64,000 nt of DNA from assembly GCF_000169175.1 (NCBI RefSeq), contig NZ_AAWS01000007.1, positions 1 to 64,000 on the forward strand, given 5' to 3'. Positions 1 through 64,000 of the stretch are shown one piece after another. The DNA comes from Microscilla marina ATCC 23134. Its GTDB lineage: Bacteria > Bacteroidota > Bacteroidia > Cytophagales > Microscillaceae. A model generated the notes under the pieces. It was not told the DNA's origin. It was given only the letters and a program-made list of their open reading frames with translations, and searched no databases. The translations under genes and the position numbers were made by a program. The number at the start of each line of letters is the position of its first letter. Within the stretch, counting starts at the first letter, position 1.

Positions 1-4
1 AAAC

Positions 5-309
5 ATGCTTGAATCTGCATCTCGTTATGACATCACTGATTTTGTAAGTGATGAGACCAGGCTCTTAAGTGTAGCTGGTGATGGTATGGATTGGGTAATG
101 AAAAATGGGAGCCACTTTGCGCCAAACGCTTGGGGCTTACCCGTAAAATTGCTTTTGTACTATCTCCGGGTTTCGACGAAAGATTACAGAAGCAAAACCT
201 TATACAACAAGTAGGTTCATTGACTAATGAATTTATTTTTCAGCAATTTACAGATATGTATCAGGCTAAAGGATGGTTGTTTGCAGGAGAAGCAACACTT
301 ACAGTCTAG
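5..309 (+). pseudogene. 3' part of an unrecognised gene, possibly frameshifted
   Basis: Two overlapping frames each look protein-like. Frame 2 runs from the window edge to base 214 and reads sensibly up to about base 120. Frame 1 runs from about 91 to the stop at 309 and contains RKIAFVLSPGFDERLQKQN. A single gene with a frame change near bases 95-150 would explain both. The stop at 309 lies 30 bases before a strong terminator, which supports plus-strand coding for the downstream part. I do not recognise the family. A sequencing error is as likely as a real frameshift. Confidence 0.35.
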
Positions 310-338
310 CAATAGGGTTCAAAAATATACATATTACG

Positions 339-380
339 AAAATGGCTACTTGTCTTTGATTGAAGACAAGTAGCCATTTT
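339..380 (+). terminator. Strong intrinsic terminator, 18-bp perfect stem
   Basis: Bases 339-356 and 363-380 are perfect inverse complements (A-rich left arm, T-rich right arm) around a 6-base loop TGATTG. It follows the stop at 309 and isolates the ribosomal operon from upstream transcription. Confidence 0.85.
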
Positions 381-736
381 TATGTTTTATCCTTCTTTAT
401 TGCTAAAAAATCATGTAACTTAGGTTACGCTAGACGTTGGAGTTCAGAGAATTAACTTTGCTCGCTTTTGGCGCCTTGCACTACGTTTGTTGTTTCTCTA
501 AATTTTACCACCAGTTCAACACTTAGGTGACTAATCATTTTGAGTTTCAAATCTTTTAAGTATCCTATTTTGGTAGCGGGTTACTCTACCTAAGCAAAGC
601 AGACCTAGGCAAACCTGTTTTTGACCCTGATGATTACCCCAAAGTACTTGCAAATTTACCTGGCTAAATCCCGCAAAAACGCTTCAAAACCCTAAAAATC
701 TTTCTTTTCAGACCTATGTTTATTTTTTGTGATCTA

Positions 737-767
737 TTTGCAATCTAATTATTAATTCCTAACTTTG
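737..767 (+). promoter_or_regulatory. Bacteroidota-type promoter of the ribosomal operon
   Basis: TTTG at 737-740 and TAACTTTG at 760-767 are separated by 19 bases, matching the known Bacteroidota sigma-A consensus TTTG/TTG-N19-TAnnTTTG. The start of transcription would fall near base 773, leaving a leader of about 70 bases before rplC. Confidence 0.75.
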
Positions 768-792
768 CACTCCGTTTGAAAAATGTGATGGT

Positions 793-819
793 AACTACTT
801 ATTATTCAAGTAAGTAGTT
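793..819 (+). promoter_or_regulatory. Leader hairpin before rplC
   Basis: AACTACTTA (793-801) and TAAGTAGTT (811-819) are a perfect 9-bp inverted repeat with a 9-base loop, followed by TTTATTTTG. It lies inside the predicted leader. It could be an attenuator or a ribosomal-protein binding site; which one cannot be told from sequence. Confidence 0.4.
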
Positions 820-843
820 TTATTTTGAATAAAGATTGCTGAA

Positions 844-1470
844 ATGTCAGGTCTAATCGGAAAAAAAATCGGAATGACTAGCATTTATAGTGCCGAGGGA
901 ACTGTTGCCAAACAGATTCCATGCACGTTAATACAAGCTGGTCCTTGCGTGGTTACGCAAGTAAAAACAACAAAGAATGATGGGTACGAAGCTATTCAAG
1001 TAGGCTTCGATGACAAGAAGGAGAAAAACACTCCCAAACCTTTACAGGGTCATTTCAATAAAGCAAATACAACTCCAAAACGCAAGTTGGTGGAGTTTCA
1101 GTTCAATAAAGATGTTGAGTTGGGACAGGAAATCACTGTAGGTGATGTATTTGAAGAAGGTGACTTTGTTGATGTCGTTGGAACATCAAAAGGTAAAGGT
1201 TTTCAAGGAGTTGTGAAGCGTCACGGGTTTCATGGTGTCGGAGGGGCAACCCACGGACAGCATAACCGACAACGCCATCCTGGTTCTATTGGTGCTGCAT
1301 CTTATCCTGCAAGGGTATTCAAAGGTCTGAAAATGGCTGGACGTACTGGTAACAAGCGCGTAAAAATTCAAAACTTACGCATTGTTAAGATTTACCCAGA
1401 GCAGAATCTTATCTTAGTAAGCGGGTCAGTACCTGGCGCAAAAAATTCATACGTAATTATAGAAAAGTAA
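844..1470 (+). CDS. rplC: 50S ribosomal protein L3
   Basis: 208 residues, normal bacterial L3 length. It begins [16 protein letters not shown] and carries the long central loop ([18 protein letters not shown], about residues 133-150) that reaches toward the peptidyl transferase centre; its Gln is the usual methylation site of PrmB. L3 is an early assembly protein of the large subunit. It is the first gene of the operon and follows a promoter directly. rplD follows after 5 bases. Confidence 0.97.
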
Positions 1471-1475
1471 TCTCG

Positions 1476-2102
1476 ATGGAACTGGAAGTAATAAACAGGG
1501 AAGGCGAAAGTACTGGTAAAAAAGTTACTTTGGCAGATGCTATATATGCCATTGAGCCTAATGACCACGTAATTTATCTGGACGTAAAACAGCACTTAGC
1601 AAATCGTCGACAAGGTACACATAAAGCAAAGGAAAGAGCAGAAATTGTAGGTTCTACCAAAAAGCTTAAAAAGCAAAAGGGAACTGGTACTGCTCGTGCG
1701 GGTAGCATTAAATCGCCATTGTTCAGAGGTGGAGGACGTATCTTCGGACCTCGTCCGCGAGATTATCACTTTAAATTAAATCGTAAAGTGAAATCACTTG
1801 CTCGTAAGTCTGCTTTGACTTATAAAGCCAAGGAAAACAATATCACAGTTGTTGAGGATTTCAATCTTGAGGCTCCAAAAACGCAAGACTATCAAAAAGT
1901 TTTGAATAACATTTCTGAAAAGAATGAAAAAACTTTATTGATCTTGCCTGATCACAACAAGAACTTGTATTTGTCAAGTCGTAACCTGCCTAAGGCAAAA
2001 GTACTACCTTGTAGCCAAATAAATACTTTTGAGCTATTGAATGCAGACAAAGTGTTGATTTTTGAGAGTTCAGTAGAGCAAATTGAAAACTTATTCAATT
2101 AG
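1476..2102 (+). CDS. rplD: 50S ribosomal protein L4
   Basis: 208 residues. The long internal loop with GTGTARAGSIKSPLFRGGG (about residues 69-87) is the extension that lines the peptide exit tunnel. In enterobacteria L4 represses its own operon; whether that happens here is unknown. The gene sits between rplC and rplW with gaps of only a few bases, as in the canonical S10 operon. Confidence 0.97.
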   Translation: MELEVINREGESTGKKVTLADAIYAIEPNDHVIYLDVKQHLANRRQGTHKAKERAEIVGSTKKLKKQKGTGTARAGSIKSPLFRGGGRIFGPRPRDYHFKLNRKVKSLARKSALTYKAKENNITVVEDFNLEAPKTQDYQKVLNNISEKNEKTLLILPDHNKNLYLSSRNLPKAKVLPCSQINTFELLNADKVLIFESSVEQIENLFN

Positions 2103-2106
2103 GAAA

Positions 2107-2421
2107 ATGAACGAGAAAATGATACTAAAGAAGCCTTTAATTACAGAGAAGACTTCTAAAATGATCGAAAAAAAAGGGCAGTATACTTTTATCGTAGATG
2201 CTCAGGCTAACAAGATTGAGATCAAGAAAGCCATAGAGAAGATGTACAATGTGACTGTAGAATCGGTAAACACCATCAATTATGCTGGTAAGCCGAAAAC
2301 CAGATATACAAAATCTAAGGTAATTACAGGGCACACTCCTAATTATAGAAAAGCGATAGTTACTACCGCTCTGGGAGAGGATGGAGAGAGAGAGATGATT
2401 GATTTTTATGACAATATCTAA
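2107..2421 (+). CDS. rplW: 50S ribosomal protein L23
   Basis: 104 residues from ATG 2107 (MNEKMILKKPLITEKTSKM). The frame is open further upstream to 2083, but that start would overlap rplD, and the family begins near the KKPLITEK motif, so 2107 is chosen; ATG 2119 is also possible. L23 sits at the tunnel exit and is the docking site for trigger factor and SRP. Confidence 0.95.
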   Translation: MNEKMILKKPLITEKTSKMIEKKGQYTFIVDAQANKIEIKKAIEKMYNVTVESVNTINYAGKPKTRYTKSKVITGHTPNYRKAIVTTALGEDGEREMIDFYDNI

Positions 2422-2433
2422 TTTGAAGGTATA

Positions 2434-3294
2434 ATGGCAGTAAAAAAACTAAGACCAATTACACCTGGACAGCGTTTTCGTTCAGCACCTTCTTTTGATG
2501 AGTTGAGCTTCGGTAAGATAACTATCAAAGAAAAAGAGGTTGATCGTAAAGGAAAACCTGAAAAATCTTTGTTGAAGTCTCGCAAAAAATCTGGCGGACG
2601 AAACAACAAAGGTCGTATGACTATGCGGTATATGGGTGGTGGTCATAAACAACGTTACCGCGTAATAGATTTTAAAAGAGAAAAGTTTGATATTCCCGCT
2701 ACTGTTAAATCTGTAGAATACGATCCAGCAAGAACTGCTCGTATTGCACTACTTTATTATGCAGATGGTGAAAAACGTTATATTATAGCTCCTGAAGGTC
2801 TAAAAGTAGGGCAAACCATTATTTCGGGTGAAAATGTTGCTCCTGAAGTAGGAAACACTCTACCATTAGGTAATATTCCTTTAGGTTCTGTGGTTCATAA
2901 CCTTGAGTTAAAGCCTGGTAATGGTGCTGTATTAGTACGTAGTGCTGGTACTTATGCTCAACTGGTAGCTCGTGAAGGTAAATATGTGACCTTAAAAATG
3001 CCTTCTGGCGAAATGAGAATGGTTTTACAGAGTTGTTTGGCAACTATTGGAACCGTTTCTAACGGCGATCATATGAATGTTCGTTTGGGTAAAGCTGGTC
3101 GTAAACGCTGGTTAGGTCGTCGCCCTCGTACTCGTGGGGTAGCAATGAACCCGGTAGATCACCCAATGGGTGGTGGTGAAGGTCGTTCTTCTGGTGGACA
3201 CCCACGTTCTCGTAAGGGTTTGTATGCTAAGGGTAAAAAGACCAGAAAGAAAAACAAATATTCAGATCGTCTAATTGTTAAGAAGAGAAAATAA
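2434..3294 (+). CDS. rplB: 50S ribosomal protein L2
   Basis: 286 residues, a slightly long L2. It has the RNA-binding core and the C-terminal signature [21 protein letters not shown]. coli has HPHGGGEGR at that point, so one His is Met here. L2 is needed for subunit association and peptidyl transferase assembly. The stop TAA 3292-3294 overlaps the ATG of rpsS by one base, implying translational coupling. Confidence 0.97.
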
Positions 3295-3572
3295 TGGCAC
3301 GTTCACTTAAAAAGGGACCATACATTCAGCATCACCTTCAAAAGAAGGTAGAAGCTATGAGCGAATCTAAGAAAAAATCGGTGATAAAAACCTGGTCTCG
3401 CAGATCTATGATTTCTCCCGATTTTGTTGGGCTTACCTTTGCTGTTCATAATGGGAACAAGTTTATCCCTGTATTTGTAACAGAAAACATGGTAGGTCAC
3501 CGATTAGGTGAATTTGCACCTACTCGTAACTTTAGGGGACATATTGCCAAAAAAGATAAGAAAAAGCGATAA
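3294..3572 (+). CDS. rpsS: 30S ribosomal protein S19
   Basis: 92 residues. [11 protein letters not shown] at the start and the [15 protein letters not shown] signature near the C-terminus identify S19, which binds the head of the small subunit with S13. It starts within the stop codon of rplB and lies 6 bases before rplV. Confidence 0.97.
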
Positions 3573-3578
3573 GGTATC

Positions 3579-4100
3579 ATGGCTGAAAAAGAGACTTTAG
3601 AAGAAATACAAGAAGCTCCAAGAAAAGTAAAAAAGTCGGTTCGAATCGCGCAAAGAAAAGAGGAAATCAGAGAGCGTAAAGAACAAATGGCTGGAAAGCG
3701 TGGTGCAGTGAAAGCTTCTTTGAATAATGTACCTACTTCTCCTCGTAAAATGCGCTTAGTAGCAGACTTGGTTCGTGGGCAAAAAGTAGATCGTGCTTTG
3801 AACATTCTTAGGTTTGATTCAAAAGTAGGGTCAGAGTACATTGAGAAATTACTACTATCTGCAATTTCTAATTGGGCAAATGAAAACGAAGATCGCAAGA
3901 TCGAAGATGCCAACTTATATATCAAAGAAATTTTTGTAGATGGTGGTCGTATGTTGAAGCGTTTACGTCCTGCTCCACAAGGTAGAGGACATCGTATCCG
4001 TAAACGTTCTAATCACATTACTATCGTGATTGATAGTTTGAATCCGGCAGATGCGGATAATACTACTTCGGACAACGATAACACTGAAAACGAAAACTAA
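3579..4100 (+). CDS. rplV: 50S ribosomal protein L22 with extended ends
   Basis: 173 residues, while the family core is about 110. The core runs from about residue 42 ([25 protein letters not shown]) to [14 protein letters not shown] near 151. About 40 charged residues precede it and an Asp/Asn-rich tail follows it. ATG 3687 (M37) would remove most of the N-terminal extension, but the 6-base gap after rpsS favours 3579. L22 lines the peptide exit tunnel; the ends would lie on the ribosome surface. Confidence 0.94.
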
Positions 4101-4102
4101 GG

Positions 4103-4819
4103 ATGGGACAAAAGGTTAATCCAAACGGTTTACGACTAGGCATCATCAAAGGATGGGAGTCAAACTGGTACGGAGGAAAAAACTACTCCAATAAATTATT
4201 AGAAGACGAAAAAATTCGCAAATATATTCACGCACGTATCCCCAAAGGTGGTATTTCACGAATTATAATTGAGCGTACACTAAAACGTATCACTCTTACT
4301 ATTCATACTGCCCGTCCCGGAGTTGTTATTGGTCGTGGAGGAGCAGAAGTAGATAAGATCAAGGAAGAGCTTAAAAAACTTACAAGTAAAGATGTTCAAA
4401 TCAATATCTTTGAAGTAAAGCGTCCTGAACTTGATGCTAAATTGGTAGGCGAATCAATAGCACAACAACTAGAAGCTCGTATTTCTTACCGACGTGCAAT
4501 GAAACAAGCCATTGCGGCTGCTATGAGAGTAGGTGCACAGGGTATTAAAATTAAAGCTGCTGGTCGTTTAGGTGGAGCTGAAATGGCTCGCTCAGAACAA
4601 TACAAAGAAGGGCGTATTCCTCTGCACACTTTAAGAGCTGAAATTGATTATGCAATCTCAGAAGCCAATACCGTTTATGGTAAAATTGGTATCAAAGTGT
4701 GGATATTCAAGAAAGAAGTATACGGTAAGCCTGATTTGTCTCCAAATCAAGGAGCAGACAACGAACGCTCAGGACAGCCACGTCGTCGCCGCGATCAACG
4801 CAGAAAAAAGCGTAACTAG
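4103..4819 (+). CDS. rpsC: 30S ribosomal protein S3
   Basis: 238 residues. It begins [14 protein letters not shown] and holds a KH domain with [17 protein letters not shown] (about residues 75-91), then the C-terminal domain and a basic tail rich in Arg. S3 forms part of the mRNA entry channel. rplP follows after an 81-base gap, the widest in the first part of the operon. Confidence 0.97.
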
Positions 4820-4848
4820 AAAACGTAATTTTAAAAGATATTGGTGAG

Positions 4849-4886
4849 AAAGTTTAATACTGTGGTAATACCATTCTTTAAACTTT
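4849..4886 (+). promoter_or_regulatory. Inverted repeat in the rpsC-rplP gap
   Basis: AAAGTTTAA (4849-4857) and TTAAACTTT (4878-4886) are a perfect 9-bp inverted repeat with a 20-base loop, 15 bases before the rplP start. It may fold in the mRNA and adjust rplP translation or protect an end after processing. No promoter matching the consensus is seen here. Confidence 0.3.
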
Positions 4887-4900
4887 AAATTTTAAAAGCC

Positions 4901-5320
4901 ATGTTACAACCAAAAAGAGTAAAGTTTAGAAAACAACAAAAGGGAAGAATTAAGGGGCTTGCAGGAAGAGGTCACACAATTGCTTTCGGAACTTTTGGTT
5001 TGAAATCTCTCGAAAGCGGTCGTATTACTTCTCGTCAGATTGAGGCGTGTCGTATCACTATATCCCGTACTCTTAAGAGAGAAGGTAAAATTTGGATTAG
5101 AATATTTCCTGATAAGCCTATTACGAAAAAACCTGCTGAGGTTCGTATGGGTAAAGGAAAGGGTGCTCCTGAATACTGGGTGGCTAAAGTTAAGCCTGGT
5201 ACTATCATGTTTGAAATTGATGGTGTAAGTAAGGAGTTAGCTGCTCGAGCTTTAAAGCTTGCTGCTTATAAACTTCCAGTAAGTACCAAATTTGTTGTAC
5301 GTAGAGATTACGTAGAGTAG
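4901..5320 (+). CDS. rplP: 50S ribosomal protein L16
   Basis: 139 residues, normal length. [16 protein letters not shown] at the start, the [11 protein letters not shown]-like block ([16 protein letters not shown]) and the [13 protein letters not shown] signature identify L16, which organises the A site of the large subunit. It is followed after 4 bases by rpmC. Confidence 0.97.
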
Positions 5321-5324
5321 AGTT

Positions 5325-5531
5325 ATGAAAAACGATGAAATTAGGTCTTTAACGACTGAAGAACTAAAAGAGCGAACCAACGCTGAGCGTGATAAATTGC
5401 AGAAGCTAAAGTTTGCACATGCTATTTCTCCTATAGAGAACCCAATGAAAATTAGGGTAGCACGTAAAATTATAGCACGGTTAAACACCGAGTTGAGAGT
5501 ACGTGAACTTGCGGAAAAATCAAAATCTTAA
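5325..5531 (+). CDS. rpmC: 50S ribosomal protein L29
   Basis: 68 residues, two helices: MKNDEIRSLTTEELKER followed by KIRVARKIIARLNTELRVRE. L29 lies beside L23 at the tunnel exit. Position between rplP and rpsQ is canonical. Confidence 0.95.
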   Translation: MKNDEIRSLTTEELKERTNAERDKLQKLKFAHAISPIENPMKIRVARKIIARLNTELRVRELAEKSKS

Positions 5532-5537
5532 CGTATT

Positions 5538-5798
5538 ATGCAAGTAGAAAGAAACGCACGAAAAGAGAGAATAGGGAGAGTTGTAAGTAATAAGATGGAC
5601 AAATCTATTACTGTACTTGTAGAAGGAAAAGTGAAACACCCTATCTATGGTAAGTTTGTGAACAAGTCTAAAAAGTTTGTTGCTCACGATGAAAAGGATG
5701 AGTGCAGCATTGGAGACACTGTTAAAATTATGGAATGCCGTCCGTTAAGTAAAAGAAAGCGTTGGCGTTTGATTGATATTATCGAACGTGCCAAATAA
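5538..5798 (+). CDS. rpsQ: 30S ribosomal protein S17
   Basis: 86 residues with the OB-fold signature [17 protein letters not shown] and the C-terminal [16 protein letters not shown]17 is a primary 16S rRNA binder. A 72-base gap separates it from rplN. Confidence 0.96.
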
Positions 5799-5870
5799 CA
5801 GCTTTCTGTCCTAATAGGGGTGGAAGTCCAAATGGAATTATTTTAAAATTTGATTTAACGGATTTAAACC

Positions 5871-6239
5871 ATGATACAACAAGAATCAAGACTCAGTGTA
5901 GCCGATAATAGCGGCGCAAAAGAAGTACTTTGTATTCGTGTATTAGGCGGAACTAAGAAGAGATACGCAAGTATAGGAGATAAGATAGTAGTAACTGTCA
6001 AGTCTGCAATTTCTTCTAGTAACCTAAAAAAAGGTACGGTTTCCAAAGCAGTAATTGTAAGAACTAAAAAAGAAATTCGTCGTAGCGACGGATCATATAT
6101 TCGCTTTGAAGACAACGCCGCTGTATTGTTAAATAACAATGACGAACCTAGAGGTACCCGTATTTTTGGACCTGTTGCCCGTGAGTTACGGGAAAAACAA
6201 TTTATGAAAATTGTTTCTTTGGCTCCTGAGGTACTATAA
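5871..6239 (+). CDS. rplN: 50S ribosomal protein L14
   Basis: 122 residues, exactly the usual length. It begins [18 protein letters not shown] and ends with [20 protein letters not shown]14 is at the subunit interface and is the binding site of the silencing factor RsfS. It opens the spc part of the cluster. Confidence 0.97.
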
Positions 6240-6262
6240 GGCTAAAAAAGTAAGAATAGACG

Positions 6263-6607
6263 ATGGAACGTAAAAAGAATAAACAGCCTAAATTACACCT
6301 TAAAAAAGGCGACAAAGTGAGAGTAATCGCTGGAAACTCTCGTGGCAAAGAAGGGGATGTACTTGAGGTAATAATCGAAAAGAACAGAGTAGTTGTTGAA
6401 GGCGTGAATATGATTAAGAAACACCTTAAGCCTTCTGCTAACAACCCACAAGGTTCTATCCAGGAGATAGAAGGTTCTATTCACATCAGTAACCTAATGG
6501 TAATTGACCCGGCTTCTGGAGAACCCAGACGTTCAGGCAAGAAACGTGATGAGAACGGTAAACTTCAAAGGTATTTCAAGGAACATACGTCGCATAAGAA
6601 AGCATAA
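6263..6607 (+). CDS. rplX: 50S ribosomal protein L24
   Basis: 114 residues. The KOW motif lies in [23 protein letters not shown] (about residues 14-36); the [19 protein letters not shown] block follows. L24 is one of the two assembly initiators of the 50S subunit. The next gene starts 5 bases after its stop. Confidence 0.96.
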
Positions 6608-6612
6608 GAATA

Positions 6613-7170
6613 ATGGCTGGAACACCAAGAATCAAAGAAAAATACTTGAATGAAGTTGTCAAAGGTTTAAAAGACAAATTTCAGTACAAGTCAGTGATGC
6701 AAGTGCCTAAAGTTACTAAAGTAGTAATTAACAAAGGTATAGGTGCCGCAGTTGCCGATAAAAAATTAGTAGATGTAGGAATAGATGAACTTACATTAAT
6801 TGCTGGTCAAAAAGCAGTACCTACTTACGCTAAGAAATCTGTCGCAAACTTTAAACTCCGTGAAGGAATGCCTATCGGTGCAAAAGTTACCTTGCGAGGA
6901 GACAGAATGTATGAATTTATTGACAGATTATTTACAGTAGCACTTCCACGTGTTCGTGACTTTAAAGGTGTAAATGAAAAAGGCTTTGATAGTCGAGGTA
7001 ATTACACCCTAGGAGTGAAAGAACAAATTATTTTTCCTGAGATTAGCATAGAAAAAGTTAATAAAATTACAGGAATGGATATTACCTTCGTAACAACTGC
7101 TTCAACTGATGAAGAAGGTTATGAACTGTTGAAGCTACTCGGTATGCCATTTGCAAATTTGAAAAAATAA
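6613..7170 (+). CDS. rplE: 50S ribosomal protein L5
   Basis: 185 residues. Seen features: [40 protein letters not shown] and the C-terminal [21 protein letters not shown]5 binds 5S rRNA and contacts P-site tRNA. The order rplX-rplE-rpsN is canonical. Confidence 0.97.
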
Positions 7171-7179
7171 ATATTACCC

Positions 7180-7485
7180 ATGGCTAGAGAATCCATAAAA
7201 GCAAGAGAGCGTAAAAGAGAACGCATGGTTGCTAAATATGCCCAAAAAAGAGAAGATTTAAGACTTAAAATCAAAGAAGCTATCAAAGCTGGTGAAGATC
7301 CAACAGAGTATTATGTTGCTTTGGATAAGTTGCCTAAAAATGCTTCTCCAATACGTTTACACAACCGCTGTAAAGTAACAGGTAGACCTAAAGGGTATAT
7401 GCGCAAATTCGGTATTTGTCGTAATGTATTCCGTGAAATGGCTTCTGAAGGGAAAATTCCAGGTATTACAAAGTCTAGTTGGTAA
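7180..7485 (+). CDS. rpsN: 30S ribosomal protein S14, zinc-independent long form
   Basis: 101 residues, as in E. coli. The end reads [23 protein letters not shown] and PGITKSSW. It lacks the two CxxC pairs of the short zinc-binding form, so it is the zinc-free type. An 80-base gap with a probable promoter separates it from rpsH. Confidence 0.96.
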
Positions 7486-7493
7486 TTTTCTTT

Positions 7494-7523
7494 TTTGTTT
7501 TTGTACGAAAAGTGTTAATTTTG
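7494..7523 (+). promoter_or_regulatory. Probable internal promoter before rpsH
   Basis: TTTG at 7494-7497, an 18-base spacer and TAATTTTG at 7516-7523 fit the Bacteroidota promoter consensus. A small GC hairpin (CCTGC 7528-7532, GCAGG 7537-7541) lies at the expected start of transcription. This would give a second transcript covering rpsH to rplQ. Confidence 0.6.
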
Positions 7524-7565
7524 CACCCCTGCCTTTGCAGGAGCAAATAAAAATTTTGAGTTTAG

Positions 7566-7967
7566 ATGAATACGGATCCAATTGCCGATTATTTGACGCG
7601 AGTTAGAAATGCCATAAAAGCAAGGCATAGAATCGTGGAAATACCTTCCTCTAATATAAAGAAGGAAATCACTAAGGTATTACACGAAAAAGGCTACATC
7701 CAACACTATAAATTTGATGCTGACAGTTCTGTTCAAGGTTCTATAAAAATTGCCTTGAAGTACAACCCTGTATCAAAAGAATCTGCAATCCTTAAATTGC
7801 AGCGTGTAAGTAAGCCTGGATTGAGAAAATATGTACCAGCCAACGAACTACCAAGAGTATTAAACGGGCTAGGTATAGCGATACTTTCTACTTCTAGAGG
7901 TGTAATCACTGATAAAGAAGCTAGAAATTTGAATGTAGGTGGAGAAGTTTTGTGTTACGTGTATTAA
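7566..7967 (+). CDS. rpsH: 30S ribosomal protein S8
   Basis: 133 residues. [19 protein letters not shown] at the start and the C-terminal signature [19 protein letters not shown] identify S8, the central-domain 16S rRNA binder that represses the spc operon in E. coli. Here the gene is preceded by its own probable promoter. Confidence 0.97.
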
Positions 7968-7979
7968 CGAGTATATATA

Positions 7980-8549
7980 ATGTCTCGAATTGGTAAAAAA
8001 CCTATTGCTATTCCTCAAGGAGTAACAATAACCGTTGATAAAAACAATCTGGTAAAAGTAAAAGGCTCAAAAGGCGAACTTTTACAGCATATAGACCCAG
8101 ATTTGAAAGTAAATGTAAATGAGGGAGAAATATTGGTTGAACGCCCCTCAGAACAAAAACGCCATAAAGCACTGCATGGGCTTTATAGAAGTCTTATAAA
8201 TAACATGGTTTTTGGCGTTTCAGAAGGTTACAAAATTGAGTTAGAAATTGTTGGGGTTGGTTTTAAAGCCACTTGTACTAACAATGTTCTCGATTTGAAC
8301 CTAGGATATTCTCACAATATTTATTTTGCACTACCGCCAGAAGTAAAAGGTACTGCAGAAACAAAAAAAGGATCTAATCCTATAATCACTCTTGAGAGTA
8401 TTGACAAGCAATTAATTGGTCAGGTAGCTGCTAAGATTAAAGCTCTTCGCAAAGTTGAACCTTACAAAGGTAAAGGTGTTCGTCTTAAAGGTCAGGTACT
8501 TGGTGTTGATTTGAGAAAGAAAGCTGGTAAAACTGCTGCTAAGAAATAA
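7980..8549 (+). CDS. rplF: 50S ribosomal protein L6
   Basis: 189 residues with two L6 repeats; MSRIGKKPIAIPQGV at the start and EPYKGKGVRLKGQ near the end. L6 lies near the sarcin-ricin loop. The C-terminus has a short Lys/Ala tail, common in Bacteroidota L6 in my recollection. Confidence 0.97.
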   Translation: MSRIGKKPIAIPQGVTITVDKNNLVKVKGSKGELLQHIDPDLKVNVNEGEILVERPSEQKRHKALHGLYRSLINNMVFGVSEGYKIELEIVGVGFKATCTNNVLDLNLGYSHNIYFALPPEVKGTAETKKGSNPIITLESIDKQLIGQVAAKIKALRKVEPYKGKGVRLKGQVLGVDLRKKAGKTAAKK

Positions 8550-8559
8550 TAGTTGAGAG

Positions 8560-8907
8560 ATGGCTACAAAAAAAGAACAGAGACGAATAAGAATTAAAAG
8601 AAGTATCAGAAAAAGAATTACTGGTACTCAAAGTCGCCCAAGACTGAGCGTATTTCGCTCAAACAAATGCATCTATGCTCAAATTATTGATGATGTAGAC
8701 GGTAAAACCCTGACAAGTGCTTCATCTCTGGAATTAGAGGGAAGTAAAAATAATATAGAAAGTGCAGGCGCTGTTGGAAAATTATTGGCTGAAAAAGCCT
8801 CTACCAATGGAATTGCTTCTGTAATATTTGACCGTAATGGTTACTTATACCATGGCAGAGTAAAAGCCTTGGCTGAAGGTGCACGCGAAGGAGGTCTTAA
8901 ATTTTAA
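8560..8907 (+). CDS. rplR: 50S ribosomal protein L18
   Basis: 115 residues. [20 protein letters not shown] and the C-terminal [23 protein letters not shown] signature identify L18, which binds 5S rRNA with L5. Flanked by rplF and rpsE with about 10-base gaps. Confidence 0.97.
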
Positions 8908-8918
8908 GTATTTGAACC

Positions 8919-9434
8919 ATGCAGCAAAGAAAAAAAGCAATCAAAGCAAGCGAAACGGATCTTAAAGAGAAGGTAGTAGCAATTAATCGTGTAGCGAAAG
9001 TTGTTAAAGGTGGTAGACGCTTCAGCTTTTCTGCGATCGTAGTAGTAGGTGATGGCAACGGAACAGTGGGGTATGGACTAGGGAAAGCCAACGAAGTAAC
9101 TGATGCGATTACTAAAGGAGTAGAGGATGCCAAGAAAAACTTGGTAAAAGTTCCTATCCTTAAAAATACAATTCCTCACTCAATGGAAGGAAAATACAGT
9201 GGAGGTTTTGTATTATTGAAGCCTGCTTCTCCTGGTACAGGGGTTATAGCTGGTGGTGCTATGCGTGCTGTACTTGAAAGTGCAGGGATTAAGGATGTAT
9301 TAGCAAAATCTAAAGGGTCTTCTAACCCTCACAACGTAGTGAAAGCTACTTTTGATGCATTGAAAAAAATGAAAGCTCCTCACGAAGTAGCTTATCAAAG
9401 AGGTATTTCGTTGGAGAAAGTTTTTAAAGGATAA
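8919..9434 (+). CDS. rpsE: 30S ribosomal protein S5
   Basis: 171 residues. The signature [20 protein letters not shown] (about residues 45-64) and [19 protein letters not shown] are present. S5 shapes the mRNA channel and decoding fidelity. rpmD starts 4 bases later. Confidence 0.97.
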
Positions 9435-9438
9435 AACA

Positions 9439-9621
9439 ATGGCAAAGGTTAAAATAACGCAGGTAAGAAGCACTATTAATCGTCCTAAAAAACAGAAAGC
9501 TACTATCAAAGCCTTGGGGTTGGGAAGAATTAATAAGAGTGTTGAGAAAGAAAATACCCCGCAAATTGCAGGTATGATCCGTAAGGTTCAGCATTTAATA
9601 GCTGTTGAAGAACTAGGATAA
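9439..9621 (+). CDS. rpmD: 50S ribosomal protein L30
   Basis: 60 residues, normal short bacterial L30: MAKVKITQVRSTINRPKKQK, then the LGLGRINKSVEKE block. It sits canonically between rpsE and rplO. A 66-base gap follows. Confidence 0.95.
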   Translation: MAKVKITQVRSTINRPKKQKATIKALGLGRINKSVEKENTPQIAGMIRKVQHLIAVEELG

Positions 9622-9687
9622 TAATCAATATCTTAGACTTGTATATTTTAGTGCTGGTAGCTGGTTTAACTTAATTTGATTATTACA

Positions 9688-10134
9688 ATGAAATTGCATA
9701 CATTAAAACCTGCAAAAGGTTCAGTAAAAAACAGAAAAAGAGTAGGTAGAGGACAAGGATCTGGAAGGGGTGGAACATCTACTCGTGGTCATAAAGGTGC
9801 TCAATCAAGATCTGGGTATAGTAGAAAAAGTGGTTTTGAAGGTGGACAAATGCCTTTGCAGCGTCGTCTACCTAAATTCGGCTTTAATAACATACACAGA
9901 GTATCTTATAAACCCATAAACTTAGACACCATCCAGGAATTGGTAGAGAAAACCAATACTACAGAAATAACTGTGGAATTGTTGAGAGAGAACGGTTTGG
10001 CTTCTAAGAACGATTTAATTAAAGTATTAGGGAGAGGAGAGCTGAAAGCTAAGGTGGAAATACAAGCAAATAAGTTTTCTAAATCTGCTATTGAAGCCAT
10101 AGAAAAAGCTGGTGGCAAAGCAACAAAACTGTAA
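9688..10134 (+). CDS. rplO: 50S ribosomal protein L15
   Basis: 148 residues from ATG 9688 ([14 protein letters not shown]). A TTG four codons upstream is in frame but less likely. The Gly/Arg-rich N-terminal part ([20 protein letters not shown]) and [18 protein letters not shown] are L15 hallmarks. secY starts 3 bases after the stop. Confidence 0.96.
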
Positions 10135-10137
10135 GTT

Positions 10138-11445
10138 ATGAAAAAGTTCATCACTACAATTAAGAACATTTATGCAATCAAAGAACTGAGAAGTAGACTT
10201 ATCAATACGTTTTGGCTATTGGTAGTATTTCGTTTGGGTTCTTTTATTGTCGTGCCTGGGGTTGATTCTGCAATTTTAGCAGCTAATGGACCTAAAGGAG
10301 GCGTATTTGGTATGCTTGATGTCTTTTTGGGAGGTGCTTTCAGCAAAGCCTCTATTTTTGCTTTAGGTATCATGCCATACATTTCAGCCTCTATTGTTAT
10401 TCAATTAATGGAGGTGGCTGTTCCTTATTTTCAAAAATTGAAAAAAGAGGGTGAGTCAGGTTTTAAGAAAAAAACTCAAATTACACGTTACCTAACGATT
10501 GTAATTACAGCGGCTCAGGCAATAGGCTATATTCAAGCTACAATACCAAGTAATGCTATAATGGTTAGTCAGCTTTCTTTTACTATATCAACAGTAATTA
10601 TTCTTACTGCTGGTACTGTGTTCACAATGTGGTTAGGAGAGAAAATTGATGACCGAGGTATTGGACAAGGTATTTCTTTATTAATTATGATTGGTATTAT
10701 TTCTCGTTTGCCACAGTCTCTTGTAGAAGAAGTGGTAGCAAGATCTACTGGCAGTCAAGTATTGATATTAATCCTTGAAATGGTAGTTTTGTTCTTTGTA
10801 GTAATGAGCGTTGTAATGCTTACAGAAGCCACAAGGCGAATCCCTATTCAATATGCAAAACAAGTTGTTGGCAATCGTGTTTATGGTGGACAACGTCAGT
10901 ATTTACCTTTAAAAGTAAATGCAGCTGGTGTAATGCCTATCATTTTTGCTCAAGCATTGATGTTTGTCCCTGCGCTCATTACGCCTTATGTTGGAGGAGC
11001 CAGTTCTGCATTCTCAGACATCACAACCTGGCAATATAACCTTGTTTTTGGGTTGTTGATTATCATCTTTACATATTTTTATACTGCAATATCTGTAAAC
11101 CCAAAACAGATTGCAGATGATTTAAAGCGTAATGGTGGATTTATTGCTGGTGTTAAACCTGGTAGTGACACTTCTGAATACATTGACAAAATCATGTCTA
11201 AAATTACTTTACCTGGTTCAATTTGGTTAGCTATTGTCGCTATTTTGCCAGCAATTGCGGTGAAATTTGGGATTCAGAATAGTTTTGCCCAATTTTACGG
11301 AGGAACTTCTCTTTTGATTATGGTAGGAGTAGTATTAAATACCCTACAACAAATCAATGGATACTTGTTAATGAGAAGATATGATGGATACATGAAGTCA
11401 GGAGATGTAAAAGGGCGTTCTCAAAACATTGCAGTTGTTCAATAA
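10138..11445 (+). CDS. secY: Protein translocase subunit SecY
   Basis: 435 residues with about ten membrane helices. The family signatures FRLGSFIVVPGVD (helix 1) and the plug region, ALGIMPYISASIVIQLM (helix 2), GVMPIIFAQALM and the C-terminal NTLQQINGYLLMRRYDGYMK are visible. SecY is the channel for export and membrane insertion of proteins. Its position after rplO is canonical. The last base of its stop is the first base of the map start codon. Confidence 0.97.
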   Translation: MKKFITTIKNIYAIKELRSRLINTFWLLVVFRLGSFIVVPGVDSAILAANGPKGGVFGMLDVFLGGAFSKASIFALGIMPYISASIVIQLMEVAVPYFQKLKKEGESGFKKKTQITRYLTIVITAAQAIGYIQATIPSNAIMVSQLSFTISTVIILTAGTVFTMWLGEKIDDRGIGQGISLLIMIGIISRLPQSLVEEVVARSTGSQVLILILEMVVLFFVVMSVVMLTEATRRIPIQYAKQVVGNRVYGGQRQYLPLKVNAAGVMPIIFAQALMFVPALITPYVGGASSAFSDITTWQYNLVFGLLIIIFTYFYTAISVNPKQIADDLKRNGGFIAGVKPGSDTSEYIDKIMSKITLPGSIWLAIVAILPAIAVKFGIQNSFAQFYGGTSLLIMVGVVLNTLQQINGYLLMRRYDGYMKSGDVKGRSQNIAVVQ

Positions 11446-12218
11446 TGATAGTATATAAGACACAAGAAGAAATCGAGCTGATTCGACAAAGTGCTCAAAT
11501 CTTGGGTAAAGCACACGCCGAAGTAGCAAAAATGATTCAACCTGGAGTCTCAACTATTGCTTTGGACAAGAGAGCTGAAGAATTTATTAGAGATAATAAA
11601 GGAAAGCCTTCATTTAAAGGATATAATAGTTTTCCGGCATCCTTATGTATTTCTGTGAATGATGCCGTAGTTCACGGTATTCCAGATAAGTATGAGCTGA
11701 AGGAAGGAGATATTATATCTATTGATTGTGGAGTTTTTCTTAATGGCTTTCATAGTGACAGTGCTTACACTTACCCAATAGGAGAAGTAAGCGCTGACAT
11801 TAGAAAACTTCTAAAAGTAACAAAAGAGTCTTTGGATATTGGTATCCAGCACGCCTTGGCTGGCTCCAGAGTTGGAGATATTAGCTACTCTATTCAAAAA
11901 CACGTAGAAAAAAACGGGTTTTCGGTTATCAGAGAGTTAGTAGGACATGGCGTAGGTCGTTCTTTGCATGAATCTCCAGAAGTTCCAAATTTTGGGAAAA
12001 GAGGGAGAGGAGCTAAATTAAAAGAAGGGCTGGTTATTGCTATTGAGCCAATGGTTAATCTAGGAAAACGAAATGTGGTTCAAAGTAATGATGGCTGGAC
12101 AATAAAAACATCTGATCGTAGTCCATCAGCACACTATGAGCATACAGTAGCCATTAATAATGGTAAGTGTGATGTTTTGACAACATTTGAATATATAGAA
12201 GAAGTTTTCAAAATATAG
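11445..12218 (+). CDS. map: Methionine aminopeptidase type I
   Basis: 257 residues. It removes the initiator Met from nascent proteins. The five metal ligands of the M24 fold are visible: Asp in ISIDCGVFLNG, Asp in FHSDSAYTYP, His in LVGHGVGRSLHE, Glu in AIEPMVNLG and Glu in YEHTVAIN; the substrate His is in VVHGIPDK. It overlaps the secY stop by one base (TAATG), implying coupling, and is followed by infA after 3 bases, an arrangement common in this operon. Confidence 0.96.
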   Translation: MIVYKTQEEIELIRQSAQILGKAHAEVAKMIQPGVSTIALDKRAEEFIRDNKGKPSFKGYNSFPASLCISVNDAVVHGIPDKYELKEGDIISIDCGVFLNGFHSDSAYTYPIGEVSADIRKLLKVTKESLDIGIQHALAGSRVGDISYSIQKHVEKNGFSVIRELVGHGVGRSLHESPEVPNFGKRGRGAKLKEGLVIAIEPMVNLGKRNVVQSNDGWTIKTSDRSPSAHYEHTVAINNGKCDVLTTFEYIEEVFKI

Positions 12219-12221
12219 ATA

Positions 12222-12440
12222 ATGGCAAAACAACCATCCATAGAACAAGACGGTGTAATAACAGAGGCCCTTTCTAACGCGATGTTTCGCGTAGAGTTGC
12301 AAAATGGTCACGAAGTTATTGCCCATATTTCTGGTAAAATGAGAATGAATTACATTAAGATTTTGCCAGGTGATAAAGTAAAACTGGAGATGTCTCCTTA
12401 TGATTTAAGTAAGGGACGTATTGTATATCGATACAAATAA
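12222..12440 (+). CDS. infA: Translation initiation factor IF-1
   Basis: 72 residues, the usual length; one OB-fold domain with [23 protein letters not shown] and [22 protein letters not shown]-1 blocks the A site during initiation. It lies between map and rpmJ. Confidence 0.97.
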
Positions 12441-12446
12441 AGAGAT

Positions 12447-12563
12447 ATGAAAGTTAAAGCATCAGTAAAAAAACGTAGCGCTGATTGCAAAATTATCAGA
12501 CGCAAAGGTAAAGTTTACGTGATTAATAAAAAGAATCCGAGGTTTAAACAACGACAAGGATAA
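12447..12563 (+). CDS. rpmJ: 50S ribosomal protein L36, zinc-free form
   Basis: 38 residues, [20 protein letters not shown] to NPRFKQRQG, matching the L36 family in length and ends. The zinc ligands of the common form (three Cys and one His) are reduced to a single Cys14, with Ser, Asn and Phe at the other places, so it should not bind zinc. The stop overlaps the rpsM start codon by one base. Confidence 0.95.
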
Positions 12564-12940
12564 TGGCTAGATTAGCAGGAGTAGACATCCCTGACAAAAA
12601 AAGGGGAGAAGTAAGTTTGACTTATATTTACGGCATTGGTCTTAGCACAGCTCGCACTATTTTAGAGAGAGCTGGAATTGACCGCAATAAGAAAGTAATT
12701 GACTGGACAGATGAAGAGTCTAACGAGATTCGAAGTATCATCAGCTCTGAGTACAAAGTAGAAGGTGCTCTTAAGTCTGAAGTACAGTTGAGCATCAAGC
12801 GATTGATGGATATTGGATGTTACCGTGGCATTCGTCACCGTAAAGGGCTTCCATTGCGAGGACAAAAGACTAAGAATAACTCTCGTACTCGCAAAGGTAA
12901 ACGTAAAACTGTTGCCAATAAGAAAAAAGCGACTAAATAA
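12563..12940 (+). CDS. rpsM: 30S ribosomal protein S13
   Basis: 125 residues: [33 protein letters not shown] (helix-hairpin-helix) and the C-terminal [19 protein letters not shown] signature. S13 contacts P-site tRNA and bridges the subunits. It opens the alpha part of the cluster. Confidence 0.97.
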
Positions 12941-12990
12941 TCAATAAGCTGAAGCTGTTAATTTAATAGTCGTTTATAGAGAAAAGAGTT

Positions 12991-13383
12991 ATGAGTCAAA
13001 AAAGAAAAGACAAAGCTAAAAAGCGGGTTGTAAATGTAGAGGCGGTAGGACAAGTTCATATCAGAGCCTCTTTTAATAATATCATTATTTCAATTACCAA
13101 CTCTACAGGACAAGTTATTTCTTGGGCATCTGCTGGTAAAATGGGATTTAGAGGTTCTAAAAAGAACACTCCTTATGCTGCGCAAGTAGCTGCCAAAAAC
13201 TGTGCAGAAGTTGCACATGGCTTGGGTATGAGAAAGGCAGAGGTTTTTGTAAAGGGACCTGGTTCAGGACGTGAATCTGCTATTAGAACTATACAAAACA
13301 TAGGTATTGAAATAACTGCGATTAAAGATGTTACTCCATTGCCTCATAATGGATGTAGACCTGCAAAACGCAGAAGAGTATAA
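12991..13383 (+). CDS. rpsK: 30S ribosomal protein S11
   Basis: 130 residues. [20 protein letters not shown] and the C-terminal [19 protein letters not shown] are diagnostic. S11 lies on the platform of the 30S subunit. The Asn-Gly in HNGCRP is the usual isoaspartate site. Confidence 0.97.
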
Positions 13384-13418
13384 TGAGGGTTTGTATAATC
13401 ACTGAGAAAGAGTAGAAA

Positions 13419-14021
13419 ATGGCTAGATATAGAGGTCCAAAATCAAAAATTTCAAGAAAGTTTGGAGAGCCTATTATGGGTCCAAGCAAAGCCCTTCAAA
13501 AGAAGGCTTACCCTCCAGGACAACACGGAAAAGGTAGACGTAAGAAGCAGTCTGAATATGCAATTCAGCTTCAGGCGAAGCAAAAAGTAAAGTATATTTA
13601 TGGTGTGCTTGAGCGTCAGTTTGCAAATTTATTTGATAAAGCTGCCGGTAAACAAGGAATCACAGGTGAAAACTTGTTGAAGTTCTTGGAGGCTCGTTTA
13701 GATAATACTGTGTATCGTTTAGGAATTGCTCCTACTCGTAGAGCTGCCAGACAATTAGTTATCCACAAACATATCACCGTAAACGGTGAAGTGGCTAACG
13801 TGCCTTCTTATTCATTAAAACCAGGTGATATTGTTGGAGTTCGTGAGAAATCCAAATCTTTAGAGGTTGTTACCGAAAGTTTGATGAGCAACAGCAAGCG
13901 ATTTAACTGGCTTGAGTGGGATAGCACAATGATGGCTGGTAAGTTTTTGAGCTACCCTGAACGTGATCAAATTCCTGAGAAGGTTCAAGAGCAGTTGATT
14001 GTTGAACTTTACTCTAAGTAA
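13419..14021 (+). CDS. rpsD: 30S ribosomal protein S4, cysteine-free
   Basis: 200 residues. [37 protein letters not shown] and the S4 RNA-binding domain [19 protein letters not shown] identify it. There is no Cys, so the N-terminal zinc finger of some S4 proteins is absent. S4 is a primary assembly protein; in E. coli it represses the alpha operon. Confidence 0.97.
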
Positions 14022-14078
14022 TATTTTGTGGCGATTTTTCGCCGTTCTATACCCTTGATTACATAACATTCATAAATT

Positions 14079-14086
14079 CAGGAGGA
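14079..14086 (+). promoter_or_regulatory. Strong Shine-Dalgarno-like site before rpoA
   Basis: AGGAGG at 14080-14085, with the ATG at 14093, gives the classical 7-base spacing. No other gene of this operon shows such a site, and Bacteroidota generally initiate without it. Confidence 0.5.
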
Positions 14087-14092
14087 CACAAA

Positions 14093-15082
14093 ATGTCATT
14101 ATTAACCTTTCAAATACCAGAAAAAGTTGTAATGGATAAAACTACCGATTTTCACGGTATGTTTGAATTTAAACCATTAGAGCCTGGTTTTGGTGTAACT
14201 GTCGGAAATGCGATACGACGAGTTTTGCTATCTTCGTTAGAAGGATATGCAATTACTTGTATCAGAATACCGGGGGTGCAGCATGAGTTTTCATCCATCA
14301 AAGGAGTAATGCAAGATGTTGCAGAGATTATTTTGAACCTGAAAAAAGTACGTTTCAAAAAGATTTCTGAGAACGTTGACAGCAAGATAGTGGTGGAGGT
14401 GAGTAATCAAGAGACGTTAACGGCTGGTGATATAGGAAAATTTACTTCCTCTTTCGAAATTTTAAACCCTGATTTGGTTATTTGTAACCTTGATGAATCA
14501 GTTGATTTAGAGGTAGAACTCTATATTGAAAAAGGAAGAGGATATGTATCTTCTGAAGATCAAAAGTTGCCAGATGCAGCCATTGGTCATATTCCTATAG
14601 ATTCAATCTTTACTCCAATAAAGAACGTGCGTTACGCTGTTGAAAATACAAGGGTTGAGCAGAGAACTGACTACGAAAAATTGTTGTTAGATATTCAAAC
14701 TGATGGGTCTATTCACCCAGAAGAAGCTTTGAAAGGAGCTGCGAATATTCTTATTCAGCACTTTATGTTATTCTCTGATCAAAATATTATACTTGAAACA
14801 GCTAAGAAGGAAGAAGTTCAAGAGGTTGATGAGCATTTCTTACATATGCGTAAGTTGCTTAAAACACCAATTAGTGACTTAGATCTTTCGGTAAGAGCGT
14901 ATAATTGTTTGAAATCTGCGGATATTAGAACATTGGGTGATTTAGTGAAATTGGACATTGCCGATATGATGAAATTCCGAAACTTTGGTAAGAAATCTCT
15001 TACTGAGTTGGAACAATTAGTTGCTGAGAAGGGATTGTCGTTTGGCATGGACGTATCGAAGTATAAACTTGACGAAGAATAA
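14093..15082 (+). CDS. rpoA: RNA polymerase alpha subunit
   Basis: 329 residues, normal length. The N-terminal dimerisation domain carries [23 protein letters not shown] (about residues 24-46) and the C-terminal domain carries [22 protein letters not shown] and [11 protein letters not shown] (about 262-313), the DNA and activator contact module. The start at 14093 is fixed by the strong ribosome binding site. rplQ follows after 6 bases. Confidence 0.98.
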
Positions 15083-15088
15083 AGAAAG

Positions 15089-15610
15089 ATGAGACATAGA
15101 AAGGGATTCAATCATTTGGGAAGAACTGCCCCACACAGAAAGGCAATGCTTTCCAATATGGCGTCTTCTTTAATTTTGCATAAACGAATTAAAACTACAG
15201 TTGCCAAGGCAAAAGCATTACGTCAGTATGTAGAGCCTCTTTTAACAAAGGCTAAGAATGACAATATGCATTCTCGTCGTGTAGTATTTTCTTATTTGCA
15301 GGATAAAGAATCTGTAAAAGAATTGTTTGACGAAGTTGCTGATAAGATTTCTAATAGAAACGGTGGTTATACCCGCATTATTAAGTTGGGTAACCGTTTG
15401 GGTGATAACGCTGAGATGTGTTTGATAGAGTTAGTTGATTATAACGAAACCTATCAGCCTGAAGCAAAAGCCAAGAAACCAAAAACTCGTCGTAGCCGTC
15501 GTGGAGGTGGTAAGAAAGATACAGAAAGTACTCCAGACACAAATGCTAAAGTAGAAGATAAAGCTCCTGAGAATAAATCTGAGGATGCTAAAGGAGACGA
15601 TAAGGAATAA
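15089..15610 (+). CDS. rplQ: 50S ribosomal protein L17 with a charged tail
   Basis: 173 residues. The core ([21 protein letters not shown] to [13 protein letters not shown], about residues 1-118) is complete. About 55 further residues rich in Lys, Asp and Glu follow ([19 protein letters not shown] and onward), which most L17 proteins lack. It is the last gene of the operon; a terminator lies 30 bases downstream. Confidence 0.95.
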
Positions 15611-15640
15611 TAGCATTTATCTGGTTCATATAAAATTTAT

Positions 15641-15670
15641 AGGATTAAACTGCGGTTTAATCCTTTTTTT
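15641..15670 (+). terminator. Terminator of the ribosomal operon
   Basis: AGGATTAAAC (15641-15650) pairs perfectly with GTTTAATCCT (15655-15664) around the loop TGCG, followed by a run of T. A classical intrinsic terminator 30 bases after rplQ. Confidence 0.9.
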
Positions 15671-15706
15671 GCTTTAGTGCTTGTATTAAAATTAGTTGAA
15701 ACTGAT

Positions 15707-16714
15707 ATGTGGTTTGAAAAATTAACAGGTTTCAAAGAAGAGTCGCCTAATCAGGTAAGAGCAAACCTTCAAGTAAAGGGGGAGACTTTGACCTCTTTGG
15801 TAAATGGTAGAAGCTGGAACTTTGGTAGGTTGGAAGTACCACACTTAGAAAGTTTAAGAGAAACGGCTTTAGTCACTATAAAGAAGCTACCCTCACAAAA
15901 CATCAAAGTGTCAGAGATAGTTGGTAATGTGCAGATTTTTCATAAACAGAAAGAAAATCAAGGGGCTTTGTTTCAGGCGGCTTCACAGTTTAACTTGCTT
16001 GAGATGGTAGGACCTGAGGTAGTCCCAGAAAGGGGCGTAGGGATTTATTCACTTGATCATACCCAAGGGCCTGCTTGTGCTATTGCTTGTGGGGCAGGTA
16101 CTATTTATCGAAACTATTTCGCTGAAGTAAATGGGCAAACTGGTCAAACTAGAGAACATCAGGTTGATTGTTTGGAAAATGTAGGGGGTGCCTTACAAAA
16201 TGAAGATGATAAACTCTGGACAATGCGGAATGGCTATGCCTTGGCTAACAAGCAAGGATTAAAAAATATAACAGAGCAGATAAAAGCCTTAGATGCGGCT
16301 GGTTATGAAACTTTGAAAGGAAAGCTAAAAATTGGGTTGCAGTGGGATACAGAAGTAACAATTGACGACAGTGCCCAAAGAGTAACGCAAGCGTACTGTT
16401 CGGCGTTACCTGTGGCGTACTCCTTGTTAGATGAGAGTTTGTGGGAGACTTTTGCCCGATTGGTGTTAGAAGCTACCTATGAAGCAACCTTGGCAGCAGG
16501 TGTGATCAATTTAGAGCAAACAGGGTGTAACAAGGTTTTTCTTACACTAGTGGGAGGTGGTGCTTTTGGTAATGACACGGTTTGGATAACTGATGCTATA
16601 AAGCAAGCCATTAGGAAGTTTGAAAATACAGGCTTAGATATTAGGATAGTAAGTTATGGTAGATCAAGTTCGCGAGTAAAACGATTGGTTAATGAAATAA
16701 GCCAAGGAGAGTAA
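15707..16714 (+). CDS. Macrodomain-like protein of unknown function
   Basis: 335 residues from ATG 15707 (MWFEKLTGFKEESPNQVR). A GTG at 15677 is in frame but lies only 7 bases after the operon terminator, so it is rejected. The second half contains segments reminiscent of ADP-ribose-binding macrodomains: GALFQAASQFNLLEMVGPE, a Gly/Ala-rich GPACAIACGAGTIYRNYF and LTLVGGGAFGN near residue 285. If so it might bind or hydrolyse ADP-ribose. The match is from pattern only. No signal peptide or membrane segment. It stands alone between the ribosomal operon and thyA. Confidence 0.5.
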   Translation: MWFEKLTGFKEESPNQVRANLQVKGETLTSLVNGRSWNFGRLEVPHLESLRETALVTIKKLPSQNIKVSEIVGNVQIFHKQKENQGALFQAASQFNLLEMVGPEVVPERGVGIYSLDHTQGPACAIACGAGTIYRNYFAEVNGQTGQTREHQVDCLENVGGALQNEDDKLWTMRNGYALANKQGLKNITEQIKALDAAGYETLKGKLKIGLQWDTEVTIDDSAQRVTQAYCSALPVAYSLLDESLWETFARLVLEATYEATLAAGVINLEQTGCNKVFLTLVGGGAFGNDTVWITDAIKQAIRKFENTGLDIRIVSYGRSSSRVKRLVNEISQGE

Positions 16715-16818
16715 AAATGTAGTTTTGAGCGATATATTTGACAGTTTTAGAGAGAGGACAATATATAAAGTTTTTGATTTGCTTGATGAAAGCAAGCTAT
16801 ATATAGAAAGAAAGAATC

Positions 16819-17613
16819 ATGCAGCAATATACAGATTTGGTACAGCACGTATTGGAAAATGGTGTGCGTAAGGGTGACAGAACAGGGACAGGTACATTGA
16901 GTGTATTTGGTTATCAAATGCGTTTTAATCTGGCAGATGGTTTTCCTTTGGTGACTACCAAAAAAATACACTTACGATCGGTTATTCATGAGCTTTTGTG
17001 GTTCTTGAAAGGCGATACTAATATACGCTATTTGCAAGACAATGGAGTGACTATTTGGGATGAATGGGCTGATGATGATGGAAACTTAGGGTCGGTATAT
17101 GGAGCTCAGTGGAGAAGCTGGCAAACTGCAACTGGTGAAACGGTTGACCAGATTACTAATTTGATCAATCAAATTAAGCGCAATCCCAATTCGCGCCGCC
17201 TGATGGTAAGTGCGTGGAACGTGGGCGAAATAGATAAAATGGCTTTGCCGCCTTGCCATACTATGTTTCAGTTTTATGTAGCTGAGGGTAAGTTATCGTG
17301 TCAGTTGTATCAACGAAGCGCAGATATAGGGCTAGGAATTCCGTTTAATATTGCATCTTATGCTTTATTATTAGAGATGGTTGCCCAGGTTACTGGCTTA
17401 AAGGCTGGCGAGTTTATCCATACTTTTGGTGATGCTCATATCTATGCTAACCACGAAAAGGCCCTGCGTGAACAAATTCAGCGTAAACCTTATGCTTTGC
17501 CACGACTTGAGTTAAACAGTGAGGTAAAAGACCTATTTAAATTTACCTATGAAGATATTAAGGTGGTAGATTATCAATATCATCCAATGATAAAATTACC
17601 AGTAGCTGTATAA
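16819..17613 (+). CDS. thyA: Thymidylate synthase
   Basis: 264 residues, the same length as E. coli ThyA. It methylates dUMP to dTMP using methylene-tetrahydrofolate. The catalytic Cys146 lies in [27 protein letters not shown], the Arg pair in [29 protein letters not shown] and the folate end KLPVAV are all present. No dihydrofolate reductase gene follows; the next gene is 350 bases away. Confidence 0.97.
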
Positions 17614-17966
17614 CATATAAGTAGGGTTTGACTACCTTAATGACAGGTTTTCAGTAAAATAATTGGTTAGTGACCTGTTCAAAGTAGGTGTCCGATATTG
17701 AGAAAAAAGCTTGAAGTCAGGCGAGGTGAAAAATTGACTAATAGCAATACTACTAGCCAATTTTTCAACAAAACATGACCATAAGATCTGCAGTCAAACC
17801 GGACAGTTATTGCGAACACGTCACTTAATAGTTGCCCTGACTGTATTTTTTATCCAGATGGGGTTACTATGCTAAAAAAATCTTATAAAGGTTTTATTTA
17901 TCATTCGTGATTATTTTTTAAGTTTGTTACTGATAACATTATCTTAATTCTAAAATGGCTTAGACT
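17614..17966. other. Intergenic region with hairpins
   Basis: No gene is visible in these 353 bases. An 18-bp stem at 17727-17767 is listed separately. CAGTCA near 17790 and TGACTG near 17840 could also pair. TAAGTTTG at 17919-17926 resembles a -7 box for the lipoprotein gene but I see no matching -33 element. Confidence 0.5.
17727..17767 (+). terminator. Hairpin downstream of thyA, possible terminator
   Basis: Bases 17727-17744 and 17750-17767 pair over 18 positions with two A-C mismatches; on the minus strand these become G-U wobbles, so that strand folds fully. The arms are A-rich then T-rich. It lies 114 bases after the thyA stop. Confidence 0.45.
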
Positions 17967-18875
17967 ATGAATTTGAAAAAACTACTTCAAACTAAATACA
18001 TCCTGGTAGTACTAACTGTGTCGTTGTATGCTTGTGGTGGCTCTAAGGAGGGTAAAAATGACAATGCAGATACTGGGAAGGATACTGCCAAAAACATTGT
18101 AAATGATATTAAAGAACAGAATAAAAAGGTACTGACTAAAATTCCCGAGCCTTCTGAAATTCCATATATGATTAAACAAACGGGAGCAGAGTTTGACCCT
18201 AAACTGGCTAACTCTCCTGCTTCAAGTGATAAATACAAGACAACTAATAGTAAAGCTGCGTTGAACTTGGGTGTTTATGCTACTGATCTGGGGTATATGG
18301 TGATTTATGACAAAGTACAAAATGCCATTGATTATATGAATGCTACTCAAGGTTTGGCTGATAAATTGGGCATTGCCGGAGCGTTTTCACCTGCTACTGT
18401 CAAACGTTTTAAGGATAATCTTTCAAGTATTGATTCATTGACTAAGATTATCAATGAGTCGATGAAAAAATCGGATGATTACCTGAAAAGCGAAGAACGA
18501 AATGATATTGCAGCGTTGATTTTTACAGGAAGTTTTCTTGAAGGTTTGTTTGTGGCAACAGAGCTTGTGGCTAACTACCCTAAAGATGAATTGCCAGAAG
18601 AAGCTCGTATTCAGGTTTTAGTAGGCTTGGTAAGAGAAGTTATTAAACAAAAAGTGCCTTTGGGTGAATTGATCAAAGCTTTGAAATCCTTGAACGATAA
18701 GCCTGCCGATGTAAATAAATTGGTAACTGACTTGGAAGAGTTATATAAGATTTATGAAGATTTGAACATGGAAGAGAAGATCAGAAAAAATAAAGGGGAC
18801 TTGATTTTGTCTGATAAATCATTGATTGGGATTACTAAAAAAGTAAATGCTATAAGGGCAGATATAGTAAACTAA
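17967..18875 (+). CDS. Putative lipoprotein, unknown function
   Basis: 302 residues. A type II signal peptide with lipobox LYAC puts the lipidated Cys at residue 23, followed by a Gly/Ser/Lys/Asp spacer (GGSKEGKNDN) usual for Bacteroidota lipoproteins. The rest is soluble and mostly helical, with ALNLGVYATDLGYMVIYDK and ALIFTGSFLEGLFVATELV as the least ordinary blocks. It would be periplasmic or on the outer membrane. I recognise no enzyme motif. It is monocistronic with a terminator 51 bases downstream. Confidence 0.8.
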   Translation: MNLKKLLQTKYILVVLTVSLYACGGSKEGKNDNADTGKDTAKNIVNDIKEQNKKVLTKIPEPSEIPYMIKQTGAEFDPKLANSPASSDKYKTTNSKAALNLGVYATDLGYMVIYDKVQNAIDYMNATQGLADKLGIAGAFSPATVKRFKDNLSSIDSLTKIINESMKKSDDYLKSEERNDIAALIFTGSFLEGLFVATELVANYPKDELPEEARIQVLVGLVREVIKQKVPLGELIKALKSLNDKPADVNKLVTDLEELYKIYEDLNMEEKIRKNKGDLILSDKSLIGITKKVNAIRADIVN

Positions 18876-18925
18876 ATGAATTAGGTAAATGTTATTTTCC
18901 GCAAGGAAAACATAAGATAAATAAC

Positions 18926-18961
18926 AAAAAAAGCACGGGTCTTGTGATCAGTGCTTTTTTT
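18926..18961 (+). terminator. Intrinsic terminator of the lipoprotein gene
   Basis: AAAAAAAGCAC (18926-18936) pairs with GTGCTTTTTTT (18951-18961), an 11-bp stem ending in a T run. Confidence 0.85.
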
Positions 18962-19292
18962 GTGGTGGGGTGGAGCCTATGAAGATTTTTAGATTTGCGA
19001 AAAATATACGTAGGTATAAAAATTATTCAAGCTTTTTGCTATTTTTACAGAGTAAGAATAATAAATGTTGAGAATTAAATGATCTTATAGAAATAAGATA
19101 CGCCAGTGTAAACTAGTATTTTGCTGTTGGGTAAGACAAAAACATTGTCTGATTTAGGTACACCGCTTTTTTGAAGCGGGCAACAAATAAGTATATATAG
19201 TTTAACGAGCGTATGTTATTTGGTTAAGGTTGTTAAGCAGCTTTACTTATCTAAACTGATTAATTTAGGTAGGAATATAATTGTATTAAACT
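18962..19292. other. Intergenic region, nothing recognised
   Basis: 331 bases, AT-rich, without an open frame of note. It must contain the promoter of the downstream transporter, but I find no clear match to the Bacteroidota consensus. Confidence 0.4.
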
Positions 19293-22200
19293 ATGAGTGA
19301 ACCTGTTCTGAAGTCTATTATCCAGTTAATGGCAATATCTGCAAGTGTTGATGGAGTTATATCGGCTTCGGAGAAAAGAGTAATTACAGATTTTATTCAA
19401 GAACAGTTAAGTGCTGAGGCGACTGATGCTTTTATTCAGTTGTTTAACGAGTATGCAGACATTGCATTGGCTGGGCATATCCAAACGATTAATATTTGTA
19501 AACGAATTAATGAAGAACTAAATCAGAAGCAAAAAATTATTGTGTTGTTTCACTTGTTGGAATTGGTGAATTCTGATGGAAACTTGCATAATGATGAAAG
19601 TAACTTTATAGATGAAGTTGCCCAGGCTTTTAATATAGATGAGCACGAGTACAGTATCATTAAGGCGTTTGTAATTGACGATGATGCGCTTAAGCTGGGT
19701 TTGCAAAATATACTGATTATTAGCAGTCAGAAGTTTGACAGTAAAATAAAGCATGTACACCGCCCTAATTTTAAATCATCGGTGGGTATTTTACGCATAC
19801 CAAGCGTAGAAATGTACATGTTAAAGTATTTTGCGGGCGAAACAGATACTTACCTCAATGGCTTTTTGCTCAAAGATCGTCACATCTATACCTTCTCTAA
19901 TGGCTCATCTATTCGTGCCGACCTGATTGATCCTATTTATTACAGTGATGTAGTCAGCAACTTTCTTCAAGAGCAAAATGTAGCACGTATTACCTTTGAA
20001 GCTTCGCATGTGTACTATACTTTTCGTGGAGGTAAAATAGGTTTACGTGATATTAACATGACTGAAGAGTCAGGAAAGTTAATAGGTATCATGGGAGCTA
20101 GTGGTTCGGGAAAGTCTACCCTAATCAATGTATTAAATGGCAATGCTGCACCGTTGGGGGGCAAGGTACTAATCAATGGAGTGGATATTCATGACGGTGA
20201 AGAAAAAAGTAAGATAAGGGGGGTAGTAGGTTATGTGCCCCAAGATGACTTGTTGATAGAAGAGCTTACGGTATACCAAAACTTATATTATGCAGCAAAA
20301 CTTTGTTTTGGGCATTACCAAGAAGAAGAGATAAATGAGCTAGTGATAAAAACACTGGTGAGCTTGGGTTTACTGGAGGCTAAAAACCTAAAAGTAGGTA
20401 GCTCCATGGAAAAGATCATCAGTGGGGGGCAACGCAAGCGTTTGAATATAGGGTTGGAATTGCTCCGGGAACCTTCCATTTTATTTATAGATGAGCCCAC
20501 CTCTGGGTTGTCATCTAATGACTCTGAAAATATTCTTGACTTACTGAAAGAACTTTCGCTAAAAGGTAAACTTATTTTTGTGGTAATTCACCAGCCCTCT
20601 TCCGACATTTTCAAAATGTTTGACAAGCTTATTATATTAGATGTAGGTGGGTATCAAATTTATTATGGTAATCCTATAGAAGCAGTCACCTATTTTAAAG
20701 ACCTGGAAAACCTGATCAATAGCTCGCAGGGAGTGTGCCCCACCTGTGGTAATGTAAACCCTGAACAGATATTTAATATTATAGAAACTAAAATTGTAGA
20801 TGAGTATGGACGTTATACTCCACAACGAAAAGTTTCACCAACCCAATGGCATAAGTATTTCAAAGAACGCATATCGCTACCCAAAGTAGAGACCATCAAA
20901 GAACCCCCAAAGAGTACGCTTCATCTACCTTCCCGTTTTCGTCAATTTATGATTTTTAGCTTTCGCGATATACTAGCCAAGCTAAGTAATGCTCAATATA
21001 TGGCGATTGGCTTGTTAGAAGCTCCGTTACTGGCCGTAATACTGGCGTATATTGTACGGTTTTACAGGGTAGACCAAGAGACTGGGAATGGCTCGTATGT
21101 GTTTAGCGAAAACATGAATGTACCTGCGTATATTTTTATGAGTATTATTGTGGCGTTGTTTATTGGGCTGACCATTAGTGCTGAAGAAATATTTAAAGAT
21201 GCCAAGATACTCAAACGAGAGCGGTTTTTACACCTAAGCCATAGCAGTTATTTGTTTTCTAAAATTTTTATACTTTTTGCTTTTTCGGCTTATCAAACAA
21301 TGACATTTGTGTTGGTAGGAGCGCTCATTCTGGGAATCAAAGGTATGACCTTTACCTATTGGATGGTACTGTTTTCTATTGCTTGTAATGCCAATATGAT
21401 GGGGTTAAACATCTCTCGTACTTTTAACTCAGTCATTACTATTTATATTCTAATTCCTTTGCTTATTATTCCACAGTTGATATTAGGGGGAATTGTAGTC
21501 AAGTTTGAGAATATTAACCCACGGTTGGCTTCTGAAAACAATGTGCCTTGGATCAGTGAGTTTATGGTATCGCGTTGGTCATTTGAGGCACTTGCAGTTA
21601 GCCAGTTTAAAGATAATCCACACGAGAGAGATTTTTACGAGTATGATCACCAAATGGCAACTGCCGATTATAAAAAGGTGTATTTTATTCCTACGCTTGA
21701 GTCTAAACTATCATATTGCCTTACCCATATCAAAGAAAATGATGACAAGGTAAGAAACAAAGTACAGAGAGACTTGAAAATACTGCGTAACGAAGTAGGC
21801 AAAGAACTGAAAAAAGTGCCAGATATTCAACTAAAAAAATACCCTGAATTGAGCTACGAAGGTTTTGATTTTGCCGTGGGCAAAGCTACCAAAGTGTATC
21901 TGAAAAAGCTAAGGTTGTATTATGTGCGCATGTATAACAGGGCAAGCAAAGCCAAAGATAAGCTCATTCGTGAACGGACTAAAACCAAAGAAGGCAAAGC
22001 GGCTTTCTTAAGTTCGTTGAATCGCTACCATAACAAACAAGTAGCAGACATGGTAAAAAACACCAGTAATCCATTGCGTATTTCTGAGTCAGACGGCAAG
22101 CTTATTCAGCATATTTACCCTGTGTTTCAGGACCCCGACAACGTAAGTAATTTGTTGGACTTTAGGGCACACTTTTTTGCGCCCCGCAAACACTTTATGG

Positions 22201-22334
22201 GTTTTTATATAGATACACTTTGGTTTAACCTTGGGGCAATATGGTTTGCCACCTTGCTGCTGTTTATTAGCCTGTATTTCAAACTGTTTAAGCGGGTACT
22301 TACTTTCTTAAGCTTTCGCAAAAGCTTCCGTTAA
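19293..22334 (+). CDS. TerB-like domain fused to an ABCG-type ABC transporter
   Basis: 1013 residues. Residues 1-130 resemble the helical TerB (tellurite/acid-sensing) fold with the typical SASVDGVISASEKRVITDF and LVNSDGNLHNDESNFID repeats. An ABC ATPase follows: Walker A GASGSGKST at 268-276, Q-loop YVPQDDLL, signature ISGGQRKRLNIGLELL, Walker B ILFIDEPTSGLS with Asp400-Glu401, and the H-loop VIHQPSSD. A CPTCG motif near residue 485 could bind a metal. Several membrane helices (about 560-730) and a last one near 975-1000 form an ABCG-like half transporter. The substrate is unknown; it should act as a homodimer in the inner membrane. Confidence 0.85.
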   Translation: MSEPVLKSIIQLMAISASVDGVISASEKRVITDFIQEQLSAEATDAFIQLFNEYADIALAGHIQTINICKRINEELNQKQKIIVLFHLLELVNSDGNLHNDESNFIDEVAQAFNIDEHEYSIIKAFVIDDDALKLGLQNILIISSQKFDSKIKHVHRPNFKSSVGILRIPSVEMYMLKYFAGETDTYLNGFLLKDRHIYTFSNGSSIRADLIDPIYYSDVVSNFLQEQNVARITFEASHVYYTFRGGKIGLRDINMTEESGKLIGIMGASGSGKSTLINVLNGNAAPLGGKVLINGVDIHDGEEKSKIRGVVGYVPQDDLLIEELTVYQNLYYAAKLCFGHYQEEEINELVIKTLVSLGLLEAKNLKVGSSMEKIISGGQRKRLNIGLELLREPSILFIDEPTSGLSSNDSENILDLLKELSLKGKLIFVVIHQPSSDIFKMFDKLIILDVGGYQIYYGNPIEAVTYFKDLENLINSSQGVCPTCGNVNPEQIFNIIETKIVDEYGRYTPQRKVSPTQWHKYFKERISLPKVETIKEPPKSTLHLPSRFRQFMIFSFRDILAKLSNAQYMAIGLLEAPLLAVILAYIVRFYRVDQETGNGSYVFSENMNVPAYIFMSIIVALFIGLTISAEEIFKDAKILKRERFLHLSHSSYLFSKIFILFAFSAYQTMTFVLVGALILGIKGMTFTYWMVLFSIACNANMMGLNISRTFNSVITIYILIPLLIIPQLILGGIVVKFENINPRLASENNVPWISEFMVSRWSFEALAVSQFKDNPHERDFYEYDHQMATADYKKVYFIPTLESKLSYCLTHIKENDDKVRNKVQRDLKILRNEVGKELKKVPDIQLKKYPELSYEGFDFAVGKATKVYLKKLRLYYVRMYNRASKAKDKLIRERTKTKEGKAAFLSSLNRYHNKQVADMVKNTSNPLRISESDGKLIQHIYPVFQDPDNVSNLLDFRAHFFAPRKHFMGFYIDTLWFNLGAIWFATLLLFISLYFKLFKRVLTFLSFRKSFR

Positions 22335-22405
22335 TTTTTTTGAATCATAATACTGGATCAATAGCACAACAACCTGTCGGTATATAACTAAAAAATAAGT
22401 ACTCA

Positions 22406-23623
22406 ATGAAAATACTACATACAGCAGATTGGCATTTAGGAAAAAAGCTGGAAACGTATACCCGTTTGCCAGAGCAGGAAGAAGTGCTGAACGAAATTTG
22501 TCAAATAGCTGATCGTGAGGCCGTAGATGTAGTGATAGTAGCCGGTGACCTATATGATACCTTTAACCCCACCAATGATGCCATCACGCTATTTTATAAA
22601 ACCCTCAAACGTATCTCAAAAAATGGCACTCGACCAGTAATCGCCATTGCGGGCAACCATGACTCGCCTGACCGCATAGAAGCCCCTGATCCTTTGGCAA
22701 AAGAATGTGGCATTGTGCTGCTGGGGTTTCCTCATTCTGAGGTAAGTCCATTCAAGCTAGATACCGGATTGGGAGTAACTAAGTCGGAACAGGGTTTTTT
22801 AGAAATGAAAGTGCCCGGGCATGATGCGCCATTACGTTTGATTGTAACACCCTATGCGAATGAATTGCGTCTAAAAGCATTTTTAGGCTTGACCGACAAA
22901 GAAGGAGAGCTGCGTAACTTGCTACAGCAAAGGTGGCAACAACTTGCTGATGCTCATTGCAACGCGCAAGGCATTAATATGCTGGTTGCTCACTTGTTTA
23001 TGATGAAAAAAGGGGGAGAAGCACCCGTAGAAGATGAGTCGGAAAAATCTATTTTGCACATAGGAGGCGCCCAGCAAATATATACCGAACAAGTACCCTC
23101 GCAAATGCAATATGTAGCATTGGGACACTTGCATCGCTACCAAAATATAAGTGGTGCTCCCTGCCCGGTAGTATACAGCAGTAGCCCATTGGCGTATAGT
23201 TTTGCCGAAGCCAATCAAACCAAGTATGTAGCAATAATAGAGGCTGAGCCTGGTAAACCAGTAGAGGTAAATCGCATTGCCCTTGAAAAAGGGAAAAAAC
23301 TACTGCGGGGCAGGTTTGATGAAATGGACAAGGCAGTAGAATGGCTCAAAGAAAATCAAAATGCTTTGGTAGAAATTACCATTGTAACCGACCATTACCT
23401 GACTGCTAAAGAACGTAAAACCCTCAATGAACACCATTCAGGCATTATTGCCATTATACCTGATGTAAAAAACAAAAACCCAAATTTATCAGACAAGGCG
23501 TCAAGTATTGATACCAGCAAGCACATCGATGATTTGTTTCGCGATTATTTCAAATCAAAAAACAACGACCAGGAACCCAACGATCGTTTGATGGATTTGT
23601 TTAGAGAGGTGAGAAGCAAGTAA
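22406..23623 (+). CDS. sbcD: Exonuclease SbcCD subunit D (Mre11-like nuclease)
   Basis: 405 residues. The metallophosphoesterase motifs are complete: DWHLGK (residues 8-13), VIVAGDLYDTFNPTNDA, AIAGNHDSPDR, MLVAHLFMM and VALGHLHRYQ. With SbcC it opens hairpins and trims DNA ends. The partner sbcC, usually directly downstream, is absent: the next gene is on the other strand after a terminator. A C-terminal stretch (about 290-405) forms the partner-binding region. Confidence 0.93.
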   Translation: MKILHTADWHLGKKLETYTRLPEQEEVLNEICQIADREAVDVVIVAGDLYDTFNPTNDAITLFYKTLKRISKNGTRPVIAIAGNHDSPDRIEAPDPLAKECGIVLLGFPHSEVSPFKLDTGLGVTKSEQGFLEMKVPGHDAPLRLIVTPYANELRLKAFLGLTDKEGELRNLLQQRWQQLADAHCNAQGINMLVAHLFMMKKGGEAPVEDESEKSILHIGGAQQIYTEQVPSQMQYVALGHLHRYQNISGAPCPVVYSSSPLAYSFAEANQTKYVAIIEAEPGKPVEVNRIALEKGKKLLRGRFDEMDKAVEWLKENQNALVEITIVTDHYLTAKERKTLNEHHSGIIAIIPDVKNKNPNLSDKASSIDTSKHIDDLFRDYFKSKNNDQEPNDRLMDLFREVRSK

Positions 23624-23705
23624 AGTTTAAAATGATTGGGTGAAGCGAGCCTAAAATCATTTGCAAAAAGAGATTCTTCTGTTTAAAGTATAACAATGAA
23701 AAGTA

Positions 23706-23738
23706 AAAGCCCAAGACAATGGTATTGCCTTGGGCTTT
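23706..23738. terminator. Bidirectional terminator between sbcD and the next gene
   Basis: AAAGCCCAAG (23706-23715) pairs with CTTGGGCTTT (23729-23738), with an inner CAAT/ATTG extension. It lies between the convergent sbcD and the minus-strand gene ending at 23754. Confidence 0.8.
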
Positions 23739-23753
23739 GTTGTTTGTGTCTTA

Positions 23754-24002
23754 TTACGCTTCTTCGGTTTGAGTAAGCGAGTCATACAGATTAAACTCGT
23801 TGAGCAGGCATTGCAGCTCTAAAATAGTGGTTTGCAAATAGCGTTTGAGTTTCTCAGACTCGTTGGCCCGAAGGTAATCGAGCGAGGCATCGGCATTGAG
23901 GACAAAAGCCTCTAAACGAATACGTAAACCAAGGGCAAATAAATCTAAAGGTTGAGTGGGCACCTCAATTTGTGCCTCCAAATTTAAATTAATATCTTGC
24001 AT
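23754..24002 (-). CDS. Small conserved-looking protein, unknown function
   Basis: 82 residues if started at ATG 24002 (MQDINLNLEAQIEVPTQPLD). The frame is open to 24155, but the extra 51 residues are rich in Tyr and aromatic residues and do not look like the rest, so the short start is preferred. The protein is helical and acidic, with IRLEAFVLNADASLDYLR. Function not recognised. It is convergent with sbcD and shares its terminator. Confidence 0.6.
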   Translation of the reverse strand: MQDINLNLEAQIEVPTQPLDLFALGLRIRLEAFVLNADASLDYLRANESEKLKRYLQTTILELQCLLNEFNLYDSLTQTEEA

Positions 24003-24255
24003 ACTGTATGCATTAAGTTGTTTTACAAAAAGCCCTTGAGGAAGGTTCCAAGCTAAACCTCTTGGGCTTATATTCTTACCATAAGAATATGGATAAATAT
24101 AGTAAAAAAGCATGCCTTTTGCAAGAAGATAATATTTTAATTTATTGATAATCAAGCATTTAAATAGTGTAAGTGCTTTTTTAGCACCGCTTCACGCGTA
24201 TTGTACAACCCTTCACTATTCCCTATAATTTAAACATTGTTAGCGAAAAGGAAAC

Positions 24256-24789
24256 TTAACCTTGCTTATCTTTCAACAACCTGATGTATTGATGCCAAGG
24301 ACCAACGTCTTGCGCATAATGCTTTACCAATGCCCGCGATATTTGGTTGAGGTGTGCCATATCATGGATAGTCCAGGTAGCAAGTAATTCCTGTAGAGTA
24401 ACTGTACCCAAATCGGGATGAATGCCTGTTTTAGCCAAATCTGTTGGGCTTAAGTTCCAGGATTTTAACTCCTGCAAATTGGCTTGCCTGAGTTGGTCAA
24501 ACTCCTCTAGTAACTCATCCATGGTTTTGCCTACCGATAATTGCTCTTGAGCAAAGCGGTCAAAAGGCACAAATGTTTTATCGGCTTGGTTGCCCAAAAT
24601 AATTCGCCCTCGTGGTACCCAATCGGTTTGCTCTCCGTGGATCAAATGCCCTACGATGTCAAAAGCGTTCCAGGTGTTTGCCCCCTCGTTGATGTGTGCC
24701 CAATCATATTGCAAACCCGTAAACAGCTCCTTATATGCTTGTGGGGTACGTGCCAACAACTCAATAGATTTATCTAAATGAAAATTCAT
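24256..24789 (-). CDS. DinB-fold metal-dependent protein
   Basis: 177 residues from ATG 24789 (MNFHLDKSIELLARTPQAYK); the frame is open 14 codons further upstream. It is a four-helix DinB/YfiT-type protein: one His in VGHLIHGEQTDW and two in TIHDMAHLNQISRAL make the usual three-His metal site. Relatives include thiol-transferase and DNA-damage-inducible proteins, but the reaction here is unknown. Confidence 0.8.
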   Translation of the reverse strand: MNFHLDKSIELLARTPQAYKELFTGLQYDWAHINEGANTWNAFDIVGHLIHGEQTDWVPRGRIILGNQADKTFVPFDRFAQEQLSVGKTMDELLEEFDQLRQANLQELKSWNLSPTDLAKTGIHPDLGTVTLQELLATWTIHDMAHLNQISRALVKHYAQDVGPWHQYIRLLKDKQG

Positions 24790-25033
24790 TGTTTTTATGG
24801 TCAAGAAAGCCAAAAGTTCCTTTTTTGTCAAAAAACTTTGCTGAAAAATTAGTAGTGAGGCAATTCACCTTCGGTTGCAGTAGGCATATGGGGAACGTTT
24901 GCACATAACAATGGGTTATTCTAAGTACTGAGTTATGGTTTAAACACATCTAATTGATATATTTAATTTATTCTTAGTAGCTTAAGTCCACTTATAGCTA
25001 ATGCCTATAAGAGTGAATGATTATTTTTTTTCT

Positions 25034-25118
25034 TTTTGGGTGGCAGTAAAACCGATAACTACAGCTTCGTTGTGCATCAGAACCTGAGCTAGGTAAGTTT
25101 TTCGCAACAAAGAAGCAA
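25034..25118 (+). repeat. Element related to the 25312 element
   Basis: It shares a core with the element at 25312-25424: TGCATCAGAACCTGAGCTAG here against TGCATATTGGAACCTTAGC there, both followed by GTRAG and a T run. The order of blocks is the same. Terminal pairing is weak here. Confidence 0.4.
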
Positions 25119-25311
25119 GTATTGAAATAAATTAACTTAGTTGATCTGATAGCCTATTGCTCACTCCATAAGTAAACCTTCGCTAAAACAGGAAAGCAGG
25201 TTCTACGTTTATTACTATGAAGACTGAAAATGGTTGACTTATAATCACTTGCTATAAACCCTCAACTGCTAGTGCTTTGGACCTAAGTAAATTATACATT
25301 ATTTCGAGGTT

Positions 25312-25424
25312 ATTTTGGCGGCTGTCAAACCTACAAAAAACGAGCAGAGTTCGCTTTCTGAATTCCGATGCATATTGGAACCTTAGCTACGTGAGTTTTT
25401 TTAGGTGAAGTCAGCAGACAAAAG
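25312..25424 (+). repeat. Hairpin-forming intergenic element, diverged family member
   Basis: The left end ATTTTGGCGGCTG and right end CAGCAGACAAAAG pair over 10 of 12 positions. Inside, ACCTACAAAAAAC (from 25329) pairs with GAGTTTTTTTAGGT (ending 25406). The right end matches the GTCAGGGGGCAAAAG end of the elements at 55887, 58338 and 59462, so it seems to be a longer, diverged member. Confidence 0.5.
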
Positions 25425-25533
25425 CTCACAGTCCTGAACTTGATTCGGGGAGGCCGAAAGAAGCGTCAGGGATTTAGTACCCAATGCACACTAGGCTCTG
25501 ACTATCCAAAATTGTCTAACATTACCTTTCTTT

Positions 25534-28287
25534 ATGCGAACTTACCCATTCTTATTGATGTGTTCACTGAGTGTTTTGATTATTGCCCAGTTATCATTGC
25601 AAGCCCAAAATAAGCTCAAGGTAGATTCTCTGAAAGAAGTGCTTCATGCCAACATTTCAGATAAACAAAAGGCAGATACATATAACCGTTTAGCCTATCA
25701 ATACAGGTATGCTGATTCTTCTAAAGTAGCTTTTTATACTTCTGAGGCGATAATGTTGGCAAAAAAAGCCAACTATGGTGCAGCCCAAGCCGATGCCTTG
25801 TACTATTTGGGGTGGGTTACTATGATAAAAGGACACTACCAAGAGGCAAATCGTTTTTACAAAAACTGTATGGAGGTGGCAAAAGAGGCTCGTTATGCAA
25901 AAGGCGAGGCCAATGCCTTGAATGGGGCAGGAGTTGTTTATCGTATGCAAAGTAATTATCCTCAAGCTTTGAAAATGTACCAAAAATCCCTCAATATTCG
26001 ACAAAAAACCGGAGATCAAAGCGCGGTAGCAGAAAGCTATAACAATATAGGCTTCGTTTATCTATGTCAGAGCAAGCATGTTCAAGCCCTCAGAATGTAT
26101 CATAAAGCCCTCAGTATATACAAGCAAATGGGAGATTTGAGGGGGATAGGCAGGAGTTATGTGAAAGTAGGGGAGGTACACCGCATACTCAATGAGTACC
26201 CTCAGGCACTCAAAATGCACCAAAAAGCACTTCGAGCTCATAAAAAGTCGAGAAATAAGCAAAAAATAGCGCTTAGTTATATTAAAATAGGTGATGTGTA
26301 TCGAGCACAAGGCAAATATCTCAAGGCATTTAAAGTCTATCAAGAGGCTCTCAAATTGCAGGAACAGATTGGTGATAAAGTGGGAATGGCTTGGAGTTAT
26401 TTTAAAATAGGAGAGGTACATCGCATGCAAAGAGAGTATGATCAAGCACTTAAGATGCACCAAAAAGCGCTTAAAATACGTGAGCAAATCAGAATCAAAA
26501 GACTTACGGCCTGGAGTTATACCAAACTGGGACGCATATATGACTTGCAAGGCGAACATTTCCACGCGCTCAAAATGCACCAAAAAGCACTTAAAATACG
26601 TGAGCAAATCGGAGATCAAATTGACATCAGTTGGAGCTATGATGAAATAGGTAAAATACATCGTATTCGGGGAGAGTATGTACAGGCACTTAAGATGCAC
26701 CAAAAAGCGCTTAAAATACGTAAAAAACTGGGAGCTAAAACCTGGGAAGCGAAGTCTTACCTGTTAATGGGACGGGTTCATCTGACCCAAAAAAAAGCTG
26801 ATTCGGTCAAGTTTTACTTTGAAAAAGCCTTGACATTGAGAGAGGCAATTGGAGAGCCACTTGCCCAAGATCATGTGATTTTAGGAACTGCCTACTGTGT
26901 ATTGGGTAATTATAAGGAAGCCCAACACCACTTGGAAAAAGGGATTCAAATGGCTAAAAAAACTGGTCGCCCGGAGACTGTCAGGGATGGAGCCGAATAC
27001 TTGGCCAAAACTTACGAGGGACTAGGGCAAATAGACAAGGCTTACCAGCATCTGAAGCTTTTCAGACAAATGGCAGATAGTTTACTTAATGGGGCAACTA
27101 TTCGTAAAGTAGCCCAGCTGGAGGAAAGGTATATAGCAGGTAAACAGCAAGACTCGCTCTCAGCGGTTCAAGCAAGTGAACGCAAAGTGCTGGTTGCTGA
27201 GATTAACGCCCAAAGAGCCAACCGCCGTACAGCATTGATTGGGGCAGGTTTGTTGGTGATACTGCTTTTGGTGTTAGGTTTGTTTTATCATAGCAAACAA
27301 CGCGGTAACCAGATGTTGGTTGCTACCAATGCCCAATTGGTAGAGTTAGATCGGTTTAAACAACAAATGCTGGGAATGATTGTACACGACCTCAAAAATC
27401 CGCTCAACTCTATCATTGGCTTATCTGAGGAGCAAACCAATCCACAGTTTTTTACTGCCATTAATCGGTCAGGCAAACGTATGTACCATCTGATTATGAA
27501 TATATTGGATGTGCAAAAAATGGAAGAACATCGGCTAAAAATTGAGCAAAAAACTATTTTGGCAGAAAGCATCATCAACGCAGCTTTGGCACAGGTAAAC
27601 TATATTATACAAGAAAAAGGGCTAAAACTCAAAGTGGGACGCTTGACGGGTTTTTTTGTAAACGTAGATGCTGATCTGATGGAGCGGGTAGTGGTAAACT
27701 TGCTCACCAACGCCACCAAATATACGCCTGTAGGTGGTACAATCACCATTGATATAGTGCCCGATGCCCCAGCGGGTTTTTGCAAAATACAAATAAGTGA
27801 TACAGGGGTGGGTATTGCGCCTGAGCATTTAGATAAAATATTTGATAAGTACCAACAGGCTTTTGCCAAAAAATCGGGACAGATGCGCTCTACCGGGTTG
27901 GGGCTAGCCTTTTGTAAATTGGCAACTGAGGCACACGGGGGAAACTTAGAGGTTACCTCTGTTCAGGGCAAAGGGGCTACTTTTGGGTTTACGGTGCCCT
28001 TGTCAGAACACCAGCCCACATCATTGTCTGAAAAACCACAAGCAGAGGTTACAGATGACCCAATAAATGTGCTTACATTTACTAAAAAGGAAAAAGAAAT
28101 CCTACAGTCTATTCTTCCCCAGCTGGTACAATGTAAGTTGTATGAAATAAGTAAAATAGGAAAAATACTGGATACACTGCCCACAGATGTGGACGAAAAC
28201 ATTAAGGACTGGGTAAGTGCATTGAAGGACACGATATATGCACATGATACCACGCGCTTTCAGGAGTTACTGGAAATAGTGCAGTAG
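25534..28287 (+). CDS. TPR-containing sensor histidine kinase
   Basis: 917 residues. A signal peptide (about 1-25) is followed by roughly ten tetratricopeptide repeats of 40 residues (about 40-500), one membrane helix (about 566-588, LIGAGLLVILLLVLGLFY), a HisKA domain with the phosphoacceptor His618 in MIVHDLKNPLNSIIG, an ATPase domain with NLLTNATKYTPVGG, SDTGVGIAPEHLDKIF and STGLGLAFCK, and an extra C-terminal segment of about 80 residues with no receiver domain. The TPR part faces the periplasm and probably senses a protein or peptide. No response regulator gene is adjacent. Confidence 0.93.
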   Translation: MRTYPFLLMCSLSVLIIAQLSLQAQNKLKVDSLKEVLHANISDKQKADTYNRLAYQYRYADSSKVAFYTSEAIMLAKKANYGAAQADALYYLGWVTMIKGHYQEANRFYKNCMEVAKEARYAKGEANALNGAGVVYRMQSNYPQALKMYQKSLNIRQKTGDQSAVAESYNNIGFVYLCQSKHVQALRMYHKALSIYKQMGDLRGIGRSYVKVGEVHRILNEYPQALKMHQKALRAHKKSRNKQKIALSYIKIGDVYRAQGKYLKAFKVYQEALKLQEQIGDKVGMAWSYFKIGEVHRMQREYDQALKMHQKALKIREQIRIKRLTAWSYTKLGRIYDLQGEHFHALKMHQKALKIREQIGDQIDISWSYDEIGKIHRIRGEYVQALKMHQKALKIRKKLGAKTWEAKSYLLMGRVHLTQKKADSVKFYFEKALTLREAIGEPLAQDHVILGTAYCVLGNYKEAQHHLEKGIQMAKKTGRPETVRDGAEYLAKTYEGLGQIDKAYQHLKLFRQMADSLLNGATIRKVAQLEERYIAGKQQDSLSAVQASERKVLVAEINAQRANRRTALIGAGLLVILLLVLGLFYHSKQRGNQMLVATNAQLVELDRFKQQMLGMIVHDLKNPLNSIIGLSEEQTNPQFFTAINRSGKRMYHLIMNILDVQKMEEHRLKIEQKTILAESIINAALAQVNYIIQEKGLKLKVGRLTGFFVNVDADLMERVVVNLLTNATKYTPVGGTITIDIVPDAPAGFCKIQISDTGVGIAPEHLDKIFDKYQQAFAKKSGQMRSTGLGLAFCKLATEAHGGNLEVTSVQGKGATFGFTVPLSEHQPTSLSEKPQAEVTDDPINVLTFTKKEKEILQSILPQLVQCKLYEISKIGKILDTLPTDVDENIKDWVSALKDTIYAHDTTRFQELLEIVQ

Positions 28288-28366
28288 TAGCGTTGATTCT
28301 TTACCCTCCTACTTTTTAACCGACGACTTGTCTTAGTAGTATCTTATCAGTTTTAATTTTACTATT

Positions 28367-29038
28367 ATGAAACAATCAATATTTGTAAGTATGTTGTTAT
28401 GGCTCAGTATGTCTACTAATGGCATTGGTCAGGCAAATTTGCCCAAGCGTATGACAATAACCCTCAACACGCATACCCACAGCATTTATATCAATGGGCA
28501 AACAATCCTGCAACCCTTTGACCTCAAGCAAATAAACCAGATATTAGGCAAGCCCAGTCGTACTGAAACACACACTCGTAAAGTACGTTTCGAGAGACGA
28601 GGCTATCGGAGCATACCACCTACTTCTGAAATGGTAGATATGACAGAATACTATTATATTTATGACCAATGGGGTTTGATGTTTGTCAAAAGTAATTCTT
28701 TAGTCAAAGCCAAACCTTTGAAACTCATTGTGTTTTTTCACAACCCAAGAATATTTACTAATACTCGTGCGTTTAAATATCATCCTCAGGTTGCCTTTAC
28801 TGGAACATTCACTCTCAACACCCAAGTACTTTCGCCTAGCCAAAAAGCAGTGCCTGAGGGTGTCAATGAGCAAAGTCAAGGGTTTACCCAATGGGGTATT
28901 TTGTGGGGGGCTACTTCTATAGGTACCGTGATAGACCGCCTGTATAGTGCCAAAGCATCACCTCATCTAATGATATACTTGGATGCGGGCAAAACCCAAC
29001 GTATAAGTTATATAAAGGTCATTTCAAAAAGCCGTTAA
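28367..29038 (+). CDS. Exported protein of unknown function
   Basis: 223 residues. A signal peptide (MKQSIFVSMLLWLSMSTNGIG, about residues 1-22) precedes a beta-rich domain beginning ITLNTHTHSIYINGQTILQP and GKPSRTETHTRKV. An ILGKPSR-like motif after a short beta unit recalls Bacteroidota proteins of unknown function that I cannot name with certainty. It is 79 bases after the histidine kinase on the same strand and could be co-transcribed. Confidence 0.65.
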   Translation: MKQSIFVSMLLWLSMSTNGIGQANLPKRMTITLNTHTHSIYINGQTILQPFDLKQINQILGKPSRTETHTRKVRFERRGYRSIPPTSEMVDMTEYYYIYDQWGLMFVKSNSLVKAKPLKLIVFFHNPRIFTNTRAFKYHPQVAFTGTFTLNTQVLSPSQKAVPEGVNEQSQGFTQWGILWGATSIGTVIDRLYSAKASPHLMIYLDAGKTQRISYIKVISKSR

Positions 29039-29074
29039 TATTGTGTTGAGCATAGCTATCACCCCAACTCAAGC

Positions 29075-30652
29075 TTACTTTGCCAACACCACCCTCAAAC
29101 CCGCCAGGGTACGGTTTTTCACGGCTGCCCAGGCATCTTGTAAGGCTGGGTTGTTTGCTGCTTCATACTTTTGCCACAAATAATCGTTTTTTGCCACCGT
29201 TATAATGAGCTGATCCATAAATGCCTCATAAAACTCCATCCCTAGTTTGCTGTGCCCCTTGATCTGCGAAATATGCCCATAAATAGAAGAGTGCTCTATA
29301 TTACCCAACAATAGTAGCAAAGCATTGCGAAGCTTTCGTTTCCGGTTCCGATCGTTATCTACTACCTCAGGAGCAGTAAAGTAGGCTTTGATCTGTTCAC
29401 CCAAAGCTGGATGAGCAAACAAGGCTTCATAAAAATGATTAAAAAACTCAGGGTTGCGAATGCAGCAACGCCTATAGCTTGCCAGTGCCAAATCAATACT
29501 TTTGTTTTTGTGCAAGTGAATCGCCTGTAGTTCGTGTTTTACCTCCCCCATACTAAAGTAGCGGTCATTGGGGTGGTAAGCCAGCATTTTCTTTAATACA
29601 CTCCGGAGTTTTGTATCTTCTACTTGTGCCAATACCTGTTGATTGACTTTTTGTACATTAAAAAAGTGGAGGCGATGTTGAAATACCTCTTGTAGTGAAG
29701 CCTTACCTCGGCTTAGTGGACGAAACAAAGGCTTGCCTGTGAGCATCTCAAAAATAACCGCACCTAAAGAAAACTGGTCGGACTTTTCGGTGGCATTGCG
29801 CATATCGGCCAAAGCCTCTGGAGCCGCATAATGCAAGTCGGCAAGGAAGTTTTCCCCCTCCTGAGGTGTTTTTACTCTATCGAGTAGTTCAAATGGCGAA
29901 ATAATAGGCTTTAGCTCGTTGTCTATCAGTATCTTAGACGAACGAATCCGTTGATGAATTTCTCCGTGAGTATGTAAATAATCAATGGCATCAGCCAATT
30001 GAATGGCCATCTCTATAGCGCTGACTCTGGTAAGTGGCAATACCCTCAAAATAGATTGAAGCGAAATACCATCTACATACTCTAGTATCAGGCATTGCGG
30101 AAAGCTGTCTAAATGGGTACCCAATATTTTAATGATGTTGCGATGCTTGAAGTTCAATATTCGGTCGAGACGGGCATCTCTAGCTCGTTTGCGTGCTGCC
30201 TGAGTTGCTTTGTCTACCGGATCAAACTCGTATTTTTTTAGTGCCCTGATGATTATCCTACGGTTAGAGTTGAGTTCGGTGCCGTGGTAAAATACCGCCG
30301 AATTGCCATTGATGGGGTCTTTTACCTCATAATGAGCCGCTAGTTTGAGCTTGAGTTGTTTTTCCAGCGATTTAGACGAAATTCGGAAAAGATAGGCAAA
30401 GTTATTTCTTACAAAATCTTCAATATCATCGCATAACTTGAGGGTAGTACGTCTCAACAGGTTTTTTTCCAGCTCTATATTTTCTGAAGTAGCCACCCGC
30501 CCCAATTCGTTCGACTTGTTTTCCTTTATTCTTGCTCTTAGGTTGAGGTATTCGTTTCTAAGCTCTTCTACCGTATCAAAAAAAGCATCGTCTAAAATAC
30601 GGCAGGCAATATCCAGGTCATTGCTGGAAACACGTTGTTTCAGGTTTTTCAT
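29075..30652 (-). CDS. EAD-like domain, pseudokinase and globin-like domain fusion
   Basis: 525 residues, no signal peptide. Residues 1-82 resemble the effector-associated domains of bacterial conflict systems: SSNDLDIACRILDDAFF, a long helix LRNEYLNLRARIKEN and LEKNLLRRTTLKLCDDIEDF. Residues about 105-375 have a Ser/Thr kinase fold (LEYVDGISL, AAPEALADM, SDQFSLGAVIFEMLTGKPLF), but catalytic residues are replaced: the HRD loop reads HQRIRSSK (233-240) with Arg235 for Asp, the DFG site reads SPF (252-254), and the beta-3 Lys is Arg136. Residues about 385-525 resemble a globin: FFNHFYEALFAHP, a likely haem His467 in GHSKLGMEFYEAFMDQL, and DAWAAV. It lies 138 bases after the LRR gene on the same strand. 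Confidence 0.7.
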   Translation of the reverse strand: MKNLKQRVSSNDLDIACRILDDAFFDTVEELRNEYLNLRARIKENKSNELGRVATSENIELEKNLLRRTTLKLCDDIEDFVRNNFAYLFRISSKSLEKQLKLKLAAHYEVKDPINGNSAVFYHGTELNSNRRIIIRALKKYEFDPVDKATQAARKRARDARLDRILNFKHRNIIKILGTHLDSFPQCLILEYVDGISLQSILRVLPLTRVSAIEMAIQLADAIDYLHTHGEIHQRIRSSKILIDNELKPIISPFELLDRVKTPQEGENFLADLHYAAPEALADMRNATEKSDQFSLGAVIFEMLTGKPLFRPLSRGKASLQEVFQHRLHFFNVQKVNQQVLAQVEDTKLRSVLKKMLAYHPNDRYFSMGEVKHELQAIHLHKNKSIDLALASYRRCCIRNPEFFNHFYEALFAHPALGEQIKAYFTAPEVVDNDRNRKRKLRNALLLLLGNIEHSSIYGHISQIKGHSKLGMEFYEAFMDQLIITVAKNDYLWQKYEAANNPALQDAWAAVKNRTLAGLRVVLAK

Positions 30653-30790
30653 TATCTGGAGGTTTTTGACAGTTCGTTTTACAAGTTAGCACAAATCAAA
30701 AACTTAGCAAATGCCTGGCAGCAAGTTGATGGGCTAATAGGTTGTGTGGGTTTTGTTTTTGAGGTGAATGAAGCAATAGAATAATCCAAG

Positions 30791-31435
30791 TTAAAAGATA
30801 CGTGTATGCGGCAAAAGCTTTTTCCACCTGTTTTTCTCTACCTTGCTTACCTGTGTACCGCTCAGGTTGAGGGTGTGCAAGTTTTGCAATAGTGCTAGTT
30901 CTTCGGGTAAATATTGGATGGGATTGTTGGCAAGAATCAAGTACCTGAGTTTAGACAAATGCCTTATGCTGGTGGGTAGGCTAGTAATGTGATTATAGCT
31001 CAGTGCTAAAGTGTTAAGCTGGGGTAGGCTCCCTATTTCTTTGGGCAGTGTGTGTAGCTGATTCATTACCAAAGAAAGTTTTGTAAGCTGTTGCCAACGC
31101 CCTACAAATCCAGGCAGTTGGGTGAGTTGGTTATCGTCAACTCTCAACACCCTTAGTCTGTTCAGGTAAGCCATTTCATTTGGTAAACTGGTAATTTGAT
31201 TGTTAGATAGTACCAATTCCTGAAGCTTGAATAACTCGCCTATGTGTAAAGGAATGGTTTCTATTTTCAATGCTGACAAATCAAGTTGTTCGAACTTTTC
31301 GAGCGAGCGTAATAGCCCATACTTAATAAATCCAAGTATTACCCCACGGTTGAGTTTTTTGGGAGGTGTAGGTGGTCGGTTAGAACAGTCGCCTAAACGT
31401 TCTTCTTTATTTTTGTCATCGATTATAATACTCAT
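30791..31435 (-). CDS. Leucine-rich repeat protein
   Basis: 214 residues with about six 23-residue leucine-rich repeats of the bacterial type LxxLxLxxNxIxxLPxxIxxLxx (residues about 55-200), for example LQELVLSNNQITSLPNEM and LNTLALSYNHITSLPTSI. No signal peptide or catalytic domain, so it is probably a cytoplasmic binding protein. It lies upstream of the EAD-pseudokinase gene on the same strand and may share its transcript. A terminator at 31546 separates it from the FKBP gene. Confidence 0.88.
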   Translation of the reverse strand: MSIIIDDKNKEERLGDCSNRPPTPPKKLNRGVILGFIKYGLLRSLEKFEQLDLSALKIETIPLHIGELFKLQELVLSNNQITSLPNEMAYLNRLRVLRVDDNQLTQLPGFVGRWQQLTKLSLVMNQLHTLPKEIGSLPQLNTLALSYNHITSLPTSIRHLSKLRYLILANNPIQYLPEELALLQNLHTLNLSGTQVSKVEKNRWKKLLPHTRIF

Positions 31436-31545
31436 TCCAATTGCCAGGTTTGTAACTTTAACTATTGCATCGGTTGAATGTTTATTGAAAGCCTGTTTTT
31501 AATAAATAATCTACTTGTAAACTAGTGAAAATCAGTATATCAAGC

Positions 31546-31585
31546 AATAAAAAACGAAGTTCTTAGATGAACTTCGTTTTTTATT
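31546..31585. terminator. Strong bidirectional terminator, 17-bp stem
   Basis: Bases 31546-31562 and 31569-31585 are perfect inverse complements around the loop TTAGAT, with A-rich and T-rich outer arms. It ends the minus-strand FKBP transcript. Confidence 0.9.
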
Positions 31586-31611
31586 AGACAAGCGTTTGGT
31601 TATTTCTCCGG

Positions 31612-32970
31612 TTAATTGGCAGCCACTAATTCTACCTCAAATACTAATACTGAATTGGGAGGAATGTCAGCACCTACGCTTCGAGCGCCATACGCCAATG
31701 CTGAAGGAATCACAAAAGTAGCTTTATCCCCTACTTTTAATAAAGCGATGCCTTCATCCCAGCCCCTAATCACTTGTCCTTTGCCCAAAGTAAACTCAAT
31801 AGGTTCATAAGGACGTTTAGGATTATACTTTCCGCTTTTTTTTGCTACGGCCTTTACATTGGTATCAAACACTTTTCCATTGAGTAGCTTACCCGTATAA
31901 TTTACTTTTACTTTGCTGCCTGGGGTCGCTTTTTTGCCTTTGCCTACTTTTCGTATCACATAATGTAACCCTGAAGCAGTTACTTTTGCATTACCCAACT
32001 TCTTTTCTTGTAGGTATCGTTGAATCTTCGCCTTTTCTTTGATTTTAAGTTGTTGGTCATCATTTTTACCTTTGATACCCACCAATTCTACCTCAAATAC
32101 CAATACCGAGTTGGGTGGAATATCTCCCCCAGCACCACGCTCACCATAACCTAAATAAGAAGGGACCAACAAGGTAGCTTTGGCGCCTGGCTTCAGCAAA
32201 GCAATACCTTCGTCCCAACCCTTGATTACTCGTCCTCTGCCTATCTGAAACTCAAACGGCTTATAAGGGCGTCCAGGGTTATACTTACCGTGTACTTTGG
32301 CTTGATCTTCCAGACTTGTGTCAAACACCTTCCCGTTGGTAAGCTTACCCGTGTAGTTTACTTTTACCGTTTCGCCTGGTTTGGGCAGGGCACCTTTGCC
32401 TTCTTGGTGTATCACATAGTGTAAACCTGAAGCAGTAGCCTTTACATTCTTTAACTTTTGCTCAGTAATGTACTTATCCATGATAATCTTTTCGCGGGCA
32501 CGCATTTTTGCCAGTTTCCTTTGTTGAGCCTCTAACATTTCGGTTTGGTTGCGCACTTTTATTACCTTTATTATATAAGAAATATAGGTGCCTTGTTTGG
32601 CAAAAGGAGGCATTGGACGTTTACTGTATTTAGCCACTGTATCTACTGGGCTATCTATCAACGCGCTGTCACCCTCGGCAAGCAAAGCAAAAGCCTCAGT
32701 GATATCTCCTTTAAACTGAGGTGGCTTGATGGGTAAGTTTTCTACCGGAGTACCTTGGGTAAAGCTATTGGTGAGCACTTTACCATTGGGAGTGGTCATT
32801 TTGAAATGAAAGCTCATAAAATCCCCCATTTTACATTTACGGGCAGCCTTATTGTGCTTAAGTAGCGTGTATTTAATGCCACTAGGGAGGGTTTTTTGGG
32901 CAGACTGGGCAACTACCGTTGTCAAAGCAACGCTACAAGCCACTACTACCAACCATATTTTTTTCATCAT
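31612..32970 (-). CDS. Triple-domain FKBP-type peptidyl-prolyl isomerase
   Basis: 452 residues with a signal peptide (MMKKIWLVVVACSVALTTVVA), so periplasmic. Three FKBP-like units are visible. The first (about 25-140) is degenerate. The second (about 195-300) and third (about 345-452) have intact cores: VKVNYTGKLTNGKVFDTS, GWDEGIALLKPG and GDIPPNSVLVFEVEL, and near copies in the third. The repeated linker TASGLHYVI precedes each intact unit, which points to internal duplication. It should speed proline isomerisation in exported proteins. Confidence 0.92.
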   Translation of the reverse strand: MMKKIWLVVVACSVALTTVVAQSAQKTLPSGIKYTLLKHNKAARKCKMGDFMSFHFKMTTPNGKVLTNSFTQGTPVENLPIKPPQFKGDITEAFALLAEGDSALIDSPVDTVAKYSKRPMPPFAKQGTYISYIIKVIKVRNQTEMLEAQQRKLAKMRAREKIIMDKYITEQKLKNVKATASGLHYVIHQEGKGALPKPGETVKVNYTGKLTNGKVFDTSLEDQAKVHGKYNPGRPYKPFEFQIGRGRVIKGWDEGIALLKPGAKATLLVPSYLGYGERGAGGDIPPNSVLVFEVELVGIKGKNDDQQLKIKEKAKIQRYLQEKKLGNAKVTASGLHYVIRKVGKGKKATPGSKVKVNYTGKLLNGKVFDTNVKAVAKKSGKYNPKRPYEPIEFTLGKGQVIRGWDEGIALLKVGDKATFVIPSALAYGARSVGADIPPNSVLVFEVELVAAN

Positions 32971-33077
32971 GAATATAAAATTTAGTTTTTTTCAAAATTC
33001 ATTCAACAAAACCAAAAAACGTGATTTTGCCCATTGTGTTGCATGGCACATGGAAAAATGAAGTTATGCAAAAATAA

Positions 33078-33113
33078 AAAAAGAGACTTCAATCTTACTT
33101 GAAATCTCTTTTT
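33078..33113 (-). terminator. Terminator downstream of ald
   Basis: AAAAAGAGA-C-TTCAA (33078-33092) pairs with TTGAA-A-TCTCTTTTT (33099-33113), a 14-bp stem with one mismatch. On the minus strand it follows the ald stop and ends in T. Confidence 0.8.
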
Positions 33114-33210
33114 AATCTTTAGCAAATAATTCTTAGCCACCAGTTGTAAGTAATACCTCAATAGATATGAAGTTAACAACTGATAGTTTCGGGCTTGTTG
33201 CTTTTGAAAG

Positions 33211-34341
33211 TTATACTACAGCTTCACCTTTAAGGTAAGTATCTACTGGTGTATATGGTAAGTCAAATGCAGTAGCTACAGGTTGGTATACAATCTCACC
33301 CTGAACAATGTTTAGGCCTAATTTTAGTTCTTTACTGTCCTGACAAGCTTTTTTCCAGCCTTTGTTGGCAAGTTGAATAGCATAAGGTAAAGTAGCGTTA
33401 GTGAGGGCAACAGTAGAAGTGTAAGGTACTGCACCAGGCATGTTGGCTACACAGTAGTGTACTACTTCATCAATTACATAAGTAGGATCTTCATGCGTGG
33501 TAGGTTTACAGGTTTCAATACACCCACCTTGGTCTACTGCCACATCTACTACTACAGTGCCAGGCTGCATAGTTTTCAGCATGTCTTGAGTGATCAAGTG
33601 AGGCGCTTTAGCACCAGGAATTAATACTGCGCCTACAATCAAGTCAGAGTGTTGGATAGCTTCGGCAATATTGTACTGGTTAGACATAATAGTTTCTACA
33701 TTGGCAGGCATAATATCAGCCAACTGGCGTAAACGAGGTAAACTAATATCCATAATAGTTACGTTGGCACCCAAGCCCGCCGCCATTTTAGCCGCTTGTG
33801 TTCCTACAATACCTCCACCAATAATCAATACATTGGCAGGTTTTACACCAGGTACACCACCCAACAAAATACCACGACCACCAGTAGGCTTTTCAAGGTA
33901 TTTGGCTCCTTCTTGTACTGCCATTCTTCCTGCCACCTCTGACATAGGTACCAAAAGAGGTAAAGAACGATCAGCTTTCTCAACAGTTTCATAAGCCAAA
34001 CAAATAGACTTATTGTCGATCATTGCCTTAGTCAAAGCCTCAGAAGAAGCAAAGTGGAAATAAGTAAATACCAATTGATTTTCTTTGATTAGATTGTATT
34101 CAGAAGCAATTGGTTCTTTCACTTTAATAATCATCTCAGCAATATCATAAATTGCCTCGATATTAGGCAAAATCTGAGCACCAGCGTCTTTGTATGCTTC
34201 ATCCGAAAAACCACTACCTTCGCCCGCTTGGGTTTGTATATACACGGTATGGTTGTGATTCAACATTTCGGTTACACCTGCAGGTGTAAGGGCAACTCTA
34301 CTTTCGTTTTGCTTTATCTCTTTTGGAACACCGATAATCAT
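33211..34341 (-). CDS. ald: Alanine dehydrogenase
   Basis: 376 residues, family length about 370. It interconverts L-alanine and pyruvate plus ammonia with NAD. MIIGVPKEIKQNESRVALTPAG at the start (given in part here), the substrate Lys in IIKVKEP, the His in FTYFHFA, and the nucleotide-binding loop LIIGGGIVGTQAAKMA near residue 170 are present, as is VDQGGCIETCKPTTHEDP. Monocistronic with its own terminator. Confidence 0.95.
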   Translation of the reverse strand: MIIGVPKEIKQNESRVALTPAGVTEMLNHNHTVYIQTQAGEGSGFSDEAYKDAGAQILPNIEAIYDIAEMIIKVKEPIASEYNLIKENQLVFTYFHFASSEALTKAMIDNKSICLAYETVEKADRSLPLLVPMSEVAGRMAVQEGAKYLEKPTGGRGILLGGVPGVKPANVLIIGGGIVGTQAAKMAAGLGANVTIMDISLPRLRQLADIMPANVETIMSNQYNIAEAIQHSDLIVGAVLIPGAKAPHLITQDMLKTMQPGTVVVDVAVDQGGCIETCKPTTHEDPTYVIDEVVHYCVANMPGAVPYTSTVALTNATLPYAIQLANKGWKKACQDSKELKLGLNIVQGEIVYQPVATAFDLPYTPVDTYLKGEAVV

Positions 34342-34855
34342 TGTTATGCTTTGGTTTAAATAAAAAGTGTCAAAAAAACTATGTGAAAAATGGGCAAAAA
34401 ATAACTTTTCAATTTTGACTTTATGTATTGAAGCGTTTTTTCTTGTTGATAGCTAAAACTACCAATACAGCAAGTGCCTTGTATTAGAGCAAAACATAGT
34501 AGTGTCAAGCAAGTAACTTATTTTTCAGCCATTCCTTAGCAAATTTAATAAAGAAGTGGCGTAGAAATCACGTTTTCCTACAAAAAAAATATAATTAAAC
34601 CTATAAATTGTGATATTTGAAAGTGTAGAAAATTAGGCAGTTTGAGTAATTTGAAAAAAAAAGCATAAGTTTTTTTAAAAAATAATCGTGATTTTATTGG
34701 ATAATGAAAGGTTTTACAGTGAATTACTTTAGAATAAAATTTGGTGAAAACAGTTTGTTTTCTGCAACATTTTTTGAAAAAACACCCCTATTTTTATCTC
34801 CAAAGAGTATAAAAAACAATATAACTATTCAAAAAATTAAAAATAAGACAATGAT
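34342..34855. other. AT-rich divergent promoter region
   Basis: 514 bases between divergent ald and the small exported protein. No gene is visible. It is very AT-rich with several A and T tracts (for example near 34665-34685). Promoters for both genes must lie here, but no site with both promoter boxes at proper spacing stood out. Confidence 0.4.
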
Positions 34856-35251
34856 ATGAAGCATACCATAACACTAATTGCTATGTTCTTTGCCTTGGGT
34901 TTATGCAGTACATCCTATGGGCAATCTTCTACCACACGTGTGAAAGATGTACAGTCTAAGAAAGGCACACAGGGAGCTTCTTACCAAGACGCCGTTATCA
35001 GAGGTGAGCGTATGGTGTATGTATTGGGAGCACGTAAAGGACAAACAATGGTTGTAAAGGTTTGGGCAAAGGGAAAGAATGCCGTGTTTCAAATCAGGCA
35101 TAAGAAAACCAAAAAGTATTTGCCAGGTACCGAGCCAGGGAAAGATGCACGGACCTGGACAGGCGCTTTGCCTTACAGTGGCAATTACGAAGTCATAGTA
35201 GGAGGCACCAGAGGCAATGCTTCTTATAATATCAGCTTTACGATTATGTAA
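34856..35251 (+). CDS. Small secreted protein, possible lysozyme-inhibitor-like fold
   Basis: 131 residues with a signal peptide (about 1-22, cleaved after TSYGQ or near it). The mature part is a short beta sandwich: RMVYVLGARKGQTMVVKVWA, FQIRHKKT, TWTGALPYSGNYEVIVGG and ASYNISFTI. The pattern resembles pre-peptidase C-terminal domains and PliG-type inhibitors of g-type lysozyme, but the match is weak. It ends at a strong bidirectional terminator. Confidence 0.6.
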   Translation: MKHTITLIAMFFALGLCSTSYGQSSTTRVKDVQSKKGTQGASYQDAVIRGERMVYVLGARKGQTMVVKVWAKGKNAVFQIRHKKTKKYLPGTEPGKDARTWTGALPYSGNYEVIVGGTRGNASYNISFTIM

Positions 35252-35273
35252 GTGTATCCTAAAATTTGACCAA

Positions 35274-35319
35274 AAACAATCAAGGGACAATGGTCTAACT
35301 CATTGTCCCTTGATTGTTT
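35274..35319. terminator. Bidirectional terminator, 19-bp stem
   Basis: Bases 35274-35292 and 35301-35319 are perfect inverse complements with an 8-base loop. It sits between the convergent genes ending at 35251 and 35355. Confidence 0.9.
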
Positions 35320-35354
35320 GATAGTATAGGTAATGAAATGCTTTGTGCAATGGC

Positions 35355-36158
35355 TTACCTTTCCAATAAAAGTGTGGTATCGCCACGACGAAACAAAGTG
35401 CGGCTAAAGTTTTCGTATACATCGGCACTCAAAGTAATGATGGTGCGTGGGCTCTTAGTGTCGTTGGTATATACATAGAACGACTCTTGGATAGGTTCAG
35501 CCTTGGTGGGGGTAAACATTAACTCCAACATTACCCGTCCTCCCGGAGGCACTACGTTTTGGGTAAGATTGGCTACTGTACACTTACATTCACTTACCAG
35601 TTTTTCTATTTTTAAAGGGGCATTGCCTGTATTTCTTATTTCAAAAGCCTGACGCAGTGTCAAACGGTTTTCTGTCATACCAAAATGCTTGATCTTGTTA
35701 CGCATAAACAGTTTGGGAGCTGCTTTTGCTGATCCATTGCTAATATCTTTGTAGGTTTTTTTCTTACGATTGACCTTACCGCTGATAAACAAAACCACCA
35801 ATTTGTTGGTTGCATTGCTATTTACAGTGATACTCTTGTTGAAATTACCTGGGCGCCCCGTGGTGTTATAAGTGGCTTTGATTTTACCCTTTTTGCCTGG
35901 TTGTATAGCTTCTTTAGACCAGTAAGGAGTTGTGCAACCACAAGAGGCAGTTACCTTAGAAATCTTGATGGGTTTGTTCCCCGTGTTTACAAATTCAAAT
36001 TCATAAGACACCATTACCCCTTCGGCAAGTTCACCAAAGTTGTGTTTCTCGGTGTCAAACTTCATTGTGCCCTGAGCATACACGCTGGTCATTGACAAGC
36101 AAGTTGAGGCAACCCCCAACAGGCAAATAAGTAAAAAAGAGTCTTTAAAATTTTTCAT
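35355..36158 (-). CDS. DUF1573-domain exported protein
   Basis: 267 residues from ATG 36158 (MKNFKDSFLLICLLG), which gives a proper signal peptide; the frame is open 22 codons further. Two DUF1573 immunoglobulin-like units are visible: FDTEKHNFGELAEGVMVSYEF with VTASCGCTTPYWSKE, and a second with IKHFGMTENRL and LVSECKCTVANL. Such proteins are common in the Bacteroidota envelope; their role is unknown. Confidence 0.88.
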   Translation of the reverse strand: MKNFKDSFLLICLLGVASTCLSMTSVYAQGTMKFDTEKHNFGELAEGVMVSYEFEFVNTGNKPIKISKVTASCGCTTPYWSKEAIQPGKKGKIKATYNTTGRPGNFNKSITVNSNATNKLVVLFISGKVNRKKKTYKDISNGSAKAAPKLFMRNKIKHFGMTENRLTLRQAFEIRNTGNAPLKIEKLVSECKCTVANLTQNVVPPGGRVMLELMFTPTKAEPIQESFYVYTNDTKSPRTIITLSADVYENFSRTLFRRGDTTLLLER

Positions 36159-36475
36159 TGTGCTGTTAAACATTAAACAAGATTTAATAAGCATAGTATT
36201 ATTACGCTTGGTGTGATTCCTCAATATTAAATTACTCTACCACAAAAATAGCGATTATATGACAGAATTGGTCATAATTTCCATACTATCATATTTTCGA
36301 TGACAAGATTGACAAATTTAATGCTAAAAATAAAAAACCACATTATTTGGTAAATCTATTTTTATAAAAAATAAATACTAATAAACTGTTTTGTTTTAGA
36401 AATTTTTTGACCACAAATTGTAATAAAAAACGTTTTGCCAAATATTATATGGGTATTTCTGAAAAGGTAAAGCTA
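36159..36475. other. Intergenic region, AT-rich
   Basis: No gene is visible between the DUF1573 start and the promoter of the E1 fusion gene. The stretch 36241-36420 is very AT-rich. Confidence 0.4.
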
Positions 36476-36506
36476 TTTGAAAGATGCTTTTTTTTGAGTA
36501 GTTTTG
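36476..36506 (+). promoter_or_regulatory. Promoter of the ketoacid dehydrogenase gene
   Basis: TTTG at 36476-36479, a 19-base spacer and TAGTTTTG at 36499-36506 fit the Bacteroidota consensus exactly. The expected transcript start is near 36513, leaving a leader of about 60 bases. Confidence 0.65.
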
Positions 36507-36572
36507 TAAGACACCTCTCAGGATTGCAAAATACAGTCAAAAAGTTTAACTATTCTAATAATTGCATTTCGT

Positions 36573-38981
36573 ATGATTACAAAAGATATATCTGTAGAAC
36601 AGGAACTTACTAAAGACACTATTCTAAAAGACTACCAGTTAGCATGTGAAAGCCGTGAAGCCAGTTTGATCGGGCGCAAGGAGGTTTTTATGGGAAAAGC
36701 TAAATTTGGGATTTTTGGTGATGGCAAAGAAGTAGCCCAATTGGCTATGGCTCAGGCATTTCGTCCAGGTGATTTTCGTTCAGGGTATTATCGCGATCAA
36801 ACATTCATGTTTGCAATTGGGGAGTTAACCATGGAGCAGTATTTTGCCCAGTTATATGCACATACCTCAGTAGAAGCTGAGCCTGTGTCGGCTGGCCGAA
36901 TGATGAACGGGCACTTTGGAACCCGTTTGTTGGATGATGAAGGAAAGTGGAAAAACCAAAGCAATGCTTACAATGCCTCAGCTGACATATCGCCTACTGC
37001 TGGGCAAATGCCTCGTATATTAGGCATAGCGTATGCTTCTAAACTTTATCGGCAAAACCCTGACTTGCAGGTTTTTACTGATTTTTCTGATCAAGGCAAC
37101 GAAATATCCTTTGGCACTATAGGCAATGCCTCTACCTCTGAAGGACTGTTTTATGAAACTATCAACGCTGCCGGAGTATTACAAGTACCTATGCTCATGT
37201 CGGTATGGGACGATGAGTATGGCATATCGGTACCCAAAGAGTACCACACCACCAAAGGCAGCATTTCTAAAGTATTGGCGGGCTTTAAACGTACCAAAAA
37301 AGAACAAGGCTATGAGATTTTCACGGTCAAGGGCTGGGATTATGAAGCTTTGTTTGAAACCTATCAAAAAGCGGCTGAAATATGCCGTACTGAGCATGTA
37401 CCTGTATTGGTGCACGTTATAGAAGTAACCCAACCTCAAGGACATTCTACTTCCGGCTCGCACGAGCGCTATAAGCCAAAAGACCGTTTAGAGTGGGAAA
37501 AAGAATTTGATTGTATTAAAAAAATGCGTGAGTGGATTGTCACTCAAGGATACGCCTCAAACGATGAGGTAGATACCATAGAAAAAACGGCAAAAACCAA
37601 CGCTAAAAACGCCCGTAAAACTGCTTGGAATGCCTTTGTAGACTCTATGAAAGGCGATCATAACGAAGCTTTGCAACTACTGACTCAGTTGGCTCAAAAT
37701 AGCCCAAACTATGCCGATAAGTTGAGCGAGATTCAAGATGATTTGCAAAAAACTACCAACCCACTGAAACGAGACGCTATTACGTCAGTAAAAAAAGCCT
37801 TGAGATTGATTCGTACTGAGCAAAACCCTGCAAAGCATTCACTCATTGCCTGGTTAGATAAGGTAATAGCAAAGGGGCGTGAAGACTACAGTTCACACCT
37901 GTATAGTCAGTCAGACGAATCGGCATTGAATATACCCGAAATACCCGCTCAGTATAACGAAGACAGCAAGTTGGTAGATGGAAGAGAAGTGTTACAAGCT
38001 TGTTTTGATGCAGCACTTACCCGCGACCCTAGGGTGTTTGCTTTTGGCGAAGATGTAGGGAAGATCGGGGACGTAAACCAAGCATTTGCCGGACTACAAG
38101 AAAAGCATGGTGAGCTGAGGGTTACTGATACAGGTATTCGTGAAGCAACCATTATAGGGCAGGGCATTGGAGCTGCTATGCGTGGCTTGCGCCCAATTGC
38201 TGAAATACAATACTTAGATTATATATACTATGCAGTACAAATCTTAGCCGACGATTTGTCTTGCTTGCAATACCGCACCAAGGGTGGGCAAAAATCTCCT
38301 TTGATTATTCGTACCCGTGGACATCGTTTAGAGGGGATTTGGCATACAGGGTCGCCTATGGGTGCTTTGTTGCATAGTTTGCGAGGTATTTATATACTTA
38401 CTCCGCGCGACATGACCCAAGCCGCTGGTTTTTATAATACTTTGCTCAAGTCAGATGATCCGGCTTTAGTAGTGGAGTGCTTGAATGGTTATCGTCTAAA
38501 AGAGAAATTACCAGAGAATATAGGTGACTTTACCGTACCATTGGGAGTACCCGAAACCCTGAAAGAGGGCACAGACATTACCCTGGTTACCTATGGCTCT
38601 ATGTGTCGTATTGTAATAGATGCCGCTCGTCAGCTCGAAGAAGTAGGCGTTAGTTGTGAAGTAATAGATGTGCAATCACTATTACCGTTTGATTTGCAAC
38701 ACCATATTGTAGAATCTATCAAAAAAACCAATCGTGCCTTGTTTATTGATGAAGACGTACCAGGAGGCGCCTCAGCGTTTATGATGCAAAAAGTGATAGA
38801 AGAGCAAAACGCTTATCGTTGGTTAGATTCGGCTCCGGCTACGTTGGCTGCACAAGAACACCGGGCTGCTTATGGTAGCGATGGAGACTTTTTCTCGAAG
38901 CCAAGCATAGAAGACGTGTTTGACAAAGTATATGATATGATGAGTGAGGCTGATCCGGCACAATATCCAGCAATTTATTAA
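36573..38981 (+). CDS. Fused E1 alpha-beta 2-oxoacid dehydrogenase
   Basis: 802 residues. The E1 alpha part (about 15-430) has the thiamine diphosphate region IGNASTSEGLFYETINAAG and the GHSTSGSHERY loop. The E1 beta part (about 465-800) starts DGREVLQACFDAALTRDPRV and has FGEDVGKIGDVNQ, TDTGIREATIIGQGIGAAM and PRDMTQAAGFYNTLL. It should decarboxylate branched-chain 2-oxoacids or pyruvate as the first step of the complex; which substrate cannot be told. The usual GDG/GEG thiamine motif reads GNA here. E2 and E3 genes are not adjacent. Confidence 0.9.
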   Translation: MITKDISVEQELTKDTILKDYQLACESREASLIGRKEVFMGKAKFGIFGDGKEVAQLAMAQAFRPGDFRSGYYRDQTFMFAIGELTMEQYFAQLYAHTSVEAEPVSAGRMMNGHFGTRLLDDEGKWKNQSNAYNASADISPTAGQMPRILGIAYASKLYRQNPDLQVFTDFSDQGNEISFGTIGNASTSEGLFYETINAAGVLQVPMLMSVWDDEYGISVPKEYHTTKGSISKVLAGFKRTKKEQGYEIFTVKGWDYEALFETYQKAAEICRTEHVPVLVHVIEVTQPQGHSTSGSHERYKPKDRLEWEKEFDCIKKMREWIVTQGYASNDEVDTIEKTAKTNAKNARKTAWNAFVDSMKGDHNEALQLLTQLAQNSPNYADKLSEIQDDLQKTTNPLKRDAITSVKKALRLIRTEQNPAKHSLIAWLDKVIAKGREDYSSHLYSQSDESALNIPEIPAQYNEDSKLVDGREVLQACFDAALTRDPRVFAFGEDVGKIGDVNQAFAGLQEKHGELRVTDTGIREATIIGQGIGAAMRGLRPIAEIQYLDYIYYAVQILADDLSCLQYRTKGGQKSPLIIRTRGHRLEGIWHTGSPMGALLHSLRGIYILTPRDMTQAAGFYNTLLKSDDPALVVECLNGYRLKEKLPENIGDFTVPLGVPETLKEGTDITLVTYGSMCRIVIDAARQLEEVGVSCEVIDVQSLLPFDLQHHIVESIKKTNRALFIDEDVPGGASAFMMQKVIEEQNAYRWLDSAPATLAAQEHRAAYGSDGDFFSKPSIEDVFDKVYDMMSEADPAQYPAIY

Positions 38982-38997
38982 CTCCTGCATAAAGTAT

Positions 38998-39036
38998 AAA
39001 AAAAGCCCATTTATTGAACAGTAAACGGGCTTTTTT
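38998..39036. terminator. Bidirectional terminator after the E1 fusion
   Basis: AAAAAAAGCCC (38998-39008) pairs with GGGCTTTTTT (39027-39036), with an inner TTTA/TAAA extension. It serves both convergent genes. Confidence 0.85.
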
Positions 39037-39044
39037 AATAATCA

Positions 39045-39521
39045 CTACTTTACCACGTCTGCGTAAAACGCTTTGACTGCTCTGCGCTCTGCTTTGCTGG
39101 CTATGCGTGTTACAATAGGGGTAAATAGTGCTTTCCCTTCGTGTTTTACTGTCACTGACCCACCAAAAATGTTAGAGACTACCTTGAGTTTCTTGAGTTG
39201 GGCTATTTCAATTCGCACTACTGCCTTCCATTGTTGTTGAAAATTTTGAAAAAATTCGTCCAAACTTTCCAAAGTAGTGCTTTCTTCGGCTAATAGCCCA
39301 GCAATTACTTCGCGGGGGGTATAGTCGCCAAAATTAAACGATTCTACCTTGTCTACACCTGCCAGTGCATTTGTAAAAAACTCCTTCACAGATGACTCGG
39401 ATACTGTTTTTTGATCAGGTACTACATACAAATGGGTGTTGGTACCTACAAAGCAAACCTTTTCGGTGATTTGGTCTGCTACTGGTACAAATACATAGTC
39501 CACATTTTCTTGTAAAGCCAT
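39045..39521 (-). CDS. Hypothetical cytoplasmic protein
   Basis: 158 residues, no signal peptide or membrane segment. MALQENVDYVFVPVADQITEK begins an alpha/beta protein with FNFGDYTPREVIAGLLAEES in the middle and a basic end ERRAVKAFYADVVK. I do not recognise the family. It is convergent with the E1 fusion gene. Confidence 0.7.
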   Translation of the reverse strand: MALQENVDYVFVPVADQITEKVCFVGTNTHLYVVPDQKTVSESSVKEFFTNALAGVDKVESFNFGDYTPREVIAGLLAEESTTLESLDEFFQNFQQQWKAVVRIEIAQLKKLKVVSNIFGGSVTVKHEGKALFTPIVTRIASKAERRAVKAFYADVVK

Positions 39522-39717
39522 TTTGATTGTTAAAGTTTGTTGTTGTTATAAAACAATAGAATATCAGGTAAAACAAAAGAACCTTGTAAATAAGTTTTCA
39601 AGGAAAGAAATTTGCTTTGTTAATATTCTAAAATATTAATTTTTTAGCAAAGGCTTTAGTTAACACTCAAAAAAGCTTATTTTTCTCAAAACCTGACAAA
39701 TCAATCTTATCAATACA

Positions 39718-40290
39718 ATGAGTTCAAAGAGTATAAGTTACGTGCTAATCATTCGTCGCATTCTTTTTCTTACTACGGGAGCGTTGTTCGCGATTCTATT
39801 TTTTCGAGCAGCTTTCGGTGTAGGTTCTTACAGTTCACTCCTCAGTGAGACGTTTCGCTTAAACCTGCTTACCGAAAAAGGTCCTTTGGTTAGCAAACCT
39901 TTCAGGGTATACAAAAGTATGAAGTATTATGAAATGAACTTTGATAAAAACACTTCTGAGTTTACAGGTGACTCTTTGTTGATTAATGTCAAAGTATTGA
40001 ATAATAAAGATGAATTAATCAATGAGTTTGCTGAAAATTTTATCGTAACAAATAAGTCTGGTTACCGTGATAAATGGCACAAGCGCCTTTTTAAGGTAAA
40101 TAAAGATCAAGAACTAAGGGTGGCAATGAAGGTAATCAAGAATAACTTGAAAAAATCAAAGCGTAACTATATCAAGTTTAAGGTAAGGTATGCTAGTAAA
40201 AAAGTGCCCACCAGTTATTATTATAAGGTGTTTATCTATTCGTTTTTTGCCATGATTGTGATGCTTTTTATTCCTAAAAAATGGTTTTAG
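39718..40290 (+). CDS. Hypothetical protein with two membrane helices
   Basis: 190 residues. A membrane helix near 12-32 (IIRRILFLTTGALFAILFF) and another near 165-186 (YYKVFIYSFFAMIVMLFIP) flank a soluble beta-rich domain, probably periplasmic (about 35-160). Function not recognised. It is followed after 36 bases by the Ser/Gly-rich protein gene and may be co-transcribed. Confidence 0.72.
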   Translation: MSSKSISYVLIIRRILFLTTGALFAILFFRAAFGVGSYSSLLSETFRLNLLTEKGPLVSKPFRVYKSMKYYEMNFDKNTSEFTGDSLLINVKVLNNKDELINEFAENFIVTNKSGYRDKWHKRLFKVNKDQELRVAMKVIKNNLKKSKRNYIKFKVRYASKKVPTSYYYKVFIYSFFAMIVMLFIPKKWF

Positions 40291-40326
40291 TACATCAAGG
40301 CTACCTACAATATTTAACTTACAACT

Positions 40327-40806
40327 ATGAAAAACTATACTAAACTACTTGTTGGAGGTATATCATTTACTATTGTATTTGTTACCTACCTTGCTGTGGC
40401 TCAAGGGTGGGGAGTCAAACCCGTTAGAAACCAAGCCATTGTCAACAAATACCAAGGAAAAAGTGGGTATTACGGACGAAAAAATAAAGTGTTATGGGAC
40501 TCTGTATTGGCAGTTAGAAAAAGGGTGCGAGACTCTTTGAGGCAACGAAGAAGAGATAGTATTAGCAAAGTAGGAATACGTTTTAACAAAACCAGGGATA
40601 GTGTCACCAGAATTTATGGCAAGAAGTTTTTGGAAGTATATGCAGGAGGCAGATATTTGTATGCTTATGGCAAGCGCCCTCGTAACAACAGTAGTAGCGA
40701 CTACAGTAGTAGTTATAGTTCTTCTTCCAGTTCGGGGAGTGTAGGTAGTTTTCGGGGAGGCTCAAGCCGTAGTTTTCGGGGGGGGAGCCGCCGGGGAGGA
40801 AAGTAA
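40327..40806 (+). CDS. Exported protein with a Ser/Gly/Arg-rich tail
   Basis: 159 residues. The N-terminal hydrophobic segment (about 5-26, ending AVAQG) looks like a signal peptide. The middle is very basic (RKRVRDSLRQRRRDSISK). The last 38 residues are low complexity: SSSDYSSSYSSSSSSGS, then FRGGSSRSFRGGSRRGGK. A similar Ser/Gly tail occurs on the TPM protein at 52791. Function unknown. Confidence 0.7.
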   Translation: MKNYTKLLVGGISFTIVFVTYLAVAQGWGVKPVRNQAIVNKYQGKSGYYGRKNKVLWDSVLAVRKRVRDSLRQRRRDSISKVGIRFNKTRDSVTRIYGKKFLEVYAGGRYLYAYGKRPRNNSSSDYSSSYSSSSSSGSVGSFRGGSSRSFRGGSRRGGK

Positions 40807-41471
40807 AAAGGTATAAATACCCCACATAACTTGCCACTGATTACTGATGGAGTCCCTTTCATTCTAGCCTCTGGTACTTCAACAAATTGGGCAACTTATA
40901 AATGACTTATCTTAAATATTCTTGTTTTTATTACATATCGAAGCGGTGATCCGAAAAATAGTTTTTATATTGAACAGCAAATCGTGAAAATACGTATTGT
41001 ATTTTATCTGCTATTTTTTATACTTCTTATTGTCTTTTTTCTGAAAATCCTGTGTTCAACTTTACATCTTTAGGGGTTCAGGTAATCTTAATCGTTATAA
41101 TATACTTAAACAAAAATGGTTTTGAGGATGGATTTTGACTAACTGTCTGAATACCAACATTAATCAATCCTGTAAATCCTAAAATCACTTTAATCCTAGT
41201 ATATAATGCTATGTAAATAGGAATCGAGAATGGTATACCTAGTGCAAACACCTTGTATATTGCAACAAAAACATAACCCTAATCAAAACTTAATAATTTC
41301 ATTCTTTCTTTATACATAACTTTATTCCGGCTTATGCTTGCAAGAGTAAATAATATATTGTGTTCAATGGCTATGTTTATGCAGGTCAACAACCAATATG
41401 AAAGACCACTATTTGCTGAAGTATTTTGCCATCACTTTATATAGAAGAAAGATTTTTTTAACAACAAAAAA
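40807..41471. other. 665-base region without a gene
   Basis: No convincing open frame on either strand. Bases 41165-41197 repeat the motif AATCCT several times. The start of the metabolic cluster's transcript is expected here, which would imply a promoter or a long leader, but I see no site with both promoter boxes. Confidence 0.45.
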
Positions 41472-43523
41472 ATGAGTCAAAACATTAAAGCGAACTTCGA
41501 CGAAATTTATTCCTTGTATTCTCCACAGACTTATGTTCGTTGTCTTGTGCAGGATTTAAACTATAGGTTGCCTTTCCACGCAATGAAGGTTTTAAAACAT
41601 TATTGTCAGGTTTTATTGCCAAAGACACCACTGCGGGTATCTGTAATTGGTAGTTGCCATGGGGTAGATGCCGTAGCGTTAAAATATAATCTGACTGCTC
41701 AGGACGTGATGACCCGCTGGGGAAACGAAGATACTGTAGAGCGACCTTTTCCTGCCTCCGACCAAAAAGTGAAAATCAGCCTGATAGACGCGCAGTCAGA
41801 ACCTTTGCGTTTTGCCAAGGACATCAATTTAGCTGATCACTCGTTTGTGGCAAACCTAAATGCCCCTTACTCTGAGGGGTTAAAGTATCACCTGGCTAAT
41901 GAGACTGATGTAATTACAGCTTTTGGCGTAACATCTTATTTGGGAGTAGAAGGAACAGAAAGAATTATTCAGGAAGCATTAATTAACGGAAACACCCAAT
42001 TATTTTGTTTCTCGGTAGTGAAATATTTAAACCCCACCGACTTTGTAGAACTTTGCCGAAAATGTAACCTGGAAGTACAACAAATAAACGAATTGCCCCA
42101 ACGAGCTTACAAAAATCAGACTGAGCAAGAGAGAGTTACTCGAACATTGAAGGAAAAAGGAATGTATACCAGAGATGACGAGGAGAATTTAATGACGCTC
42201 ATGTTTTTGGCATATAAGAAAGATTTATTAAGTACTAAAAAAGCGGGTATTTCCTCAACTTTGATTGTTGCCAATAAAGAAAATGAATTGTTGGGGCATT
42301 CTTGCAACAAAAATCCTTTACGTTATTCTTCTACCCAATGGGCTCATCCCTGGCATATTGTGCTTTCGCAACAACACTCTGAAAACCGCGCCATTTATCA
42401 AAAACTAACCGAGCTTCACACTCAAGGAGCTATTGCTATTGGTGATACAATCACAGCCATCAGTTCAGCTACTCCAACATCGACAGATGATGTAGTACAT
42501 CTTGCCAAACTTTTTGCAGGTGAATATCAGGTTACTAAACAAAATTTGCCAGAGGGTCAAATCAAACAAACTCTTACCCGCATAGAACCAATCATTAATG
42601 CCCACATTGTAAAGCAGGTACCAGCCTCTTCAGAAGCGTTGGAAGTAGGATTGAAGCAGCATGGTCATTTATTAGTGCGCACAGGACAGGCTATAGATGA
42701 TGCCAAAGTTTTAAAGTTATTAACTGGCAAAGGTAAAGCGATGGATTACCGCTATGGAAACGTAGCACGCCAAAAAATAAAGGGGACCTCTGCCCTACAG
42801 GTAACTCCTTGGTCAAAAGAGCTTTGTATTTTGCCTCATAGTGAGCTGACTTATCACACTAAGTTTCCTAAATACATATCTTTTGTATGCAAAGTACCCG
42901 CTGAACATGGTGGAGAAACTGCAATTTATGACTGTGCTAAAGCTTTTGATGTACTCTCGCCAGATTTCCAGGCAAAGGCTACCCAACACAATGTGATATT
43001 TCGCAAGCGTTATGTTCAATCTTCTGGTCATGACCGCTACCCAAGCTGGCAACAAGTAATGGGGGAAGGTAGTACTGCCAACGATTTTATGACTCATTTT
43101 AATGCTTTGGGTTACAATTGTGTGCAGCTGCAGGAAGAAGACAATAAGGTAATTGAAACCCAATTGACTCGACCATTAGTGTATCAATATCAGGGTAAAA
43201 AATGCCTGCACTCCAGTATTGTAGGCATATCACCTTATTGGTACCAACAGGTTTGGCCAGGAAAAACTCCCCCACTTACTGTCACCTGGGACAACAATGA
43301 ACCGTTTTCTATAGCCGAATTGCGCCATATGGAAGAAGCCTTACTGCTGGCAAGGATTTCGTACAACAACTGGCAAAAACATGATGTACTCTTTTTGGAT
43401 AATTTGCGGGTAGCACATGGGCGACTTCCCTTTACTGGCAAGAGGGTTACAGGAGCTTTAATGGCTCAACCAGCTCAATTTGTAAAGACGGATGAGCACT
43501 GGAACGTTGAACTTGTCAAATAA
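41472..43523 (+). CDS. Methyltransferase-TauD/SyrP-like dioxygenase fusion
   Basis: 683 residues. Residues about 1-255 resemble a class I SAM methyltransferase (YVRCLVQDLNYRLPFHAMK, SAM loop VSVIGSCHGVDAVAL, VITAFGVTSYLG). Residues about 365-683 form an Fe(II)/2-oxoglutarate oxygenase of the TauD/SyrP type: the metal ligands are His456 and Glu458 in LPHSELTYHTKFPKY, and distal His649 in DNLRVAHGRLPFTGKR; the family's PAEHGGETAIYD is present. Such oxygenases hydroxylate amino acids in natural-product pathways. It opens a six-gene same-strand cluster, 24 bases before the next gene. Confidence 0.82.
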   Translation: MSQNIKANFDEIYSLYSPQTYVRCLVQDLNYRLPFHAMKVLKHYCQVLLPKTPLRVSVIGSCHGVDAVALKYNLTAQDVMTRWGNEDTVERPFPASDQKVKISLIDAQSEPLRFAKDINLADHSFVANLNAPYSEGLKYHLANETDVITAFGVTSYLGVEGTERIIQEALINGNTQLFCFSVVKYLNPTDFVELCRKCNLEVQQINELPQRAYKNQTEQERVTRTLKEKGMYTRDDEENLMTLMFLAYKKDLLSTKKAGISSTLIVANKENELLGHSCNKNPLRYSSTQWAHPWHIVLSQQHSENRAIYQKLTELHTQGAIAIGDTITAISSATPTSTDDVVHLAKLFAGEYQVTKQNLPEGQIKQTLTRIEPIINAHIVKQVPASSEALEVGLKQHGHLLVRTGQAIDDAKVLKLLTGKGKAMDYRYGNVARQKIKGTSALQVTPWSKELCILPHSELTYHTKFPKYISFVCKVPAEHGGETAIYDCAKAFDVLSPDFQAKATQHNVIFRKRYVQSSGHDRYPSWQQVMGEGSTANDFMTHFNALGYNCVQLQEEDNKVIETQLTRPLVYQYQGKKCLHSSIVGISPYWYQQVWPGKTPPLTVTWDNNEPFSIAELRHMEEALLLARISYNNWQKHDVLFLDNLRVAHGRLPFTGKRVTGALMAQPAQFVKTDEHWNVELVK

Positions 43524-43547
43524 ATACCACAAAAGAGGAAAAAAATC

Positions 43548-44516
43548 ATGTCTGAAATCCCCATTGTTTTAAAAATCGATGGTGCCACTTATTTCGAAAT
43601 GCCCCAACTCGATGGTTACTTGGCTAAACACCAAACCCGTTTGGTGGAGGCATCTTTGAATGAAGCCATCTCAGCAATCAACGAACATTCGCCAGGAGCC
43701 ATTGTCAGTGGAGCAGCACCTATTGGCAGAGAAATTATGGATGCCGGATTACAAAAAGGATTGCGTGGCATTGTAAAAGCAGGTACTGGTTTAGATAATA
43801 TCGATTGTGAGTACGCCCGCTGCCAACAAATTCTGGTGGAGAACATACCTGACTATGTACATGAAACTGTAGCAGAATATGCTATTAACCTGATGCTGTC
43901 ACTGGCTCGCAAATCCTGGCCAGTACAACAAACTATGCGTCAAAAAGGTTGGTTTGATATTACCCCAGCTTCATTGGGCACCGAACTAAACGGCAAAACG
44001 ATTGGTTTGGTTGGTTTTGGACGAATTGCGCGAAGTGTAGCCCGTATTGCTCATTTTGGTTTTCAAATGTCTGTCATTGCTTATGACCCTTATGTAAGTG
44101 CTGAAGAAATGGAGTTGTGCGCGGTACAAAAAGCCGAACAATTGGAAGATATATTGCCTCATTGCGATGTGGTGTCTCTTCATACTAGTCTCAATAACGA
44201 CACCCGTAACCTGATAGGGGAAAAACAACTGGCTATGATGAAATCTTCTGCCCTGTTAATCAATGTAGCACGGGGGGGGATTATAGATGAAACGGCTTTG
44301 TTGATTGCCTTATCTACTCAAAAAATCGGAGGAGTTGCTTTAGATGTTTATTCACAGGAACCACTGGATGTCAATACCCACCCAATAATTTCTCAGATGA
44401 TTTCGCTTAACAATGTGCTTTTATCACCCCACATTGCCTGGTATACCGCCGAAGCTGGTCAGCGGTTACAAGCCAGTGTAGCTCAAAAATGTCAACAAAT
44501 TATTTTTCAAGAATAA
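43548..44516 (+). CDS. D-2-hydroxyacid dehydrogenase family protein
   Basis: 322 residues of the phosphoglycerate/hydroxyacid dehydrogenase family. The NAD loop GLVGFGRI is at 153-160. The catalytic trio is Arg242 in INVARGGIIDE, Glu271 in YSQEPL and His295 in SPHIAWYTAEA. KAGTGLDNID is the usual N-terminal signature. There is no ACT domain, unlike many serine-pathway enzymes. In this cluster it would interconvert a 2-oxoacid and a 2-hydroxyacid. Confidence 0.88.
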   Translation: MSEIPIVLKIDGATYFEMPQLDGYLAKHQTRLVEASLNEAISAINEHSPGAIVSGAAPIGREIMDAGLQKGLRGIVKAGTGLDNIDCEYARCQQILVENIPDYVHETVAEYAINLMLSLARKSWPVQQTMRQKGWFDITPASLGTELNGKTIGLVGFGRIARSVARIAHFGFQMSVIAYDPYVSAEEMELCAVQKAEQLEDILPHCDVVSLHTSLNNDTRNLIGEKQLAMMKSSALLINVARGGIIDETALLIALSTQKIGGVALDVYSQEPLDVNTHPIISQMISLNNVLLSPHIAWYTAEAGQRLQASVAQKCQQIIFQE

Positions 44517-44519
44517 ACT

Positions 44520-45698
44520 ATGACTTATCAAAACTCTGAATATGTACAAATGCCTGTAACAAAAGGCATTTATGACCTTAATGTAGGACAACCTTCACCT
44601 CAGATGCTGCCATTGGATTTGCTCTATTCGACCGACAGAAATCATATTACTGATCCTACTTTTTTACAATATGCCAACCAACAGGGCTACCTTACTTTCC
44701 GTAAAGAGTTGGCAAAGTTTTTATCATCAGAAACAGGTGACCAAATTGCTGCCAACGAGCTGCTTGTGACTCCCGGAAATTCAGGCGCAATTAATCTGAT
44801 TGGAACAAGAATAGCCGCCAGTAGTCCTACTCGTCCGCTTGCCCTAGTGGAGACTCCTACTTATCAGTGGGCAGTAAATGTACTAGAAGGCTGCGGGTTC
44901 GATATTATGCCCATACCAGTTGATAAAGAGGGTATTGACGTTGTTGAAGTTGAGCGACTTATAATAGAAGAGCAGGTCAAGCCTGCCCTTGTATTTGTCA
45001 TTCCTTCTCACCAAAACCCCACAAGTGTTAATTTAAGTGCCCCACGACGACAGAAGCTGATTCAACTGGCAGTGACCCACGATTTTTATATTCTGGCAGA
45101 TGAAGCTTATCAACTCCTTAGTTTCCCTGAAAACAAAGTCCACTCGGCACTGGCAAGCGAAGACTATACAGAGAAAGGTGTAGTTTTTACCATTGGAACA
45201 TTCAGTAAAATATTTGCTCCTGCCATCCGTTTGGGCTGGCTTCAGGCAAAACCAGACTTGATTGAATGGATGGTAAACCACCCAGTACTTGTAAGTGGTG
45301 GTGGAGTAAACCAAGTGATGGCTGGCTGGATAGAACCTATACTTAGTAATGGTTCCATGCAAAAATGGTTGTCAGATTTACGTAAGGAGCTTTTCCAGCG
45401 ATACGAATGCCTTTACAAAGCAGTACAGCAAAAATTGCCTCTACTCGAAATCGTAACTACCCCACAAGGTGGCTATTTTATATGGTGTAAACTGCCTAAC
45501 CAGATGGATAGTTCGGCACTGGCTGCTTTAGCTCTGGAGAAATACAAAGTTAGCTTTCGACCTGGCACCAAATGCAATACTTCGCCCGATTATTTGCGGC
45601 TTTGTTTTGCCTATCATACTACAGACGAAATCGAAAAAGCGGTTGACTTATTGGCACTGGCCTACAATGAGTTTGCTGATAACCTAATTCTAAAATAA
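44520..45698 (+). CDS. PLP-dependent aminotransferase (class I/II)
   Basis: 392 residues, starting 3 bases after the previous stop. The PLP Lys is Lys230 in GTFSKIFAPAIRLGW. PSHQNPTSVNLS, ADEAYQLL and the C-terminal LRLCFAY with its substrate Arg are as in 2-aminoadipate/MocR-type aminotransferases; there is no DNA-binding domain. It probably converts an oxoacid of the pathway to the amino acid or the reverse. Confidence 0.9.
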   Translation: MTYQNSEYVQMPVTKGIYDLNVGQPSPQMLPLDLLYSTDRNHITDPTFLQYANQQGYLTFRKELAKFLSSETGDQIAANELLVTPGNSGAINLIGTRIAASSPTRPLALVETPTYQWAVNVLEGCGFDIMPIPVDKEGIDVVEVERLIIEEQVKPALVFVIPSHQNPTSVNLSAPRRQKLIQLAVTHDFYILADEAYQLLSFPENKVHSALASEDYTEKGVVFTIGTFSKIFAPAIRLGWLQAKPDLIEWMVNHPVLVSGGGVNQVMAGWIEPILSNGSMQKWLSDLRKELFQRYECLYKAVQQKLPLLEIVTTPQGGYFIWCKLPNQMDSSALAALALEKYKVSFRPGTKCNTSPDYLRLCFAYHTTDEIEKAVDLLALAYNEFADNLILK

Positions 45699-45744
45699 CC
45701 TATATTTACAACTATGCTTAACTATCGAACGCACAAAGAAAATA

Positions 45745-46995
45745 ATGAAACGCGAAAACATCGACTGGTTGATTGCAACCACCCCCGAAAATGTTTTTTA
45801 TTCTATTGGCTTTCGCTCACTGGGTCAATGGTTGATGCGTTCTTCTAAAATCGAGGTTTTGGTATTAATTCCTGCCCAGGATCCTACCCGGTCGGTGTTG
45901 ATATCGCCCGCGCAGGAATTAGACGTAGCAGCTGCCATTCCTCCACGGGTTTCAAAGGTTTGCCCGGTTGGTCACATTACCATCGAACCCGGAGACAGGT
46001 CTTTGTGGGAAGAACCAGACCACCGTTTGGCACAATGGACACTTGATACCCCCAGTTATACCAGTGTTTATCATGCTGTAGAAACCTTGAATCTGATTCA
46101 ACCCAATCAACGGGTTGCCCTGGATGACAACCTTACTTATGAAGGATTAAGGGAGGTTTTATCACCACAGACTGAACTGTTTATTGCTCCAGAAGTAATA
46201 CAGGACATCCGGGTAATTAAAACGGAAGAGGAACTCGAATTAATGCGTAAAGGGGTTCAAATTGCAGAAGAGGGTTTACGCCAGTCGATGGCAGCTCTTT
46301 GCACAGGTATCAGCGAGCTAGAACTGGGCCATATATACAATACCAGTGTGGTAAAAGCTGGGGCAGTGCCTTATATGACCCTGGTGGGCATTGGGTCAAA
46401 TGGAGCTTCGCCGAATCACCCTTCTACCAACCGTCAATTACGCCCCAACGAGCTTATCCGCTGGGATGTTGGTTGTGAAGTAGATGGCTACCGAGTCGAT
46501 CTGGGTTTTATAGCTTTTTATGGTGAACCTAGCCCCAAAGTAGTAAAATATGCCGACGCAATTGCCCGTGCTCAAACTGCCTGTTTTAATGCCATGCAAG
46601 CTGGGAACAAGTTGTCTGAAGTATATCAGATAGGTTTTGATATGATGAAAGCTGTTATTCCTGCTTATAAACGTAAGCACTTGGGGCATGGCGTGGGAGT
46701 TGAACTACGTGAGCCTCCTATTATTGCTCCTAAAGAAGCCCAAAACGAACGGGGGGTTACCTTTGATCGCTCTAAACAAGCAACTGCCGATTTGCTTGAG
46801 CTTGGTATGGTCATCGCTCTTGAGGTGCTTTATTATGAGCTGGGGTTGGGCGGTTTTCAAATCGAAGACACCATCATTGTGACAGAACAAGGACCTGTCC
46901 GACTAAATAAATTACCTTACGAATTAACTGTTGTTCCTGTAAAGGACAAAGATCATAACAAACAGGAAGTTATTAATGAAGCCCTTACTAAATAA
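45745..46995 (+). CDS. M24 family hydrolase, first paralogue, possible disrupted start
   Basis: 416 residues from ATG 45745. It has a creatinase-like N-terminal domain and a pita-bread domain. The metal ligands are complete: Asp241, Asp252, His315, Glu360, Glu374. Relatives include Xaa-Pro peptidases, creatinase and ectoine hydrolase. The 10 in-frame codons before the ATG read LTIERTKKI and align with the start of the paralogue next door, but have no start codon; ATG 45714 would supply one if a single base were absent near 45720. The true N-terminus may therefore be longer, or a frameshift occurred. Confidence 0.85.
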   Translation: MKRENIDWLIATTPENVFYSIGFRSLGQWLMRSSKIEVLVLIPAQDPTRSVLISPAQELDVAAAIPPRVSKVCPVGHITIEPGDRSLWEEPDHRLAQWTLDTPSYTSVYHAVETLNLIQPNQRVALDDNLTYEGLREVLSPQTELFIAPEVIQDIRVIKTEEELELMRKGVQIAEEGLRQSMAALCTGISELELGHIYNTSVVKAGAVPYMTLVGIGSNGASPNHPSTNRQLRPNELIRWDVGCEVDGYRVDLGFIAFYGEPSPKVVKYADAIARAQTACFNAMQAGNKLSEVYQIGFDMMKAVIPAYKRKHLGHGVGVELREPPIIAPKEAQNERGVTFDRSKQATADLLELGMVIALEVLYYELGLGGFQIEDTIIVTEQGPVRLNKLPYELTVVPVKDKDHNKQEVINEALTK

Positions 46996-48154
46996 AGCAC
47001 GTGTTCTTCATTTAATGCAGACTAATGGAGTAGATGTGATGATGGCAACTATTCCCGAAAACCTACTGTATGCCAGTGGTTTTCGTAGTTTAAGCCAATG
47101 GCTTATACGTGGGCAAAAAACCTTGGCGGTAGCTGTTATTAAGTTCAATGGCGAAGTTACCCTTATTGCTCCATCAGGTGAACTCGACCGGGCTGCTTGT
47201 GACCCTCCGGTAGTCGATCATATCATTGCCTTTGATACAGTGACAGTAGAACCAGGCGATGAAGCTATTTGGCTTGCCGAAGATTGGCGTTATGCCAACA
47301 TGGTACTGGTAAGTAATCGCCCCAAAGATTTATGGGAAGCATTTGCCCTTGCAGGTATACCAGATGAAGCGTGTGTAGCTATAGATGATCCGGATTTAGC
47401 CCAAGCTTATCGCCAACGTTATCAGACCCAAGTAACTGATGCCCGCCCTTTGTGGCTACAAAGCCGTTTGATAAAAACACCCGAAGAAGTAAATCGCTTG
47501 CGCCGGGCGGTCGAAATAACAGAAATCGCTTTTTTGCATACTATAAATGCAGTACAGGTGGGTATTTCGGAAAAAGAGCTGGCAATTATTTTTAACATGG
47601 CTGTAGTTAAAGCAGGAGGCGACCCTTATTTAGCTGTAATAGGTGCAGGCACGTATGGAGCTTATCCTAATCATATTCCTGGTGATTACTGCATCAAAGC
47701 GGGTGACTTGATTCGCTGGGACATGGGGTGCTCATATCAGGGGTATGTAGCCGATATTGCTCGAACCACCTGTGTAGGCAAACCTAATAAACTGCAAACA
47801 GAACGTTGGGAAGCAGTTTTGGCAGGGCAAATGGCGGCTCTCAATGCCATTTATCCTGGGCAATTGGCTGCCGAAGTTTATAGTATTGGCATGCAAGCTG
47901 CCCGTGAGAATGGCTTGCCTGACATTAAACGTAAACATATTGGACATGGTATTGGAATTGATATGTACGAACCTCCTTCCATTAGCCCAAACGAAACACT
48001 CAGTTTGGAGGCAGGGATGGTCTTTGAGCTGGAAGTGTTATTTTATGAACTTGGCTTTGGCAGTGTGCAAGTCGAAGACACCATTCATGTGACACCAGAT
48101 GGTTACGAACGTTTTACCACATTACCACATTCATTAATTATTATAGACAATTAA
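46976..48154 (+). CDS. M24 family hydrolase, second paralogue
   Basis: 392 residues. Same fold as the preceding gene, with ligands Asp249, Asp260, His324, Glu353 and Glu367. NLLYASGFRSLSQWLIRG here matches NVFYSIGFRSLGQWLMRS there, so the two arose by tandem duplication and diverged. The start overlaps the previous gene by 20 bases. The pair may form a heterodimer or act on two different amide bonds. Family membership is sure, substrate is not. Confidence 0.88.
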   Translation: MKPLLNKARVLHLMQTNGVDVMMATIPENLLYASGFRSLSQWLIRGQKTLAVAVIKFNGEVTLIAPSGELDRAACDPPVVDHIIAFDTVTVEPGDEAIWLAEDWRYANMVLVSNRPKDLWEAFALAGIPDEACVAIDDPDLAQAYRQRYQTQVTDARPLWLQSRLIKTPEEVNRLRRAVEITEIAFLHTINAVQVGISEKELAIIFNMAVVKAGGDPYLAVIGAGTYGAYPNHIPGDYCIKAGDLIRWDMGCSYQGYVADIARTTCVGKPNKLQTERWEAVLAGQMAALNAIYPGQLAAEVYSIGMQAARENGLPDIKRKHIGHGIGIDMYEPPSISPNETLSLEAGMVFELEVLFYELGFGSVQVEDTIHVTPDGYERFTTLPHSLIIIDN

Positions 48155-48159
48155 AACTC

Positions 48160-48921
48160 ATGAGCAGAGACCAAGGACGGATTGGGGTGATTGTCCCATC
48201 TTCGAATACTAATCTTGAACCTGACTGTGCGTTGTTGGTACCAGCAGGAATCACGCTTCACTTTACACGGGTGGGTGGTTATGATGTAGATGATGTGCCA
48301 GATGGAGATGAAATGCGGCGTTTTGCTTTGGCAGGGCTCGACGATGCCCTGACTTTGTTAATAGCTGCTGATATCAATGTAATAGCGTATGGATGTACAT
48401 CTGCCACTCTAGCAAGCGGTTTTGAATTTGATCAACAGTTTCAAAAACAGATGGCAAACAAAACAGGAGTACCTGCAGTTACAGCCGCTGGGGCTATTAT
48501 AGAGGCACTCAAAACACTGCACATATCCCGTATTGCCTTCACTTCACCTTATGTGGCTGAGTTAAACCAAGACGCTATCCGATTTATTTCTACCTGTGGT
48601 TTTGAGGTAGTCAATCACTTCAGTGTAGGTGAGAGTTATTCGAGTCGTGAGATGCGAGAGGTTACTCCTGATACAATTTACAAGTTTGGTTTGCAGGCAG
48701 ATCACCCCGAAGCTGAAGCGCTGGTAATTTCTTGTACCGATTTTCGGGCATTAGAAGCTTTAACTGCACTGGAACGAGACTTGGGTAAACCCGTAATTAC
48801 TAGTAACCAAGCAATGATGTATGCTATTTTAACCAGAATGGACATTGACCCCTCAAATATTTTAGCAGGAGGACAGCTTTTTACTCAGCATGCGACCCGT
48901 TTACAACAAGCTCTAAGGTAG
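48160..48921 (+). CDS. Maleate isomerase / Asp-Glu racemase family protein
   Basis: 253 residues. RIGVIVPSSNTNLEPD at the start and two catalytic Cys, Cys79 in AYGCTSAT and Cys192 in ISCTDFRA, place it in the Asp/Glu racemase superfamily near maleate cis-trans isomerase, arylmalonate decarboxylase and EutA of ectoine use. It is the last gene of the cluster, 5 bases after the M24 gene, and is followed by a terminator. Confidence 0.87.
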   Translation: MSRDQGRIGVIVPSSNTNLEPDCALLVPAGITLHFTRVGGYDVDDVPDGDEMRRFALAGLDDALTLLIAADINVIAYGCTSATLASGFEFDQQFQKQMANKTGVPAVTAAGAIIEALKTLHISRIAFTSPYVAELNQDAIRFISTCGFEVVNHFSVGESYSSREMREVTPDTIYKFGLQADHPEAEALVISCTDFRALEALTALERDLGKPVITSNQAMMYAILTRMDIDPSNILAGGQLFTQHATRLQQALR

Positions 48922-48925
48922 AAAT

Positions 48926-48973
48926 AGGCATAAGCAACAAATCATAGGTTTGGTTGCTTATGCCTTGTTTTTA
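48926..48973. terminator. Bidirectional terminator of the cluster
   Basis: AGGCATAAGCAAC (48926-48938) pairs perfectly with GTTGCTTATGCCT (48953-48965), followed by TGTTTTTA. It separates the cluster from the convergent DUF5686-type gene. Confidence 0.85.
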
Positions 48974-48976
48974 TTT

Positions 48977-51430
48977 TTAAAACCCAAAACCAAACCTGAA
49001 ACCACTGCTTACCTGATTGCCCTCTTGCAAACCTACGATAAAGTCAAAGCGCATAATTTTAAGAATATGTTCCAGTCCTATGCCTAGCTCAAGGTAATTA
49101 AGCGAGGTAGGAGTCCAAAGGTAGTTGGCGCTGATCACCAGTTGAGACTTTAGTTTATTGATCAGCGGAAAGCCATTCATTACAAAGCCGTTGAAATGGT
49201 GTTCATAGTGTCCTTCTAGGTAACGGTCTTGAGTACTGTAACGGTAGTATTCCAATAACTGAAAAGCGTTGCTGCTACCTTTCAAAAGCCCTGTTTGGTT
49301 ACCCGAAAAATGACGGAAATCCATAAAATACATTTTGTTAGTATTTAAAAATACTCCAGCACTCACCCGATACTTACTGGCTCCTATTACCCCCATACTT
49401 ATCTCATCTGATATAGACGCGTGTAGTAAATCATAGTCCACGTCGCTGTCTCCTATAGCAAGCCCTTTACGGTAACCCAACAATAAAGTGGGGTAGTCTG
49501 AACCCACAATAAACTTACGGTGAGGGTAAGTGATGTAGCGTTGTTTGATACGCAAACGCAAAGAGGCATTGAATGTAAGTGCTTGATGGTAAGCAAAATC
49601 GGTATTGGCCAGTTCGTTGTTTACAGGGGCGTTGGGCGTAAACTCCCGGTTTTCTACATTGCGCCAACTATAGTTGGTGGTATTTTGCATAGCATTACGT
49701 TCAGCAAACTCTAAGCTCCCCTTAAAGTACAAGCCATTGATCAACTCTTGACGATACCCCACTTTAGCGTAAGCTTTTTCGTATATCTTCATAAAATTCT
49801 CCTCAACCACCAGTGTATAGTAACTATTGAGAAAGGGCGAAATAGATTGCATACGGCTCAATTGCTCTACATAACGTCCACCTTCTGCCCATACTGTACC
49901 AAAGCTTTTGGGGGCAAACCGATAAGATGTGCGTAGTTTTGCCTGAAATCGCTTGTTAGAAAAGCCATACCTAAAACTGGGATCAATGGTAAAGTATGTT
50001 CTGTTTTCGTAGCGTTTTTGATAATTAAGCGACAAGTCCGTTACCAAACCCTCTACAGTGTTGTATTGAAAAGTGCTAATAAGCGGTTGAAAAGAAAAAC
50101 GTTCGCGGCGGTAAGAGTTACGATAAGTATAGCCACCATATAGTATACCAGTAATTCCCAGTTTGTTACGTTTGGCGTCTACCGAATCTTTATAAGGCTT
50201 GCTATCCTTGATCACTTGTAGGCTATCTTTTTCGCGGTAATCTTTTACTTCAGTAGTAGTTAACGGAATGGGTCTGATCTTGCTCCAGTAGGTACTATCT
50301 TTCTTATTGGCATCATTTGTCACTGTCATTACTTCATTGTTGAAAAACCGCCGTTGAAAAGTCGGTGTGATGTTATAGTTAGAGTACATACACAAAAAAT
50401 AGCCATGACCTTTGAACCCAAAAGCAGCAAATTCAAAATTATATTTTACTGAGAGCGGTCGCCATACCTTTCCGTTGCCCACTGGAGCATATACTTGCTT
50501 GATAGTCACCGAATCTATAAAATCTATTGTGCCCTTGCCCAACGAAAGCTCTATACTATGTATGCGCCAGGTATCATCTATAATGTAGATAAAACCACTA
50601 AAAGCCGGAGCAAGTTTGCGGCGGGGCATCAAGCGTATTTTATTGACAGTGAGCCCATTTTCTTGAAAAGAACCCTCATAGCGGTAACGATAATAAAGCA
50701 TGGCATTAAAAGCTACTGGCGACACCATTCCTCTTTCACTAAAACCGGTGTTGTCAATGATATTGTTATAAAGTTCCGTTTCCATCTCTGATGCCTGGTT
50801 GAAGCTAAACCCACGACTATTGCCGCTTACCTTCGATGAAATCATCTTCTCTTTATACTCTCCGTTTTTATAGCTCAGTTCCGATACCGACTCCGAAAAG
50901 TATACAATGCCAGTGTCCACATCTACCTTCATTCCCAGTACTCGTTTAGGGGCTTTACCCAAGCGCTGCAAGCCTTTGACATAGGCATCACAGGTAAATT
51001 TTTCTATTTCTCTTAAGTGTTTTTTACGGTTTCGTATGGCTTTGCGCATAATAGGGTAAGCGGGGTCTTCGCCATTCGAGGTAATGGTTACTTCATTTAG
51101 AGTAAGCACCTCAGGTTCAAGACTTACATTCAAGGTTTGTGACTGGTTGATGGTCACTTTTTTAGTACTGGCTTTGTAGCCAATAAACTGAAAAGCAATT
51201 TCGTGGCTTCCAGCTTTAAGCGGTAAAAAATAATCTCCATTGTCATTGGTTGTAGTACCATTAGAGGTACCCTTTACATATACAGTCGCAAAAGGTAACC
51301 CTTGTCCTTTTTTATCAGTTACCCGTCCTTTCAGAGTAAACTTTTGTTGTGCAGTAAGTCTGCCAGGTAATACCCAAAGTATCACAAGCAATAATATTCC
51401 GAGAGTTTTGAGTAACAGTTGGTTTTTCAT
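48977..51430 (-). CDS. DUF5686/carboxypeptidase-like regulatory domain outer-membrane protein
   Basis: 817 residues. After a signal peptide (about 1-27) comes a carboxypeptidase-regulatory-like beta domain (about 30-112: FTLKGRVTDKKGQGLPFATV, GSHEIAFQFIGYKA). The remainder is a long beta-rich region with repeated aromatic strands and a C-terminal Phe (FRFGFGF), as in outer-membrane barrels. No TonB box or plug is seen. Role unknown; such proteins are common in Bacteroidota. Confidence 0.85.
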   Translation of the reverse strand: MKNQLLLKTLGILLLVILWVLPGRLTAQQKFTLKGRVTDKKGQGLPFATVYVKGTSNGTTTNDNGDYFLPLKAGSHEIAFQFIGYKASTKKVTINQSQTLNVSLEPEVLTLNEVTITSNGEDPAYPIMRKAIRNRKKHLREIEKFTCDAYVKGLQRLGKAPKRVLGMKVDVDTGIVYFSESVSELSYKNGEYKEKMISSKVSGNSRGFSFNQASEMETELYNNIIDNTGFSERGMVSPVAFNAMLYYRYRYEGSFQENGLTVNKIRLMPRRKLAPAFSGFIYIIDDTWRIHSIELSLGKGTIDFIDSVTIKQVYAPVGNGKVWRPLSVKYNFEFAAFGFKGHGYFLCMYSNYNITPTFQRRFFNNEVMTVTNDANKKDSTYWSKIRPIPLTTTEVKDYREKDSLQVIKDSKPYKDSVDAKRNKLGITGILYGGYTYRNSYRRERFSFQPLISTFQYNTVEGLVTDLSLNYQKRYENRTYFTIDPSFRYGFSNKRFQAKLRTSYRFAPKSFGTVWAEGGRYVEQLSRMQSISPFLNSYYTLVVEENFMKIYEKAYAKVGYRQELINGLYFKGSLEFAERNAMQNTTNYSWRNVENREFTPNAPVNNELANTDFAYHQALTFNASLRLRIKQRYITYPHRKFIVGSDYPTLLLGYRKGLAIGDSDVDYDLLHASISDEISMGVIGASKYRVSAGVFLNTNKMYFMDFRHFSGNQTGLLKGSSNAFQLLEYYRYSTQDRYLEGHYEHHFNGFVMNGFPLINKLKSQLVISANYLWTPTSLNYLELGIGLEHILKIMRFDFIVGLQEGNQVSSGFRFGFGF

Positions 51431-51856
51431 GAAAATAATAAATAAGTTATTTTTTGAGTCATGGATATTTTATCCCGTGTGTTTAATAGGTATACAAGTC
51501 TGATGCAGTCTCTCCCCTAATGGTTGCTTTCCATTTTGAAAAATAATAAAAACTTACCTAAAAGGTGAAGTGTAATAGGGGTACCCTTATTTTCTAAATT
51601 ACAAAACTCTGCTATTATCTATCAAGGTATGGCGGTTTTTCATACTAAAAACTGATTTGCTTCGACCAAATGCCCGTGTACTTCTTTTGGGATAACAAAT
51701 AGTCACATTACAAAAAATGCTGGATGTAGTTCAAATAAATATGATTAAAAAGTGCTTCTACCCAATTTGCAAGGATTTTATCTGCCATCAATGTTAATTT
51801 TTATGGGGCGAACGCTACTAATAAAATATAGAGCAATTAATTTTGACACGTTGAGC
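51431..51856. other. Divergent regulatory region
   Basis: 426 bases between the divergent DUF5686-type and AraC genes. No gene is visible. A palindrome GGGTACCC near 51590 could be an operator; this is weak. Confidence 0.35.
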
Positions 51857-52789
51857 ATGTATTTAACTCTTTCTGAAATGGCAAAAAACTCACACCCTGC
51901 GCTTACGTTAGACGATCACGAGGAGATTAAATCAATCCCAAAAAATAGTAATACAGTGATTCATTCTAAAGTCAAAGGTTTTGCGCATGCTTTTGCGAAA
52001 GAACCCACTGCCTCTATCAAGTATGTAGTAAGCGGTGAAGAAGCCTACCGTATAGACGGACATACTTATAGAGTTCAGGCAGAGGAGTTTCTGATTGTAA
52101 ACCCTGAACGTAACTACGAGGGGCATATTGACAAACACAAAGAAACAGAGGGGGTGTGTATTTACTTGCACAATGAGATAATAGACAGTGTAGCTAAAGT
52201 ACTTGGAAAAGCTGACCAAACCTTATTGGACAACCCTTTTGACACTGGTATTCAAAATTTTGAGTTTTTTGAAAATATTTACAAATCACACAATAGTGCA
52301 CTGGGGTTAATGATTAGAAAACTGTACCGAAATATTCGTCACAGATCGTTAGAAACGGTACGCAGTGATCACGATTTGTACTATACTTTGACAGAAATAC
52401 TATTGCTAGACCAGCAAAAAATTGCGCATGAAATCAATCGGTTGAAATCTGTCAAGCTTTCTACCAAACAAGAGCTGTATAGGAGAGTGTTGATTGCCAA
52501 AGAATACTTAGATGAGTTTTACTATAAAAAATTAGATATAAATGAAGTCTCTCAAGTAGCAGCTTTGTCTGAATACCATTTCTTTCGTACTTTCAAACAG
52601 GTTTTTGGTATCTCGCCCCATAAATACCTGATAAAAAAACGTTTGGAAAAGTCTGCCGAGTTATTGCGTCAAAATCGTTATACCATTACTGAGGTTGCTT
52701 ATTTGATTGGTTTCCCAGACATACACTCGTTTAGCAAATCTTTTAAAAAAGAGTTTGGTATTACCCCCTCCAAGTTCATAGAGCAATAG
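51857..52789 (+). CDS. AraC family transcriptional regulator
   Basis: 310 residues from ATG 51857 (MYLTLSEMAKNSHPAL). A GTG at 51752 would add 35 residues with no family character. The N-terminal part is a cupin-like sensor (VSGEEAYRIDGHTYRVQAEEFLIVNP). The C-terminal 100 residues hold two helix-turn-helix units: DINEVSQVAALSEYHFFRTFKQ and ITEVAYLIGFPDIHSFSKSFKK. Its stop lies 1 base from the stop of the convergent TPM gene, so no room remains for a terminator. Confidence 0.92.
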   Translation: MYLTLSEMAKNSHPALTLDDHEEIKSIPKNSNTVIHSKVKGFAHAFAKEPTASIKYVVSGEEAYRIDGHTYRVQAEEFLIVNPERNYEGHIDKHKETEGVCIYLHNEIIDSVAKVLGKADQTLLDNPFDTGIQNFEFFENIYKSHNSALGLMIRKLYRNIRHRSLETVRSDHDLYYTLTEILLLDQQKIAHEINRLKSVKLSTKQELYRRVLIAKEYLDEFYYKKLDINEVSQVAALSEYHFFRTFKQVFGISPHKYLIKKRLEKSAELLRQNRYTITEVAYLIGFPDIHSFSKSFKKEFGITPSKFIEQ

Positions 52790-52790
52790 C

Positions 52791-54662
52791 TTACCAATCA
52801 TCACTACCACCATCTCCGCCAAAGCTACCTCCTCCCCAAGACGACGATCCTCGACTTGAGGATGAACCGTAATCGTTGTAGTCATCAGACGAATAGGAAG
52901 AGTTTGACCGAGTGCTGGAATAAGTACTTTTCTTTGAACTCCGCGATGTGCTCACTGATGTTCTAACGACCATTTGCCCAATGCCTTTGTCTATGTACTG
53001 ATTGTAAAAAGACACCAACCGACGGGATTTTTCTTCTCCTTGAACAGTATTCCATAGTTGATAACTACGATACATTTTTTGCTGTACGCTTTTTACTTCC
53101 TTTGCCCTGTGAGAATACTCTTTCCAGATAGATAGATTTTGAATGTTTTCTAAAGAGCGGTTGGTTAACTTATCCACCAACGTTTGTTTATCAGTGATTC
53201 TGTGAGGGGCTTTTACTCCAAATACCTTGGCCATTTTCTGTAACATGTTTACCTCATCGTATGTCCATACCTGTGCTGGCGTGTTTATCACCATTTCTAA
53301 GTGTTTTTGCAATACACTTGTTTCTTTTGCGTAGTTTTCAGGCAGTGTTGAAGGCATTTTTTTTATGGTTTTATAACAAAAGTCCTGAAGTTGGTGCAAA
53401 GTCTGGTTTCTATCTTTTTGTAAAAACTTACTATTGGCAATGTTTTCTTTAAATGCTGGTTTTAGACTTGTAGCAACAATATTAAACAATGTCTGGTAGA
53501 GTGTTGTAGCGTTTGTTATCCTCTCTTGTTCATCATCAGAGAGTTTACTTAGGTCTAGAGAATTGCACCAGTTTACCTCATTTTGAGCGTGTGTATGCAG
53601 CCAGTTTACATAGTTTGATACCCACTTTTCCTGGGTTTGGTTATAAGGCGACTGAGCTAGTTTTTGTGAAATATCCCGAAGTGTTATATCTGGACGTGTG
53701 GTGAAAAAATCAGAGGGATAATGCAAAACTTTATACATACTATGGTAAACTGATTTCATCTGTTTACGACTTCCTTTGTGCGCTTTTTGGGTCAATTCCT
53801 GTATTTTATTGTCTACCTCAACAGGGATATATTGTTTGTGAAATTGGCGAGCTTTTATTTCATCAATGCGTTTTTTAATGTTTGTTTTGTACCATTTTAC
53901 ATCGTTTATATATTCTTTTATTTGCCAAAAGGCAAGCACCAACCCCAGCCAGCCTATGGTTGCCAATATAGGTATCCAGCCTCTGGTATGGTCAAACATC
54001 CAGTAAAGTTCCATAAGCACCACACCCAAAAAAGCAATACCCAGTATTATTGGAGGTCGTTTGCTTTTGACTACACCTATGAACACAACAAGCCATACAA
54101 GAAGCGCAAGTGCTGCCAGGTAAAATATGGCTCCCAATTTGTAATTTTTAAACCTTCCTTCCAAAAGCCATATAATGCGGTCAACCCCCATATTTAGCCC
54201 CTTGTAGTATTGTTTATTGCGAAAATAAGGGCGAGTCATATCTCTTATTGCCTTGCGTGCGTCTGCATTACTTATCTTGTCAGTAACTCCTTTGCCCAAT
54301 TCTATTCTTGCCTTACGATCTTTGATTGCCACTAAGATCAAGATGCCATTATTTTTTCTCTTTTGCCCAATCCCCCAGTCATTGGCTATCTTAAGCGCTT
54401 GTTGCTCTATGGGTATCCCTTGCAAACTATTTATCAGTACTATAGCTATTTGCGTAGAAGTACTATCCTCATAGGCTTTGATTTTTTTCTCAAGCATTTG
54501 AGCCTCATCATTGCTCAATACCTGAGCCCAATCGTTTACAAAAAACGTTTCACTGATTCTTTGAGCAGACACCGGAAGTGTAAGCCAAACAATGACCAAC
54601 CCAATGATGAAAGGTGGAAGTTTTATGGAATATAACCGGTTTTTAAACATAGGCTTAATCAT
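52791..54662 (-). CDS. TPM-domain membrane protein with Ser/Gly tail
   Basis: 623 residues. Signal peptide or N-terminal helix (about 15-34), TPM domain (about 38-170: VNDWAQVLSNDEAQMLEKKI, TQIAIVLINSLQG, WGIGQKRKNNGILILVAIKDRK), three membrane helices (about 177-255), a long soluble helical part and a low-complexity end SSSSRGSSSWGGGSFGGDGG. TPM proteins are linked to photosystem repair and rhodopsin-type membrane protein turnover elsewhere; here the role is unknown. The extra helical region of 330 residues is unusual. Confidence 0.85.
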   Translation of the reverse strand: MIKPMFKNRLYSIKLPPFIIGLVIVWLTLPVSAQRISETFFVNDWAQVLSNDEAQMLEKKIKAYEDSTSTQIAIVLINSLQGIPIEQQALKIANDWGIGQKRKNNGILILVAIKDRKARIELGKGVTDKISNADARKAIRDMTRPYFRNKQYYKGLNMGVDRIIWLLEGRFKNYKLGAIFYLAALALLVWLVVFIGVVKSKRPPIILGIAFLGVVLMELYWMFDHTRGWIPILATIGWLGLVLAFWQIKEYINDVKWYKTNIKKRIDEIKARQFHKQYIPVEVDNKIQELTQKAHKGSRKQMKSVYHSMYKVLHYPSDFFTTRPDITLRDISQKLAQSPYNQTQEKWVSNYVNWLHTHAQNEVNWCNSLDLSKLSDDEQERITNATTLYQTLFNIVATSLKPAFKENIANSKFLQKDRNQTLHQLQDFCYKTIKKMPSTLPENYAKETSVLQKHLEMVINTPAQVWTYDEVNMLQKMAKVFGVKAPHRITDKQTLVDKLTNRSLENIQNLSIWKEYSHRAKEVKSVQQKMYRSYQLWNTVQGEEKSRRLVSFYNQYIDKGIGQMVVRTSVSTSRSSKKSTYSSTRSNSSYSSDDYNDYGSSSSRGSSSWGGGSFGGDGGSDDW

Positions 54663-54769
54663 TAACTCAAATTATACTATTATTTACTGGATTTGGTTAT
54701 TATTTTAGCAACTTCACTCGTCTTTCGTAAGTAAACAACTAACAAAACTCTTGCAATCTATATATCACC

Positions 54770-55438
54770 ATGGAAAAACAAGTCATCACACCTACTGAAG
54801 AGAAGGTGATTTTAAACGATTTTTTTGCAGAAGTCCGCGAGTTATTGGCAGACTATTGTCAAGAACGAGAAATGGTACTCTCCAACTCTCAATTGTATGC
54901 GTTTTTGCTGGTAAGCCCCATCACCATAGCAATTGCTACCGATGGTACAGTAGATTTTTCAGAAACTACTATGTTGGTAGACGTAGCTGCATATTTTGAT
55001 CGCGATATTTTATCCAGCGAGTTCGATCAGTTGGAACAGCCAGAAGATGTATTGCCAGACGATATTTTTAAAAAAAGAGTGTATACAGAGCTACGCTATT
55101 TGTGCGTAAGCATGAACCGTTACGAAGAAAAGCTTATCGCTTGTCTCAAGGCCTTGATTAAGCTAGACGAACGCTTGAGCCAGTCAGAAGATGAAGCAGA
55201 AGCCATCAAATACAAAATTGTAGATACTATGAATAGTGTCATTTATAACAACCTTGGCGAAGACAGTATCGAAGAACCAAAAATTCAAAAAGTATTGGAT
55301 AGTCTGGAGATAGATATGGAACTGGTAAAGCAACAAACCGAAAAAGAAAATAAGCTTATGAGTAAAGCCGAGGAGGAAGCACTTGAAAAAGAGGAGGCTG
55401 CCCAGGTGACAGAAACAAAGAAAGAAGAAAAAAAATAA
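54770..55438 (+). CDS. TerB-like acidic protein
   Basis: 222 residues, soluble. SPITIAIATDGTVDFSETTMLVDVAAYF resembles the TerB signature (here described in part; positions about 51-78). The C-terminal 35 residues are mostly Glu and Lys. A TerB-like unit also starts the ABC fusion at 19293. Function unknown; TerB units are thought to sense metal or envelope stress. Confidence 0.6.
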   Translation: MEKQVITPTEEKVILNDFFAEVRELLADYCQEREMVLSNSQLYAFLLVSPITIAIATDGTVDFSETTMLVDVAAYFDRDILSSEFDQLEQPEDVLPDDIFKKRVYTELRYLCVSMNRYEEKLIACLKALIKLDERLSQSEDEAEAIKYKIVDTMNSVIYNNLGEDSIEEPKIQKVLDSLEIDMELVKQQTEKENKLMSKAEEEALEKEEAAQVTETKKEEKK

Positions 55439-55455
55439 GTTTTTTTGTAAAGGTC

Positions 55456-55485
55456 TTGCATTTTAAAAAAGTCGCCGTATCTTTG
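55456..55485 (+). promoter_or_regulatory. Promoter of first tRNA-Asp
   Basis: TTG at 55456-55458, a 19-base spacer and TATCTTTG at 55478-55485 match the Bacteroidota consensus. The tRNA starts 18 bases later. Confidence 0.65.
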
Positions 55486-55503
55486 TGCCACAATTTTGCT
55501 GAC

Positions 55504-55577
55504 GGAGTGGTAGTTCAGCTGGTTAGAATGCCTGCCTGTCACGCAGGAGGTCGCGAGTTCGAATCTCGTCCATTCCG
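55504..55577 (+). tRNA. tRNA-Asp (GTC)
   Basis: 74 nucleotides with a full cloverleaf: acceptor GGAGTGG/CCATTCC, anticodon stem CCTGC/GCAGG around CTGTCAC with anticodon GTC, and T arm GAGTTCGAATCTC. CCA is not encoded. Identical to the second copy 131 bases downstream. Confidence 0.96.
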
Positions 55578-55587
55578 CTAAATTGCT

Positions 55588-55613
55588 AAAACCCATCTAC
55601 TTAGATGGGTTTT
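55588..55613 (+). terminator. Terminator of first tRNA-Asp
   Basis: AAAACCCATCT (55588-55598) pairs with AGATGGGTTTT (55603-55613) around ACTT. Confidence 0.8.
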
Positions 55614-55659
55614 AATTAAGAAATAGTTTTTCTATTTTTAATAGAAAGTTCAATAATAA

Positions 55660-55690
55660 TTGAAATACAACAAAAGTAGTTGTATATTTG
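55660..55690 (+). promoter_or_regulatory. Promoter of second tRNA-Asp
   Basis: TTG at 55660-55662, a 20-base spacer and TATATTTG at 55683-55690. Confidence 0.6.
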
Positions 55691-55708
55691 CATCACAATT
55701 TTGCTGAC

Positions 55709-55782
55709 GGAGTGGTAGTTCAGCTGGTTAGAATGCCTGCCTGTCACGCAGGAGGTCGCGAGTTCGAATCTCGTCCATTCCG
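55709..55782 (+). tRNA. tRNA-Asp (GTC), second copy
   Basis: Identical in all 74 positions to the first copy; the identity begins about 15 bases upstream (CACAATTTTGCTGAC). It has its own promoter and terminator, so the two are separate units. Confidence 0.96.
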
Positions 55783-55791
55783 CTAAGTAAC

Positions 55792-55819
55792 AAAGCCCAT
55801 CTAAATAGATGGGTTTTTT
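55792..55819 (+). terminator. Terminator of second tRNA-Asp
   Basis: AAAGCCCATCT (55792-55802) pairs with AGATGGGTTTT (55807-55817) with one G-U pair, followed by T. Confidence 0.8.
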
Positions 55820-55886
55820 GTGTTTATAGGGTTTCTATTTCTTCTAAGTGATGTGTAAAAAATAAAGTGAGCTGATTCAAGAAAAT

Positions 55887-55967
55887 ATTTTGTTTTCTGA
55901 TGATCTTAAAAAAATGAACATAGCCAAAGCTATGTGATGTTTTTTAAGACAAGTCAGGGGGCAAAAG
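55887..55967 (+). repeat. Structured intergenic element, copy A
   Basis: Outer ends TTTTGTTTTCTGA and TCAGGGGGCAAAA pair over 13 positions, four of them G-U. Inside, TCTTAAAAAA pairs with TTTTTTAAGA and CATAGC with GCTATG. It lies between the second tRNA-Asp and the convergent phosphatase gene. Confidence 0.7.
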
Positions 55968-56004
55968 ATACACTTTAATGGCTCAACTTATTTTTGCAGG
56001 ATCA

Positions 56005-58194
56005 CTAAAACTCTAACCTTGCCCCCAATACCAATATATCATCTATTTGCCCACCTTTTCCCATCCAATTGTTCAAGGTAGTTTCTAAATGATCGTGTTG
56101 TTCTGCGGCTGTTTTTTGGTGTATGCTAAATAATAATTTACGAAAGTGTTTTTTCATAAACTTTTTGTCATTAGCCCCTCCAAACTGATCTTGGTATCCA
56201 TCAGAATATAAGTAAATCATAGTGGACGATTGTATGTCTATGGTATGGCTACTAAAAATCCGGTTTTTTTCCCGTTGTTCGCCTCCTACCGACTGTTTAT
56301 CACCCTTCACTTCAGTAAGTATGCCATTTTGGACATACAAAAGCGAATTTTTGGCTCCGGCAAAATCCAATGTTTTACGCTCAGGGTCAATCACCACCAA
56401 ACTCACGTCCATTCCATTCCGATTAAGTGTGATATCTTGCTTTAGGGTATGTCTTATACCTTTATGCAATCGGTTGAGTATAATGTCTGGGGCAGTTATT
56501 TTTTCAATATTTACCAAGTGATTAAGGTAAACATCTCCCAAAATAGACATAAAAGCTCCAGGAATGCCGTGTCCGGTACAATCAACAGCTGCCAGTACTA
56601 TCTTTTTAGAGGGTGATTGTACGTTTCCTCCTTGTAAATTGTCTTCATAGGTGCCAAACCAATAAAAGTCTCCACTTACGATATCCAGTGGTTTAAAAAA
56701 GATAAAAAGCTCAGGGATGCTTTTCTTTATCCGTTCTATTCTTGGTAATATAGCTGCCTGAATATTACTGGCTGCGTTGATACTTTCGTTTATTTTATTA
56801 TTCTTTTCTTCTATTACCAGGTTTGCTTCTATCAGGTGTTCGGTTTGTTGTAGAAGTTCTTCCTGTTGTTGTCTCACCTCATTAGTACGTGCCAATACTT
56901 TGCTTTCTAACTCTTCGGCATGTTGACGTTGCAACTCATCTTTTTCGTGTAATTGGTCGATCAAGGCTTGTTGAGCATCTTGTTTTTCGTGTTCAGTCTT
57001 GCGCGTTTTATAGCCTAACCCCAGTGAAAATACCAAAATTTCCAATGTAGTGCCTACTTGATAAATAATGGCATATAGTAGTTTAGAATACCCATGTGTA
57101 AAAACAAGTAGTATAACCGTAGTATATAAAAACAAACCTCCTCCAATAAAATAGCGGGCAGCTTTGTCTTTGGTCCGGTATAAAATAGTAAGTACTGTCA
57201 GCGAAAATAATACGTCAATGCCCGCCACTATTAAGGTTACCAGGTTGGTTAAGTCCGCATTTTGTAATCCATAATAAAGCGTTAGCTCAACAAAAAGAGC
57301 TCCCAGCCTGATGACAATATAATAGCGTATCCAAACATCTGTGGTAGGTATAAGACGGGGCGTATGCAGAAAAGAACGCAAAAACAAGTAATAAGCTATT
57401 GAGGTACCATTGACCGACAAGAGCCATATGATAGAGTTATAGTGGGTATAGTAGCCCAACAAGTGTTCTCTTACAAAACCCTGGAAATACAAAGAATAAA
57501 GGGCAATAAAAAATAAGTAAAGTGAATAATAGCCATAAGGGGTGTTGCGGGTGGTAAAAAATAAAAGGAGGTTGTACAAAATAAGAATCCAGAAAAAGCC
57601 CTGAAACAACCCTTGTGTAAAGCGTTTCCACTCGCGGTAGTTGCTGATAGATGCAGGATGGTATAACTTTAAGTCAAAAGAAGGTACCTCCTTGTATAAG
57701 GTGGCAATCCTGATATACACTGTGTGTGGTTGGTTGTAAGGCAAGTGTAGAGGAATAAGCGAATAGGTAGCCTCGTTGATGTCTTTGTCAGCAGCTGCCA
57801 CAAATTGCCCTGCTTTTTTTATGTGTACTTCCCCATTGTCGTGATAGATATACACCTCTACCGAACTGTTGTGCCCAGGTGCTTGCAATATCCAATGGTT
57901 TTGTTGGGCTACTTTGTTGAGCAAGGTAAGCTTACCCCAATATACATATTGAGGATTAAGTGGGGAAGCTAACTGACTATTGTACGGCTTAAACAATGAT
58001 TGGTAATGAGGTTGGGTGATTTGCTGAAAGCTAAGCTGGCGGCTGGTATCTTCATAAATGCTTAGGTGAGTATTTAGGTGGTGCAATGCGTTTTGTTCGG
58101 GGTGAACAATAAAAGTACGTGATACCTGAGCGCTGCAAGTCATGCTCAACCACCACAAAGTATGTATGAGAATAGTTCGGTAGATGCCTGTCAT
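56005..58194 (-). CDS. 7TMR-DISM sensor with SpoIIE-type phosphatase
   Basis: 729 residues. Signal peptide (about 1-22), extracellular DISMED2-like domain (about 30-180), seven membrane helices (about 195-400), coiled coil (about 405-490), and a PP2C-type SpoIIE domain (about 500-729) with FKPLDIVSGDFYWFG, AAVDCTGHGIPGAFMSILG, LYSDGYQDQFGG and GGQIDDILVLG; the metal-binding Asp residues of these motifs are present. It should dephosphorylate an anti-sigma-factor antagonist in answer to an external signal. No anti-sigma partner is nearby. Confidence 0.93.
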   Translation of the reverse strand: MTGIYRTILIHTLWWLSMTCSAQVSRTFIVHPEQNALHHLNTHLSIYEDTSRQLSFQQITQPHYQSLFKPYNSQLASPLNPQYVYWGKLTLLNKVAQQNHWILQAPGHNSSVEVYIYHDNGEVHIKKAGQFVAAADKDINEATYSLIPLHLPYNQPHTVYIRIATLYKEVPSFDLKLYHPASISNYREWKRFTQGLFQGFFWILILYNLLLFFTTRNTPYGYYSLYLFFIALYSLYFQGFVREHLLGYYTHYNSIIWLLSVNGTSIAYYLFLRSFLHTPRLIPTTDVWIRYYIVIRLGALFVELTLYYGLQNADLTNLVTLIVAGIDVLFSLTVLTILYRTKDKAARYFIGGGLFLYTTVILLVFTHGYSKLLYAIIYQVGTTLEILVFSLGLGYKTRKTEHEKQDAQQALIDQLHEKDELQRQHAEELESKVLARTNEVRQQQEELLQQTEHLIEANLVIEEKNNKINESINAASNIQAAILPRIERIKKSIPELFIFFKPLDIVSGDFYWFGTYEDNLQGGNVQSPSKKIVLAAVDCTGHGIPGAFMSILGDVYLNHLVNIEKITAPDIILNRLHKGIRHTLKQDITLNRNGMDVSLVVIDPERKTLDFAGAKNSLLYVQNGILTEVKGDKQSVGGEQREKNRIFSSHTIDIQSSTMIYLYSDGYQDQFGGANDKKFMKKHFRKLLFSIHQKTAAEQHDHLETTLNNWMGKGGQIDDILVLGARLEF

Positions 58195-58498
58195 ATATGC
58201 CAGATTAATTACAAAAACACTGCTATAAGCTGAAATAGGACATAAAATGATAATAATTAATTTTGTATAAAACTTACCTGGGCTAAGTTACCTATTAATT
58301 TGGATGAATTAACTTCGTTGAGCTCGCGAAAAGCTCGGTTTTGTTTTCTGACGAGTCGTGAAAATGGCGATAGCTATCTAACTTTTTTACGAGGGAGTCA
58401 GGGGGCAAAAGTCGCCAAAGATAAAAAAAGCTGACAGTAGTTGTACTGTCAGCTAAAAACACAGGTGAAAGGGTACCGAGTGGCCTGTAGGGGCTTAC
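58195..58498. other. Intergenic region with element B
   Basis: 304 bases; the only structured item is the element at 58338-58411. A short GAGCT/AGCTC hairpin lies just before it. Confidence 0.45.
58338..58411 (+). repeat. Structured intergenic element, copy B
   Basis: Same ends as copy A (TTTTGTTTTCTGA and TCAGGGGGCAAAA). The inner stems differ in sequence but still pair: TCGT with ACGA, AAAA with TTTTT, GATAG with CTATC. It lies just downstream of fpg. Confidence 0.7.
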
Positions 58499-59383
58499 TC
58501 AAAAAGGCAAATCATCTAAAATAGATTGTTTGTTTGCGGTGGTTACACCCTTTGACTTTTTACCTGTTCTTTGGGTATTTTGGGCAACTGTTGGGCTTTG
58601 CTCTGTTATATAAGTCACCTGCTCTTTGGTATAATAAGTTTTACGTTTGTTAAGTTTTTGAATCAGTATATCGGCACCAGTAGGCGAGTGTGTTTTGTCA
58701 GGATGATGTATTTTCATAAAATCTCTGATTTCTCCGGCAATAATATCTGGGTGACTGATTTTGATTTGAGTTTCACCGTTTTTAAGTACTTGTTTTATGT
58801 GTCTGTGTAACTCTCTTACTGCCGATTCGGGAATTTGATCGCAGTGTGAAAAAGGCGAAATTTTTGCCTCCCACAAAATTTCATCTACATAGGCATTGCC
58901 TATTCCTCGCACTATCTTTTGATCCATCAAAAAAGACTTGACAGGTACTTTAGTATTTTTATGGAGTGTATTCAACAGGTACTTTATATTAAACTCAAGG
59001 TCTAGTGCATCGGGGGCTTGCGGAGAGGGAGGGTTAAGTGTTATTCTGGTAAGGCTCATAGAGTCAGTAATAGCCAAACCCTTTCCTCCGTCAAAGTGTA
59101 ATGCTAAAATGAGGTTGGTAGGTTGGTAGTGGGGAAGCTCTACAAATTGTCCTTTGAGCATCAAGTGTACACCGATTACTTCTTTGTTGTTGAACTCAAA
59201 AAAGAGCTCTTTACCGTGTCGTTTGACAGATTTGAGCCATTGACCTTCTAAAGCTTGTTTACACTTTTCTTCTGACGTATTTAATTTCTTGGGGTTGTGA
59301 ACGGTAAACATCTGGAGAGTTTTTCCAACAAATCGCTTCTGTAGATTACTTCTGAAAACTTGCAAATCAGGTAGTTCTGGCAT
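58499..59383 (-). CDS. Fpg/Nei family DNA glycosylase, zincless
   Basis: 294 residues from ATG 59383 (MPELPDLQVF); the frame is open 15 codons further, but the catalytic Pro must follow Met. Pro2 and Glu3 are the nucleophile and acid; VHLMLKGQFVELP holds the Lys; VRGIGNAYVDEILWEAKI is the helix-two-turn-helix. The C-terminal finger (about 230-255) keeps the RKTYY strand with its Arg but has no Cys, as in eukaryotic NEIL1 zincless fingers. A tail of about 40 residues follows. It should excise oxidised bases. Confidence 0.92.
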   Translation of the reverse strand: MPELPDLQVFRSNLQKRFVGKTLQMFTVHNPKKLNTSEEKCKQALEGQWLKSVKRHGKELFFEFNNKEVIGVHLMLKGQFVELPHYQPTNLILALHFDGGKGLAITDSMSLTRITLNPPSPQAPDALDLEFNIKYLLNTLHKNTKVPVKSFLMDQKIVRGIGNAYVDEILWEAKISPFSHCDQIPESAVRELHRHIKQVLKNGETQIKISHPDIIAGEIRDFMKIHHPDKTHSPTGADILIQKLNKRKTYYTKEQVTYITEQSPTVAQNTQRTGKKSKGVTTANKQSILDDLPF

Positions 59384-59461
59384 AGTGTTATTTCTTTTAG
59401 TGGGAAAATAATTGACTAATAAGTACACTGTAAAATAAATATCTTATGCTTTTTTCGGCTT

Positions 59462-59542
59462 CTTTTGCCCTCTGACTTCTCTTTACAAAAATCGCGTAGC
59501 TTTGGCTATGCTCTATTTGTAAAGATCGCCAGCAAACAAAAT
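59462..59542 (-). repeat. Structured intergenic element, copy C (inverted)
   Basis: Read on the minus strand it has ATTTTGTTTGCTGG at the left and GTCAGAGGGCAAAAG at the right, as copies A and B. The inner arm CTTTACAAA pairs with TTTTGTAAAG, and GCATAGC with GCTACGC. It lies upstream of fpg, in opposite orientation to copy B. Confidence 0.7.
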
Positions 59543-59841
59543 AAACTCGAACTAAATAACAACTTACTTAATTTACAGTGTAATAAGTACCGAGGCAGAA
59601 TTAAATATACCTAATGAGTAAGTGTAACAGTTATACTATGAGTGAGTTAACCTTACTTGTAGCTTATAGCTAATTACTTGCTGCTACTTATTTCTATACC
59701 TAAATATACGGATTTGACTTGTCTGAAACTATAGGAGAGGGAGAGGGGATTTAATTTATTTTTTTTACTAAATAGTAGTTGGTAAGTGGCTGATAATGAG
59801 TAATGAATGAGTTTGTAAAGCATAACTTATGCTAACTGAGA

Positions 59842-59900
59842 TTTGAATATTGATGATCATTGGAGCAGTTTCTCAACGCACTTGTTCATCAATATTCAAA
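59842..59900 (-). terminator. 15-bp inverted repeat, possible terminator
   Basis: TTTGAATATTGATGA (59842-59856) and TCATCAATATTCAAA (59886-59900) are perfect complements with a 29-base loop. It lies 30 bases past the stop of the minus-strand gene at 59931. The large loop and lack of a T run make the terminator role uncertain. Confidence 0.4.
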
Positions 59901-59930
59901 AATTAGTGTTTTTAGTGGGTAAATCAACTA

Positions 59931-60938
59931 TTAGTCTTTGCTCTCTTTTTTGGTAGAGGGTACCCCACTCCATTTGATATAACCTTTTACCTTGATTTTG
60001 AACCAGGTATACTGGTTATAATTATCATTGTATGCTTTAAATTTCTTTTTTTCTGTATCCAGTATTTCAATTTTATTGTTTTGAGGTATTTGCTGTAGTG
60101 AACCAAACAGCGCTTTTTTCTCACTCAGTAATGGTTCCAGATACAAACGACCATCTGCCAGGTTATGTAAGTCCAGCTTACCCTCATCATTGGTGCAATA
60201 TACCTTATTAATCATTCGCCCGTTCTGACGTTGCCAGTGGCGCGCCAAAATCCATAGTTCCATTTCTACCTCACCTACCTTGCCTTTTTGGGTTTTGTAT
60301 ATTTTTTTCACCAACCCATCAGCATCTTTGGTTACTTTACGGTCAAGCAAGGTTTTACCTAGCTCAATGTCAGAATAAATGGTTACTTGGTCAGACAATA
60401 TTTGAGCAGCAGGTTCGGGCAATACTTCTATTTTATAAGTTTTTTTAACCTTTTTAGGTTTTACTGGCGAAGGAGCAGTTAAAATACGTCCTTTTTTCGC
60501 GTGAACATTTTTGTTATTGGGGGGATAGTAAAAATGCACATTTGATGGAATAGCTTTGTTTTTGGCAGCTTGCTTTTTGTAATACGCTATATAAGGGTTA
60601 CTTGAGGTGAGTTTTCTAGGGGTGTTTTGGGTGGTAGCATGTTTGCTTTGATCCACTTTGTCTTTAGTAGCAACCACCTCTTTTTTGCTATTATTTTCCA
60701 AAGAATCTTGAGGTGTATTATTCTGTTTATCAGTTATTTTAGCTTGGTTGGCATCTGTTTTTGAGGAAGTATCAAGTATGTTTTTATTTGTATCAGCTTG
60801 ACTGCTGAGGTTGGTATCTTGTTTTTTATCGGGGCGCAATGCGCGAATAATTACCAATGCTACAGGAACGATGAGGGTCAAAAGAAGTATATATTTATAC
60901 TTCTGCCAAAAACTTTTTTTGTTGCTATTATCCGTCAT
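59931..60938 (-). CDS. Membrane-anchored protein with a disordered linker
   Basis: 335 residues. A cytoplasmic start, one membrane helix (about 16-33, YILLLTLIVPVALVIIRAL), a disordered stretch rich in Asn, Thr, Lys and Asp (about 36-160), then a folded domain of mixed strands (about 165-330) that ends in YTWFKIKVKGYIKWSG, which recalls an SH3-like fold. Function unknown; it may act at the cell wall. Confidence 0.68.
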   Translation of the reverse strand: MTDNSNKKSFWQKYKYILLLTLIVPVALVIIRALRPDKKQDTNLSSQADTNKNILDTSSKTDANQAKITDKQNNTPQDSLENNSKKEVVATKDKVDQSKHATTQNTPRKLTSSNPYIAYYKKQAAKNKAIPSNVHFYYPPNNKNVHAKKGRILTAPSPVKPKKVKKTYKIEVLPEPAAQILSDQVTIYSDIELGKTLLDRKVTKDADGLVKKIYKTQKGKVGEVEMELWILARHWQRQNGRMINKVYCTNDEGKLDLHNLADGRLYLEPLLSEKKALFGSLQQIPQNNKIEILDTEKKKFKAYNDNYNQYTWFKIKVKGYIKWSGVPSTKKESKD

Positions 60939-61114
60939 TTGTGACTTGGGTTAGATAACTGTGTGATTTTTAATAAAATTAATTATTCCTTACAGGAACA
61001 CCACTTATACAATATACTCAAACTGCTGTGATTTCCCAAACAATACAACGTTGGTGACAATAGTTTATTGGCACTTTTAGTCTGAAAAATTCAAGGTTTT
61101 CAAGTTTACAGTGT

Positions 61115-62320
61115 CTATTTTTTGCCTCTAAAAAGGTTAATCAAAGGTGACAACGATTTTTTGAGTAGTTGAAAGCCCGATTTTTCTGTAGGAGTTTTTC
61201 CGGGAGTTCTTTGTTCGCTGTTAGCCTCATCATACTTTTTTTGCCACTTATGGAGCCTTTCATCAAACCTAACTTCTTCGTCGGCTTTGGCGTTGAGTTG
61301 CTCAGCCAAAAATACCAACATTTGATAAGTGTTAGGAGTTTCCCTAATCTTTTGTTCTATTTGTTTACGCTCATTAGGATGGTGGTGTAGCCATTGAAAA
61401 TAATCATTGCTTAAGCGTTTTTCCAACTCTATGGTTACCTGCATGTCGGTAAGTGCCGGAATCGCTTCCATCTTTAGGTTAAGCCATGAATTACTATAAG
61501 CTTTCCCTTCGGCAAATACATAAGAGCCACGGTGAGGTTGCTGAGTAGTTACAATCAAGCCAACATTGCGTTTGTTTTTGAGGGCGTTGAGTTGATCAAA
61601 AAAGTGAGCATTGAACCCAGGGTCTATTTTCGGGTTGTCGAGAATGGCGTCAAAATGATAAAAAAATAGCAGGTACCAACGATTTTGTTGTTCTATCTCC
61701 TCAAAAAAACTCATAAAATCAGTAGGAACATCACTCCCTGTGCCCAGCTGTTTGTGTAGTTCAAGCAGCATATCATTATAAGCATAGGCGTGATTTTTAA
61801 AATCGATAAAAACTGGGCGGTAGTTATCAAAGCTAATCAGGCGCAAAGCTTTCAGCAAGTCGGTAAACAAACGGCTTTTGCCCGCACCATCTTCGCCATA
61901 TATATTGACCGAAGTGTGTTGTAGAAACAAAGTCTTGGCTACTTTTTCAGTAAAAGCCGGGCGCAAACTATGGTCAAATAACAGTTGATTAAAATCGGGA
62001 GGTAGTAGCTTAGGCAGTGGGGGGAGTTGAGCAAGTGCTGTTTGATCTTCTTGTATAGTATGAATAATGAGTTTTTTTAGCTGTTCAAGGTCTTCCCTTA
62101 TCTCCTTCAAATAAGTTACCTCAGTTACTTTATCTACCAATTGGTCTTCTATAGCTTCATTCATTACTGCCCATCTTCCCGAAAGCTTCATTGCAGCATC
62201 TCGGAGGTAAGTTTCAGGACGTAAATCCAAAAACTCCAAAGTGCCTTCTATAGCTTCGCCAATGTGGTTGAGTTGCATCAACTTTTCCATCTGGGCAATA
62301 AATGTCTGTTTGTCTTCCAT
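61115..62320 (-). CDS. EAD-like domain fused to a P-loop ATPase
   Basis: 401 residues. Residues 1-90 resemble an effector-associated domain (LMQLNHIGEAIEGTLEFLD, a long helix, then LKEIREDLEQLKKLII), like the start of the pseudokinase protein at 29075. A P-loop ATPase follows: Walker A GEDGAGKSR at 142-150 and a Walker B-like YLLFFYHFDAI with Asp224. The end is basic (LKKSLSPLINLFRGKK). It could be a STAND-like or AAA-like switch whose EAD recruits a partner effector. No effector gene is adjacent. A terminator separates it from the gene upstream. Confidence 0.6.
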   Translation of the reverse strand: MEDKQTFIAQMEKLMQLNHIGEAIEGTLEFLDLRPETYLRDAAMKLSGRWAVMNEAIEDQLVDKVTEVTYLKEIREDLEQLKKLIIHTIQEDQTALAQLPPLPKLLPPDFNQLLFDHSLRPAFTEKVAKTLFLQHTSVNIYGEDGAGKSRLFTDLLKALRLISFDNYRPVFIDFKNHAYAYNDMLLELHKQLGTGSDVPTDFMSFFEEIEQQNRWYLLFFYHFDAILDNPKIDPGFNAHFFDQLNALKNKRNVGLIVTTQQPHRGSYVFAEGKAYSNSWLNLKMEAIPALTDMQVTIELEKRLSNDYFQWLHHHPNERKQIEQKIRETPNTYQMLVFLAEQLNAKADEEVRFDERLHKWQKKYDEANSEQRTPGKTPTEKSGFQLLKKSLSPLINLFRGKK

Positions 62321-62406
62321 AGTGTTTGTAACTTAAGGGACGGGTTGTAAAGTAAAGGTACAATTTTTAAGGAAAGGGGCAAAGGAGATGAGGTAGTCTT
62401 ACAGGC

Positions 62407-62447
62407 AAAAATCTACCCCGAATAGACACATCCGGGGTAGATTTTTT
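62407..62447 (-). terminator. Terminator of the membrane protein gene at 62493
   Basis: AAAAATCTACCCCG (62407-62420) pairs perfectly with CGGGGTAGATTTTT (62433-62446). On the minus strand it lies 46 bases after the stop of the gene at 62493. Confidence 0.85.
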
Positions 62448-62492
62448 TGCATTGATGAATGAGCGTATCAAGTATGATTTTTTATTCACTCC

Positions 62493-63035
62493 CTAAAACA
62501 AACCACGTGCTTCATCTTTTACATAGGCGAGTGCAGCTGCTGTAGGGTTAATTTCGTGTTCGCGGGCATTTTCCAATACCTTTTTTGCAAGTTCAATACC
62601 TGGAGCCTCATCTTCGAGCATGGCAGCTGAGTTGTTTACCAGCATAATGCTTTCTTGTACTGCTTGCTTGACCATACCCCAGGCAGTGTCAGACATGTAG
62701 AGTTGCTGAGAGAGGTTATGGTTTAATTCGTTGTTGATTTCGTTGAGCAATACTTGTTGGAAAGCGCCTACTACCAGCTCGCCAGGGTGTAAACGTCTAA
62801 TGAGGTTACCGGGTGAAATGCGCTCTAGTAATAAACAAATACGCTCATAGGACTGAAGCCTGATGGGGAGCGATTCTTTTCGGTTTTCTACCAGCCTTTT
62901 TTGCTCTTCTGCCTTAATTGTTGCATATTTTTCGTTCAGTTCTTTATTGGCAAACGACCGAATGACCAAAAACATCCCGTACAATACCAGTCCGGCAGGT
63001 AGGGTAATTTTTATAATTTCGATTACTGCATCCAT
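62493..63035 (-). CDS. Membrane-anchored coiled protein, DUF7935-like
   Basis: 180 residues from ATG 63035 (MDAVIEIIKITLPAGLVLYG); the frame is open 11 codons further. One N-terminal membrane helix, then helices with RLQSYERICLLLERISPGNLIRRL, and a mid part LYMSDTAWGMVKQAVQESIM. In my recollection this resembles a Bacteroidota family of unknown function; the name is uncertain. Confidence 0.7.
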   Translation of the reverse strand: MDAVIEIIKITLPAGLVLYGMFLVIRSFANKELNEKYATIKAEEQKRLVENRKESLPIRLQSYERICLLLERISPGNLIRRLHPGELVVGAFQQVLLNEINNELNHNLSQQLYMSDTAWGMVKQAVQESIMLVNNSAAMLEDEAPGIELAKKVLENAREHEINPTAAALAYVKDEARGLF

Positions 63036-63277
63036 ACTTTTTAAATACTTATTTGAAAGAACCTTCAATGAATCATGTACAATTCACCAGCTTGTTCTAA
63101 TCTTTACTATTTTTGTGAGTTGATTGATGTTTGCAAAAGTTTTACCATTGGGTTGCAAACTGCCATACATGGTGTAATTTTACTTTCGCAAACATATCCC
63201 ATTATACTAAGGTGTACAAGATCAGTGGAGTTTTTTTTATCATCATTGATCCAGGCTAAAATTATTTAGAATATAAA

Positions 63278-63580
63278 ATGAAACTACCATTAACAGTAAC
63301 CTCGGAAGCCCTGGAAGCCACCCGCCAGATTATTGCAAGCAAACAGATTCCCAAAAAATATGGCTTACGCATAGGCATACGCGGAAAAGGGTGTGCCGGA
63401 AGCCAGCAGTTTTTGCTTGGCTTTGACACTGCTACTGAGCAAGACCATGAATATACCCTGGAAGGTTTACCCGTATACATAGACAAGGCACATTTAATGT
63501 ATGTAATAGGGCTGGAACTTGCCTACGAAACCGATGATGAGGGCAATCAGGGGTTTACTTTTAATAATCCAAAAGGGTAA
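63278..63580 (+). CDS. IscA/HesB-like protein with reduced Cys set
   Basis: 100 residues. LRIGIRGKGCAGSQQFLLGFD (given in part; Cys39) and the VYIDKAHLMYVIGLELAYE core match A-type iron-sulfur carriers. The two C-terminal Cys of the usual CGCGESF are absent; the end reads GNQGFTFNNPKG. It may still carry an Fe-S cluster through Cys39 in a dimer, or may have another role. Confidence 0.82.
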   Translation: MKLPLTVTSEALEATRQIIASKQIPKKYGLRIGIRGKGCAGSQQFLLGFDTATEQDHEYTLEGLPVYIDKAHLMYVIGLELAYETDDEGNQGFTFNNPKG

Positions 63581-63639
63581 AAGTATAGAGAGGCTTTTAC
63601 TTTGTATGAAACTATCGAAGAAGAATAATAATAAAAAAC

Positions 63640-63673
63640 ACCAAAAACGAGTGTTTTAAAGCTCGCTTTTGGT
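63640..63673. terminator. Bidirectional terminator between convergent genes
   Basis: ACCAAAAACGAG (63640-63651) and CTCGCTTTTGGT (63662-63673) pair at 11 of 12 positions, between the IscA-like gene and the M20 gene. Confidence 0.6.
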
Positions 63674-63683
63674 ATAAATTGAT

Positions 63684-64000
63684 TTATTTCACCAAGGCAA
63701 CATATTGCTGATAAAACTCAGCTATAGTCTCTATGCCTTTAAAGTAATTCACAATGCCGTAATGCTCGTTAGGCGAGTGGATACTGTCAGAGTCTAAGCC
63801 AAAGCCCAACAACACTGTTTTTAGTCCAAGTTCTTCTTCAAACAAAGCCACAATAGGAATACTACCTCCTTCACGTTTAGGAATAGGCGTTTTTCCCCAT
63901 ATTTTTTCAAAAGCCTTGCTTGCTGCCCGGTAACCCACCGAATCGGTAGGAGTGACGGCTGGCTCGCCCCCGTGGTGAGGAGTTACTTTTACTCTTACAC
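63684..64000 (-). CDS. M20 family dipeptidase, C-terminal part
   Basis: Partial: the gene continues past the right edge; the stop is at 63684. The visible 105 residues read VRVKVTPHHGGEPAVTP and then GKTPIPKREGGSIPIVALFEE and DSIHSPNEHYGIVNYFKG, the end of an M20 peptidase. The His in HSPNE and the Arg-Glu-Gly-Gly-Ser-Ile-Pro block are family hallmarks. It should cleave dipeptides with two zinc ions. Confidence 0.85.
   Translation of the reverse strand, partial: VRVKVTPHHGGEPAVTPTDSVGYRAASKAFEKIWGKTPIPKREGGSIPIVALFEEELGLKTVLLGFGLDSDSIHSPNEHYGIVNYFKGIETIAEFYQQYVALVK

Follow-up and report, generated by a model that had tools for sequence, protein, structure and literature searches.

An apparently transferable six-gene metabolic island of Microscilla marina and its possible role in small-molecule biosynthesis

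Several described systems share single features with the locus analyzed here. Ectoine catabolic operons, as described in PMC5924519, include uptake and regulator genes alongside their enzymes. For the decarboxylation of DMSHB, a step called poorly known in PMC11306096, the only known enzyme named there is the fusion protein DsyGD, of which the DsyG part corresponds to PF08241 and the DsyD part to PF04115. Arylmalonate decarboxylases are distinguished by Gly74, which replaces the second cysteine of the related racemases, according to PMC4996985.

We analyzed a window of 64,000 nucleotides from Microscilla marina ATCC 23134 (contig NZ_AAWS01000007.1), in which six genes, g1 to g6, occupy an island with the following features:

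40808..48974, island with g1-g6: 8167 bp here versus 57 bp (L080, 14262-14318) in the same-genus genome G808
40808..41471, + strand, leader: 664 bp with no ORF of at least 90 aa
41472..43523, + strand, g1: 683-aa fusion of a methyltransferase-like N-half and a TauD-type oxygenase C-half (residues ~1-252, class I methyltransferase-like fold; ~252-385, no Pfam match; 386-658, TauD-type Fe(II)/2-oxoglutarate oxygenase)
43548..44516, + strand, g2: D-isomer-specific 2-hydroxyacid dehydrogenase (Pfam 2-Hacid_dh_C, E 3e-54)
44520..45698, + strand, g3: class I/II PLP aminotransferase (Pfam Aminotran_1_2, E 1.3e-39)
45745..46995, + strand, g4: M24 metallohydrolase (Pfam Peptidase_M24, E 4.5e-36)
46976..48154, + strand, g5: M24 metallohydrolase of the recurring core (Peptidase_M24, E 2.9e-45), its start overlapping g4 by 20 bases
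48160..48921, + strand, g6: Asp/Glu racemase superfamily, Amdase/EutA/maleate isomerase branch, with cysteines C79 and C192
48926..48965, inverted repeat: 16 nt, 94% complementary, 8-nt loop, followed by a T-rich stretch; between g6 and a convergent DUF5686 gene

The left flank of the island (30001-40807) aligns with L080 3396-14261 of G808 at 93.1% and the right flank (48975-51455) with L080 14319-16799 at 92.7%; the presence in the window genome and the absence in G808 are exact, between two old neighbouring genes. A repeat search found no terminal repeats at the island ends, Rfam gave no match on 40500-49200, and no promoter for g1-g6 was identified in the leader. At a threshold of 90 aa, two antisense ORFs (109-116 aa) are all that the island contains besides the leader and g1-g6. 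The ORFs and their Pfam assignments bear out the inventory of six metabolic genes in the initial annotation and their head-to-tail layout: the products of 683, 322, 392, 416, 392 and 253 aa are encoded from 41472 to 48921 on the + strand, with spacings from g1 to g6 of 24, 3 and 46 bases, an overlap of 20 and a gap of 5. The genes had also been said to end at one terminator. The inverted repeat with its T-rich stretch agrees with this, but a simple terminator scan did not pick it up, and we therefore regard it as a probable terminator.

Five of the six genes recur in another phylum, so that the lack of co-occurrence elsewhere, which the initial annotation had named as a refutation, was not borne out. 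A contig (L052) of a Candidatus Parabeggiatoa MAG, a giant sulfur bacterium, carries g1, g2, g3, g5 and g6 in the same order with open frames (identities 57.1%, 63.5%, 71.2%, 70.7% and 68.8%, respectively); between the window and L052 genes, dN is 0.20-0.32 and dS is saturated. The recurrence of this order exceeds what chance would give. The gene order is thus conserved in a single comparison, since one other genome alone has it. After g6 in L052 comes a heavy-metal P-type ATPase gene, of which a 42.9%-identical one occurs in L062. The full-length g1 fusion was found in no other genome searched besides L052; the scan of genome contigs relied on two short peptide patterns alone, so that its absence from the rest of that collection counts for little. 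From the gap in G808, the five-gene match in L052 and the lack of the full fusion in the other genomes searched, the six-gene unit is real and rare and appears transferable, with a core of five genes that leaves out g4. In the three Roseobacter plasmids inspected, relatives of g6 (41-47%) come after genes for hydantoinase/oxoprolinase A and B and for an aminotransferase-like protein. We rejected these clusters as the same system, as their hydrolases differ and their aminotransferase is unrelated; that of L046 has no detectable relation to g3. No g6 was found in six genomes from the order to which G395 belongs, in a search without a positive control.

The two halves of g1 differ in how well they can be assigned. 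Residues 386-658 match Pfam TauD (E 5.7e-21, 76 bits versus a cut-off of 27), and the HxD/E...H iron triad, H456, E458 and H649, aligns with the solved relatives 9yut and 1y0z and is retained as HxE...H in the L052 partner. The N-half has no credible Pfam match up to E 5, the sole one being Transposase_22 (E 0.04), under its cut-off. Furthermore, no known methyltransferase family profile of Pfam or NCBIfam matched the N-domain, a sequence search of its profile against solved structures gave an unrelated protein as the best match (E 0.37), a profile comparison with a Methyltransf_25 protein of related genomes gave a probability of 0.2 (control against M24, 0.1), and a PHROGs search with g1 returned no match. 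The AlphaFold2 model of full-length g1, built from two sequences, has a mean pLDDT of only 34.8, and that of the N-domain, from a two-sequence alignment, a mean pLDDT of 51.5 and a pTM of 0.51. With the N-domain model, Foldseek gave methyltransferases in 49 of the best 50 of 481 matches (the exception, UvrC, at rank 50), none of the matches being at E 0.001 or better, and VIA gave class I methyltransferases with a best Z of 8.9, barely over the 7-8 usual for models that lack a clear match. Of the methyltransferase-dioxygenase fusion proposed at the outset, the oxygenase stands by its Pfam match and iron triad, while the N-half may be a class I SAM methyltransferase, a label whose only source is the fold match of a mediocre model, since the half has no credible Pfam match. 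The N-domain defines a protein family for which neither Pfam nor NCBIfam has a matching model. In other genomes it also exists as a stand-alone protein, whose gene neighbours one for a PLP enzyme of the Cys/Met type, and in L062 the stand-alone gene adjoins a heavy-metal P-type ATPase gene.

The closest solved relatives of g2 are phosphoglycerate dehydrogenases, and g2 also matches McyI (E 1.8e-39), the 2-hydroxyacid dehydrogenase of microcystin synthesis. The nearest solved relatives of g3 include archaeal aminotransferases, MppQ and 2-aminoadipate aminotransferase. The Arg/Glu/His motifs of g2 and the PLP-lysine motif of g3 are conserved in both species. MppQ is the closest named aminotransferase family for g3 (169.8 bits) and its L052 partner (192.1 bits); an assignment of g3 as MppQ, the enduracididine aminotransferase, was rejected against the NCBIfam equivalog cut-off of 540.

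The M24 metallohydrolases g4 and g5 are 39% identical and carry the same metal-ligand motifs (D241, D252, H315, E360 and E374 in g4, all present in an alignment with the solved prolidase 5cdl; D249, D260, H324, E353 and E367 in g5), the positions being those of the five-ligand set of M24. Both hydrolases are in the cluster as annotated, but g4 lies outside the recurring unit and is missing from L052, and its plasmid relatives inspected (L050 and L051) have no such cluster around them. In g6, Pfam recognises Amdase (E 1.7e-28) and Asp_Glu_race (E 5.8e-8), and most of its length aligns with the maleate isomerase 4fq7 (E 3.5e-17). Both g6 and its L052 partner have cysteine at both active-site positions. 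As Gly74 marks the arylmalonate decarboxylases in PMC4996985, these residues indicate that g6 is racemase/isomerase-like and not a decarboxylase; C79 stands at the Gly74 position, C192 is the second cysteine, and the decarboxylase model gave 91 bits versus a cut-off of 225.

We consider it close to an even chance, if slightly below, that the island is a transferable operon for the biosynthesis of a small metabolite derived from an amino acid; the product would probably be a small amino or hydroxy acid that has been methylated and oxidised. The substrate, step order and direction are those that we infer. By family, g3 would interconvert an amino acid and its 2-oxo acid, and g2 the 2-oxo acid and the D-2-hydroxy acid. 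The fused g1 would methylate with SAM and then use Fe(II), 2-oxoglutarate and O2 for an oxidation, either a hydroxylation or an oxidative decarboxylation. The two cysteines of g6 may invert or isomerise a carbon adjacent to a carboxylate, and the metal-dependent g5, together with its additional paralogue g4, may break a C-N or similar bond so that the product is released or recycled. The earlier suggestion that the cluster makes or degrades a hydroxylated, methylated amino acid stays possible, and we lean to making, because the cluster would consume SAM as well as, to judge from its enzyme families, 2-oxoglutarate and O2, and because the island has no uptake gene or regulator. On the other side, biosynthetic clusters often carry a transporter, self-protection or carrier gene, and none is present in this cluster. 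A literature search found no paper describing this gene combination, and the literature, Pfam and NCBIfam searches gave no described pathway with this set, in line with the original remark that the mix matches none. If right, the biosynthetic reading implies an undescribed small-molecule operon without NRPS or PKS genes, which has passed between a member of the Bacteroidota and a giant sulfur bacterium, and whose presence or absence within one genus would make the product traceable by comparing close strains.

A narrower form of this biosynthetic reading, which we think rather unlikely, is that a beta-methylated amino or hydroxy acid arises via C-methylation of a 2-oxo acid: g3 would make the 2-oxo acid, the g1 N-domain would methylate the carbon beside the keto group, the C-domain would hydroxylate, and g3 or g2 would return the amino or D-hydroxy acid. 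The coupling of an aminotransferase with a putative class I methyltransferase fold and the McyI match of g2 are consistent with it. The alpha-keto acid C-methyltransferase MrsA is among the VIA rows (Z 7.9, tied with many), but Z values within 1 are ties and the row is thus no sign of function; g3 resembles the beta-methylarginine aminotransferase model weakly, at 66.3 bits far under the cut-off of 350.

Distinctly improbable, in our judgment, is a catabolic operon that, like those for ectoine use, opens and degrades an amidine, imide or cyclic amino acid. The initial annotation had seen a likeness to ectoine breakdown in M24 plus an EutA-like protein, and g6 scores best in NCBIfam against EutA, at 113.6 bits, but far under the equivalog cut-off of 318; likewise, the ectoine hydrolase model EutD/DoeA gave 31.6 (g4) and 53 bits (g5) versus 613. 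Within g1-g6, EutB, EutC, EutE, the uptake genes and an EnuR gene are absent, and we discarded the likeness and these assignments. The hydantoinase/oxoprolinase genes ahead of the g6 relatives on the Roseobacter plasmids would suit breakdown, but the L046 aminotransferase speaks against it, and a SAM-using step would be unusual in a degradative route.

There is a slim chance that the genes encode a DMSP-type pathway by the methionine transamination route, with g3 as methionine aminotransferase, g2 as MTOB reductase, the g1 N-domain as MTHB S-methyltransferase, its C-domain as oxidative DMSHB decarboxylase, and g5 and g6 in product turnover. All four needed enzyme types are found in g1-g3, the DMSP lyase DddP belongs to M24, and the Asp/Glu racemase superfamily includes the DMSP lyase Alma1. 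The last two steps would be fused in one protein as in DsyGD, which is confined to Gynuella and some Oscillatoriales according to PMC11306096, and PMC10989797 terms the last step an oxidative decarboxylation. However, g1 carries neither PF08241 nor PF04115 (N-half searched up to E 5) and its oxygenase domain is unlike DsyD, so that g1 was rejected as DsyGD; g4 and g5 were rejected as DddP (32.8 and 30.7 bits versus an NCBIfam equivalog cut-off of 600; L052 partner, 40.7), and no enzyme type here is specific to sulfur compounds. The fuller proposal, in which an oxygen-dependent pathway yields DMSP or a similar sulfonium or betaine solute, the N-domain is a new S-methyltransferase family, the TauD domain the oxidative DMSHB decarboxylase, and g5 and g6 control turnover, has in our view little likelihood. 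If the DMSP-type reading were true, g1 would provide a second enzyme for DMSHB decarboxylation.

A metallophore of the mugineic-acid type, made by SAM-derived transfer, aminotransferase, keto reductase and 2-oxoglutarate oxygenase, the same four enzyme types as in the plant phytosiderophore route, is very improbable despite the 42.9%-identical P-type ATPase genes after g6 in L052 and beside the stand-alone N-domain gene in L062, as the island holds no P-type ATPase or metal-uptake gene and the nicotianamine synthase model PF03059, a rejected candidate for the N-domain, gave no hit at E 0.001 or better in the genome from which the window comes (control, matches in 1 of 14 genomes).

Among the known systems, the bifunctional DsyGD of Gynuella sunshinyii, as described in PMC11306096, joins an N-terminal methyltransferase, to which the methyltransferase-like half of g1 may correspond, to a C-terminal oxidising/decarboxylating domain and, like g1, has an adjoining 2-oxo acid reductase gene, but it has 494 aa in contrast to the 683 aa of g1, with its TauD domain and an N-domain that Pfam does not recognise, and the window cluster adds aminotransferase, M24 and racemase-type genes. 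MppQ is the nearest named family to g3, but the cluster is without MppP/MppR-type genes. EutABCDE/DoeABCD catabolism of ectoine and 5-hydroxyectoine likewise has operons in which an M24 hydrolase occurs together with a protein of the EutA superfamily, with an aminotransferase gene nearby, whereas the g1 fusion oxygenase and the hydroxyacid dehydrogenase g2 are not part of it. Within the maleate cis-trans isomerase/arylmalonate decarboxylase branch, g6 keeps the two active-site cysteines, with a cysteine instead of the Gly74 of the decarboxylases.

The set of six genes lying head to tail in the initial annotation was borne out: six ORFs (g1-g6), all on the plus strand, were assigned the following Pfam families.

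41472-43523, plus strand: g1, TauD in the C-terminal part
43548-44516, plus strand: g2, 2-Hacid_dh
44520-45698, plus strand: g3, Aminotran_1_2
45745-46995, plus strand: g4, Peptidase_M24
46976-48154, plus strand: g5, Peptidase_M24
48160-48921, plus strand: g6, Amdase/Asp_Glu_race

From g1 to g4, successive genes lie 24, 3 and 46 bases apart; g4 and g5 overlap by 20 bases, and 5 bases separate g5 from g6. As for the proposed terminator, g6 is indeed followed by an inverted repeat that runs into a T-rich stretch, opposite a convergent DUF5686 gene, but a simple terminator scan did not report it. An Rfam search of 40500-49200 returned no family.

We compared the window with a same-genus genome, G808 (9.3 Mb, 100% complete; the Microscilla marina source genome is 9.77 Mb in 135 contigs). 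The alignment is collinear over 30001-40807 at 93.1% and resumes over 48975-51455 at 92.7%, with 8167 bp in the window against 57 bp at the corresponding site of G808. Thus, between these two genomes, the whole cluster and its 664-bp leader are present or absent as one block, through gain here or loss in G808. The DUF5686 protein next to the cluster is 96% identical in G808, and searches of that genome with g1, and with the M24 pair (g4 and g5) at E 1e-60, gave no match. Relatives of the DUF5686 protein occur in 12 plasmid records, all from Bacteroidota genera, in keeping with a host of that phylum. The block contains g1-g6 and two antisense ORFs; no mobility ORF of at least 90 aa was seen in it, and no repeats were found at its ends. 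In the left flank, cross matches of ~370 bases with G808 (31623-31992 and 32079-32448, 69-70% identity) suggest that the gene at 31612-32970 is internally repetitive.

The genome sets searched by phylum, family, order and class overlap, and their counts are not additive. Matches to g1 were found in 8 of 395 phylum genomes including its own, the other seven covering the oxygenase part only (query residues at least 388); among 15 family genomes, full-length g1 occurs in its own genome only, with partial oxygenase matches in three others. Although 188 of the 395 phylum genomes have g4 matches at E 1e-10 or better, the best outside its own genome is 33% identical over residues 135-403, and these are therefore general M24 proteins. 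At E 1e-60 the M24 pair is confined to its own genome among 193 order genomes. None of the 32 plasmid records matching g1 covers 80% of it, and the best plasmid relatives of g4 and g6 are about 31% and 47% identical. Three Roseobacter plasmid loci (L046, L047 and L048, about 7150-12800) each carry a head-to-tail series made up of hydantoinase A and B genes, a gene resembling an aminotransferase and a relative of g6 at 41-47% identity.

Genome contigs were scanned once, using two peptide patterns taken from the M24 pair; among 41 pattern matches there was one relative, L052 (QNER01000182.1), from a MAG (genome G395) of the gammaproteobacterial genus Candidatus Parabeggiatoa. This one other genome, on which the cluster comparison rests, has g1, g2, g3, g5 and g6 in the same order (57.1, 63.5, 71.2, 70.7 and 68.8% identity); g4 has no partner in L052, its best match in that genome being the g5 partner (42% identity in one comparison, 39.7% in another). 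Recent direct transfer between the two organisms is unlikely, since third-position G+C is 0.34-0.39 in g1-g6, near that of the neighbours (0.38 and 0.41), whereas the L052 cluster has an overall G+C of 49%.

The fusion protein g1 was proposed to join a methyltransferase to a dioxygenase. The oxygenase half stands, by Pfam TauD and by an HxE...H triad in register with two solved TauD-family proteins and kept in L052. The N-domain (residues about 1-252) has no match in Pfam or NCBIfam. Its predicted structure (two sequences; mean pLDDT 51.5, pTM 0.51) drew 481 Foldseek matches within an E limit of 10, none of which reached 0.001; the best 50 of the 481, except UvrC at rank 50, are methyltransferases by name or by known function. 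VIA-align gave Z up to 8.9, at least 8 in 25 of 1000 chains, where 7-8 is usual without a clear match. A class I methyltransferase fold is thus probable but not firm. The ~130 residues between N-domain and oxygenase have no Pfam match and belong with the N-domain, because a 368-aa protein in G424 carries this stretch without the oxygenase.

In the order of G395, 5 of 42 genomes match g1: in full in G395 alone, by the N-domain only in G424, G428 and G436, and by the oxygenase only in G416. An N-domain profile matched 4 of 369 genomes in the class, including G395; in two of the others it found distantly related stand-alone proteins (L068 and L069 below; E 2.2e-7 and 5.0e-7), and in the last a short match of low significance (6.8e-4). 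Stand-alone N-domain genes are listed below.

L062 90-5261, minus strand: locus with an N-domain protein of 261 aa
L061 467-4393, minus strand: locus with an N-domain protein of 368 aa
L063 7811-8596 and 9110-12784: N-domain gene (261 aa) and preceding ORF
L068 7128-7883: distant relative, 251 aa
L069 6843-7634: distant relative, 263 aa

The L068 and L069 proteins are 70% identical to each other, have no Pfam or NCBIfam match, and align with the g1 N-domain by profile comparison (probability 95.3, E 2.2e-8). At L062 and L061 the N-domain gene lies upstream of two genes on the same strand, one for a PLP enzyme of Cys/Met metabolism and one for a class I methyltransferase that is extended considerably at its N-terminus; this family may thus serve in a second pathway. 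At L063 it lies behind a 1224-aa ORF, hydantoinase/oxoprolinase-like by eye. Heavy-metal P-type ATPase genes at L052 7677-9833 and L062 3249-5261 (42.9% mutual identity) adjoin N-domain genes at both places.

Among solved proteins, g2 is closest to phosphoglycerate dehydrogenases, with McyI also matched, and g3 to archaeal aminotransferases, MppQ and 2-aminoadipate aminotransferase. All five M24 ligand positions are conserved in g4 when it is aligned with a prolidase, and the corresponding motifs also occur in g5. In g6, Cys is kept at both active-site positions, which by the rule in PMC4996985 rules out arylmalonate decarboxylase and indicates a putative racemase or isomerase.

We tentatively read the cluster as making a small, modified amino acid or hydroxy acid, and give this slightly less than an even chance. 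The g3 and g2 enzymes would interconvert an amino acid, a 2-oxo acid and a D-hydroxy acid, the fused methyltransferase and oxygenase of g1 would add a carbon and then oxidize, and the two-Cys isomerase (g6) and a metallohydrolase would round off the pathway. Ectoine breakdown, suggested initially, is supported neither by family-model scores nor by comparison with the operons described in PMC5924519. The predicted step types resemble those of the route that leads from methionine to DMSP by transamination, and the architecture of g1 recalls the DMSP-synthesis fusion DsyGD (PMC11306096); however, the domains of g1 differ from those of DsyGD and the model of the M24 DMSP lyase DddP fails, so the cluster falls outside that system. 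The claim that the set matches no known pathway held within our literature searches, which found no paper describing this combination. All catalytic families except the g1 N-domain are known, as are small metabolic gene clusters as a kind; what seems new is the combination of genes.
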